A DNA stretch of 64,000 nucleotides from Amphibalanus amphitrite (Eukaryota > Arthropoda > Thecostraca > Balanomorpha > Balanidae). A model generated the notes under the pieces. The model was not told the DNA's origin. It did not search any database and saw only the letters and a list, made by a program, of their open reading frames with translations. How positions within the stretch are numbered: position 1 is the first letter of the stretch; the number at the start of each line of letters is the position of its first letter. The stretch spans positions 1 through 64,000 of the forward strand of contig NW_024882205.1 of assembly GCF_019059575.1 (NCBI RefSeq). Reading direction: 5' to 3'. Below, piece after piece: positions 1 through 64,000 of the stretch. The translations under genes were made by a program, and so were the position numbers.

Positions 1-2659
1 TGGATAACTGTGTTGTACAGTAGTCCTCCAATTTGGGGCATCGTCATTTGGTGCACTAATTGAGCCGTCCACGTGACGCGTTCACCCTTCGGCTCTGAAG
101 TGGCCGACCGGCGCAGCTCCAGCTCGTGTATGGGTCGGCGGCCTCGTATGGGTCGGCCGCCCGCGTGCTCAGCCCCATGACCGCGCCCTGACCTATGGGT
201 CGGCCGGCCGGGTACTCAGCTCTGACCGCACCCGAGCGCCCGATTCCACTCGGGGCCCGGCTTTGGCAGTCAGTCAGCCTGTCCGGCTAAAGCCAAAGTC
301 CCTTCAACTGCGCCCCGGCAACAAACTACATAATCACCACGTGTTTCCTTCTTTCACTTGCGATTTGTGTTAAATTTAGTAACACATTTACCTTGTATTC
401 TGCAAATATATTCACACAAGCCTTATGTGTTGAAGACACAATGATATTGTCTTTTAGGACACAACACGACTGGGTTAACACATTTGTAAATTGACACGTC
501 TGCGACGGGTCAAAAAATGCATGATGCAGGGTACACAAGAAAGCCTAGATAACACGCTCTGCATGTGCGTTTTTAGTCGTTTTTTTTTGTGTCATTTTGT
601 TTTCAGTGAATGACATTCAACTACTAACCTAATCCAGCACAAAGACAAAGTTTCGAGTCTGTTAGTGCGAGCTACTCATTAGCCAGGGACATTCAGAATG
701 GGCTGTGCTAGAGTCAGATGCTCCATTACGAACTGCTTTCTTCGGACAAAAGTGGGAAAACACAGAATCACAGGAAGTGACGAAAGCCGTTTATTTCAGG
801 TAGCAGCACTTTACTCGAGACAAAGTGGCCCGAGAGATGGGCGTCACGTATATGATGCAATGATGCATCACTGCATTACGCGTACTAGCCAATAGACCGA
901 CCGACTGGCCGAACTGACCGCTGGGCGCAGGTCAGACGGCTTGGCTCGGCCGGCCGCTCTCTCGGTGCGCGTGTGATGAGTCCGGTGAACAGACCGGAGG
1001 ACGGCGGTGATGAATCGCCCGCGGACCTGTTGTGGTCACCCACCTATTCAGTGGCGAGGATCGGCGGTCAGCCGGCGCCGCTGGACGCCCAGACAATCAT
1101 TGATTGTAGCGGCGGCGCTTATTGGAGCGGTGGGCGGTCCGCAGTCGTCAGCCGGCCGGCGGCACAGGCGACTCGCCGCCCCCGCCCCCGCCGACACGGG
1201 CTGGAGGCACCGGTGGCCGGCGGAGGAGTCGCCGCGGGGGCTCCCGGTCCGCCCCGGTCTGCCCGCTGGCCACCCGGCGGCGCCGCCCAGTCGCTCACTG
1301 CTCTTACAAAAACGGCCAAAAATCGCACACCAATTGAAAGATCACGAAATATGAGAGAGAAACGGAGAAAATGCGGCTGAATTGTAGGTAGGAAAGGGTG
1401 AGCGCCAGTCAAAAAACTGCTCCAGGAGCAGTGATGACAGAACCGGCGGAAACGGCGACGGGCCGCTCAAAAATAGAGGCGCCGACGCGACCCTGCCCGC
1501 ACCAAGCTCCCCACACTGGCGCCGCCAACCCGGCCGCGGCGGGCCCCAGGTGGGTCGGCGAGAGCATCTCACTTGCAAACCACAATAATTAAATTGCCAA
1601 CAGAGGCGGGCCACAGAACAATGGCACTTGAAAAGCAGGAAGCCGCATCGTGCCGAGAAACCCGAGACGGGAGGCGTGGCAATGGACCGCAATGGGCCGC
1701 GCGCGCGCCCGCCAGCAGCCCTTTATTAATAAGGACGAAATTGGATATGCTCTATAATGAAGCCCCATCGGCTGACAACGAGTGAGCATATCCGGCCAAT
1801 TTTGCGCGGCGGGAGGGTCCGCTCCGGTTATATTACCTACTTATTACCCCCTTTCATAATCGAGTGTTGTATGAGAAGTGAACAAATGTGAGCGGGACGA
1901 GCCAGACTTCAGGGAAACGACCCTCAACCACAAACCACGAGAGCGACCCTGAACGGAAATCTAGGAGCAGACGCGTGGGGCGGGATAACTGTTGTCAGTG
2001 TCTCGGGCTCGGCTATACAGGATAAAATGCATACATGCTCAGCCTCTAGTCTGTCTGTCTAGCGGTTGATCTGGTCCTCCACTAGCTAACACCTTTAGAC
2101 AAAACCCAAAACTGTCGTGACTGAGTACATGTCAGCGTGCTCGATATCGGTTCATACGGGAAGTAAGACAACCAGTCGCCGGTCATGTGACTTGAGAAGC
2201 GGAACACGTCATTTTGGCACGGCAGACTAGCCGTACCAGTCATGCATTATTGCATTATATTACTGGAACCATTCACATTGCGCACACGACATAAAAAGCT
2301 TCATGATATAAACAACATTAACAACGTCATTACTGCTACGTAACGTAGTTGCAAAATCATGCGTTAAAATTACAGGAAGGCGAGCACCGAAGTACCGTAA
2401 AATTACAGGAAGAGCGAAGCAGATGTTCGCATTCACTCTATTACCAAATGACAACGCCAGCAGTCGTCACCCGCGACATTTACGGCCATTCCGTGCGTAA
2501 AGGTATCACAATAAACGCACCATTCAGGGGATGGGAGTGTAAGTTCAGTGTTCGAGTCCAGGACATGTAGCTAAATTGGATAAAAACGAATTTATACATC
2601 CTTGTGGTTAAAATCTGTCCATTTCGTTGTCCCATCTGTCAACCGTTCGTTCGACCGGT
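1..2659. other. Unique non-coding DNA, no gene seen
   Basis: No reading frame here is long or protein-like. At 121-235 the phrase TATGGGTCGGC recurs three times in a short GC-rich imperfect repeat. At 2364-2413 the phrase AAAATTACAGGAAG occurs twice in tandem about 35 bp apart. The stretch 320-640 is AT-rich compared with the GC-rich sequence on both sides. I see nothing else that can be named. Confidence 0.5.
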
Positions 2660-4760
2660 TCCATCCATCTCTCCATCTATCCTATCCCGTCCCAGCCAGT
2701 CCATTCCGTCAGTCTGCCAGTCCATCTTTCCTATCCCGTCTGTCCCAACCAGTCCATTCCGTCAGTTCGTCTGTCCTATCCCGTCCGTCTATCCTATCCC
2801 GTCTGTTCCAGCCAGTCCATTCCGTCAGTTCGTCTGTCCTATCCCGTCCGTCCCAGCCAGTCCGTCTATCCTATCCCGTCTGTTCCAGCCAGTCCATTCC
2901 GTCAGTTCGTCTGTCCTATCCCGTCTGTTCCAGCCAGTCCATTCCGTCAGTTCGTCTGTCCTATCCCGTCCGTCCCCGCCAGTCTATTCCGTCAGTTCGT
3001 CTGTCCTATCCCGTCTGTTCCAGCCAGTCCATTCCGTCAGTTCGTCTGTCCTATCCCGTCCGTCCCAGCCAGTCCATTCCGTCAGTTCGTCTGTCCTATC
3101 CCGTCCGTCCCAGCCAGTCCATTCCGTCAGTTCGTCTGTCCTATCCCGTCTGTTCCAGCCAGTCGATTCCGTCAGTCCGTCTATCCTATCCCGTCTGTCC
3201 CAGCCAGTCCATTCCGTCAGTTCGTCTGTCCTATCCCGTCCGTCCCAATCAGTCCATTCCGTCAGTTCGTCTGTCCTATCCCGTCTGTTCCAGCCGGTCG
3301 ATTCCGTCAGTTCGTCTGTCCTATCCCGTCTGTCCTAGCCAGTCGATTTCGTCAGTCCGTCTATCCTATCCCGTCTGTTCCAGCCAGTCCATTCCGTCAG
3401 TTCGTCTGTCCTATCCCGTCCGTCCCAATCAGTCCATTCCGTCAGTTCGTCTGTCCTATCCCGTCTGTTCCAGCCAGTCGATTCCGTCAGTTCGTCTGTC
3501 CTATCCCGTCTGTCCTAGCCAGTCGATTTCGTCAGTCCGTCTATCCTATCCCGTCTGTTCCAGCCAGTCCATTCCGTCAGTTCGTCTGTCCTATCCCGTC
3601 TGTCCCAGCCAGTCGATTCCGTCAGTCCGTCTATCCTATCCCGTCTGTTCCAGCCAGTCCATTCCGTCAGTTCGTCTGTCCTATCCCGTCTGTCCCAGCC
3701 AGTCGATTCCGTCAGTTCGTCTGTCCTATCCCGTCTGTTCCAGCCAGTCCATTCCGTCAGTTCGTCTGTCCTATCCCGTCCGTCCCAGCCAGTCCATTCC
3801 GTCAGTTCGTCTGTCCTATCCCGTCTGTTCCAGCCAGTCCATTCCGTCAGTTCGTCTGTCCTATCCCGTCCGTCCCAGCCAGTCCATTCCGTCAGTTCGT
3901 CTGTCCTATCCCGTCCGTCCCAGCCAGTCCATTCCGTCAGTTCGTCTGTCCTATCCCGTCTGTTCCAGGCAGTCGATTCCGTCAGTCCGTCTATCCTATC
4001 CCGTCTGTCCCAGCCAGTCCATTCCGTCAGTTCGTCTGTCCTATCCCGTCTGTCCCAATCAGTCCATTCCGTCAGTTCGTCTGTCCTATCCCGTCTGTTC
4101 CAGCCGGTCGATTCCGTCAGTTCGTCTGTCCTATCCCGTCTGTCCTAGCCAGTCGATTTCGTCAGTCCGTCTATCCTATCCCGTCTGTTCCAGCCAGTCC
4201 ATGCCGTCAGTTCGTCTGTCCTATCCCGTCCGTCCCAATCAGTCCATTCCGTCAGTTCGTCTGTCCTATCCCGTCTGTTCCAGCCAGTCGATTCCGTCAG
4301 TTCGTCTGTCCTATCCCGTCTGTCCTAGCCAGTCGATGTCGTCAGTCCGTCTATCCTATCCCGTCTGTTCCAGCCAGTCCATTCCGTCAGTTCGTCTGTC
4401 CTATCCCGTCTGTCCCAGCCAGTCGATTCCGTCAGCCCGTCTATCCTATCCCGTCTGTTCCAGCCAGTCCATTCCGTCAGTTCGTCTGTTCCAGCCAGTC
4501 CATTCCGTCGGTTCGTCTGTCCTATCCCGTCTGTTCCAGCCAGTCCATTCCGTCAGTTCGTCTGTCCTATCCCGTCTGTCCCAGCCAGTCCATTTCGTCA
4601 GTCCATCTTTCCTACCCCGTCTGTCCCAGCCAGTCCATTCCGTCAGTTCGTCTGTCCTATCCCGTCCGTCCCAGCCAGTCCATTCCGTCAGTCTGTCAGT
4701 CCATCTTTCCTATCCCATCTGTCCCAGTCAGTCTATTCCGTCAGCCCGGCTGGGTCCATC
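2660..4760. repeat. 45-bp minisatellite, about 46 copies
   Basis: The unit reads roughly CCAGTCCATTCCGTCAGTTC then GTCTGTCCTATCCCGTCTGTTCCAG and repeats with a 45-bp period. Variants alternate at fixed places (TGTTCC, CGTCCC, TGTCCTAG; CCATTCC versus CGATTTC). The variant CCCAATC recurs at 3244 and 3424, and again at 4054 and 4234. Those spacings are 180 bp (4 units) within each pair and 810 bp (18 units) between pairs, so blocks of units were duplicated. Because 45 is divisible by three and the unit has no stop on the plus strand in several frames, it produces open frames of about 740 and 756 residues built from a 15-residue repeat rich in Ser, Pro, Val and Arg. No initiation context, splice signal or independent domain supports translation. 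It is almost certainly non-coding. Confidence 0.93.
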
Positions 4761-5027
4761 TGTCTGTCAGCAGATTGTCTCGCCGTCCGGAGGCGACGTT
4801 CCATATATCGGAGGTCGCGGATGACGGACTACCTCCGACCGAGAGAGAGCGGACGATCGGCGACACCGACCCGCGGGACGGGACGGTGCCGTATTAATAA
4901 CGGCGCCGTTCATCACACTTTTAATCTACGTGCTAATAAAGTGGGCTGACTTTGACGGCGGCGCAACCGATCGGTCAGCGGTCGGTCGGGAGAGAGGTGA
5001 CTGATGGCCCGCCCACAGACTCACCAT
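4761..5027. other. Spacer between two minisatellites
   Basis: GC-rich sequence with no reading frame or recognisable repeat beyond a decayed edge of the 45-bp array. Confidence 0.4.
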
Positions 5028-5520
5028 GAGAGCCCACACTGGGCGATAACCCACAGACACCTCAGCGAACCCCACATCCACCCACAGATTGGCCAGAGCC
5101 CACACTGGGCGGTATAACCCACCGACACCTCAGCGGCATCCCTTCTCCCGCCCACAGCTAACCAGGGCCCACACTAGACGACATAACCCACAGACACCTC
5201 AGCGAACCCCACCGGCGCCTCCACACCCACCCATGACAAACCAGAGCCCACACTGGGCGGTATAACCCACCGACACCTCAGCGGTATCCCTTCTCCCGCC
5301 CACAGCTAGCCAGGGCCCACACTAGGCGATATAACCCACCGACATCCTACCGGCGTCCCCATACCCACCGACAGTTTAACCAGGGGCCAGAGCCCCTACT
5401 AGGCGGCACAACTCACCGACACCTCAGCGAACCCCACCGGCGCCTCCACACCCACCCATGACAAACCAGAGCCCACACTGGGCGGTATAACCCACCGACA
5501 CCTCACCAAGCCACGGACTC
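5028..5520. repeat. Degenerate 65-80-bp minisatellite, about 7 copies
   Basis: The phrase GCCCACACTGGGCGGTATAA, usually followed by CCCACCGACACCTCAGCG, recurs near 5035, 5099, 5167, 5238, 5308, 5391 and 5471. Two unit types seem to alternate: one has CAGAGCCCACACTGGGCGG, the other has CAGGGCCCACACTAGGCGA with CCCTTCTCCCGCCCACAGC. This suggests an older composite unit of about 140 bp. Copies differ by substitutions and small indels, so the array is older than the 45-bp array beside it. Confidence 0.85.
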
Positions 5521-5980
5521 ACCTGCAGGCTGCACCAATGCCCACTAACCTAACCACCGATCGCCTCACCGACCCACAGACATCCCAGCGGTGATGCAGA
5601 CTCAACGGCGCCCACTCATCGACACGTAACGACCCACCGCAGACCCACCTACGTCCTACAATCCTCATCCCTCAGTCATCGACATCCTGCCAGCGTACCC
5701 ACACACAGACACCCCAGTCAGTCCACAATCACCCCAATCCGCTGACATCTAAAGCACAGCACGACACTCGGCCATCAGCCAGTACTTCTTCATGCATCAG
5801 TGATCAGTCCTAGCAATATAAGCGAGCCATCGGTACCTGTAACGCGGCACATGCCGGTATCAGTGTATAACTCCAGTCCCGGGTGAGCTCTACTGTCTTA
5901 CTGTCTTACTCCATCGTCTCACCATGAACACGGTGAGAGCGGTGAGAGCACACGGAGGCGGGCAGAGCCATGTAAGTGCC
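5521..5980. other. Non-coding, decayed CA-rich sequence
   Basis: The sequence keeps the CCCAC/ACCGACA flavour of the preceding minisatellite and may be its decayed extension. No gene seen. Confidence 0.4.
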
Positions 5981-6205
5981 TCAGCGTGCCACCGCTGTGA
6001 CCAGCCCATATCCATCATACCAGCGCGACTGCAGTAAATTGCGCTCGTGTTGAGACACTCGGCTAGTTGAATGAACTTCAACGAGCCGTCTGATGTCTTC
6101 CTGGCTTAGCGTAATCACCTCACCAGGGGCTTTGTAGATGTCGGAGAATTCTAAAACTCGCTGCGTGCCGCGACGAAGCTGAAAGTTGATGGTGATGATG
6201 TCCAT
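5981..6205 (-). CDS. Possible coding exon, 74 residues, unknown
   Basis: This short minus-strand frame has a mixed, soluble-protein-like composition (motifs such as FSDIYKAPGEVITL and QEDIRRLVEVHS). That differs from the Arg/Pro/Ala-rich phantom frames typical of this GC-rich window. The start lies in a strong animal initiation context, with A at -3 and G at +4 (ACGATGG). It has no signal peptide or membrane segment. A possible splice donor (CTGGTATGAT) lies inside the frame near residue 63, so a real exon might end there. I recognise no family. It lies about 0.4 kb beyond the 3' end of the LINE and is not obviously part of it. It could be a host first exon, a remnant of another mobile element, or chance. 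Confidence 0.25.
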   Translation of the reverse strand: MDIITINFQLRRGTQRVLEFSDIYKAPGEVITLSQEDIRRLVEVHSTSRVSQHERNLLQSRWYDGYGLVTAVAR

Positions 6206-6631
6206 CGTCAGTGCAAACTCGGCGCGGGGAGGGGGTGACCTTGGGGCGGGCGAGCACTCCCGGAGTTTGGACTTCCTGCCGTCTGGGGCGTCCTAATCTG
6301 GCGGTCACGTCGCCTATAACGCTGTGGCTTCGTAACCCGGTCGTTCGAAGGGGATCGCCAATCGGCGGACAGGCGCGTCGGTGGGACGGACGCCGCACGT
6401 CAGTCGTCAAACGTATGTAAGTACACACGGCGAAGGCCAAGGTCAGGTGGGCACATTGGGGACAGAAAGGGCTGTTGAGACCGTCTCCATTCGGTTAGGA
6501 CTGTAGGAAATCACTGGCGACAGGCGAGCATGGAGGAAGCCAGGGCTGGGCGTCAGGGCTGGATGGATCCTAAAGATGGTCAGTGGAACCCCATCAAGAC
6601 TGCCAGGAAGCCATTCACACACCAACACACC
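6206..6631. other. Non-coding spacer beyond the LINE 3' end
   Basis: Mixed-composition sequence with no convincing gene or repeat. Confidence 0.4.
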
Positions 6632-7019
6632 CCATTCCATTCCATTCCATTCCAACTGTTTATTGGTAATACAAATTAAACGCATAATATAGTGAAATAA
6701 GAGGAGGCACAAAAGCCAAAGGGCTTAAATCTCGGTGCCAACTCTTGTGATGCAGTGCACCGGAAATATGTATAATACAAGCGCAGACACACATACATGC
6801 ATACTTACATACATACACATACATGCATGCATACACATACATACAAACATACTTACATACATACGTACACGCCTGAACACATTCATCATCTCTCATACTT
6901 CGAACATACGCTCAGTCAGAAGTTCGCCTGACCGCCGCCCCGTCGCCGGCCACCGCCCGCAGCCACCGCCCCCGCACGCCCCGCCAGGAGGCCGCGCCCG
7001 GCCAGGTCCCTGGATGAAG
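6632..7019 (-). other. LINE 3' UTR with CATA repeat and (GGAAT)n end
   Basis: Read on the minus strand it holds a GC-rich stretch (6925-7010), a (TATG)n-type microsatellite (6785-6870), a pyrimidine-rich phrase CCCTTTGGCTTTTGTGCCTC (6707-6726), AATAAA at 6659-6664, and the terminal GGAAT repeat at 6632-6653. Confidence 0.8.
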
Positions 7020-8228
7020 TTAGAAAACGCATGAGAATCTGTGAGTATCTTGTATAAATTTTTGGAAGTGGCGTGCCACCGCCCGACCGCCGACACCGTC
7101 GAGGCCTGAGCCGTGCAGGAGGATTTCCAGTTGGATGGTTTTAGGTTGAAGTGTAAAGTTGGATTGTAGGCTTCGGGATATATTTTGGTTCATTTCGTCT
7201 CTTTGTCGTGTGTATAATGGGCATGAGCAGATAAAGTGTGCTGTACTTTCTTGAGGGAAACCGCACAGACAAGCTGGAGAGTCGGTTTTTTGAATTTTGT
7301 ATAAATGAGAATTTAACTGTGTCATGTTAGTCCTTAGTCTGGTGTGAAGAATGTTTAGATTTTTGCTTCCGTGTGAATAATATGTGGGTGGTTTGGATGC
7401 CGAATAATGTTTTTTGATCCACTTGTTGAAGTCTGAGAGGGGCAATTGCTTTGTGGTCTCTGGCAGTGTATTCCATTGTTTTCCTGTGAGAGTAAAGAAG
7501 GAGCGTTGATGTGTTGTTGTCCGGGTTCGAGCTAAAGTATGGTGTCTAGCGTTTCGAAGTGTCATGTTTATGTCATATTGTCGTGTACGTGGGATGATAG
7601 TTGTGATATAATTTGGAGTACTGTGGTTATCAGGTCTGCTTAATTTGTGATAGAGTGTCAATCGATGTGTTTGTCTTCTGGTTGTCAATTTGTCCCATCC
7701 TAATTCGGTGCGTAGTTTGTCAGATGGTGTTCTAAACAGGGTCCCAGTCGTCAGTCTCGCTATTCTGTTTTGTAACGTCTCCAGTCTAGAAATGTCTCTT
7801 AAAGTGATATGTCCGTCGTACACAGTGTCACAATAGTCAAAAATAGGTAAAATGTACGTTTTGTAAATTTGTTCTAGGATATGTCGAGGAAGATATTTTG
7901 CAATTGAATATAATGGGCTGGTATTTTTGTTTATTTTGCTTATAATTTCGTTTACATGTTCGTGGAATCGGAGATCGTGAGAAAACGTCAGTCCAAGATG
8001 TTTATGAGTCTCATCTTTCGGTATAGGAGTGTCAGCAAAATGAAGTGTCGGCTGTTGGTGTGACTTTATAAGTGAGAATGTTTGTTGACTAGTTTTTGCT
8101 GAATTGAATGAAATGGCCCAGTCTTGTCCGTATTTGTAAATTTCGTCTAAGTCTCTTTGTAAGGGTCGTTTGGGTGTTTTGTAGTGTGTCTGGTGAGTGG
8201 GAGGCATATAAAGAGGTGTCGTCTGCAA
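7020..8228 (-). pseudogene. LINE pol, C-terminal part: RT thumb and Cys/His motif
   Basis: After about 24 out-of-frame residues this frame continues the reverse transcriptase. HLGLTFSHDL at 77-86 matches the conserved Leu-Gly box after the catalytic motif, and LQNRIARLTTG at 152-162 is typical of the thumb region. Near the end, Cys320, Cys322, His331, Cys334 and Cys336 (pattern CxC-x8-H-x2-C-x-C) form the Cys/His cluster often found at the C terminus of such elements and thought to bind nucleic acid. The frame ends with TAA at 7020-7022. The last residues fall where composition turns GC-rich, so the true stop of the active ancestor may differ. Confidence 0.85.
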
Positions 8229-8610
8229 ATAATAAAATGTCGTTGTTTGTGCGTTTTGATAGATCGTTTAGATAAATTAGTGCTAGAAGAGGTCCAAGTA
8301 CCGATCCCTGGGGGCATCCTGCGTTAATTTTGCGTTGTTGAGAAAAGGAATTTCGAATTTGTACTCGTTGTAATCTGTTACTAAGGTAAGATTTTAGCCA
8401 GTGGAGAAGTGTTCCTGAAATTCCGAATTCATTTTCGCATTTATATAGTAATCCTTTATGCCAGATCTTGTCAAAATATTTCGAGATGTCTAGGTATATT
8501 GCCGTGAAGTCTTGTCCGGTATCTAAAGCCTTATATAGGTTGTGTGTTAAGTAATGAAGTTGAAGTTCGGTGCCATGTTTTTTGCGGTAGCCACTTTGTT
8601 TATCTGTCAA
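8089..8610 (-). pseudogene. LINE pol, central part: reverse transcriptase catalytic core
   Basis: This segment carries the catalytic motifs of a non-LTR reverse transcriptase. Motif A is AIYLDISKYFD with Asp41. Motif B is AGCPQGSVLGPLL at 97-109. Motif C is FADD at 128-131, the usual YADD/FADD box. It is in the same frame as the N-terminal segment, but the stretch between about 8770 and 8660 is read in another frame. Two nearby indels therefore compensate, and the second sits in or near a run of A residues on the minus strand. A third frameshift near 8163-8165 ends this segment, and its last roughly 25 residues are out of frame. The catalytic residues are intact, so inactivation comes from the indels and not from active-site change. 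Confidence 0.88.
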
Positions 8611-8691
8611 AAGGTCGTGTTCTGTAATGTGTCCGTAAATTTGCCTGTATACAATTTTTTTCGAAAATTTTAGAAATGGCCGATAATATGC

Positions 8692-10752
8692 TTATGGGCC
8701 GGTAGCAAGTTGGATCAGAAGGGGACCCTTTATTTTTGAAAATTGGTTTGATGTTCGCCTTTTTAGCTCGTCTGGATAAATGCCTATTGATAATGATTTG
8801 TTAAATAGTTGAGACAGTGGTTTTGCAATTAGGAGTGCTGTTAGTTTTAAGAACTTTACGGGAAGGCCGTCTGGTCCGGTAGATTTGTTGGTGTCTAGAG
8901 AGTTAAGTATTTGAAGTACTTCATGTTCGTCAGTCGTAATGTTGTCGAGGGCTGGTATCGGAGTCATGTTTGCGGTAGTTGTCGGTGGAAGTCGTGTGTC
9001 TGGTATGTCAAGTGTGGATTGTAGAGCAAAATGTTCGTTTAGTAATGTCGCCTTGTCTTGTTCGTCGTTTAGTATTGTGCCGTCACGTCCGAGGAGTGGT
9101 GGAATTGTATTATTTTGTTTTCTCCCTGTAATTGAGGCAAGTGTTTTATGATATTTGTGTAAGTTTTGTTTATCGTTCAATAACTTTTGCACCTCTCTTT
9201 GCATGTACTCGTTTTTTAACCGTCTGTTTATTGCTGTGACTAAGTTACGTTGACACCTCCATCTCGTCCAGTTACTTTCAGTTTGCGTATCCTTTGCTAG
9301 TTTAAACAGTCTATCCCTTTTACGTATGGTTCTTTTCAGCTCTGATGTTATCCAGTATTTGTCATTTTTCTTGCGTTTCAGTTTAATTTTTGGAATTGCT
9401 GCTGCCGCCGCGTTGTGTAAAGAAGTAATAAATTCTGATGTTGCGGTATTTATGTCCTTGTTCATGATGCTTTCCCAGTCAGTGTCAGTCAGTGTCCTAG
9501 TTAAAAGTGGTATGTCCATGTTTTGGTAGTCCCAAATAGTTACAACAGAATCGTCGTTGTCTAATGTCGGTCGTGCGAAGTCAAGTGTTACAAATGTTGG
9601 AAAATGATCTAGGTTTGCAAATGATGATAGTATTCCGCTTTGTTGAATTATTTCACTGTTGTTAGTAAATATAAGGTCTCTAAGGTTGTTTACGTTTGTC
9701 GTGATTCGGGTAGCCTGTTGAATAATTTGATAAAGGTTTAACGTCTGCGCAGTGTCTTTGAGTTTTTGGTCAAATAGAGTCGTTCCACTGTGCTGTGCGA
9801 TAGGGTGGTCAAGATAAATGTTTCCCGCGTTAAAGTCTCCTAATGAAATTGTTGCCGTCGGTGTATGTGTTTGTGCCTTACATATAGTTTCAGAAAAATT
9901 GTCTAAGAAGGTTTGTAGTCGGTCGCTGGGAAGGTTAGGTGGGAGATAAATACTACTGACTATGAGTGTGAATTTGTGTGTTTTTATTTTGGCCCAGACC
10001 CATTCCTCATTCCCAGACTCGATATTTGACAATTTTTGAACCGGAAAAGATTTGTGTACATATAGTGCTACGCCTCCTCCATGTCGCGTTCTGTGTTTTG
10101 TAATGGGCGGGTGAAAGTCATCTAGTGTATGCTGGCTGTCAGCCACCGAATTGTCAAGTTTTGTCTCTGTTAGTGCTAGAATCTGTATGTCGTTTGTTTG
10201 TATGAATTGTTCAAGTTCAGCGATTTTGTTTTCTGAGGTAATGCTATTGATGTTGATATGCGCAATCGTGATCTGTTTCGTCTCTGTAGGGCCTGGATTG
10301 AGTTCAATGCCGTGCATGGTGAGCAACATTTGTATGTTCATGTAGGAGCCGAGTAGTGACCACTGTGAGTTAGTCAAAATAGGGCAAGGTAGGTCATGTC
10401 TGGTTGTGTGCACATTTGGTAAGGATAGGACTGGTCTTGGTCTGGTTGGGTACAAGTCGGTAGGTAATGCAGCAGCAGCAGTCCAAGACGGCGGCAGCGG
10501 CCGGTCGGCGGCCCGTAGCACACCGGCGGCCGAGAGAAGTCGCGGGCCCGGCCGGACGCGCCCCCCCAGCAGAACGACGGCGGCAGCAGCCGACAGGGTC
10601 GGACGAGCAACAGGCAGCGCCGGCGAGCGGACTGGGGACAATCGCGTGGGCTTGTTACGTACGGAACAGAAGTTACAGAAAATCAAGCAGAACACAAAGA
10701 TTAAGCGTAACATAACAGCAGGCACACCTGAGGTGCAGTGTGCGGGAAGCAC
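8692..10752 (-). pseudogene. LINE pol, N-terminal part: 2A-like motif and APE endonuclease
   Basis: This frame of 686 residues holds the start of the polyprotein. Residues 14-31 are hydrophobic (LRLIFVFCLIFCNF) and could act as a signal or membrane segment. Residues 40-120 are Pro/Arg/Ala-rich. GIELNPGP at 148-155 resembles a 2A ribosome-skipping motif. The endonuclease spans about 160-392. Its motifs are HININS, LTETK with Glu196, YLPP at 269-272, LGDFN with Asp306 and Asn308, RD at 358-359, and LDHFP with Asp382 and His383. All expected metal-binding and catalytic positions look present. Residues 400-660 form the linker into the reverse transcriptase and include a conserved KSTGPDGLP-like stretch. 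The frame is lost by a frameshift near 8760-8770, so the last roughly 20 residues are out of frame. Clade assignment is inferred from motif style. Confidence 0.88.
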
Positions 10753-11035
10753 AAGTACTAAAAATAATCAAGTAAGGCAAATGAAGCGCGTAATGGTAAG
10801 TAAATACAGTGGTGCTACCTTAAAATATAATGTCTCGTCAACAAAAGAAACATACGTGCAATGGCAACTTAGTGACAAAAATAGCGCGTCAACAGAAGAA
10901 ACGTACATAATATGGCAAATAAAGTAACAATATAATAGCGTCGACAGAGAGTCATACATTATGTGGCAAATAAAGTGGCTATACAAATATAATAGCGGTC
11001 AACAGACGAAACACATAATAAAGCAAACTCATCCC
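10753..11035. repeat. Degenerate 51-58-bp tandem repeat next to the LINE 5' end
   Basis: Four clear units contain CGTCAACAGAAGAAACGTAC-like sequence followed by an ATATGGCAAATAAAG-like phrase. The CGTC cores start near 10836, 10887, 10939 and 10996. A fifth decayed unit may lie at 10758-10806. The array abuts the first methionine of the LINE frame, so it could be 5' UTR monomers (promoter-bearing tandem repeats are known in some LINEs) or a pre-existing minisatellite. A, T and GTCAAC dominate, unlike the flanks. Confidence 0.7.
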
Positions 11036-11384
11036 TTTAAACGACCACGCACACATGTTTACTACATACCCCACTGCGACCAAACCTCAGTTCCCCAACA
11101 GACCATCTATATCAGTGCCACCAAAGGTCAACTCACACCGGCCCACCGATGGCAGAGGTCACCCAGCTCCGACAGTTCCGCGAAGGCCGCCTCCCAGCGC
11201 GCCCCAGACACGATCGGCGCCCACTCCGCGCCGTCGGCAGGTAATGTGATATTTTCTTTATGTGCACGTCGCCGCTTGACAATGGCGGCGGCTATAGTTT
11301 GTGCTTAATCAGTCTGCGCATCTCTCATTAGGAAGTCACGGAGCGGCCATAGAGCGGCTGGAGGCCGGCTGCATTTCCATCTGG
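11036..11384. other. Non-coding, nothing recognised
   Basis: GC-balanced unique sequence without a convincing reading frame. Confidence 0.4.
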
Positions 11385-11610
11385 CCCTGTGGCCCTGGAG
11401 ATCTCAGCAGTCAGCAGGGGAGGCAGGGACACTCCTTGGGGGAGAGTCCGAGTTCCATGTGACCATGGGGCTGTCAGCACTCAGCAGGGGAGGGATGACA
11501 CTCCTAGAAGCTGTGCTTGAGTTCCATGTGACCGTGGGGCTGTCAACACTCCGCGGAGGAGGGCGGGGACACTCTTAGAGGATGCACGCTAGAGTTCCAT
11601 GAGAGTGCCA
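11385..11610. repeat. About 70-bp tandem repeat, 3 copies
   Basis: The unit is anchored by GTTCCATGTGACCATGGGGC and continues through CAGCACTCAGCAGGGGAGG and GACACTCCTAG. Anchors lie at 11452, 11521 and 11594, spaced 69 and 73 bp. The first unit starts within GTGGCCCTGGAGATCTCAGC near 11390. Confidence 0.8.
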
Positions 11611-12065
11611 CCGTGAAGCTAACAGTACCTACTCAGCCAGAAAAGGGTTGGCCCTCCCCAGGTATGCTAATCGTGCAGATCTCAACAGTCCGCTGGAAAG
11701 GATACCCCATATTATGGTGCTGAGCATCCCTGTCCAACGCTCTTACAGTCCTTTACGGGAATATCTAGGTACATGTGCAACATTTCCCCTTTGCCCTAGC
11801 AGTAAACGTTACATTCGGTTTTTTAAACGTCTGTTGCTGCCGACACCACCTGAGCCAATGCTCAACACCGAGGGCTGATGCAGTAGGTTTCCAGATGATC
11901 CTTTGAGTGAAACCTGCAACTCGCAGATCAAGACGAGCCTGTGAGGTATCGCCCAGCTTTCACTGATGCAATGCTGCGCTAATGGCAGATGGAATAGATT
12001 GCCGTCATGGATGATCGGGTGCCTTCCTGGTAGGTAGCGGTCAGACAACAGAAAGAGACAGACAG
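11611..12065. other. Non-coding, nothing recognised
   Basis: Unique sequence. No gene or structured repeat seen. Confidence 0.4.
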
Positions 12066-12076
12066 ACAGACAGAGC

Positions 12077-12130
<54 letters not shown>
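12066..12130. repeat. (GA)n microsatellite
   Basis: A GACAGACAGACAGA lead-in is followed by about 26 uninterrupted GA units. Frames read through it are low complexity only. Confidence 0.97.
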
Positions 12131-12131
<1 letters not shown>

Positions 12132-15100
12132 GCTGCTGTCGCCGATCTCGGCACCTCCATTCGGCCGCTCGTTTGGCGCTATCCCGCCGACTGTCACTGT
12201 TTATCTTGCTGAACTCTTTCAAAGCCCACTATCATCTGCCCGCTTTATACGGCCGATCTCTGCTAGTTAATAGGATTTTATGTGACCATTTGTCAGCGTC
12301 CAGTCGGGTACGGCTGTGACCTGCCTCCGGGGTCAGCCGCCGTGTCTCTGCAGTCGCAGCCGAGCGGACCGGCTAGTCGCAGAGTCGTCTGCAGTTGCAA
12401 ACAGCAGTCGTATAGGGGCGCCTGCAGTACCAGTTACCGGGGCAGTTCGCAGTCAAAGTTGCAGTCGCATGGTAGCCCGCAGTCACAGTCGGCAGTCGCA
12501 GTCACGGGGTAGGTTTGCACTGCAGTTACAATCTTCGCGCAGTCCATGTGCATTGTGCACTGTGCAAGGCACTGGACAGTGGACACTGTTCTGCGCGGTC
12601 GGCTGCCTGGGCCAATGTGGCAACCTGCATATCCCTGGTGCGACCGTCGCAGGCAAGACTGAAAAACCGAGGGTACAACCCAAAAGGATCCAGGGTCGGA
12701 GCATGCCAGGGTCATCAACAAGACGCACCTGCCGACCTGAGCCCAGTCAGGTGACCTGTGCCATTCGTCCCATTGCAGGTCAGGCGACCCGCGCAGAAAG
12801 CTCGGCAGATGCCGGTGATATGCCGCACAGACATCAGCCGAGTAATTGCATCCTGCCAAAGTTATCCGCCGAGGCCGTCAGCTAATTATGGGCGCAGTGC
12901 GCTACAAGCTCGTATTAATTACATAAACGCTCTGTTTAGCCGCGCCAGCCGCCGGAGAGTTATTGTGGACCGGCCTCGAGCCGCGCCTGCAGCCGGCACC
13001 GTGTTATTAGTCTGCATAATATCGCGGTCGGCCGGCCGGAGCTCCGCACTCGGCGCTCCTCGTGACTACACACCGGCGCGGCGGCCGGCCCGGGCAGGAC
13101 CTGACCTCGGCCCGGGTCAGCCGTGAGGTCAGACACAGGCCAGCCCTGCCAACGTCAGCCCTGGATCAGCCTGACGGTAAGGTCGGCTCTTCTGAACGGT
13201 GAGGTGAGCCGTCCGACGCGTCCTCAGTTACGAAATGACCGACAGAAGCTCGTTCGCTATCCTTGGCTTTGGACCTAAGTACCGAAAATGGCCCAGACAC
13301 CGACCCTGACCACGTTCTAGGTGCCAGCGCCTTCTCATTTGGCTGATTTCTATCAGCCAGTCAATGGCAAATGTCTCACCTCTCACCATTGCAGTGTAGC
13401 GGGCCGTCAGCTGGCTCCTTCTAGCAGAACGATTGAGCCCTGCGCGGCCTCGATCAGACTTTTACTTCGCCGCAACCAATCACTCATCATTCCTTGGTCC
13501 CTCTCCATGGCTATTGCCAGTTATAATCCCGACCCTGAGCACTACGGTACCGGCCCCTGTCGCTACCCAGCCAGTCACTGGTTACTGGCGTTACCATCCC
13601 GTCTCTGACGGTCCGGCCGCCGTGACCAGCTCCGATCGGCGCGGACCACCGGCGGCCGGCCTCGATAGCCGGGTCGCCGCCGGGGCGGATACCGGCCGAC
13701 CACGAACGCTGACGTCTCCATAATTCCTCGCCGCCCCGGGCGGACGTGCAACACGTCGTAAAGGCCGGCATCCGACAGTGCGTAATTAAATAACGCCGCA
13801 ACTGTGATTAGCAAGTGTTAACCACACCTTGTCTATCATTATGTCTTCATTAGTTGCGCCGGTGCCAGTAAGGGCGAGTTTTGCAGCGTCGTTCCAGCGG
13901 ACCGCGGCCATATTAGACGCCGATTTGCATGCTCTTTTCGTGACTGGCGGCGATTTTGCACGAGTTTTTGCACGGCCGGCGACCGGTGGTCCGTGCAGCC
14001 GCGGCGCCTCTTCCCGAGATCGCGTTCACCCCTGACGCCATTATGAATTATGAATATTACTTGGGCATCGGTTTAAAGGTGGCTCAATTTTTCGGCGGTT
14101 TGCCGGTCGGCGTTTATGACGAGTGTGCCGGGGGCGGCCGTCCGGCGCCGCCCACCGCGCTGCGCCCGCCGGCTCCCAGCCGGCTAACAGAGTCATCAGG
14201 GGAGCGACCGCCGCGCCGGCGATAAAACGCCGCCGCCGCGCCGCCAAGAAATTCCTAAATAAAACACTAAGTGGTGATGTTCCCACACTGCAAACGCAAA
14301 CGAGGCCATTCGCAATTTGCAGCGGCATTCATCTTGGGTCGCGTTTACGGCTGTTAATTAGAGGGCACATCTCTCGGCTGAGCTCTGTTTCATTATTGAG
14401 AGACGGGTTCAGACGAGTGGATTAGAGCTTCAGAAGCAACAGCTGAGACACAGGGCTGTGTTGGGCAGGTCGCAATGTTTCCTGACGATGTTCCCAGTAG
14501 TTGGAGCAATCAGTGTTTGTTCACGCGCGGGTGAAATGTGAATAATAACAGTCACTGATGCTGAGGTCGATATCAAGCCCTGCGAGCTACTGCAGGGCAA
14601 TGCTGACGGAGGGAGCTGACGACATTCCGACGGCGAGAAAAATGCGAAAGTGGCGCTCCGCTAACAAGGCAGGGCGCTCGCATAAGATCCTCTCTGATAG
14701 GGTAACTGCAGGTCGGTCCAATTTGCTCCCTCCGCTCCGCACCCATTTATCAAGGCCGGCTTTGAGCTGCTGACAGAGCCGGCCGATTTGCAGCCCCTTC
14801 CACCCGCACCAGTTCGCTGTAATTTACTCGTGACGCGCTCCCGGCACCCGTCGCGTCCCTACTTTGATCTGACAACATGCAGCGATTTCGAATTCCATAA
14901 CGTCTTCAAATCGAGGTTGTGGTTCAGAGAAGATTTAATATGTTGAGCATTTGTCCCATTTCGCATGCATGGATGCGAGACCAAAGCTTTTTGGCGTGAT
15001 TTTTCAGCTGTTTTATTGGATCTCGTAGTCCTGCCAGGAATCGTCTGGGACCTGCCACAACAAACCGACGCGGGCGGGAACCAGAGTGCGGAAACATCGT

Positions 15101-18095
15101 AATCCCGCAAATCTGTTTTGTCGGCTGAGCTAAGCTTCTCAGCGTTCGTCGGGCGGCGGCCAGTCAAAGGCCGGCTGTCTGGAGTCCCGCCGAGCCACTG
15201 AAGGAGCAGGCTTCAGAGGAGCGGACACCGACAGCGACAGGCCCGTGCAGAGCTGAGACAGCAGCGGGCCGCGGCTGTGAGAATGCAGGGAACAGGCACC
15301 GAACCCGGAACAAGGAACGAGCAGTAGCAGCAGTAGCATGGCCTTAGATAGACAACGAACGAAGAGCAGCAGCAGGCATCAGCGGCATGTAACAGAGAAC
15401 AAGGAACGGATAGCAGTGGCAGACTTCGGGGGTAACGAACAGACAACAATAACAGCTGTAGTGGTCAACTATGCTGCAAAAGTTGGCGGCAAAGAGCCAC
15501 TAAGCAGCAAGTCACACTGGAAAGACAAAGAGGGTTTTCTTAGGACGGCCCGAAAACAGAAGACTACCCCGGAGTGAATTCTGCGCATGTTCTCGAAGGG
15601 TTTGACGGCGTCTCCTTAGCATCTTCTGCCACCCTGAGGGCACTGCCGGAGTGTTCTGTGGCGCCCGCGGGTCGGCCGTGCCGCCGGGCGCGCGGCGCTG
15701 ACCGGCAGGGCGGGCCTGCCCGGTCGCCGCCGCTCTAATGGCAGGGTGTCACGCGGCATATCGTCACCGGGGGCCGGGCCCGTGCCGGCGCCGCTCCGCC
15801 GGGGGTCACAAAAACGGCCCACCGACGGCACCGAGCAGCCGTTACACACGGCCCGCCCGCCGGCCGACCCTTGTGACCACGGACAAAATACACTCACCTC
15901 GAAAATACGGCCGGCGCTAAAAACGATAATTATATCAAACAAGGTAAACTAAAAACTCTGACATCGCTATTAGCATATATAATAAGAAAATCATACACAT
16001 CTTCGCACATTGTAATGTCGCCTAATAAAATTTAAAGCTTTGGAGCATAAACAGTTTTATTAGGAAACCCAATACTTCAGTGAAGTAAAGATGGTCCTCA
16101 ACATTCTGAAAGAAAAATACGGCTTCGTCAGCGCGCGACGGATTTCTAATTAATGTTCCACTAAAAGCATTACAAGACCAATGACCAGTCACTACACAGG
16201 TTTAGAATTGGCAAGATAAGGGAGATTGATATGTTTTCGTCCACAACAGCTATGCAAATGAGCGCGGCCGCGGATCGACAGCGGTAACTGGCGATCTGTC
16301 GGCCGACGTGTCGGTCTGTCACCGGCGTCACCGCCACGGCAGCGCCTATCTGATCCCGGCTCGGCGCTGATGAGCATAAAACCATCACAACATAGACAGC
16401 TGAGTGGTGAGCCTCCGCGACACGACACGGTGATAGCCGCCACACGGTGATAGCCTGCACGGCACGGCACACGCGGCGGAGAACGTGCGTGATCAGTACC
16501 GGGCCACTCGACAGTAAACAATGAACAAAGAGGATGCTGAGTTTGACCCCTATCATTCACTCCTTCCGGACATGGACACATTTATCCATTCCTCATCATT
16601 CTCTTCGGCACATACAACCATCCGTCGACTCTCCGCGCTCGGCAGTCTGGTTAGACCGAAGCTTCCCTCTAAGGACCTCGCCATCCTTCGGTCACTCCCC
16701 TCTTCAGGTCCCTACGGACCTCTCTTATGGACCCTTCGTCGGTCCAGGTCTCAGAATCCCTTCAGCTCGGCGCTCGCGGACACCTCGGCCACACGAGGCT
16801 GCCCTCCACTGACAGATAACGACTGAATAAGCTCGCCAAAAGCCCAGGGGCGACTTTTATCTTCGTTCCGCAACACTGTCGGAATGAAAATATTACTTAG
16901 CTGCTGAGGAGAAAACACGGTTAAGTTAAAGGCGCGCCGGCCGGCAGAAGGAGAAGAAACGACCCCCGGGGGACACCGGGCCGGCCAACTTGCACGCCGT
17001 GTTTTTTCCGCGATAGTTATTTTCTCTTTGATAATTAAGTTTATATTTATATCCGACTCCCTGTTGCCGCCGCCAATTTACCGCTAAAAGCGGCGGTCTG
17101 AGTTGGATGTCACCGCGCGAGCGGCGCCATTCTGCGGGACGGACGTCGCCTCAGCGGGCCTGCGGACCACCACAATGGAACTCCGGCGTACACTTCCGGC
17201 GACCGCTTCCGGTGGCGGTACAACTGGGACCGGGACGCGGCTCCGGATCAGATCGAAACGCAGACAGAGTTCAGACTATAAAACACTGACCCGAATCAGA
17301 CCGAAACACAGTCACGGAGTATAGGGGTCAGTGTTCACTGTCCATATCACAACATAGTTAGCCCGGGATCAAGGCACAGCACTGTCCCAGATTAGAATGC
17401 TTGCAGCCGATCAGACCGAAACAGTCAATTAAAACACGATCCATATTCCATGTTGATTTTTCAAGCTGAACTCCAAAACTATCCGGACTAAACCACCGTT
17501 CTTTCCAGAAGAATACCTGACCCTGATTGGGACGAAACCTACATCAAAAAGGTCAATCAAGAAGAAAGGAGAACATCAGAAGAGGCCAATACAAAAAGTT
17601 CTTTTCGACCCCGAAAGAGGCTGAAACATGGCTTCCATTCAAACCACAATACCTAGGCTCAGTTCAGACCAAAGCGCAGCCAAGTTCCGGTCCAAACAAC
17701 TCCAGCTCCGACCAGATTGCAACATTTTTCGGGCGAAATACCAGCCGTCTTCGCTGAAATGTACCGGAGCAGAGCAGCAAAGAGGTGGTAATCGTAGAAG
17801 GTCGAACGGCTTTACGGTAAGGTCGGCGAGCTACCACAGAGCCTTGGGCTGATGCCTGGGCGGCGGTGTGACCCGTTCGATGATTCTATGTTGCCGGGGG
17901 CCGGTCGGGGAGGGATCGGAGCTCGCGGTGGCTGTTTTTTGTGTCGCCACGACGACGGCCCGGCTGTGCCGTAACAGCACCCTGGGGAGACAGAGCAGCC
18001 ATTACCGAGCGGCGGCCTCATCAGGGGCGCTGACACGGGCCGTGGAGAGTGGAGACGTCCGCACCAGGCCGTCCCACCATCACACTCACCTCCCT
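12131..18095. other. Unique GC-rich non-coding DNA with AT-rich islands
   Basis: No coding gene seen. At 12350-12510 a degenerate GCAGTCGCAGT repeat forms a low-complexity patch. AT-rich islands with homeodomain-type TAATTA or ATTAAT cores lie in GC-rich sequence at 12885-13030, 13770-13850, 14040-14110, 14250-14420 and 16990-17090. At 17160-17760 a loose motif resembling GATCAGACCGAAAC recurs, suggesting a decayed tandem repeat of about 60-70 bp. Frames of 60-190 residues here are Arg/Pro/Ala-rich and overlap on both strands, as expected by chance at high GC. Confidence 0.4.
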
Positions 18096-18108
18096 CCCCC
18101 CCCCCCCC
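18096..18108. repeat. Poly-C run, 13 bases
   Basis: An uninterrupted C run within a pyrimidine-rich stretch. Its length may be unreliable in sequencing. Confidence 0.95.
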
Positions 18109-21100
18109 GGCCAGCCACCCCCGCGCAGCGGCCGCCGGCGGTGGGGGCTGGGTGGCAATCATCGAATTGGCTGGAGTGTGCACGATGGCTAAGTGGATGC
18201 CTAACAAATGAATGCTACAATGCTGAGGAAAATAAACGATCCGGGATGTTTTGCGTTTGTTTCTGGACAAAGACAAAATGACAAAGGAAGTAAGGCCCAT
18301 TGACATACGACTGCGAGAAAAGGATACTGCTTTTTAAGTAAAACGTTTTTTTTTTTACTTCGAGTTGAGCTCCAATCAGCATTCGCCATGAGTGATGAGT
18401 AGCCTCCCATTTGTAAGAGGATTGTTTGGGGTTTTCCAAATAAAACTTGCCGACAATACTTACTATTGCATAAATTTAATAAACAGATTACCAAAGGTTT
18501 TTCCTTTGTTTAAATTTCCAATGTTGAAATTTCAATCCACATTGGAAAAGACATGGAATTTAAAAAGGCCAAAAAGTCCTTCATACAAAATATTGGACGG
18601 ACTTAAAAAGCATCTGAAAGGCATACATAGGTATTTGAAGGACAAGATACAGGGTCTGTTCCCGTGGCTAATCTAAAAAAGGAGAAAAATCAGAGGAGGT
18701 TGGATGAGCTTCGAGGAGAGCCATTTTAGAGCAGCCACGGGAACATTTCTGTGGGGAAATCAGCTGTTTGTGGGCTGGAACAATGGACGACTTCTGGCGC
18801 ACGAACAGTGATTATGAGATAAACATTGCTTTCAAATAAATGCCGACGAATAAATATTGCAAATCACTATTCAAAAATGCCAATTATCCTCGTCAATCCC
18901 AGCAATTATTTCACGGCGATCAAATCTCATTTATGAACGTCATACGTTTGCATTACGTCATACGTGCGCCAATACCTATATGTCTACCAGGGCATTATCC
19001 AGAAATCCAACTCCCGTTTGGGATGAGGGAGGAGGACAACAGTGGTGGCGAGATGAGGAATCGGGGTGAGCTTAGAGGAGCTTGGAGGAGCGACGGAAAC
19101 GATTTTTTTTTTAACGAGAGGTTAGAGGAGCTTAGAGGAAGTTGGAGCAACAACGGGAACAGACTCGCAGTGCCTATAATAATCATCAAATGTTATTCCT
19201 TTCCTCTCACTGTCACTATGCTGTAAAGCGAGCCCAGATTGCCTCAACAGACATGGTTCAGCAGCCCAGGAACACGAGACGTTCAGCGGCTCAACACCAC
19301 TCGCCGTATGCCCCGTTCCTTTGACAGGGGGTTTCAGACCTAGACCTCTCTCCGAGAAAACCCCAGACTTAGCTCGGTATTGAGATGCATGTCGTCCCGT
19401 GGCATTTCCTCCTCAGATAATGCAATCAAAGAACACAGGAATGTATATCTTTGTGGTGCTCTTCATTGTTCAATAAAATATTGCATGTTTAAGTACCTAA
19501 TATGTCATGCAAATTCACAGATGTCACTTAGAAAGTTCATTCATAAAAAAATAATGCTCCAGCAGAATTACCATACCTTCACGAAGTTAGTTTTGAGACC
19601 TTTTTAGTTTACCAACTTCTTGCACTAACAATGCAAATTCATCAGAGTTCGTGATAATCTTTCCGTCCTTCCTACACGAAGCGCTACTTTGCTATAGATA
19701 AGCTGATGGAAGGTGTGTTCCTACGACGCTACCTGCCTTTGATTGTATATTCCAGCGATACAGATCCTTCAGCAGGTACAGTTGTTGACGGCACTTCCCA
19801 CGGAAAATAAAACACTCCTCGACAAAAATCGTCACGAAGCCTGCCAGTGACATCCAGCCAGGCATTTGTTGCAATCTGTGAGCGGCTTGAACATCAGCTA
19901 TCTCGTATGCAAATGCCTGCGGCGCTGTCCAAATACTGTGACCGCCTGACGGGGAGTGGGGGACGTTTTCCTGTTTGGTGACACAGGGCCGAGGCATGCT
20001 GTCACCGTACGGTGCCCCACCTGGTGAGCGGCACATCCGACCGGGCAAATAACAGTACCTAGAGCAGCCCCGGCGCTTTATACACCCTACTGCCGCAGTC
20101 CTCAGATAACATCGAAATACAGCTCCTTTCATACATATTGCACAGTACACACGACACACCCAACCGACGCAATTCACAAAACAATTGATATCGAAACTCA
20201 AAACACTTCAGGAGATCGAAAACACACGCGGAACTATGATCAAGAAGGTACGCAATTATGCATGTCCTTGGTATGCAGCTGAACACTGCGTGTAATTATA
20301 CATCCGACATGCCTCCTCCCATTACGAACTTCTCGCGCTTATACGGCTCGTTACCTTCATCAAAAGTTGGCAGTAAATACAGGGTCCAACACTTCCACAA
20401 ATGTAGTGCGTTGCTCCAGCGTACGAACCCAGAAATAAAGACTTGTGAAGTGTTCATCGTCCACCGACCAGATACATACTAATCACTCAGAAGCAGCTGC
20501 TCCGTGCGGTTGTTCATGTTATGAAGGCATGGCTGCCCGGCCCGGAGACTGGAGCGCCGCGCTGCGCATAACACCAACCGTAGGTATATGTAATAACGCG
20601 AGTTCCTGTGGCGTTACACCCAGTGTAGTGCCACGTCAATGTAAGACCACATCCAGACCAGTCAGTCTCACCAGTCGTAAATGCAGTTGTGGCGATTAAA
20701 GCACCCCGCCCCAATCCATTGGACGGCCAAAATCGAGATACTAATCGCATCCAAATACTGGGCGCTGGAGCCCGTGTCTTGAGACCAAAAGTAACACAAT
20801 AATAAGCTTTTATCAAACGGGACTTACAACTCAACAAAATGAAGCCAGGCACAGATGCGATGCATGATGTTTTTTTAAGCACTGCATGCCAATGTTAACA
20901 ATCTTAAATCAATGTTAAAAAATCTTAACATTAATTCGAAGCGCACGATATGTTTTAACAAGTCATATTGAAATCAGTGTGTATAACTATATTATGTAAC
21001 TACCTTACTGCAAAGCCAAACTTCTATAGGTGTGCTGCCATATTCACACCAGCTTGGTGTCATAACAGCTTCGACCCAATAAGCCTGTCTCGCGCGTATC

Positions 21101-24100
21101 TAAACTTCGTCAAACAAATATGCAAATGTATTTTGACGGTTAAATTCGCAATCAGCTTCCAAGCGACGCAGCAACACGCCGCGCCGCAGCACGTTTGAAA
21201 CATGTTCTCACATTTACCAGTACCTTAAACTTTGACGTTTCCAATTTTCTTCTCTCGATGCAAGGCTGTGATCAGTTGCAGATGAACGACGCGAAGACGC
21301 CACAAGTTCTGCTCTTCACAGAGCTACACCGCTGAAGGCAATCTTCTCGAGGATTTCAACTTCGCGGCGCAAATACAAACACGACTGAGAAACTGATGCA
21401 TGTAAAACGCGCCTACGGGATGTCATCATCAAACTGAACAGATGTCTATAAATAGATCTTTCGATACTGCCGGCACTGCGGTTGTCCTGTGCGTGTCGGT
21501 TCATCCGTACATCGAACCCGTACTTGTCTCTCCTCAATGTTACAGAACTGTCTTAGATCGTGCGAACGACTGTCCGTCCAACATTGGTCCCCAGCCGTGC
21601 TAGCATCGCCGAATACCTGCATGAGGTATGCAACGTCCAACTTTTTAATGAACGTTCCATAACTCCTAATGAAGGAAGGTCGGATTTTCGTCCGTGTTCT
21701 TTGTGAGTCATAACAATGCCACAAGTCGGCCGTGGGAACACAACACGTTTTTAAAGAACTTTGGCTTAGTTAGGAGGATGTGAGTTAAGCCAGCAAAAGA
21801 CAGTAAACAGAGAGCCAGCAGTCGCATACATTTTCAGAAGAAAGACAGAGAGACAACAGGCGTCATCAAATGACCAAAATTATCAATAGTATTCAAATGG
21901 CCAGCAAAATGGTATACAATGCTGTACGAGGTAATCAACCACCAAAAGCAGCCAGATACCAGACGTGCGGAGGGAGGGGTAATACAGCGGTGACTCCTCC
22001 TTCCTCACTGTCATTACGAAGGTAATCGTACAGTGACCACGAGAGGGGTGCCAGGCGACAGACTGCACCTATGCCAGGCTATAGCGGGATATATGGCGCT
22101 ATAGCTTGCCCCTACATCTTTCCCTGTCATTTCCCGACGCACGCTGTCAGGGAAATGGTCATTTTTCATTCAAATGGGCTAAATAAAGGCCGGCTTATTA
22201 ACGGAAAATGTCCAACACGACTAAAACCTAATATAAGGTGATCATATTTTAGTACCAAAAGATAACGCAGCATTATATAGATGACCGTGTAACGCAACGA
22301 CATCGACTGCAAATTACTGTCTAATTTGAGCCAGGGGAGGGAATTCAAGGTCTCACGAGGCCACATCCAATTAGTCAATGTAGTTTGTTTGGCCACATTC
22401 TGTCGTCTTTATCGACGCGGAGATAAATTAGTGATGGCTGCTGAGCTCGGCCGGATGGGCCAGTTTGACACCCTCTGATCTCAGCGGGCCTGTCAGCGCC
22501 CTGTTTGGGGTGGCACCGCTCCAGGCGGGGACGGCTGCCGGCCGGCTGAGCACGCAGACACGCAGCCCGGCGGCCGGTCATGCAGAGGGTGCCACATACC
22601 AAATGACATTCGAATTGTGACGGATGGAAATGTCTCGATTTGTACCCATAAGACGTCAAAAGACATCAGATTCCCAGGTACATTCCCGTAAGTCATCAGA
22701 AGCTTGCATCTTATTAGTTGCAGTCCAGTAAAATTGAAACAAAAACAGAATCTGAGCAGACAAATGAAAAGGCATAAGTCAAGTCGATAAGGCATGGGAT
22801 AAACAATTATCCAAGGAACTCCACGACACATTACACTATTCAGGAGGCAATACAACTGGAACGTTCATGTTCTCTATGGCTTAAGATGCCTATTTTACCT
22901 AGCATGTTCGTCATTGCATACGCAGGGAGCTCCGTTTCATGAAGCTGGTCCGATTACTATGATGGCAGTCAACCGAATTAGGGACACGGACGGTTGAAAT
23001 GCTGTTATCATGCTATACATCACATCCTTGAGCCTTTGGATCATCAGGCATATTCAGCTGCCATTGGGATTCTCCAGCTTATGTTCGCGAATAGCATTTC
23101 ATTACGAATAATGTGTGTACCTGCATTGGGAAATAGGATTACATTGCAAAACTAATCTTACATGACAAGACCAAAGCTGTGATGTGATCGTATCTAAATT
23201 GCAATAAACCTGTCAATCCGCACCAAATCGTGGAGCAGAGCCGAGCTCGCTTCTGCTTAAACCATTCTATTGATGAGATCGACATACTTGGACGTGATTG
23301 TATCCTATTGCAAGGTCTTTCAGCACCTGGGATTGAGTTTCTAACGTTACCGACAAGTAGCGGCCGCTATCACGCCGCCTCTGAGACCGCCATTGAGTGT
23401 CGGTTTCTCATTAGAGTCAGATCCGTGTGCGGTAGTCCTGGTCGGTCCCTCGGGTCATCTCAGAGGTCACGCATCTTGTCGCGGTGACACGGCGAGTAAC
23501 ACAGCGCGGAGAACGGAAACAGCGGACCCTACATAACCGTACCCGTCGGCCGTCCTGGACTTTTGGAGTGTCAATTAACTATTGAGCTGAGCATCCTGTC
23601 TCGTTGAATGGAAATCGTGCCTCAACACCAGGAACTATACTATTGAAGCCATTCTATTTCAATACACTCCAGAAATAAAAACAAGAAAGACTAATTCATC
23701 AATCCTTACGAAACTACCACAAAATTTACCTAATTAACTTCACCAATGTCTTTTTGCAGTTAATCTAAAAAATGGATTTTGTAGCCGATTACTTTGCCAG
23801 CGTATTTTGATACTCCTCGGTTAATTGGACTCTACATCTTTTGGTAAATCACCAAGTCTGGATGTGAACTGTGAAAGCCTTTGCCGTTGTAGCGAGATTA
23901 CGTGTTCGTTCTCACCAGAGAGGTTGAAACAGAAAGTTCTATCTAAATCACCACTCATCAGCCATCACACGGTCAACCGTTCAACCAGCGCTGACCCGGC
24001 GACCCGCCAGTTCAACCAGTCGGCTCAGCGGCAGAGCTGCGCGCAAGGCTCGGCACTGTCCGTCTGTTGATACGAGTGGCCGGCTTTTCGCAGGTCAACA

Positions 24101-24819
24101 ACAGCTCAGTCGGCAGGCAGGGGCACTTGACGCACCCGTTCACAGCACCCGTCTAATGTCGACAGATGTCGGACGGTCGGACGGACGGACGGACGGTCGG
24201 ACGAAGGGTTCGGCGGTCGGGTTCGCACTTTTTCCCCAACCCTTGGCGCCAGACAGGAAGGGTCCAAACACCTCGTGCGCCGCCTCCCCACGCAGAATAA
24301 ACATTTTTTTATTTGACTTTTACGCCTAATTGGATTCCAGGCTCCATTTTATTGGAATGTGGCTCGGTCAATATGCGTTTTCACCTACGTGAGAAGAGTA
24401 CCATGGCCGGCTCGGTGCTAGGGGAGCAGCGGGTAGAGGAACGGAAGAAGAGAGGGAGGGAGCCGCTGCCGATGGGAGCGGAGGGGGAAGGGTGTCCCGA
24501 CAGATCAGTCTTGTCGCGATCGACGGGGATCAATCGAACACGGTGCTGGCAAACGCGGGGCTCGAGGAGCGGCGCGAGCGGGAACGAGCGGGGCGGTGCG
24601 GGCGGTGGGGAGGGGCGCAGCTGAGATAGGGAGAGCAGCATAGAAAACGAGAGGGTACAGCAACATGGCAATGAGGTAGGCAATAATAATGGGTAGGTGA
24701 CATGTTTAATCTCTGCGCATGAACCAACCAAAGGTTTATAAAAATGTGATAGACAAGTTAGCACAACGCAACGCTCAACGTTAAAATTATTTTTTAACAA
24801 GCTCTTGTTAAAAAACATT
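18109..24819. other. Unique non-coding DNA with small palindromes
   Basis: No gene recognised. A 10-bp inverted repeat TTTCCAATGT/ACATTGGAAA lies at 18515-18548. At 18690-19150 the phrase GAGGAGCTTAGAGGAG recurs in decayed form. An 8-bp inverted repeat CTATAGCG/CGCTATAG lies near 22079-22104. A (GGAC)n-type run lies at 24170-24206. A 12-bp perfect hairpin TTTTTTAACAAG/CTTGTTAAAAAA with a 2-base loop lies at 24790-24815, immediately before the next transposon. Weak minus-strand frames at 21316-21740 have a mixed composition and may be a decayed coding remnant, but I cannot assign them. Confidence 0.35.
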
Positions 24820-24823
24820 TTAA

Positions 24824-25310
24824 AGGGACCCTCCCACCTTCAAAAAAGTTGATGAATTGGCATGAAAGTGATGTCGCTCGGTTCAGAAAGAGCGAAAACG
24901 AATATCTACCAAATTTCACCGAAAAATATTCACCGGTTTTCAAGATATTAGACTTTTACTTTTGTTTGCTTTTTTGGGATCTCCGCTGTTTCTAGGGTTT
25001 CTAGCAACTTTATTTTAGAAGTGCGGCGTTTGCGGCAGATGTTGCGCGCAAATAGCATATACCACCGCGTGCTACAAAACGTTTTAGTCAAACATTTAAA
25101 AATCGTTAGATATTTGCGCTGACGTCACACATTCAGAGGGGTATTCCTAAGCATTAGCCCCTCTGAATCAAAATGCTGCAATTTTAAAATTCAATATTTC
25201 CGATCTAAGGCATTTCTCGATGTTGTGAGTGCCGAAACCGGTAATTGTGAGCCAGGGACCCCATTTTGGCTATCTCAACTCAAATCTAATGTGAAGGTGG
25301 GAGGGTCCCT
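24824..25310. mobile_element. Kolobok-like MITE, 487 bp, TTAA target duplication
   Basis: The ends are perfect 19-bp inverted repeats, AGGGACCCTCCCACCTTCA on the left and its complement on the right. They are flanked by TTAA at 24820-24823 and 25311-25314. Together the ends read TTAAAGGGA, matching the TTAAAGGRR signature I recall for the T2/Kolobok superfamily. piggyBac elements also duplicate TTAA but normally begin with C. The interior has no coding capacity and is AT-rich. It holds an 11-bp inverted repeat ATTCAGAGGGG/CCCCTCTGAAT at 25131-25168. The right subterminal phrase GGCTATCTCAACTCAA is shared with the 3-kb element at 38400-41416, so the two are one family. Confidence 0.85.
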
Positions 25311-25314
25311 TTAA

Positions 25315-28300
25315 TTTCACTTACATTTTAAAAAAAGGGGGCATGAAAAAGCTGTCAGTTTTATTAAGCATTCAAGCAATATGACGACTGCCACCTGTCT
25401 TATCCGGAGACTCGGCTGTTCCGATGCAGTGTCGTCCTTCAGTAACACGGCAATGCTCCTCAGATCGGCAGGCCGTCGACCTGTCATACCTGCCTCAGAC
25501 GTCAGTACGAGTCGCGCAGCCGCGGCTGGCAGCGGCCCCGTCTGTCACATGTTACCTGTCAGCCGCTCTGTCACATATCACCTGTCATGTGAGCGGTCCG
25601 CCGCTGCCGCCGTCAGCGAGGCGCCCGGTACTGCCCACGCCGCCGGGCCCGCACACCAGTGTCAGAAGCGGCACGCTATCGGCCGTCAGGCGCCGCCGAT
25701 CAGACGGGCCTTTTGTAAATTGAACACTGGCCAGTGTCCATGACCATACGAGGCAGCGCCGTCGGCACCGCTCGTACGATGAATAAACATGAACGCAAAC
25801 ATCAGCCACGTGCTGCCGCCAGCGGCCCCGTTTGAGTGGCTAAACCGGGCAGATACATCGTGCCAACCCTTTCACAGCTTATTGAAGGCATGTAAGTGCA
25901 TTTATTGTAGTACCAATCTCAAACACAGCTGACTTGGACATGCTCTCAAATCAGGCCCCAAGTGAGCTCAAACTCTATCAAGGCTGCACGAAGTGATGGG
26001 CAGGGGAGCTCCCGATTTGCGTCTTAGGATTGAGCGGCACTGTGAGCACGAGTGTGCAAGCATTCCACCCCTAGTAACCCCGTATACTTACCAGACACAA
26101 GACGAGCACGGACCCCGTGCATCAGGAAGGAGCGCGGTGAACCGAGCCAAATCCACCGGCCGACCCGTGTCCCGCGAATTCCGACATCCCCTCAGTGCGG
26201 CCCGGTGCAGCCAGGAAAATAACAGTCGGCCGCACGCAAACACGGTCCAGGAGCCGGACGACAGCCGGTCGCTCTAATCCCGCCGCCAACGCCATCCGTG
26301 CCGCCGCCGACGTCATCCGTACCGTGAGGTCACCGGCTCGGCGGCTCACCAATGCTGTCCGCACCAGGAAATTAAACAGCGCTGGACAGCGGTGGGGCGA
26401 GGCAGCGTGGGGAATTTAGACGGGACGCGACGTGCATCGGGGACCACCAAAGACGGTGGGTGGGGCGCATACTGCATTCACTTTTGGGTGTACGGGACCC
26501 AGGACCGCCGGAACAGCGGATTACAAACAACCAATCCTGTGCCACATGTGGCTACCAGCGCGCTATTATCTCAGCAAGGTCTCTGCGAGTTAGGATGGTC
26601 CGGCACAGAATGCCGTCGTGCGAACCGCGCTGTCCACCGTCCGCCTCGCTGCACCGGGCGCTTCAAAACCGGTCCGTGGTCAGTTCACATTCCGACCACG
26701 AGGTGGCAGCACCGGACGACGGGACCGACCTCGCGTGCCGATCGTCGCCGATGTGCCAATATTTGGCCACTTTGTCTTCATCGGCGGCGCGCCGGGCGCC
26801 GGCAGCGACCTACCGTGTGTGTGTGACTGTCCGCCCCCGGCCGCACGCCAGCTCCTGGTGGGCCGCCGGCGACAGAGCGACTCGGCTCCTCTCGCATAAA
26901 CACACACACTGAGTGAGCCTCCCCGTGCGGAGATCAGCTGGAGATGGAGCCAACAGTGCAGATGTTTGCTGCTCTTCCCGGCTCAACTGTTTAGATAATC
27001 GTCCTAGTTTCGCACTTTTTCTTAGTCGACGCAGTCAGAACGGCGGAGGGGTATGGATGGGGGTGGCGGTCCGCCCCTCCCCACCCCCAGCGTTTCCCAT
27101 CCCTGGGCCGCACCCTTGGATAGCCACAGCATGGGCAGAGCCGGATAAGAGAAGTTCCTCTGATTGGCAGTCGACTCCTCCCCCGGCGAGTCATGCTTCC
27201 GTCACTCAGAGTCATGCCGCCATCACTCAGAGACCGCGCATGTGACGCACCCTCCATGAGTCACGGCCGCCCTCGGGGCTACGGCGGGGGCAGGGGCGGG
27301 GACGGCACTGACCAGTCGGCAGCCCCCGCCACCGCCGCCTCCGCCACAGCGAGCCGTGGGAGACAACAGTAGCGATATCTTCATTACGGACCAGTTATGA
27401 CAATTACAAATGGCCGTGTCGGGTGATTTTTCTCCCGCTTTGATTGCTCTATTGACTGCGGTGCGACAGCGCCAGTAGACTCGATCGGAGCTCGGAAAAA
27501 CGTCGGCCCGCCGTGCGCCGATCCGGTCCGGCGATAGGGGGTCTGCACGCCGCCTCTGCAGCGTCCAGATGGTGACGCAGACTGCCGCGATCCTGAGGTT
27601 TCCGCAGCGACCGCCGCTGCTGAGCGCGAGCGTGACAGGCCGGCAAAAATGGTCCCGATATTGACGACTCACTTAGCTATCGACAGGCCGGCGGCTTTTC
27701 CCGCACTGCCGGGATGTGAGAACTCGGCCGGTTCGAGTCTCCGGGCGGCGGAGACAATGCGGCCGGGCCCGGTCGGCCAGACTGCGGTCACATGCCGACG
27801 CAGGCCGGTCACAGGTGGGCCGGCGGCGGCTCTGCTGACCGTGGGAAGACTGACTGACGTGCCCCGAACGGCCGGCAATATCCGGGGTATGCTGACCGGT
27901 CCGTGCATCTGCATGGGCGTGAACACGACAGAAACGTCGGGTTCATTCTCTCGAGCCAGGTTTGTGCATTATGCAATTGCATATCCATATTGCCTTGGGT
28001 TCTTGCGGGGATTGACATGCTTCACGCTGTAAGAAAATGACTCGACCGCGAACAGGAAGGCTTTCTGGGTTCCTCAGGAGCCCACAGCAGCTGGCCCATC
28101 CCTCCAACAGACGGATATCGGAAGGGGAGGGGATTTTCTGTGATCACTGCCGGGACCGTGTAGGTCGGCCGTCTCGAGGGATCAGTGGGGGCGGACGACG
28201 GATGGGCTCAGCGATCCTCCGCAGGTGGAAAAATGACCGGAACCTCACTCTGTTGAACTGAAAGGTAAAAGTCCGCCAGACTGAGTGTGGGCCGAGATCA

Positions 28301-31300
28301 GCACTTATCACCGAACCACAAAAGACCGACGGAATTGTTGAAATAAGCCACTGCGAATCAATCGTTCGACATTTAAGCCTGGATAGAACCTGGCAACGTT
28401 ATGAGCCAAGCACAACCGTCCAGTTATGTGTTTTAATCAATGCAGAGTGCTGAGAAGCGACCGCTCCACCCGCGGACCCGCTCCCACCGCCGTCCTGTTG
28501 TGTAGGTATCCCTCCCGTCTGTCGCCGGGTGGCGGTGGGCCGGCGCGGTGGAAACGGACGGGTACGACCGTCCTCTGCGCGGCGTCTCCGCGGCGGTAGG
28601 GCGACCGGAGCCGGTCCCTGGCCGCCGGCCGCGCGCCCCACACGCGCCGTGAATGCAGATCTCTTCATTACACCATGCAGGCCGGCCGGGCCGATCGGCG
28701 GCATATTTGGGCCGGTCGCGGTGGGGCGCGGGCGGCCGCCGGCGCGCGGTGTCATTAGGCCGCCGGTCGCCGGTGGTCTGCGCCGGTAACCGGCCTCAAT
28801 AACAATGATTAGGTGGGTCGACAGCGCACGGCAGCCGGCCATTAGTGCCGACTTGGACCGGCCGCGGTCCCCGGTCCGCCGCGCCGCCGTGGTCCGGTCA
28901 CGGCTCGGACCGGACCGGACCGGGGCGGACCGAGAGACTCCCCGCGGGGTGGAGGCACCCGGGTCACCCATTCCTTCCCCAATCCTCCGCCCTTTGGGCA
29001 GGCAATGGGTGGTCCTTAATGATCCTCACACAGACTATACTGTCACCAACAGCAGGGACAAAGCCACAACCTCATGATCTCTCTATATGTCACCATCCAC
29101 CGAATGAGGTGCAATTTGATGCATACTGCACAGCCCACACTTTCACACGCTGCAGGCCCCACACAGCTCCACGCGGCCATCGAGCAGCACCACTCGCTTG
29201 CTCTCGGGACCGCTCCCATTAATTGGATAGTTTGGCCACGTCAGAGGCCACGGGACAATCTGATTACTGAGCTAATAAAGAGCGGCCCGGTCGGCGCGGG
29301 CGCGGCCGGCCGGCCAGGGAGGCGGTCGCTAACCACCAGACATACGAGACAGTAAGTGTTCTAATCGCGGCGCTATGAAAGCGGCCGATTGCAGGCGGTG
29401 CAATCGATGGCTCCGGTCGGACAGTTACCTTGGGGACGGACAGACCCGGCACATCGGGGCCCTTAGCAGTGGGGTGGGTGGCCGGTGGACCACGGGCCCT
29501 CGTAGTTGGGTTTGGATCTGGGTGACCAGACCTAGAAATCAGACTTCCCTCGCCGCTAAACTGGTAGCCGGCTGAACCCTTTATACCGTTGGGCTGTGTG
29601 AGCCTTCCCTCACCACCGGACTGGGCGGACCATGGTCCTTTCCCGCTGTGACGGGTGGCCGTTCCCCGCCGGGTTAGGTATCCGGTAGGACCGTGTAGCC
29701 GTCACCGGTGTCGGCCGTCGACAGCCGACACCGTCCTCCGAGGCCGCTGTCGTGTCGGCGGCATACCTTCAGTCGGTGGGCGGCCGGCGGGCACGGCCGG
29801 GCCGTCCATCTGCGACCGCCGCGGCCCGGCCGGCTGGCCATTCAGCGGTCACGGCCGTAAAGTGGCCGGTCGCTCCTCCTGGGAGACCGACGGGCGGCGA
29901 CACGAGCGCGCCGCGCTGAGGAATCCGGCCCCGGAGACGGGACGATCGACCACCGCGAGACACGGTGGAGGCTCACACAGGAGATGGCAAAGTGGCTCAT
30001 ATGGGCTTACAGATCACAGCTGCCTTCATAACAGCTCATTCGGCAATTCATCAATCCCTTTCACTCTTCAGCAAACATTCCAGTCACAAAGTCACAAACC
30101 ATCCACCACAATAACAGCACAGCCCTCCAAGGTTCAAATAACACCCTGTCGCAGCCTCCAGTCACAAAAAACAGCCAGTCACAGCTCTCTTGGCGTGGTC
30201 ACAATTCCTCACAGTGCATATCCATAGTCACAACTCACAGATCTTATTGGTCACAATAACAGCCGGTCACAGCCCTCCTCGGTCACAGTAACAGCCGGTC
30301 ACAGTCACAATAACCGGCGGCCACAGCTGCCCGCCTCAGCAATGACAGGTCGGTTACGGCCGCCTCCGCTGTGATAACGAGGCCCGCTGTCGTGCTCGCA
30401 GCCGGCTGAAATGCGAGCGACGTGCATTTAATTCGCGTGCCGTCTGCAATGGCTCGTCAGTGTCGGCGCAGCGGGCCGGGCGCGTCGCTCGGCCGTGCAG
30501 GCCATTGTCTGGCCACCGTGACCGGTATTGTATGCTAAGGCGGCCGTGTATCTCGGCGGTGTCCGGCCCCCGCGCGCCGGCTGCACGTGTGCGCCGCGGC
30601 CCCCGCACGGCGTCGTGTTGGTGAGACCCGGCGCGCACTACCCCGGTATGTCACAGAGCGAGCTGAGAGGTCTCAACCAACAGCTGCAGTAGCCAGTACC
30701 CAAACAGTTCCCACGTAACATTTGGCAAGCAGTGAGGAGACAGGAGCAGTTCAAACTCCAACTCCCACCAGGTATACTGGTCAGTCACCGCCCAAAAGTC
30801 ACCTGACCTGACAACAGCATGTAACCGCAACAGTAACGTCCTGTTACATGGCAAAAGGGGACGAGATAGAGGGATGCCACACAATAGATTCAACGAGGGA
30901 TCGAGGGAGGCGGCGCACTCCAGCTCCAGTTTTAACGAAACTTCCAGTCAAATTTCCAGACTCCAGTTCCAGTCACACCATCTCCTCCGGTGACCCTGAC
31001 ACATTACCAATCACCCAGAACACATCCTTCAACCAGATGCCCCGGAAAGACCCGTGAGCTGATGGCTCGTCAATTAGGTGTGTTCGACGGCGCCCGATAG
31101 CCTCAACGGACTCCGTACCACACACGGCGGAGGGTATCTGTCTGACCGCAGATTCATCAACTGCACGCAGCCACAGCAGCGCCGGCCGCGGCAGCGCGGA
31201 TGGCAGCGATAGCTCTGCACGCGGACCCGGCCCTTTGTTACGTGCCTGTTGGGACGGGCAGTGCTCTGGCTGCAGTGATTGAAGACACGATACCTGCCTG

Positions 31301-31887
31301 CTGTTTTCCCGGCCGGTCAAAGCTCCAGCTAACAGGAGCAGGCGGAGGACAGTCTAACAACAGGAGCTGCACGGAGGCTCTCCCAGGTAAGGCAAGCTCC
31401 CTTGGCGCAAGTTGGCTTATGCTCAGAGCTGAGACTTCAAAGCATCTTTTGTCCGCCATCACCAATGAAGGTAGGTATACCATATAATCAGGCAGGAAAG
31501 TCAGCTGAAACCATGGATGATCACAAATATTAGCTCACAAATGCGTCAACAGCATTGCACTGGTGATTTGCACCCATTCAGGTGTACCCGTTCTCTAATT
31601 CCCCGTTCAGTTTGTTTCGTTACGGTACGGCCACCGTCGGCCTGCCGTCGACTTCAAAGGTGCTGGCTGTCGTGGCGGCCCGCCCCGGTCACAGTTGGCG
31701 TTTGTTGTTCGCTGGCAGCGGCGGCGACAATTAATGGCGCGGCGCGCGAGACGCGCGCTGTGTCGCCGCAATCACGGCGCACCCAAGCGACGCTTTTTGT
31801 GGCGCACGCGAGGCGAGAGCGGTGCTTTTTGCGGCGCGGAGACAGAATGGGAGCGTACGTGCGGAGAGAGGCCGAGCGACGTGTCCC
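25315..31887. other. Unique GC- and CpG-rich non-coding DNA
   Basis: No gene recognised. At 27360-27470 an AT-rich island with ATTACAAA and GATTGCTC lies between GC-rich blocks. At 28440-28800 the sequence is extremely GC- and CpG-rich. At 30040-30345 a loose CAGTCACA / CAGCCGGTCACAG repeat forms a decayed minisatellite. Open frames here are short, overlap on both strands and are dominated by Arg, Pro, Gly and Ala. Confidence 0.4.
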
Positions 31888-32515
31888 GACACTGATGGGA
31901 TACGTTAGGACTGCAGGGACACACGATATGTTGGGGACTGCGGGACACTGATGGGGTACGTTAGAACTGCGGGGACACACTGGTGGGATAGGTTCGGACT
32001 GCGGGGACACTGATGGGATACGCTAGGACTGCGGATATACTGATGGGATACGTTAGGACTGCGGGCCGTGGAGACACCATATGATGGGAACTGTGGGAAC
32101 ACTGATGGGATATGTTAGGACTGCGGGGTCATACGATAGGTATGTTGGGGACAGCGGGGACACTGGTAGTAGGTTAGGACTGTGGGGACACCGATGGGGT
32201 ACGTTAGGACTGCGGGGACACCGATGGGGTACGTTAGGACTGCGGGGACACTGATGGGATGCGTTAGGACTGCGGAGACACACGATATGTTGGGGACTGC
32301 GGGGACACCGATGGGGTACGTTAGGACTACGGGGACACTGATGGGATTGTATTTGTATTGTATCTGTATTTACATTTAAGAGCGATCCACATACAAAGTG
32401 CGTGGCGATTACTGCTCGTTATCGCGTTAGGGATGCGTTAGGACTGCGGGGACACGCGATATGTTGGGGGCCGCGGGGATACCAATCAGGTATGTTAGGG
32501 ACTGTAGTGATACGA
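31888..32515. repeat. About 31-bp minisatellite, some 17 copies
   Basis: The unit is close to GGACTGCGGGGACACTGATG followed by GGATACGTTA. Variants include an ACGATATGTTGGGGACTGC form. An unrelated AT-rich stretch of about 85 bp (32346-32430) interrupts the array before the last three decayed units. On the minus strand it yields a phantom peptide of the type VLTYPISVPAVP. Confidence 0.9.
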
Positions 32516-36264
<3,749 letters not shown>

Positions 36265-36480
36265 CTCCTTGGACATTCACACAAACGACCACGGTCACCT
36301 CGTCACATAAATGGTCACGGTCACCTTCAACATTCACACAAACGACCATGGTCACCTCGGAAATTCACACACATGGCCACGGTCACCTCGGAAATTCACA
36401 AAAATTGTCACGTTCACCTTCTACATTTACACAAACGACCATGGTGTCACCTCGGCTTCTTACAGAGACGACCACACGGT
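36265..36480. repeat. 31-bp minisatellite, about 7 copies
   Basis: The phrase ACACAAACGACCATGGTCAC followed by CTCGGAAATTC repeats. GGTCACCT anchors fall near 36293, 36319, 36350, 36381, 36412 and 36443, mostly 31 bp apart. Confidence 0.88.
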
Positions 36481-36539
36481 CACTTTCGCCATTCATAGTT
36501 CTCACTGACGCATTGAACAAGCAAAAGCACACGCATCTG

Positions 36540-36867
36540 CAAATGCATGAACATTGAACATATCCAACAAATTGATATGTTCATATCCATGAACATGACC
36601 AATTTTCAAGATCGCTCGGTCACTTCCATCGTTAATAGGTCCACTTCCAGTCTCCAGTCCAGAGTCTCCACCTCGTCACCCCCAATTCAGTCCGGTCGTG
36701 TCCAAAGTAACGGGCTGTCCATTGTCCAATGTCCAGTGTTCACCTCCGAAGCCCGGTCCTGGTCATACATGCATGCATTAATGCATATGTACATGCATAC
36801 ATACATATTACATAGCATGCAAGCATATGTTCCAAGTGCAGAGATGCGTAATAAGTGCAGAAATGCG
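36540..36867. other. AT-rich, palindrome-dense patch
   Basis: Contains TGAACATATC/GATATGTTCA (10-bp inverted repeat near 36553-36581) and alternating CATGCAT/ATGCATAT palindromes at 36765-36830. ATGCATGAACATTG at about 36543 also occurs at about 37981, so part of this patch may be a dispersed repeat. Confidence 0.5.
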
Positions 36868-36869
36868 TA

Positions 36870-36952
36870 ATATTATGGTGTTAAAAATGACCTTATGCTC
36901 ATGATACAATGAAATGAGAGTGAAACACCATACTTTTTTAACACCATAATAT
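36870..36952. mobile_element. 83-bp hairpin MITE, TA target duplication
   Basis: Perfect 18-bp inverted ends (ATATTATGGTGTTAAAAA and its complement) bound an 83-bp segment flanked by TA at 36868-36869 and 36953-36954. TA duplication and size suggest a miniature of the Tc1/mariner group. The AT-rich ends leave the exact boundary uncertain by one or two bases. Confidence 0.7.
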
Positions 36953-36954
36953 TA

Positions 36955-38395
36955 ATAACAATGTTCAAACTAGCCATAGCTCACCTTCAACAAAATGCGT
37001 AATGCATAAATCGATAAACGTTACACACCAACATGCAGATCTGTTATACACAACCAACCCCAACACCACGCCACGTCGCGGGGTGGCAGCCGCCAAAGCT
37101 CCCAGTGCCTGGACCGGTTCGTTCCGGGGTCGGCCCGCCGACCCTATCGCCAAATTACACGTTTGAGACGATAATGGCGCACCTCGGAGGCGCGACTGAG
37201 CAGCGCCTCGTGAGAAGCAGCGGCAATAGCGGCGCATCTTCGAGAGCGGCCTGAAGCGCGAGCCTCGGCAGCCGGTGGCGGCCCGCGGCCTCGCCAAAAC
37301 ATAATGAAGCCGTCGAGCCGGGGCGTGCAGAGAGCGGGTGAGACTCATTTGTTGATTAAGACGTCCAATTTGAGAGCCATGTTAGGTGTCATGTCACATC
37401 ATGTTGGGGGGCGAAATCGGAGTGGTATCGCGGCGCTCAGACGTGATCGGAAGGTCAGTGGGGCGGGCGGGAACCCGCCACCTGCCCGGCCGGTTCTCCA
37501 CGCGCGCCGCCCGACGCCCACAGAGGAGGTAGAACCAGACAGCAGGTGGTGGAAATAATCAGGGCGGGTGAAGGTGGAGCCCGTGAAACGTCCCCCTGGA
37601 TGCCGGGCCGTTGGTGTCCGTCTTGATTGCCCAGATATACATATGCAATGTGCGTATTCCTACAACCTACTTCCATAGTCCACAGAGCACCGAAGATGTT
37701 CTTTCTTTGGATTTGGACCCATTGGAAAAAGGACAGACGGTATCGAAGGTGGTAAGAACAACTGGGCATTCGACCAGCCAACAAAGAAACGTCGGGATGA
37801 TAGTGGAACAAAACGAAACCAGTACCCAAGGGCGCCTGACAACTTGGTCACGTCACGAGTAACTCACGAAACCTCTCTGTTGAATCAGTGTCATCGGGCA
37901 AATGGAATGCATGCTGGAGAGATACATCCGGCTTCGACGGCTGTCGGCTGTCGAGTCTTATTCAAAACTCTGTGATACAGATGCATGAACATTGGATATA
38001 TTATCAGTGGAAAACTTATCATGTCGCAGCGTATCACTAATGTGATCGTGCTTCTATAGTCGTGGGTAGCACGTGCACAGAAGTTATGCCAACGTATCTA
38101 AATAAAGATCAGTACCCAACGATATAAAGCAAGTTAATGCACATTTCATGCATGCATATTGCATAAACTCTAACTTTCCTCCGCGGCTAACACGGAAGCT
38201 GCGAGCTACTATGCCGTTCTAATTATGGCTGCCGTTTGCTGCGGCACCACATCAGAGCACACATAAAGCCACGTCTGAAAACCACTCCCCCATACCCGCG
38301 GGTACCGACACGTGTCTGAGCCGAGTGCCCCGTCCTCCCGACCCGCACAGACACCCTCACGCCGCTGCCCAGGCGACGCCGTTCCACCGCGCACA
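36955..38395. other. Non-coding, nothing recognised
   Basis: Mixed unique sequence. No convincing gene seen. Confidence 0.4.
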
Positions 38396-38399
38396 TTAA

Positions 38400-41300
38400 A
38401 GGGACTGTCCCACCTTCAAAAAATTGCTTTGATATACTGTTCTTGTGTTGCAAGACATAGATTAGGGGCCCCTGTACACGAAATTGGCAAACATTCGGCC
38501 CATAGTTGGCTAATTGTTTAGAAATTCCAATTTAAAGCTTTTGGATCGATTACGTCATATGATTGTTTTTTTATCGGGCAAAGTTTTTTTCCTAGCTGCC
38601 AAATCGGTGGCACAAAGTTTTGTTACGCTTCTGCCGCGAATAGTACAAACATTGCGCATGAAAGCAAAACTCAGGAAATTGGTATTTTAGTAAGATGCAA
38701 AGTAACACAAACATGTTCAATGTTCATGGAAAGGATTGAAATGAAAATTGGAAAATTGAAGCTTGAACTTTGTTAAGAAGAAGGTCGCAAACTGCAAAGA
38801 ATATCAACAAGGCCTTATTTATCATTTTTAAAAGATTATACAATGCTCCCTAATAAGCAAAAGCAAGATATTGATGTTTGATTATTGATGCTGCCCACAA
38901 TGTCTTGGGCACATGGATGATGGAAGTGAGCTCAACTTCAATAATCAGACCTAAGAATCACAATGGATATAGCCATGAGCCAGACTGCAAAGTATGGCAA
39001 TTTTGTCCAGATGTTGTCAGTGCAGACTCCTTCGTCTGGTGCGGATTTAAGTGTGGTGCGGTGTGGATTTGGTTTGGTGTGGTGCAGATTTAGTGTAGCG
39101 GGGTGCGAAGTGTTCTCTCAGCCCCCTTTGCAGCCCCCTTTGGTGTGAATTTTCTGGCTCAGTTTGCAGGGTTTGTGTAAATTTTGAACTTAGGCCAGTG
39201 CTCCTTGGCGACCTGCGAGCCATACTTTGCAGTACTGGCCTGGGCCCATGAGCAAAGTAATATAATATAGTCTGTTCAAGATTCAATATAATAAGTCTGC
39301 AAAACACATTCCAGCAATTGTAATTGAAGCAGAATGAATTGTAGTGACCTGCATTTGTATTTTTGTTGTGTCTGTGAAAAATAATAAATATACCTACTTA
39401 TTGGAAAAATCGTGGCCTTTCAGCACATTTGGCAGAGTTGTGTGACTCTGATGTAGTGGCTCATGTGGAACGCAACGAGCTGTGGAACAAGCTTGAATAG
39501 CATTTTGCCTCAGGGCTATCTGCCAGAAACATTTCATCTGCATGAATTTATCTACAGGCAAGTCTGACAAATTTGTGGATTAACTGGGGACCTTGTAAGC
39601 CTGCATATTAAATTCTAGCCTACCAGCTCAGCCCTATCCTCAGTTTCAGCATTCAGCATGATAACAGTTCTAATCAAGTTCTGATTGTCACCACTGAGAC
39701 ACCAATGGAGTCCTCTGAAATTTTGCCTTTTAATTAAATTATTTGTAAGAGTTTCAAGCTATATTTAGACCAAACATTTCACTCTCAAAGATCTGCGACC
39801 TACCCCACTCGTCCAGTAGGATGCCTGGCGCGCAAACAGTCCAGCAGTGAGCTGCCAGCCGGCACGCAGAGCAGCAGCAGGCAGCGGCAGCAACGGCAAC
39901 TGGTGAACACGTCTTGGACTGCAGCCACAACATAATCTAGGCTAGCGTCTATTCAATTTGTCCATGTACAAGTCCCACAGCTCCTGCCCGAGGTGCCCGA
40001 GGTTGCGCAAGTCAGGGAACTGACCACCTCCAGCCCAGGCGTGGTTCACTGACTCCAGATACTTCAACTGACCAGTCAGAGTTCATGTTTTGCAACTTTT
40101 ATCCAAGTTATTTGTAATTGTAATATTCTTAACTGAATTTTAGGCATGACTTCATTTTTCAAGAGCTACAAAGAACACACCTTCCCTGTGCAGCACGTCT
40201 ATTGTCCTAACATTAGTCATATAGTTGCAAGAAGCGACTTGAATGCGGAACCTGCCTGTTTTGAAGCCCTGTTGTCCGTTGGGTGACACTGCACAGAGGT
40301 AAGGATGGGGTGTGATTTTGCTGCTGTTTGTCAGGTTCAATATGTGTGTCAATGATCACAAAGTACTCTAAAGGTTTAAAAAATGCACAGCATGGCCTAA
40401 CAAAGCACATTACCTAGGTTTTGACAAGCAGCGCAGCGACTGTGGTACAAAGGCCCAGTCCTGGTCCCATGCTCATGTTAGCAGCTGGATCTGCTCCCAG
40501 GAAACAAAGGTAAAACACTATTGACAGCTTTAAGATGAAATCTGCAGGAAAACTAAGCCATCTATAAAATCGAACATAAGCTTAAAAGCGCAACAGAGCA
40601 TTTCTGATTCAACTTGCAGCACTTCCGCTTTCATCCGCCATCAGCAACTCAGTTCAAAGAATGATGCATTACATCACTAAAATTTATTTCAAAATACCTC
40701 TGCATGGTGTTTACACAAACAACAGTTCTTTACTAGACATGGTCGACCTCAGGCCACCCACACTTCAGCAAACAGGGTATTATCAATGTTTAACGGCTCA
40801 AGGTTAGTCGTCTTGGATGTTCAGAAATAAAAAGGTGAACATTCTCTTCCTTATTTGTCACCATCAATAGATTGTGGACTCCTCAGAGCATGGTCTTGAT
40901 TATGGAGTTGAAACAGCAGTGAGCAAATCATTTATGATTTTGATACTATGATTAATTTCAGTGAGTTGCACACTTGAACTTGACACCTGCCATTGATAAG
41001 TTCATGGCTCTTGCATTCTTCAGTCACATGTAGGACGGCCTCTTAAATATTTAAATACAAAAATAAAAATACTGCTAGAATTAGAAGACTATTAGAATTA
41101 GTTTGGCATATCAATTTAATTCTCCACCTCGTGGCGCCGCCGGGCGCTGTTCCAAGAGGCGCTGTTATTTTTCAAGGTTTCAATAAAAACAAGTCGACAG
41201 ATACAGAAACTTCGGAAAAGGCGGAAACGTCACAGGTTTTAAGTGCCAATACCAATACATTGTGGCACTTATTTGCACAGATGTCAAAATCAAACACGAA

Positions 41301-41416
41301 TTTATTTGCGATGAAGTAATTGCTGGAGAAACGGTTTTCACGACTCTGATTTTCAAAGAACGCCCATCAAGATGGCTATCTCAACTCAATTCTAATGTTA
41401 AGGTGGGACAGTCCCT
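38400..41416. mobile_element. Kolobok-like transposon, 3,017 bp, TTAA target duplication
   Basis: The ends are inverted repeats AGGGACTGTCCCACCTT, perfect for 17 bp, flanked by TTAA at 38396-38399 and 41417-41420. The terminal CCCACCTT and the right subterminal GGCTATCTCAACTCAA-TCTAATGT phrase match the 487-bp element at 24824-25310. The interior is AT-rich (roughly 40% GC by eye), unlike the flanks, and has no long frame. Short protein-like stretches separated by plausible splice signals exist: one between an acceptor ending at 40143 and a donor at 40299, and one near 39425-39535. It could therefore be a decayed, intron-bearing autonomous copy. I could not identify a transposase motif, and a large non-autonomous element is equally possible. 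Confidence 0.82.
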
Positions 41417-41420
41417 TTAA

Positions 41421-42560
41421 TGAAACGCAGCCCGGAATAGGCGCCGTGCGCGGCCGCGCCGCTCATTACAATGATCAGCGTTCATAGCTCATCGTCGGGG
41501 ACGGCGGCGTCGGCCGGACCGGCAGTTCAGCGCCGGCACAGCCCGGGCTTATCTCACAGTCGGGCGACTGTTCTGTTTGATGGGCCACAAGCTGAAAAAC
41601 ACGCCCCCTAATGTGGACGCCGGTGCTCGACAGACCAGACTAGCCTAAGCAGGCACCTGAGAGAACCTATGCATTAATGCATGTGATGGGCGAAATCATG
41701 AGCTCTAAAAGCTTCAGAGAGCGTCATTTTAAGATTAAACCATACGTTCCTCGCCATTTACGAGCATAAATGAATAATGGTCTGAGAAAATTTGATAGTT
41801 TGGCAACGAATAACGATGATCGATTAAAATTAGCACTTTGCAAAAGTGGTATCGTTCTTTGTGCACCATCCATCAATGGCACCGTGACACAAATCGTTCA
41901 ATGAAAGTCATTAGCCGAATGCAGCCAATTGTCATATCATATGTATTGTTGGGCTTCATGCAGCGGCGTCAAATCACTAAAACAATACTGAATATCAATT
42001 ATACCTTCGGACATAAAAATTGCGAACTGAACTTGTATGCCAGGTATAACAACTGCCTGATTGCCGCTAGCAACGTGTATCGATGTGCATAACATAAACG
42101 AGTTTCCAAGTAGCTATCTCAAAAACAGAAATAAGATCGCACCAAGGTAAATGTCAACCACAACATCTAGCACCCTGGTCCCTGGCCGTACCTACAATTC
42201 CTTGCCGATGCCTATCCAAACTACCTGGCCGACAGGAGCAGGCCTGGCCACGTCTCGCGGTGCAACGCCAAGTAACTCAAACCGCTGCCGGCTCAGCTAT
42301 TCAAATGCAATCGCCTTCCGCTGACGTGCAGTGAATGCGAGATGCCATTCCCAGTCGCCAGCAACCCCACCCTCCCCAGGACGGCACGGGTTCGACAGAT
42401 CAATTGGTACACGGGCAAACGTGCTCACAGCGAAAACAGCGCTGGTTGTGGGGTGAGCCAAAACGTACAGACTGGTCCAGATCACGAGTTTTGGGCAGAC
42501 TCGAGGACCCATAGGAGATGTCGCCTCCTGAAGTCATGCATCGAACACCAGAGGGTAGAC
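41421..42560. other. Non-coding, nothing recognised
   Basis: Unique sequence. Frames here have no recognisable motif. Confidence 0.4.
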
Positions 42561-42571
42561 CCTGACGGAGA

Positions 42572-42902
42572 CACACCGTTCCGTGCTTCTATCCTCAGGA
42601 TACTGAAATCCTTCTCCTCCACGCCGCAACCCCCTCCGGGCTGGACAGGCAACTTTATCTCATGCGGGCTGTTCCCTTGGAGCGGCACCGCTGCTCCCGA
42701 GGGAGCGCACCCCGTAGCCGGGTGCAGTGAGTGCCTTGGGGCTGGGTGGCCTGTGGCCCTGTCCTCTGGACGGGCTCAGCCCCGGCGACTCACTAGGGTG
42801 CCTGCCCATACCAATGTCTCCCCCTATATCCTATCATCCTCCCGGCTCTGAAATGGTCTAATTGGACCGAAAGGGCCTAACCCAACAAAACAAACAAACA
42901 AA
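42572..42902 (+). mobile_element. 331-bp retroposed insert with (CAAA)n tail
   Basis: The insert is flanked by an exact 11-bp duplication CCTGACGGAGA (42561-42571 and 42903-42913). It ends in an A-rich tail, CAACAAAACAAACAAACAAA, directly before the right copy. This arrangement is the signature of target-primed reverse transcription. The body is GC-rich and has no reverse transcriptase motif. It is either the 3' fragment of a 5'-truncated LINE or a SINE. I see no clear Pol III A and B boxes, so a truncated LINE 3' UTR is favoured. The 169-residue frame running into it starts well upstream of the insert and is chance. Confidence 0.82.
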
Positions 42903-42913
42903 CCTGACGGAGA

Positions 42914-43146
42914 AGTTCTCAGAGAAGAGAATCACCCACGCCCCACAGCGCAATTAAGTGCATGAATACATGATCATCGGAAGCAAAAGATCCTCGAGCA
43001 AGGGTATATACCATCGTCAATGCATGAGCGATGAAGGACGGCAAATTTGAAGCGTAGAAAGCCATCATGTTCAAGGCAAGTGAGGTACAACAGTCATACG
43101 ATAGCTAGTAGCAGCCAAGATTCTTACAGATAGTAGCAGCGACCCC
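42914..43146. other. Non-coding spacer
   Basis: Nothing recognised. Confidence 0.4.
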
Positions 43147-43335
43147 GTGCGCCGCGAGGGTCACTGGACGGTACCGGCTGCCGGCACGGGGCACAGGCAC
43201 AAAGGTGCTCCCCGGGGTCACGGTAGCATCATCTGGGTCACTGAACGGTGCGGCGGCGGCGGCGCCGGCGCGGGGGACAGATACGGGGCACTCCCAGGGG
43301 TCACGGCAGCCCTGTCCGAATCATTAGCGGTGCGG
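43147..43335. repeat. About 95-bp tandem duplication
   Basis: GGGTCACTGGACGGT...GGGGCAC...CCCCGGGGTCACGGTAGC at 43158-43228 is followed by a diverged copy TGGGTCACTGAACGGT...GGGGCAC...CCCAGGGGTCACGGCAGC at 43237-43312. Very GC-rich. Confidence 0.6.
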
Positions 43336-45889
43336 CCGGCGGGGTAAACAGCGGATTACCGTCGCGCCGCGACCGGCACGCACGTCGGTACCCCGTGGAG
43401 GCGGCAGCTCCGACGGCGGCGACGGGAAATTGGCGGCGGCCGCCTCCGTCCGATTAATCCGCCCCCCGCCGGCGTCATTAGGGGCCGGGGACAGCGGGGG
43501 GTAGTAGGGGGTACCCGTACCGGTGGTGTCCACTGCAGGTACCGGGCCGGGCCTAACGGGTGGCGTACATAACTCGCTGCATTTGTGCGAGTATGCTGTT
43601 CGAGTTATACTCTTATGGAAACAGGCTTTCCATTGTATCCAGTGACTGTCTGAGACAGTGAAGCTGAAGGTCATTACTGGCCGAACCTCTCGGGCAGATG
43701 ACGGGTCTCCGCGCTGTCGGAGGACTCCCAGACAGATGGCATTGGCCCTCGCTGGCCGTTCGCACTGTCCGAGGACTAACCACCACAGTCCCGTCCAGAA
43801 CGGATCCGTAATCGGCACGTGTTTTTGTCGTTCCTGTGCTGGGTCGGCACGAGTCATTTGCGGTCTGCTAAACGCCCTGTTTTACCGGTAAAATAACAGT
43901 CATCGAGGGGGAACCAGTGGTCGATTTGGTGTGGTCTCATCCCTTCGATGTCCTTGAGTAGGTGACAGGGCAATTTCAGACATTCTAGGAGGCCGCTTCC
44001 TCAAGGGAGCTCATTACACTAACATATTGGACTTATCGACAGACTACTTAACAACCAGACATCCAATATTGATTTGTGACACTTCAGTTCATTAACTCAT
44101 CGCTTTGCAGCTAGCTTGTTTTCGAACGGAGCGGAGCTGATTACTGGCACCTAATGTTTCTAGCCAATTTTCTTCAGGTCTCTACAACACACGCCAGCGG
44201 AAGAGTGAATGACAAGATGTCGAAGTTGTAACTACCGGACACTTTCTATAATCGCAGCCGTGCAGCTCTTGACATTTCAAGGAAATTTGACAACCCATTC
44301 AGTATTGAGGAAAATATTGTTCAAATATTCAGAAGCAGAGCTGAATAGCTAATGGATTTCTATATGGGGGAAAAGGGTTAATCCAAATATTTCGGCGACT
44401 TTTTGCAAATCATCTCACCGTGCGACTCATGTTAGCACAATTAAACACACTCTAAACAATTAAGCTATGCAAAAGAGAGCCCGCATGCAACCGCATGTTC
44501 TTTAGACATTCAGAACACCAGAATGGACCATTCGGGACATTCAGGGCACCATCAGACGCAGCAAATGTCATTAACCTCCATGCACTGTGAGGATTCTTCA
44601 ATCTGTTCGCCGCGCTTTCACACTGCTCGCGGGTGATTGCCAGCGGTCTGACCTGAATTTAAAGCAGCCGTGGCCGTTCAGAGCCATCCTCACATCTGTC
44701 ACAGATATATCAATCGGCCGGTCAATCGAGCACTCGGGCAGCACTGAGGTGTTTCCGCCAGCGGCGGCCAGTGCACCGGCCGGCGGACACCTCGTCTCGT
44801 GCGCACTGTTGTCTTGGTCCCCTGACGACCTCTCCTCGTGGCATCAGTATTCCGTCTGCCGCGGCCGGTGCTAACCCGGCCATCGCGGCGTCCCCAGCTG
44901 AGCTGCCCAGCTGCCCAGCTGCCGAACCGCCGGAGACCGGTGGCAGCGAGCCGACGACGGCCGCTGCCGCGCCGCACTGGATACAAATGGGGCGACAGCC
45001 GCCGCGGCCAGCTCCTCCGAGAAATGAAGCCAATCAAACAGCGGGGGGCTGACCGGCCGAGTGGCGATCTCCGTCGGGGCCCGGCGCTCCCACCTCGGGA
45101 GGCGGTAGCTCGCTTTGTTGGGTTCGGCGGGGGCGGGAAGGGAGGGGTGTTGACTGTTGATGGAGTTCGGAAAGCGCCACCGACTGGTGTGACCGGAAAA
45201 TGACACGGAAGGCTGACCACAGAACGCTGCGACCGTCGGCCAGTCGGTGACAAAGTTTGGCGGAGCTTTCGGACTTCACCGAGATTGGCTAAAGAAGTCA
45301 GTTCGGAAAGCTAGCTGCCTTTCAAAACAGTAAGCTGTTAGCTGGGAGTAGCCAGATATAAAACAAACACACAACGAGGACAGCTGAATTCAGACGGCTG
45401 GACAAATGAACGAAATTCTACACAGGTAGCAACGAGCCGTCCCATTCCAAAGAATCCTTCATGCGTCTCACTGGAACGCTGAACCGCCACGCCACGGCTG
45501 AAACATTGCAGACAACGCAGCACACATTGCTCAGCCCGTGGCGCACCCGACTGCAGCTGTGGCGTCTCCTATTCCACCCAACATGACTGCCGTCTCGGTC
45601 TTCTCGGCATGGTATGGTCGCTGCCGTCTCGGCCGTCTCGGCGGCTACGGCTGTCCCCTGCGGCCGGCATGATGTTTGATTCCATACACGGCGCGGGGAG
45701 TGGGTCCGACCCGGCTCCCTCTCCCCATATCAGATGCCCGGCAGGAATGCGTGTCTCTGCGCCCGAGCGCAATAAATAGTGCCGTCGCCGCCGCCGCCGC
45801 CGCCTTGTGCATGCACTCATGTGCGGCTAACTGACACTGACCGAGACAAATGGGCCTTTTACGTGAGACGGATGAGCGCCGTGAGCGGT
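43336..45889. other. Unique non-coding DNA
   Basis: No gene recognised. 43990-44600 is AT-richer and unique. 44700-45240 is GC-rich with opposing phantom frames. Confidence 0.4.
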
Positions 45890-46440
45890 GACAGGACGAG
45901 CCGGCGATCGGAGACGATCGGGGCGCTATCAGGACGTCAGGAGACGCACAGGAGACGGGATATGACACTGTCAGGAGACGGACAGGAGACGGGATATGAG
46001 ACTGATCGGAGACAGGGTATGGCGCTGTCAGGAGATGGGACAGGGCACCAACAGAAGACGAAGACCGGATATGACATTGCCCAGGAGACGAGGCAGAACA
46101 CTGACAGGAGACGGGATATGACACTGTCAGGAGACGGGACGGGAGACGGGATTATACTGATCGGAGACAGGGTATGACAATGTCAGGAGACGGGACAGGA
46201 GACAGGATATGCCACGTCAGAAGACGGGATACGACACTGTCAGGAGACGGGACGGGAGACGGGATACGACACTGTCAGGAGACGGGACGGGAGATGGGAT
46301 ATGACACTGTCAGGAGACGGGGCGGAGCACTGACGGTAGTCGGGGGACGGGACAGGACAACAACAGGAGGCAGGATATGACAGAAGACGAACAGGACAAT
46401 GGCAAGGCACTGTAAGGAGACGGGACAGGACACGAAGCAT
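45890..46440. repeat. Degenerate minisatellite, GGAGACGGGATATGACACTG units
   Basis: The phrase GGAGACGGGATATGACACTG followed by TCA recurs with variable spacing (about 30-57 bp) and with insertions of GGGACA or GACGGGA between units. The strand is purine-rich. Phantom peptides such as RRRDMTLSGDG come from it. Confidence 0.85.
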
Positions 46441-49400
46441 GGCGCCTTTAAGTCTGAAGTCAAGAGCTCTATCCCCAAAGGTGCGTCATGCCATTCCAGT
46501 CATGCGACGCCTCCTAATGCACATGCGATACCCGTTCAGCTCAGGAGCGCCGGCAGTCACACCATGCGCAGAGTCCGGGGGACGAGCGGCATGACCGTGC
46601 CGGTAGCCTATTCGTTATCACTGATTAGAACGGTCTGCACGGCTGGCGCTATTGATGAGATCATTTCATTGGACAACACCCGAGATGAAACCATTTGCGG
46701 GCACCGCGGGGGAGCCTCCGTTTCGCGCCGCCACCTGCCGCAGGACGAGTGGACGGACGGAGGCAATCGAGAAGACTATGAGAGGTGACATCGGTGCAGG
46801 AGGCATACAGTTAAGCTGTCTGCTGGTTAAGCATACACTCAGTACTGGAATCCACCTGTTGTCTGCCCACGGAGTCTGCCTGCACTCCGGTGTCTCCCTG
46901 CATTCGGTTCAGACTGCGGAGTTTATCCAAGCCGGTGGGTCTGCGACAGGCGGTCCGACTAACTGGAGCCGCGGCCTGCCAGCAGTAGCCGGTCAGCGGC
47001 TCTGCTCCCCAGTCCGCTCTCTCAGGGTCTCGCCGGAAACTAATAGCGATGTGAAACAAACGAGCACCGCATAGCGACACGCCGCGCGGCGGTCATTTAT
47101 TAGGCGACGCTCCATTATTAGTGCAGACCACACCGGTCATTAATTGTCGGCAGCGATCGCGGCCGGCGGCGGAAGGGGAGGTGGCCCGTGGCCCTCCCGC
47201 CGCCGCCTGTTTACGTATACCGGCGCCGCGGTACCATCTAATGCCCGGGTACGTCACGGCACGGCTGTGACGGTCCGCGCCGTGATAAAGTGTGAAACGG
47301 TTTGCCCGTGTGACCCCACCCCGCTGCCGGCCCGCGCGGATCGGCCGGATGGTCAGCATCCCACGGGTCGAACGGAATAGATCAGGCAGTCCAGGGACGG
47401 ACAGACAGCAGCGGTGCGCAATGATCGTCAGCTATGGAGACTGAAGATGACAAAGGAACTGAAAAAAAGACCTCGAGACCATAAGCGACAGAAATGAATT
47501 AAACAATAATTGAGCGTATAACATGTTTAAATGCAGCTTTTGGGTCCATCTGTTCTTCAGTTAACGTAACGCCAGGTCCCGGCATCGCTACTTGGACCAT
47601 TTCCTTGCACAGGCACGGCAGAAGGACCACCTAGTGCAGCCGTCGACAAACGAACAGGTCCCTGACGCACCATTCGGCTCACCCCGTCCGCTGGGGGTCC
47701 ACTCCTCTATACGTGCCTGAGCCTACTGTGCGCTGGCCGGTGACGACTGGGGTGACCCACGACCACCGCACGCCCCTCCATACTGAGTGCACTCCGCACT
47801 CGTTAAACTCACCGATGTCATTGTGCATGGAGCATTCCATGCATCGTTGCGGACGAATGCTAAGTGGCTGAATACATTGGCCGAAAGTAATGGACCGGAT
47901 ACCGATGGCTATAGCGCAGCATTCCATGGAAGCCGGCCCCGACATTCCCTGTCAGCACCGCGGGACCCGGGGCAAAAAAGATGTCTCAAAATCCTGAACA
48001 ATCCGCGGCGAAAGTCCAGCGACGAAATGGGCCGTTCACCGTCGACGGATTGGGGACAGACAGGGTCAACCGTCTCAGACACGCATGGCGTACATGAATA
48101 TTGCTTCAGTGATGTCTGGGCTATAGTCTCATGACTATGAACTGTACCGAGGAAAAACACATAACTGCTAACTTGAAGGGTGTCAATGGTTCAGCGACAG
48201 CCAACTACAAATTTTGACTGTAGGTGAAACGGTGTAATGACATCCCAACTAATACTTTTGAATGTACAAACTAACAGGAAAAAAACTATCATCAGGTAAA
48301 AAGAGACGAAGCTGAGATATCGAAATAGTTCACCAAACGGCAACGTTCGCACTCCATACTCCGTCCCAGCACGCCGTGCCTGACCGACTCAGCCGGCGTC
48401 GATTGGCGTCGACCGATGAAATCCGAGCGCAGCAATCAGTGTGTAATTACAGCCGGTCGTGGCGGCGGGATGGGGCCGACGGGACGGTCCGACAGCTCGG
48501 CTTTCCGCACCATTACGACGACGCACCAGGGCCGTCGCTCTGTCGCCACAGCCTCGGGTGTCGCGACATTCTATCCCGGTGAGCGTCGCCGCCGCCGCGC
48601 CCGGCGATTTCGTCTGTCCCCGAGATAGCTCCTATGGCGAAGGAAGAGGTTGATCAGTCCCGAGTCCGTCTGTAGCGCTTGGTGGTCGGCCAGCGGACAT
48701 CCTTTGAACCGGCGGAGTCTCACCTTGGACGATGTTGATTAATGTGGATTGCACAGTTGCAACTGTTGGCCATCCGGTAGCCAGAAGTCCATCAGTCCTC
48801 AGTCCATCTGTCTGGAGCCATCCGTCTGTCTGGACTCTGTCAGCTCGACTTCCGTCGGCGGCGCGCGAGCCGTCCGCGGCGCGTCCCCCGATGATCTGCT
48901 GCCGGTCAGTTGGAGCCGCGATGGACGCGCCAGATGATTCGTGATGACCGGTCTTCGCCCGGGGGAAATTGAAATCCATCATGGAGTTGATTGGCGCGGG
49001 CTGGTGCGGACGGGCACCATTACGGTCGTAATGGTCAGCTCTTGACACAGAGCGGCTCGAGTCCACAGACGCTGGGCAATGGGCATACAGCGAACCAACG
49101 GCAGGCCAGAGGCAGGTCGTCGACAGCTCACGGGACAGGCAATAGAGACAGATAAGGGCAATTCATTGACACTCCGAGTAAGACGTGAAGTGGGGGTAAA
49201 TAACAAAACACCATGCAGTCCGAAGTCACGTATAAAACGATGGATAATACAAAATATACAGGCAATTCATAGAGTTGAATGTTCATATAATAGCTTCTTC
49301 ATACCGGAACGGTAAAGGGCAGTATAGTTTAACAAGGGACGACAGTGCAGCTACGCCACGCAGTCGAGCCAAATCCCAACCTGAATCGAGCTGCCGCTCA

Positions 49401-50256
49401 CAAACAGTCCACAAATCTGCACGTCCACAGCCATTGGATCCTCAGTGCACTGCTGACAGTAATGCTCGTGTCAGATCAGAGTCAGACATCGCACAGAAAT
49501 AGGCGCACGGCCGCCAGTCAGCCCTGCCGGCCGGGATCAATGGTGCATTTGCCCAAGTGGACATAACTTTCCAGCGGCCGGTTTATATATGACGACTGTA
49601 ATCTGGAGCGAGGCGTGTTGACAAATTGAATTACGGCCTCTGGTGGATGTCTCCGGCTCAGCAGAGCCCAGAGCGGCCACTGACGTATGACGCCAGACAG
49701 ACCGCGGCGGCATTGTCACAAATGCCAGCAAATTCAGGGACCGATTGGATTATTTGTAATTCACAAATGTCTTGTGTCGGATGTGTTATCGAATTTCTGA
49801 GAAGAGTTGTTTCTAAGTCGCCATCTTTTTAAATATATGGCTGCTGCAACATTCAAGACCCACTTAAAATACGCTGAAACAGCGGAATACAAGCGCGCTA
49901 CTTCGATTTGACTGATTGAACACCAGGATACATAAGTTCAACGCTGCATAAAATATCAGGCTATTTGTATGACACCCTTTCCTGCCCAAATCTGGCACAA
50001 ATATGCGAATTCATCCGCCATCAACACCATCTCCAGGTGATCGACATTCCTCTGCAGGTGTCAGCACTGACTGAATGATGCAGATCTGGAACTACCGCTG
50101 TGTCCATCGTGACACCTGGGAGCGAGGGGCGCGGTGCGCAGAGGTGTTAACTGCCACGGGAGCCGCGTGACAGCTCCCCGTGACAGGTCAGACACGGGGA
50201 TCTGTCACAGAGCTGTGTCAGTCGTCAGTCAGCAGCCCGGCCCGCCGACCGCCCCC
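46441..50256. other. Unique non-coding DNA with one factor-site-rich island
   Basis: No gene recognised. 47085-47250 has TTTATTAG, ATTATTAG, ACCACA, ATTAATTG and TGTTTACG within GC-rich DNA, which could be a regulatory island. A (TCCATCTG)-like stutter lies at 48785-48840. Confidence 0.4.
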
Positions 50257-50272
50257 GGGGGGGGGGGGGGGG
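50257..50272. repeat. Poly-G run, 16 bases
   Basis: Preceded directly by five C residues. Length is probably approximate. Confidence 0.95.
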
Positions 50273-51880
50273 TCGATCCCGTCCACTGGACCGGGTAAGA
50301 GCGGGTGGCACTCGTGTCTTATTGCCGGACTTGTGCATACAATACCGGTAGCCAATCTCACACGCCTAGTTTCACAGCCAGAGCAGTGCAGTGTCTGACA
50401 GATCGAGCAGCTCAGACTGCGACACAGAGCAGTCTGCCCACACAGAGGAGCATGACATCCCACACAGCGTGGGGTCGGACAGCCCGAGCGGCGAGCAGCC
50501 CAGGCCCACGCCCCAGGCAATGACAGAGTAGACGACCCATTGGTATGGATGGGGCTTGTGAGTCTGAAAAGCAGAGTCTGACGAGTGACAGCCGGCATCG
50601 GTCATAGCCGCGTCTCAGATTGAGAATTTCCGAGGAACGGATGCCGCTCAAACATTTGCTAAAAGTCAACGATAATTTCCGATGTTGAGGCTTTTCTCTA
50701 ACGCTCACATCTTCAAAACTCGGGCCAGTAGCTCAAACGTCTTTAGTCTTTAGACCATTGCACGTTCAACACAACCGTTGCCAGGTCCGCTGCTGGCGCC
50801 TACCCGTTTCCGGGGTCAGGTCGGGTCAGCGCCTCCCAGCCTCCGCCGGGGGTCGGCCTATCTCGCGCGCTCGCCGGTCGCGAAATGGCCCGTCCGCGCT
50901 GCCGGCCGATAATTGCCGCGCCAATGTGGCCGTCATGTTTATGCGGGGAGGCCAGCGCGGCGGCGCGGCGCCATTGTCCAGTCGGCCGCCCGTAAAGACG
51001 GCAACGTCAGGTGGACGGCCGTTAAATTAACACCGAATAAAAGGCAGCCAATCGTAAATCGCCGGCCGTACGCTGTCGCCGGACCGGTCCGGCCTCTGCC
51101 GGTGTGGCCGGCGCCCTGCAGCGGCCGCAGCGGCTGCAGCAAGGCCGCGCTGCTCGGCGCCGCCCGGGTCTCCGCTGCCCGGTCACCGCTCTGCAAGAAC
51201 GCCGCGCTCTGCCGCTCCGCAGTCTGGGAGGGGAGGGACAGCAGCTTACCGAGGCCGCCGCCAGGTGGCACCACGTGCAGGGTCGACCCGCAGCAGACAT
51301 GGTCGGCGGCCGGCGGGGGAGGCGGCGCCACCTGCCGCTCCGGCCGACCGCGCCGACCAGCCCCTGAGCCCCGGAGGCCGCCGCAGGGCAGGAAACGAGC
51401 GCGCTAAACGATCGCACCGGCCCGTCTCCGATTCACCCCACAGGATGTGCCCGCGTGGCGTCACAAAAACTCCCACGGCGTCGCTGACAGAGCACACACG
51501 GCGCGTGTACCCAGACAGACGCCGGGCCGGCAGGACATGCGGTCACCGGGCGGCTCCGGAAGGGCCACCGCAGCGCCCGCAGACAGCCCCTGGTGGCACT
51601 CACCTACCCTGTTTGCCTGTATCACATACCGAGACCCCTTGGAACATGGAGAGGTTCAACGTCTGGGCCGCCTGTCACCCAGGCTGATCATGGCAATTCA
51701 TTTCCAGAGTGACCAGAATCTGTGCTGCCCCACTTGCCTCCATTTTCACCTGACCAAGTGATTTATTTAAGTTGTGCTCCAAAGTCCCAACCAAAGAGCT
51801 GAGCACGGTTGGTAACCGATAGGACGGAAGACGAAAAAAAACGTACTTTTATAGTTTGACTAAAAAAGGTCAAGCAATGC
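50273..51880. other. Unique GC-rich non-coding DNA
   Basis: No gene recognised. At 50905-51065 AT-rich patches (ATAATTGC, TAAATTAAC, GAATAAAAGG) are set in CpG-rich DNA. Confidence 0.4.
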
Positions 51881-52090
51881 ACCTAAACAGAGAAGAAAGG
51901 TTTGAAAGGGACAAAAGATAGAAGAGAGCAGAGAACAAGGAAAAAACAAATGAGAAGAGAGAAAAAGAAGAGACAAGAGAAAATAACGGGAAGGAGAGAT
52001 AAAAGGATGATACTTATCTCTCCCTCGCCAGGGAGGGAGGGAGGAGAGATGGAAGGAGAGAGAGAGAGAGGGAGAGAGAGAGAGAGGGAA

Positions 52091-52183
<93 letters not shown>

Positions 52184-52345
52184 AGAGAGAGAGGGAAAGG
52201 GAGAGAGACTAGAGACGGGAGTAAGCCAGGTGGGAGGAAAATAGAGGAGAGAGGAGAGGAGGGGAGAAGAGCGGGAGAGAGGGTGAGGGAGAGAGAGTGA
52301 AGAAGAGAAGAGGGCTGAGGGACGGATGAACGGAGGGGAGGCTGG
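51881..52345. repeat. Polypurine tract with (GA)n core, about 460 bp
   Basis: Almost all bases on the plus strand are A or G, apart from a short island at 52009-52030. The core at 52055-52200 is (GA)n with GGGAAAGGGA interruptions at 52085-52094 and 52192-52202. Open frames on both strands through it (Arg-Glu or Leu-Ser) are artefacts. Confidence 0.93.
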
Positions 52346-53222
52346 GTGCCCACCCGGCTGCATTAATGAGTTGGCTGAGCTGGCGGCAGGTATGACATTA
52401 CAAGTCGGCGCCGGCTGCCGGGATGCGCCAATGTTGACACGGCCGTCGCGCGCAGTTGGCATGCCGCATATCGATTTCACAACACAGCAGGGTTCTCACC
52501 TGGCTCACGCGGACTCCAATAGCAAACAGCAATTAGTCGTGAGTGTGTGCGCACCGCCGTCATTCGATAATGTGTGCCCACCTCGGCACCCCCGCAGCAT
52601 GCGGTGGTGCACGCTGTGACGCGTACGGGGCTGTGACCGGGCGAGTGGGGGGGGGGGGGGGGGGTAGTTCCTGCTGTAGTGTACAGCCACCGACTGCACC
52701 TACAGAACGTGGAGAGCTTGGTTACTGTGCAATGGGCAGTGGGCACGAGCCCATGATGCTAGTGGTCAGTGGACTAATGGAAAAAGTAAAATCCTTAGGT
52801 CACTGACGCCCACCCTTCCAATCCACGGCACACAGAACACTGATTTTGAAACTAATTGTGATAGTTGGTAGCCGGTAGGTACTCACCCAGCGCTGGATTG
52901 GGATGGTCTATGAGTCCACGGACATCGCAGTCGGAAGAGACGACCGCTGTCACCTGACGCCGTCAACAAACTGACTCGCCCTGCCTGAAGCTGACACCGA
53001 GACCAGAGCCGGCCGCCCCAGCCCGAGCCATCGCACTCTGACTCCTCACGTTTCACGCGACACTAACACTAGCCACGCAATTCACCCCCACTGCCGGGTC
53101 CAATGGCACGCTGCGACGCAAAGCGCACTGACACTCAAAGTTCACACTTAGGTGTGAAAAATGCAAATCGAATAAAAAGCACAAAAAAACACCGGGGCGC
53201 AAACGCACATTTCACCCACGTT
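52346..53222. other. Non-coding flank of the foldback element
   Basis: Contains a G18 run at 52647-52664. No gene seen. Confidence 0.4.
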
Positions 53223-53232
53223 CTATATGCCC
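53223..53232. repeat. Target site duplication, left copy
   Basis: CTATATGCCC, identical to 62337-62346 and directly adjoining the inverted ends of the foldback element. Confidence 0.88.
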
Positions 53233-53368
53233 ATGTCCGTGAAGTTAGCGTCAGCAACAGCAACGAATACAGCGTCGGATTCAGAATCGCTTCAAAAACT
53301 GCCATCAGGTCAATTGGGGGACGGGGAACACGAATATGACATTTATTTTGCCCTAGCTCCCTTCCTTC
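53233..53368 (+). repeat. Outer terminal inverted repeat, left
   Basis: Unique, non-satellite end of the foldback element, running into the satellite at TTCATCCCTTAATCG. It pairs with 62203-62336. Confidence 0.9.
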
Positions 53369-54376
53369 ATCCCTTAATCGTCCCTTAAAGGACGGGGCGC
53401 GTCAAAAGTGCCCCAAGGCTTCGTCTGATCGCCAAAATAATCATCGCAATCGATTCCTCGGGTCAATATCTAACCTCAGTCGAAGGTTCCAGACCTGTGG
53501 CTCCTATCCCTCATCCCTTAATCGTCCCTTAAAGGACGGGGCGCGTCAAAAGTGCCCCAAGGCTTCGTCTGATCGCCAAAATAATGGTCGCAATCGCTTC
53601 CTCGGGTCAATATCTAACCTCAGTCGAAGGTTCCAGACCTGTGGCTCCTATCCCTTATCCCTTAATCGTCCCTTAAAGGACGGGGCGCGTCAAAAGTGCC
53701 CCAAGGCTTCGTCTGATCGCCAAAATAATGGTCGCATTCGATTCCTCGGGTCAATATCTCACCTCAGTCGAAGGTTCCAGACCTGTGGCTCCTATCCCTC
53801 ATCCCTTAATCGTCCCTTAAAGGACGGGGCGCGTCAAAAGTGCCCCAAGGCTTCGTCTGATCGCCAAAATAATGGTCGCAATCGATTCCTCGGGTCAATA
53901 TCTAACCTCAGTCGAAGGTTCCAGACCTGTGGCTCCTATCCCTCATCCCTTAATCGTCCCTTAAAGGACGGGTGCCCCAAGGCTTCGTCTGATCGCCAAA
54001 ATAATGGTCGCAATCGATTCCTCGGGTCAATATCTAACCTCAGTGGAAGGTTCCAGACCTGTGGCTCCTATCCCTCATCCCTTAATCGTCCCTTAAAGGA
54101 CGGGGCGCGTCAAAAGTGCCCCAAGGCTTCGTCTGATCGCCAAAATAATGGTCGCAATCGATTCCACGGGTCAATATCTAACCTCAGTCGAAGGTTCCAG
54201 ACCTGTGGCTCCTATCCCTCATCCCTTAATCGTCCCTTAAAGGACGGGGCGCGTCAAAAGTGCCCCAAGGCTTCGTCTGATCGCCAAAATAATGGTCGCA
54301 TTATTTTGGCATTATAGGAGCCACAGGTCTGGAAGGTTCCAGACCTGTGGCTCCTATCCCTCATCCCTTAATCGTC
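53369..54376 (+). repeat. 144-bp satellite array, left arm, 7 units
   Basis: The unit runs CCCTTAATCGTCCCTTAAAG, GACGGGGCGCGTCAAAAGTG, CCCCAAGGCTTCGTCTGATC, then on through ATCGATTCCTCGGGTCAATA to GGCTCCTATCCCTCAT. ATCGTCCC anchors lie at 53377, 53521, 53665, 53809, 53953, 54085 and 54229. All spacings are 144 except one of 132, caused by a 12-bp deletion of the GCGCGTCAAAAG region near 53972. The last unit is cut short at the centre. Confidence 0.95.
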
Positions 54377-54434
54377 CCTTAATCGACCATTATTCCCTTA
54401 ACGCCCTTAGTCCCTTATTAGTCCCTTAACGCGA
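54283..54434. repeat. Rearranged centre of the foldback with two hairpins
   Basis: First is a 12-bp stem GCCAAAATAATG/CATTATTTTGGC around GTCG (54283-54310). Then comes a 21-bp perfect stem beginning ATAGGAGCCACAGGTCTGGA with a 2-base GG loop (54314-54357). Then an imperfect CCCTTA stutter (54358-54428), and the orientation switches. All parts derive from the 144-bp unit, so the centre looks like scrambled satellite. Confidence 0.88.
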
Positions 54435-55664
54435 TCGACCCGAGGAATCGATTGCGACCATTATTTTGGCGATCAGACGAAGCCTTGGGGCACTTTTGAC
54501 GCGCCCCGTCCTTTAAGGGACGATTAAGGGATGAGGGATAGGAGCCACAGGTCTCGAACCTTCGACTGAGGTTAGATATTGACCCGAGGAATCGATTGCG
54601 ACCATTATTTTGGCGATCAGACGAAGCCTTGGGGCACTTTTGACGCGCCCCTTCCTTTAAGGGACGATTAAGGGATGAGTGATAGGAGCCACAGGTCTGA
54701 AACCTTCGACTGAGGTTAGATATTGACCCGAGGAATCGATTGCGACCATTATTTTGGCGATCAGACGAAGCCTTGGGGCACTTTTGACGCGCCCCGTCCT
54801 TTAAGGGACGATTAAGGGATGAGGGATAGGAGCCACAGGTCTGGAACCTTCGACTGAGGTTAGATATTGACCCGAGGAATCGATTGCGACGATTATTTTG
54901 GCGATCAGACGAAGCCTTGGGGCACTTTTGACGCGCCCCGTCCTTTAAGGGACGATTAAGGGATAAGGGATAGGAGCCACAGGTCTGGAACCTTCGACTG
55001 AGGTTAGATATTGACCCGAGGTATCGATTGCGACCATTATTTTGGCGATCAGACGAAGCCTTGGGGCACTTTTGACGCGCCCCGTCCTTTAAGGGACGAT
55101 TGAGGGATGAGGGATAGGAGCCACAGGTCTGGAACCTTCGACTGAGGTTAGATATTGACCCGAGGAATCGATTGCGACCATTATTTTGGCGATCAGACGA
55201 AGCCTTGGGGCACTTTTGACGCGCCCCGTCCTTTAAGGGACGATTAAGGGATGAGGGATAGGAGCCACAGGTCTGGAACCTTCGACTGAGGTTAGATATT
55301 GACCCGAGGAATCGATTGCGACCATTATTTTGGTGATCAGACGAAGCCTTGGGGCACTTTTGACGCGCCCCGTCCTTTAAGGGACGATTAAGGGATGAGG
55401 GATAGGAGCCACAGGTCTGGAACCTTCGACTGAGGTTAGATATTGACCCGAGGAATCGATTGCGACCATTATTTTGGCGATCAGACGAAGCCTTGGGGCA
55501 CTTTTGACGCGCCCCGTCCTTTAAGGGACGATTAAGGGATAAGGGATAGGAGCCACAGGTCTGGAACCTTCCACTGAGGTTAGATATTGACCCGAGGAAT
55601 CGATTGCGACCATTATTTTGGCGATCAGACGAAGCCTTGGGGCACTTTTGACGCGCCCCGTCCT

Positions 55665-55668
55665 TTAA
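55665..55668. repeat. TTAA target duplication, left copy
   Basis: The TTAA of a satellite CCTTTAAGGG site. The second copy is at 56853-56856. Confidence 0.9.
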
Positions 55669-56852
55669 CCCGCGCCCTGGTGGGGGGGCTATTTTTTGCC
55701 CCCCCCTCCAGACTTTTCGATATATCTCCAGAACCACTGCGCCGATCGTCACCAAACTTTCAGTACCCTCCCGGACATCAATTTTACACATTGTGACCAA
55801 AAATTTTTCCAAAGGCTATGATAGGTTGGCCGGAAATGACGTCAGAGTGACGTCATGTTCTGCCGTTTTCGACTCAAAAAAGGGTTTCGCGGGAAGAGCT
55901 GCCAGGCCTATAGCTTTGCAAATACAGAAAAATGATACAAACATAAAAGCTGTAGAATGAACAGGGCTACAAAACTGCTATCTCGGATTTTTGAAATTTT
56001 TGGATTTTGACCCCCAAAAATCAAAAAAATAGATTTTTTGAATATAATAGCCAAAAAATCCAAAAAGTTTTTCGAATTTCGAAAAAAACCGGAATATATG
56101 TGATAGTCCTTACCGCCTTCTATCTACATACCAAATTTGAGATCGATACCTCTTTTTTGGCCAAGTTATAGCGAAAAAACTGTTCATAATTGATGACGTC
56201 AAATTTTCAAACTCAATTTTCAGCAATTCTAGACCTCGTAGCGCAAAACAAAGACCACCATTAGACTCCCCGTGACGAGCTGCATCGAATCAATACCCAT
56301 TTTATGCAAAAATATCAACTTTAAAATTTGACCTTTTTTGACCTGACCTTGACCTGACCTCCACCAGAAAGTGACCTAAACCGTACCTGATGGTCTTATA
56401 ACCAACACCATTGAGTTGGAAATGAGAAACTGGCCATAAAACATGCATCGCATAACCTTGTAAAGTTGGGTTCATGTGGTGACCCTTGGTGACCTTTGGT
56501 GACCTGACCTGTGACCTGACCTGGTATGACCAGTGACCTCTAACAGCAACATATCTACTAGGCAACTGACGCCCTATCGCTGATTCCCGACAAAATGCGT
56601 TTTTCTCGGTGTTATAGCGCATTCCCTAGAAGACCCGTGAACGGTGAAACATTTCATCTTTGACCTGACCTGTGACGTCATCGGTGACCCCGAGGTCAAT
56701 AAAATTTGGTTTCCCTCGACAAATTTGACAGGCCTTTCGAACGCCGTTTGAATTTTTCGGATCCGTCCAGTAGTTTCGGAGATACGAGGGGGGGCAAAAA
56801 ATAGCCCCCCCCCACCAGGTCGCGTTATAAACAGACCCCACCAGGGCGCGGG
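55669..56852. mobile_element. piggyBac-like non-autonomous transposon, 1,184 bp
   Basis: The ends are perfect 17-bp inverted repeats, CCCGCGCCCTGGTGGGG and its complement, flanked by TTAA at 55665-55668 and 56853-56856. CCC...GGG termini with TTAA duplication are typical of the piggyBac superfamily. The disturbed satellite register (1,188 bp) equals exactly the element plus one TTAA. Subterminally both ends carry a G-run, CTATTTTTTG and C-run hairpin. The right end has an extra 26-bp stretch that duplicates the CCACCAGG-CGCG motif (56812-56824 and 56838-56850). The interior has an A/T-rich half (55970-56210) and a half rich in TGACC/TGACCT motifs (56330-56690). It has no transposase frame. 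Frames of about 70-106 residues inside it resemble no protein I know. Confidence 0.9.
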
Positions 56853-59800
56853 TTAAGGGACGATTAAGGGATGAGGGATAGGAGCCACAGGTCTGGAACC
56901 TTCGACTGAGGTTAGATATTGACCCGAGGAATCGATTGCGACCATTATTTTGGCGATCAGACGAAGCCTTGGGGCACTTTTGACGCGCCCCGTCCTTTAA
57001 GGGACGATTAAGGGATGAGGGATAGGAGCCACAGGTCTGGAACCTTCGACTGAGGTTAGATATTGACCCGAGGAATCGATTGCGACCATTATTTTGGCGA
57101 TCAGACGAAGCCTTGGGGCACTTTTGACGCGCCCCGTCCTTTAAGGGACGATTAAGGGATGAGGGATAGGAGCCACAGGTCTGGAACCTTCGACTGAGGT
57201 TAGATATTGACCCGAGGAATCGATTGCGACCATTATCTTGGCGATCAGACGAAGCCTTGGGGCACTTTTGACGCGCCCCGTCCTTTAAGGGACGATTAAG
57301 GGATGAGGGATAGGAGCCACAGGTCTGGAACCTTCGACTGAGGTTAGATATTGACCCGAGGAATCGATTGCGACCATTATTTTGGCGATCAGACGAAGCC
57401 TTGGGGCACTTTTGACGCGCCCCGTCCTTTAAGGGACGATTAAGGGATAAGGGATAGGAGCCACAGGTCTGGAACCTTCGACTGAGGTTAGATATTGACC
57501 CGAGGAATCGATTGCGACCATTATTTTGGCGATCAGACGAAACCTTGGGGCACTTTTGACGCGCCCCGTCCTTTAAGGGACGATTAAGGGATGAGGGATA
57601 GGAGCCACAGGTCTAGAACCTTCGACTGAGGTTAGATATTGACCCGAGGAATCGATTGCGACCATTATTTTGGCGATCAGACGAAGCCTTGGGGCACTTT
57701 TGACGCGCCCCGTCCTTTAAGGGACGATTAAGGGATGAGGGATAGGAGCCACAGGTCTGGAACCTTCGACTGAGGTTAGATATTGACCCGAGGAATCGAT
57801 TGCGATGATTATTTTGGCGATCAGACGAAGCCTTGGGGCACTTTTGACGCGCCCCGTCCTTTAAGGGACGATTAAGGGATAAGGGATAGGAGCCACAGGT
57901 CTGGAACCTTCGACTGAGGTTAGATATTGACCCGAGGAATCGATTGCGACCATTATTTTGGCGATCAGACGAAGCCTAGGGGCACTTTTGACGCGCCCCG
58001 TCCTTTAAAGGACGATTAAGGGATGAGGGATAGGAGCCACAGGTCTGGAACCTTCGACTGAGGTTAGATATTGACCCGAGGAATCGATTGCGACCATTAT
58101 TTTGGCGATCAGACGAAGCCTTGGGGCACTTTTGACGCGCCCCGTCCTTTAAGGGACGATTAAGGGATGAGGGATAGGAGCCACAGGTCTAGAACCTTCG
58201 ACTGAGGTTAGATATTGACCCGAGGAATCGATTGCGACCATTATTTTGGCGATCAGACGAAGCCTTTGGGCACTTTTGACGCGCCCCGTCCTTTAAGGGA
58301 CGATTAAGGGATGAGGGATAGGAGCCACAGGTCTGGAACCTTCGACTGAGGTTAGATATTGACCCGAGGAATCGATTGCGACCATTATTTTGGCGATCAG
58401 ACGAAGCCTTGGGGCACTTTTGACGCGCCCCGTCCTTTAAGGGACGATTAAGGGATAAGGGATAGGAGCCACAGGTCTGGAACCTTCGACTGAGGTTAGA
58501 TATTGACCCGAGGAATCGATTGCGACCATTATTTTGGCGATCAGACGAAGCCTTGGGGCACTTTTGACGCGCCCCGTCCTTTAAGGGACGATTAAGGGAT
58601 GAGGGATAGGAGCCACAGGTCTGGAACCTTCGACTGAGGTTAGATATTGACCCGAGGAATCGATTGCGACCATTATTTTGGCGATCAGACGAAGCCTTGG
58701 GGCACTTTTGACGCGCCCCGTCCTTTAAGGGACGATTAAGGGATAAGGGATAGGAGCCACAGGTCTAGAACCTTCGACTGAGGTTAGATATTGACCCGAG
58801 GAATCGATTGCGACCATTATTTTGGCGATCAGACGAAGCCTTGGGGCACTTTTGACGCGCCCCGTCCTTTAAGGGACGATTAAGGGATAAGGGATAGGAG
58901 CCACAGGTCTGGAACCTTCGACTGAGGTTAGATATTGACCCGAGGAATCGATTGCGACCATTATTTTGGCGATCAGACGAAGCCTTGGGGCACTTTTGAC
59001 GCGCCCCGTCCTTTAAGGGACGATTAAGGGATAAGGGATATGAGCCACAGGTCTGGAACCTTCGACTGAGGTTAGATATTGACCCGAGGAATCGATTGCG
59101 ACCATTATTTTGGCGATCAGACGAAGCCTTGGGGCACTTTTGACGCGCCCCGTCCTTTAAGGGACGATTAAGGGATAAGGGATAGGAGCCACAGGTCTGG
59201 AACCTTCGACTGAGGTTAGATATTGACCCGAGGAATCGATTGCGACCATTATTTTGGCGATCAGACGAAGCCTTGGGGCACTTTTGACGCGCCCCGTCCT
59301 TTAAGGGACGATTAAGGGATGAGGGATAGGAGCCACAGGTCTGGAACCTTCGACTGAGGTTAGATATTGACCCGAGGAATCGATTGCGACCATTATTTTG
59401 GCGATCAGACGAAGCCTTGGGGCACTTTTGACGCGCCCCGTCCTTTAAGGGACGATTAAGGGATGAGGGATAGGAGCCACAGGTCTGGAACCTTCGACTG
59501 AGGTTAGATATTGACCCGAGGAATCGATTGCGACCATTATCTTGGCGATCAGACGAAGCCTTGGGGCACTTTTGACGCGCCCCGTCCTTTAAGGGACGAT
59601 TAAGGGATAAGGGATAGGAGCCACAGGTCTAGAACCTTCGACTGAGGTTAGATATTGACCCGAGGAATCGATTGCGACCATTATTTTGGCGATCAGACGA
59701 AGCCTTGGGGCACTTTTGACGCGCCCCGTCCTTTAAGGGACGATTAAGGGATAAGGGATAGGAGCCACAGGTCTGGAACCTTCGACTGAGGTTAGATATT

Positions 59801-62202
59801 GACCCGAGGAATCGATTGCGACCATTATTTTGGCGATCAGACGAAGCCTTTGGGCACTTTTGACGCGCCCCGTCCTTTAAGGGACGATTAAGGGATGAGG
59901 GATAGGAGCCACAGGTCTAGAACCTTCGACTGAGGTTAGATATTGACCCGAGGAATCGATTGCGACCATTATTTTGGCGATCAGACGAAGCCTTGGGGCA
60001 CTTTTGACGCGCCCCGTCCTTTAAGGGACGATTAAGGGATGAGGGATAGGAGCCACAGGTCTGGAACCTTCGACTGAGGTTAGATATTGACCCGAGGAAT
60101 CGATTGCGATGATTATTTTGGCGATCAGACGAAGCCTTGGGGCACTTTTGACGCGCCCCGTCCTTTAAGGGACGATTAAGGGATAAGGGATAGGAGCCAC
60201 AGGTCTGGAACCTTCGACTGAGGTTAGATATTGACCCGAGGAATCGATTGCGACCATTATTTTGGCGATCAGACGAAGCCTAGGGGCACTTTTGACGCGC
60301 CCCGTCCTTTAAAGGACGATTAAGGGATGAGGGATAGGAGCCACAGGTCTGGAACCTTCGACTGAGGTTAGATATTGACCCGAGGAATCGATTGCGACCA
60401 TTATTTTGGCGATCAGACGAAGCCTTGGGGCACTTTTGACGCGCCCCGTCCTTTAAGGGACGATTAAGGGATGAGGGATAGGAGCCACAGGTCTAGAACC
60501 TTCGACTGAGGTTAGATATTGACCCGAGGAATCGATTGCGACCATTATTTTGGCGATCAGACGAAGCCTTTGGGCACTTTTGACGCGCCCCGTCCTTTAA
60601 GGGACGATTAAGGGATGAGGGATAGGAGCCACAGGTCTGGAACCTTCGACTGAGGTTAGATATTGACCCGAGGAATCGATTGCGACCATTATTTTGGCGA
60701 TCAGACGAAGCCTTGGGGCACTTTTGACGCGCCCCGTCCTTTAAGGGACGATTAAGGGATAAGGGATAGGAGCCACAGGTCTGGAACCTTCGACTGAGGT
60801 TAGATATTGACCCGAGGAATCGATTGCGACCATTATTTTGGCGATCAGACGAAGCCTTGGGGCACTTTTGACGCGCCCCGTCCTTTAAGGGACGATTAAG
60901 GGATGAGGGATAGGAGCCACAGGTCTGGAACCTTCGACTGAGGTTAGATATTGACCCGAGGAATCGATTGCGACCATTATTTTGGCGATCAGACGAAGCC
61001 TTGGGGCACTTTTGACGCGCCCCGTCCTTTAAGGGACGATTAAGGGATAAGGGATAGGAGCCACAGGTCTAGAACCTTCGACTGAGGTTAGATATTGACC
61101 CGAGGAATCGATTGCGACCATTATTTTGGCGATCAGACGAAGCCTTGGGGCACTTTTGACGCGCCCCGTCCTTTAAGGGACGATTAAGGGATGAGGGATA
61201 GGAGCCACAGGTCTGGAACCTTCGACTGAGGTTAGATATTGACCCGAGGAATCGATTGCGACCATTATTTTGGCGATCAGACGAAGCCTTGGGGCACTTT
61301 TGACGCGCCCCGTCCTTTAAGGGACGATTAAGGGATGAGGGATAGGAGCCACAGGTCTGGAACCTTCGACTGAGGTTAGATATTGACCCGAGGAATCGAT
61401 TGCGACCATTATTTTGGCGATCAGACGAAGCCTTGGGGCACTTTTGACGCGCCCCGTCCTTTAAGGGACGATTAAGGGATAAGGGATAGGAGCCACAGGT
61501 CTGGAACCTTCGACTGAGGTTAGATATTGACCCGAGGAATCGATTGCGACCATTATTTTGGCGATCAGACGAAGCCTTGGGGCACTTTTGACGCGCCCCG
61601 TCCTTTAAGGGACGATTAAGGGATGAGGGATAGGAGCCACAGGTCTGGAACCTTCGACTGAGGTTAGATATTGACCCGAGGAATCGATTGCGACCATTAT
61701 TTTGGCGATCAGACGAAGCCTTGGGGCACTTTTGACGCGCCCCGTCCTTTAAGGGACGATTAAGGGATGAGGGATAGGAGCCACAGGTCTGGAACCTTCG
61801 ACTGAGGTTAGATATTGACCCGAGGAATCGATTGCGACCATTATTTTGGCGATCAGACGAAGCCTTGGGGCACTTTTGACGCGCCCCGTCCTTTAAGGGA
61901 CGATTAAGGGATAAGGGATAGGAGCCACAGGTCTGGAACCTTCGACTGAGGTTAGATATTGACCCGAGGAATCGATTGCGACCATTATTTTGGCGATCAG
62001 ACGAAGCCTTGGGGCACTTTTGACGCGCCCCGTCCTTTAAGGGACGATTAAGGGATAAGGGATATGAGCCACAGGTCTGGAACCTTCGACTGAGGTTAGA
62101 TATTGACCCGAGGAATCGATTGCGACCATTATTTTGGCGATCAGACGAAGCCTTGGGGCACTTTTGACGCGCCCCGTCCTTTAAGGGACGATTAAGGGAT
62201 GA

Positions 62203-62336
62203 AGGAAGGAAGCTAGGGCAAAATAAATGTCATATTCGTGTTCCCCGTCCCCCAATTGACCTGATGGCAGTTTTTGAAGCGATTCTGAATCCGACGCTGT
62301 ATTCGTTGCTGTTGCTGACGCTAACTTCACGGACAT
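62203..62336 (-). repeat. Outer terminal inverted repeat, right
   Basis: Complement of 53233-53368 with one visible mismatch, ending CTTCACGGACAT. Confidence 0.9.
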
Positions 62337-62346
62337 CTATATGCCC
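62337..62346. repeat. Target site duplication, right copy
   Basis: CTATATGCCC, identical to 53223-53232. Confidence 0.88.
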
Positions 62347-64000
62347 GGCCTTGACTCACGTGCAAAGTCGCCCACGTGGTCTGTTTATTTGGTAGCGCTT
62401 GAAATGCTGCCAGCTTTCGAAATAGGTACCTATTTTTGCTTCGCTTTGAAGGAAAATGCACTAAATTTGAATGAGATTTATATGAATGAATATGTAGAAA
62501 AGCAGTATTACAGGCTTCCTTGTGAAATATCTTCAGTTATTATTTGTCGGTCATATTATTGAGTGCCTACAGCACAACCAGTCTGCGAATAGCGCCCTGT
62601 TACGGTGTTGCAGCGCGGCCGCGGGCTCAGCTGTGCGGCAGTGTTTGCCGACCCCGGCGCCGACGTCTCGCGGGTATCTCTGCCAGATCGGGGGCCGAGC
62701 TGAGCTGTTTGCCGGCGCTGTTTGCCGCTGGCACACACGGACCACCACAGCCGCTGGTGGCAGCGAGGGATCGCGGATCGGCCAGCCGTGGGCGGGAACG
62801 GAAACGGCGTCTTCAGGCGCCCTCACCTCTCCGGGATCCCCGGGGATACAGACCGGCTTCCGGTCTTCCCATCGGCAGAGCCGGGGGCGCATTGAGCCCC
62901 ACTACTAAAAGGATCACATGCTGAGGCGGAACAGACCGGTACGTCTGGTGTGGTCTGAATGAGCCCAGGGGGAGGAGCCAATGACCGCATCTGTCTATTG
63001 TGCAGTACCGCATCCACAGTACCGAATTCAATGGCCCGACGCTCGGCATCTTCCACCGACCTCGCTCCCTGCGTGCCACTGTATTCAGGAATACGATAGG
63101 AATTCGAGTGGTCTGAAGACCGCGCCACTGCCCCCTCCCGGGCTCCCGCCCCCTCCCTGCATCCGTCATGCGCGTGGCCGTGCTGCTGAAAGCATTCATG
63201 GAGGTGCGAATTGCGAGAGCACATATTCACACATGCGAATGGAGACTTGAGAGACAATTATATTCGGGACGTCGTGCCTTGTGCGGGACCGCGGTTGAAT
63301 TCACGATATCGAAGCATTCAGAGCGGCAAACACTATTTCCACTAACCACGTCTGTGAGCCGCTAATCTCCACGTTCGCTTGGGATACGATTAGAGACTAT
63401 GGCATGCAAGGGGAAGACGTGCCGTTCTCCCTAGTCCCTGGATTTGGAAACGGGTCTTCAACAGTCTTGCAATGACAGGTCAGGAACATCAATGGTATTT
63501 GAGACTTGCGAGATGTCTATTCAGGCATTTCAATCAAAGCTTGCTTTGTTACATTTTTCATCATGAAGTAGGTAACAGATGAACTTCTCACAGCTGATAA
63601 AAAAATACGGGCAGTGAACAGATAAATCACCACGGCCGTCTAAATTCGCCCGTTTAAATGTGACCGGTCACTCAGCGTGGCGGGAGGCGGCGCATAAGGG
63701 ATGCCATGGGGCACTTCCCGACCTCGGTCTGTCCTCCGGTCTGCCCATGAGTCCTCCTGGGAGTAATGAGGGACGCCAAGGAATGCTGCCCGATAAATCC
63801 CGACCTCAAGCCAAAGTTAAACAAAGCCAGAACACCGTGCCATTACGACCCTAATTACCGTTTTTCTGCTGCTTGGTGATGTATGGAGATGGCCCGGCCT
63901 GGACGGGGCGGGGGGGGGGGGGCTGTCGTCGCTCTACTGTCTTCCTCGGGTCGGGGCGGCAGTGTCTGTGTGCGGGGTGCCGATAAAAACCGCTCTATAC
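62347..64000. other. Unique non-coding DNA, right flank
   Basis: No gene recognised. GC-rich around 62600-62900. A G13 run lies at 63910-63922. Frames here overlap on both strands and are Arg/Ala/Pro-rich. Confidence 0.4.

Follow-up and report, generated by a model that had tools for sequence, protein, structure and literature searches.

The window, by which we mean the whole 64-kb stretch of DNA that was analysed, is the start of host contig C708. It contains an element of 9,104 bp (53233-62336) with exact 10-bp direct repeats on both flanks and the following features:

53223-53232, no strand: left target-site duplication, CTATATGCCC, exact match to 62337-62346
53233-53356, plus strand: left end domain of 124 bp, with an inverted copy at the right end and 41 scored matches in the assembly
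53356-54382, minus strand: left arm, approximately seven 144-bp satellite monomers, one of which has lost 12 bp
54283-54357, no strand: back-folded pieces close to where the left arm ends on its inner side, one with 12-bp arms round a loop of 4 bp, the other with 21-bp arms round a loop of 2 bp
54383-54436, no strand: rearranged centre of 54 bp with CCCTTA-type scraps
54437-55668, plus strand: inner part of the right arm, up to the nested insert
55665-55668, no strand: TTAA on the left of the nested insert (edge duplication)
55669-56852, no strand: nested insert of 1,184 bp with 17-bp inverted ends, CCCGCGCCCTGGTGGGG
56853-56856, no strand: TTAA on the right of the nested insert (edge duplication)
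about 56853-62212, plus strand: outer part of the right arm; inner and outer part together hold 45 full monomers, each exactly 144 bp
57548-58888, plus strand: exact 1,341-bp repeat, copy 1
59852-61192, plus strand: exact 1,341-bp repeat, copy 2
62213-62336, minus strand: right end domain of 124 bp, inverted copy of the left end domain
62337-62346, no strand: right target-site duplication, CTATATGCCC, exact match to 53223-53232

The flanking sequence CTATATGCCC occurs twice in the 64 kb with both strands counted, and these two occurrences are the flanks; the probability that two fixed positions agree exactly over 10 bp by chance is about 1e-6. When 168 bases of the inverted ends were compared inward, the sole difference was a C/T at base 127. 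The end domain proper measures 124 bp and is followed by satellite, which lies in minus orientation in the left arm and in plus orientation in the right arm. An initial annotation of this DNA had described exact 10-bp flanking repeats, inward-facing ends identical over about 136 bp but for one base, and opposed satellite arrays between them, and all three descriptions agree with our analysis. It had also proposed a 9.1-kb foldback transposon. The foldback structure stands, but not its full length, as this includes a 1.18-kb TTAA-flanked insert; without the insert and one TTAA the element would measure 7,916 bp. The body between the ends consists of the 144-bp monomer, a scrambled centre and this one insert. 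When the end domain was locally aligned with the satellite monomer, no significant similarity emerged (153 and 148 of 500 shuffles were at least as good for the two strands), and the end domains were therefore rejected as the origin of the monomer. For the Tetris element a 37-bp stretch is described as common to ends and repeat (PMC4079207).

The 1,184-bp block is a foreign insert and no part of the foldback element. It interrupts a single monomer of the right arm, and when it is skipped the broken monomer equals the consensus and the satellite on either side continues in the same orientation and phase. The block had been regarded as the core of the foldback, and its position between two satellite stretches would fit a remnant of an internal gene region. 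Such a reading is refuted by the shared orientation and phase of the flanking satellite, and the duplicated TTAA and the block's own inverted ends also speak against it. Furthermore, among the 11 other two-ended copies described below, BLAST found a relative of the block inside the element in just one (C1105), where it occupies a different monomer. The true centre is the segment of about 54 bp at 54383-54436. The insert ends begin with CCC, and piggyBac elements are described as having a TTAA duplication and ends beginning with CCC (PMC10813416), so that the two are alike in both respects. The CCCGC of the nested block is absent from the four end motifs that the same source names for piggyBac (PMC10813416), and its longest stop-free stretch (107 aa) leaves it without a frame long enough for a piggyBac transposase. 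It is at most a non-autonomous piggyBac derivative.

Related and unrelated TTAA-flanked inserts are found in other copies. The relative in the right arm of C1105 is also flanked by TTAA, with 67% identity over a stretch of 689 bp and 78% over one of 80 bp. An insert in the left arm of L024 shares the first 14 bases of the nested insert, while its other end differs and its body gave no match to the nested insert; another relative, with 74% identity over 878 bp, was located outside the L024 element. TTAA also flanks an insert in C1276, which has other ends, and one of a further kind in C844. Each 144-bp monomer contains two TTAA, which would offer targets to TTAA-targeting elements, one of which may have landed in the window copy in this way.

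The arms are very unequal, with approximately seven monomers on the left versus 45 on the right. This inequality, the nested insert and the rearranged centre with its two back-folded pieces had been overlooked in the first reading. The 301 bp around the centre fold far better than shuffled sequences, and good folding is expected of any such inverted arrangement. We infer that the back-folded pieces are template-switch scars. Monomers of the right arm have a mean identity of 99.2% to their consensus, and the consensus sequences of the left and right arm do not differ. The two copies of the exact 1,341-bp repeat are offset by 16 monomers (2,304 bp). At this offset 13 of 29 monomer pairs are identical, a value that none of 5,000 shuffles reached at any offset. 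Eight of the nine singleton variants sit in the nine monomers that lie inward of the nested insert; counted by monomer, singletons are present in 6 of 9 on this side versus 1 of 36 outside it (Fisher p 7e-5), and the nine monomers adjoining the right end have none. The distribution is suggestive of the nested insert acting as a barrier to homogenisation, and an effect of the array edge would give the same pattern.

The host assembly (807.6 Mb, 2,644 contigs) was searched with an end query of 136 bases, which included 12 bp of the satellite junction. The best 40 of 939 first-look candidates were scored and gave 41 matches with 93-100% identity to the query. Of these matches 26 are 100% identical, and for 25 of them, among which is the window's own, the identity extends across the full 136 bases. 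All 41 places were inspected, 27 in longer stretches and 14 in about 500 bp. Every one of the 41 scored ends joins the satellite at the same point, a figure that is partly due to selection, because the query included the junction and the best ends were scored, so that satellite-free ends could be missed. Unlike long terminal repeats, the two inverted ends of a DNA transposon do not arise as copies of one another when it inserts. Since the scored ends are in addition all 93-100% identical to the query, end identity is no insertion clock, and the near-identical ends of the window copy do not date its insertion as had been proposed.

Twelve two-ended copies were read, the window's among them, and the size differs in all of them: 455, 2,480, 6,171, 6,466, 7,526, 7,630, 9,104, 9,358, 10,427, 11,711, 12,303 and 13,843 bp, inserts included. 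In their common plan the satellite begins after one end in minus orientation and then runs in plus orientation up to the other end, with or without a short centre. Long inverted arms of tandem repeats are present in 11 of the 12, the exception being the 455-bp copy (L013) with less than one monomer per arm. At the other extreme one arm holds up to 52 full monomers in a two-ended copy (C844), and 64 in C1276, in which the right end was not reached. Fourteen centres were compared. A centre of approximately 32 bp is common to six of them (L009, L012, L022, L024, L028 and C1105), in either orientation; it was not seen in the window, which together with seven other loci has differing, rearranged centres. 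The copies that are odd or not two-ended are C1276 (L022 and L030), L023, L028, L021, L025 and C111 (L020), in the last of which two ends abut directly. L021 and L025 represent one insertion on two contigs, with the first 1,297 bp identical, and the assembly thus holds some loci twice.

Paired-end copies with 9-11-bp duplications, which the initial annotation had pointed to as a check on mobility, were indeed found. Exact target duplications flank 10 of the 12 two-ended copies (9 bp in eight and 10 bp in two). In L011 the 9-bp duplication has one mismatch, and L010, of which the left flank is satellite, has no duplication. When flanks of different insertions were paired among 11 copies, at most 4 bp were in common across 110 pairings. 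The 20-bp flanks of the 12 copies differ from copy to copy and similarity stops at the ends, so the similarity running past the ends that had been named as counter-evidence was not seen. These results support the mobile satellite that had been suggested.

A stationary pair of opposed arrays that has short repeats beside it by chance, or two arrays falsely joined in the assembly, could produce a similar picture at a single locus. Opposed satellite arrays are prone to misassembly, and in two contigs (C1528 and C773) one and the same insertion contains inner 155-bp arrays that differ. Nevertheless, the same unit with the same ends is present at 12 sites with unlike flanks, and at 10 of these with its own 9-10-bp duplication. 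For the whole family a stationary or misjoined array is refuted, and we give this explanation a very small probability overall. The stretch in the window is one copy of a multi-copy foldback family, of which the body is nearly all two facing arrays of the 144-bp satellite.

Variants among monomers give information on what happens to the arrays after insertion. Thirteen loci with at least 10 monomers were analysed, including two that are not two-ended (L022, of which almost only one arm was read, and L028). From 723 monomers 719 were kept, four with more than eight differences being dropped, and monomers that failed the anchor match were left uncounted. Among 263 variants, 23 were private to one locus yet present in at least three of its monomers, while label shuffling gave a mean of 0.22 and a maximum of 3 (200 trials). 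These 23 variants imply amplification within loci after the loci separated; a variant that is private among 13 loci may occur in an unread sister copy, and part of the amplification may therefore predate the last jump. Ten of the 23 are present in both inverted arms and 13 in one arm only. Nine of the ten two-arm variants are transversions and none is in CpG, which makes repeated mutation an unlikely cause, and they are most simply explained by exchange between the arms. The private variants thus indicate both growth within copies and exchange between arms. This supports, for the few copies read, the suggestion in the initial annotation that the satellite is spread by transposition and then expands in place.

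Alternatively, the expansion took place in a few source copies before they transposed, and the arrays were carried along at full size with little change in place. This would agree with the identical arm consensus sequences of the window copy and with between-locus monomer distances that are only slightly above those within loci. The same two observations show that the family is young or well homogenised. Sizes that differ in all 12 two-ended copies, together with the 23 private variants in at least three monomers among the 13 loci, argue against pre-expanded arrays, and we consider this explanation unlikely.

No gene was found in any copy read whole. We are highly confident that the copies form a foldback DNA transposon family with arms of 144-bp satellite. 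The arrays would grow, shrink and exchange sequence at each site, and the elements would be moved in trans, most likely by a transposase of the Mutator/Rehavkus type. A transposase supplied from elsewhere would act on the end domains and insert the whole unit. The arms would then lengthen or shorten at each site through unequal exchange or copy-slippage. They may also pair as a hairpin and copy sequence into each other, which would homogenise both arms and leave back-folded scars near the centre.

The 9-10-bp duplications make a Mutator/Rehavkus-type transposase probable. Mutator-like elements are described with target duplications of 8-11 bp (PMC6446971), a range that covers the eight copies with 9 bp and the two with 10 bp among the 12. 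The same source describes Rehavkus with 9-bp duplications, a minisatellite and a transposase with a PHD finger (PMC6446971). The barnacle copies have repeats beside their ends and exact 9-bp duplications in 8 of 12, but unlike the Rehavkus group they showed no gene. Tm1 of root-knot nematodes, described as a Mutator/foldback family with mostly 8-10-bp duplications and nested inserts (PMC3169594), resembles the barnacle element in its nested inserts and in repeat-bearing arms that are unequal within a copy. It differs in its shorter repeats of 13-15 bp and in having a described relative with a putative transposase (PMC3169594).

A P-type or other transposase could also be the mover, the foldback structure then being convergent. 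Galileo of Drosophila is described as combining foldback-like, repeat-bearing ends with a P-type transposase; its tandem repeat numbers differ between arms and copying between arms has been proposed (PMC3573991, PMC3688188). As described, Tm1 and Galileo thus show different transposases behind the same structure with unequal arms (PMC3169594, PMC3573991, PMC3688188). Galileo, however, has 7-bp duplications (PMC3573991, PMC3688188), the length that marks the Galileo/P group, while those of the barnacle element are 9-10 bp and fall by length alone within the 8-11 bp described for Mutator-like elements (PMC6446971). A P-type or other mover seems rather improbable. Tandem repeats of Galileo are reported to hold secondary transposase sites (PMC3573991, PMC3688188), and such sites are a possible reason for arms of this kind.

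The nearest described case that we found is Tetris of Drosophila virilis, a non-autonomous foldback element with tandem repeats of approximately 220 bp in inverted arms and 8-10-bp duplications (PMC4079207). Its long homogeneous arrays are described as originating inside the element, and the transposase as not found (PMC4079207). Compared by description and not by sequence, the two are alike in being non-autonomous and in having repeat-bearing inverted arms and similar duplications. The flanking domains of Tetris are described as reaching 866 bp, and it also has an inner domain (PMC4079207), whereas the barnacle element has beyond its satellite just the 124-bp ends and, in some copies, the centre of approximately 32 bp. 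One sequenced Tetris copy has three or four repeats in the left arm, and allelic copies with three and with four are reported; long arrays between two flanking domains were described by fibre-FISH, and contigs have up to 66 copies (PMC4079207). Rehavkus-1_TC of Tribolium castaneum, described as a 9.5-kb DNA transposon with the 164-bp satellite TCsat23 in tandem in its inverted termini, resembles the barnacle element in this arrangement; TCsat23 is reported mostly as five and eight monomers, with no stretch above nine (PMC10218199). A review names the expansion of transposon-internal arrays as a route to satellites (PMC12628747), and passages on arthropod MULEs in another source contribute nothing specific (PMC13359780). 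Among the papers listed by full-text literature searches, no account of this element was recognised. The kind of element is already known; what is new is the family, its reduction to ends and satellite, its size range and the copy-by-copy evidence.

Satellites are usually regarded as stationary, whereas this one appears to travel through the genome and to become longer at its landing sites. It is a matter of debate how satellites spread and whether the free array precedes the transposon or follows it, with Tetris and TCsat23 as earlier cases. In the barnacle, a single genome contains many copies of one satellite transposon, each with clear bounds and a legible insertion point. Every insertion gives an array a natural place to start, and growth in place, homogenisation and exchange between inverted arms can therefore be measured copy by copy. 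Further, it is conceivable, although we lean somewhat against it, that the satellite exists mainly as the body of the transposon: a short seed such as the 455-bp copy would insert, and hairpins of the arms would drive its re-expansion and the homogenisation of both arms. If so, the spread of the satellite and its concerted evolution would be by-products of foldback transposition.

The satellite itself was also considered as a gene. Its length of 144 bp is divisible by three and one of its frames stays open for long distances, yet a common variant (G to A at monomer position 42, in 7 of 45 right-arm monomers) puts a stop in this frame, as read from the sequence, and this candidate was rejected. 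A protein search with the satellite frame scored 7,999 candidates with none at threshold. Of 86 open stretches, 20 were scanned against Pfam and gave no family. In four more the one match was BH3, which lay in the satellite frame with 0 separate stretches and was taken as a repeat artefact. An Rfam scan of the window gave none. In a search with the retrotransposon, 113 relatives were obtained from 8,000 scored candidates. A 35-mer of the satellite had 0 exact matches in viral contigs and 0 in prokaryote genome contigs, and a 29-mer of the end and the end of the nested insert each had 0 in viral contigs; as these are non-eukaryote collections from which the host may be absent, the nulls are weak. 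Elsewhere in the window (1-53200) 198 pairs of inverted repeats are present, and the 25 listed among them all pair two GA/TC tracts.

Singleton variants were concentrated inward of the nested TTAA insert (the 1,184-bp TTAA-flanked block inside one right-arm monomer of the window copy) when window positions 54513-55665 were compared with 56997-62037, and homogenisation seems to halt either at this insert or at the array edge. Two additional inserts, of different kinds, were located in satellite arms of the foldback family on other contigs:

C844 (L016+L017), 2067-2758: insert in satellite arm
C1276 (L022+L030), 11278-14040: insert in satellite arm, bordered by TTAA and with termini AGGGACC

Family ends were also found in unusual arrangements:

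L021 (G000:C1528:18998-28997), 733-7070: second foldback-like unit, opposed arms with 155-bp tandem repeats
L025 (G000:C773:141859-151858), 733-9076: second foldback-like unit, opposed arms with 155-bp tandem repeats
L020 (G000:C111:796400-797400), 290-537: two family ends, abutting

At L021 and L025, a family end is followed by 266 bp of the 144-bp satellite and then by the foldback-like unit, whose 155-bp repeat is distinct from that satellite and whose arms (1,937 bp) are 96% alike. The insertion is the same on both contigs, and the 155-bp arrays differ between them. At L020, the two family ends meet by their outer ends with 0 bases between, and one of the two is only 93% identical.

Further repeats were noted in the window itself:

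7020-10767, minus strand: non-LTR retrotransposon with endonuclease and reverse transcriptase domains
2718-4702: minisatellite spanning about 2 kb, built on a 45-bp unit and showing a higher-order period of 90 bp

The retrotransposon is distributed across more than one frame, and its endonuclease is preceded by the motif HGIELNPGP, which resembles a 2A peptide.
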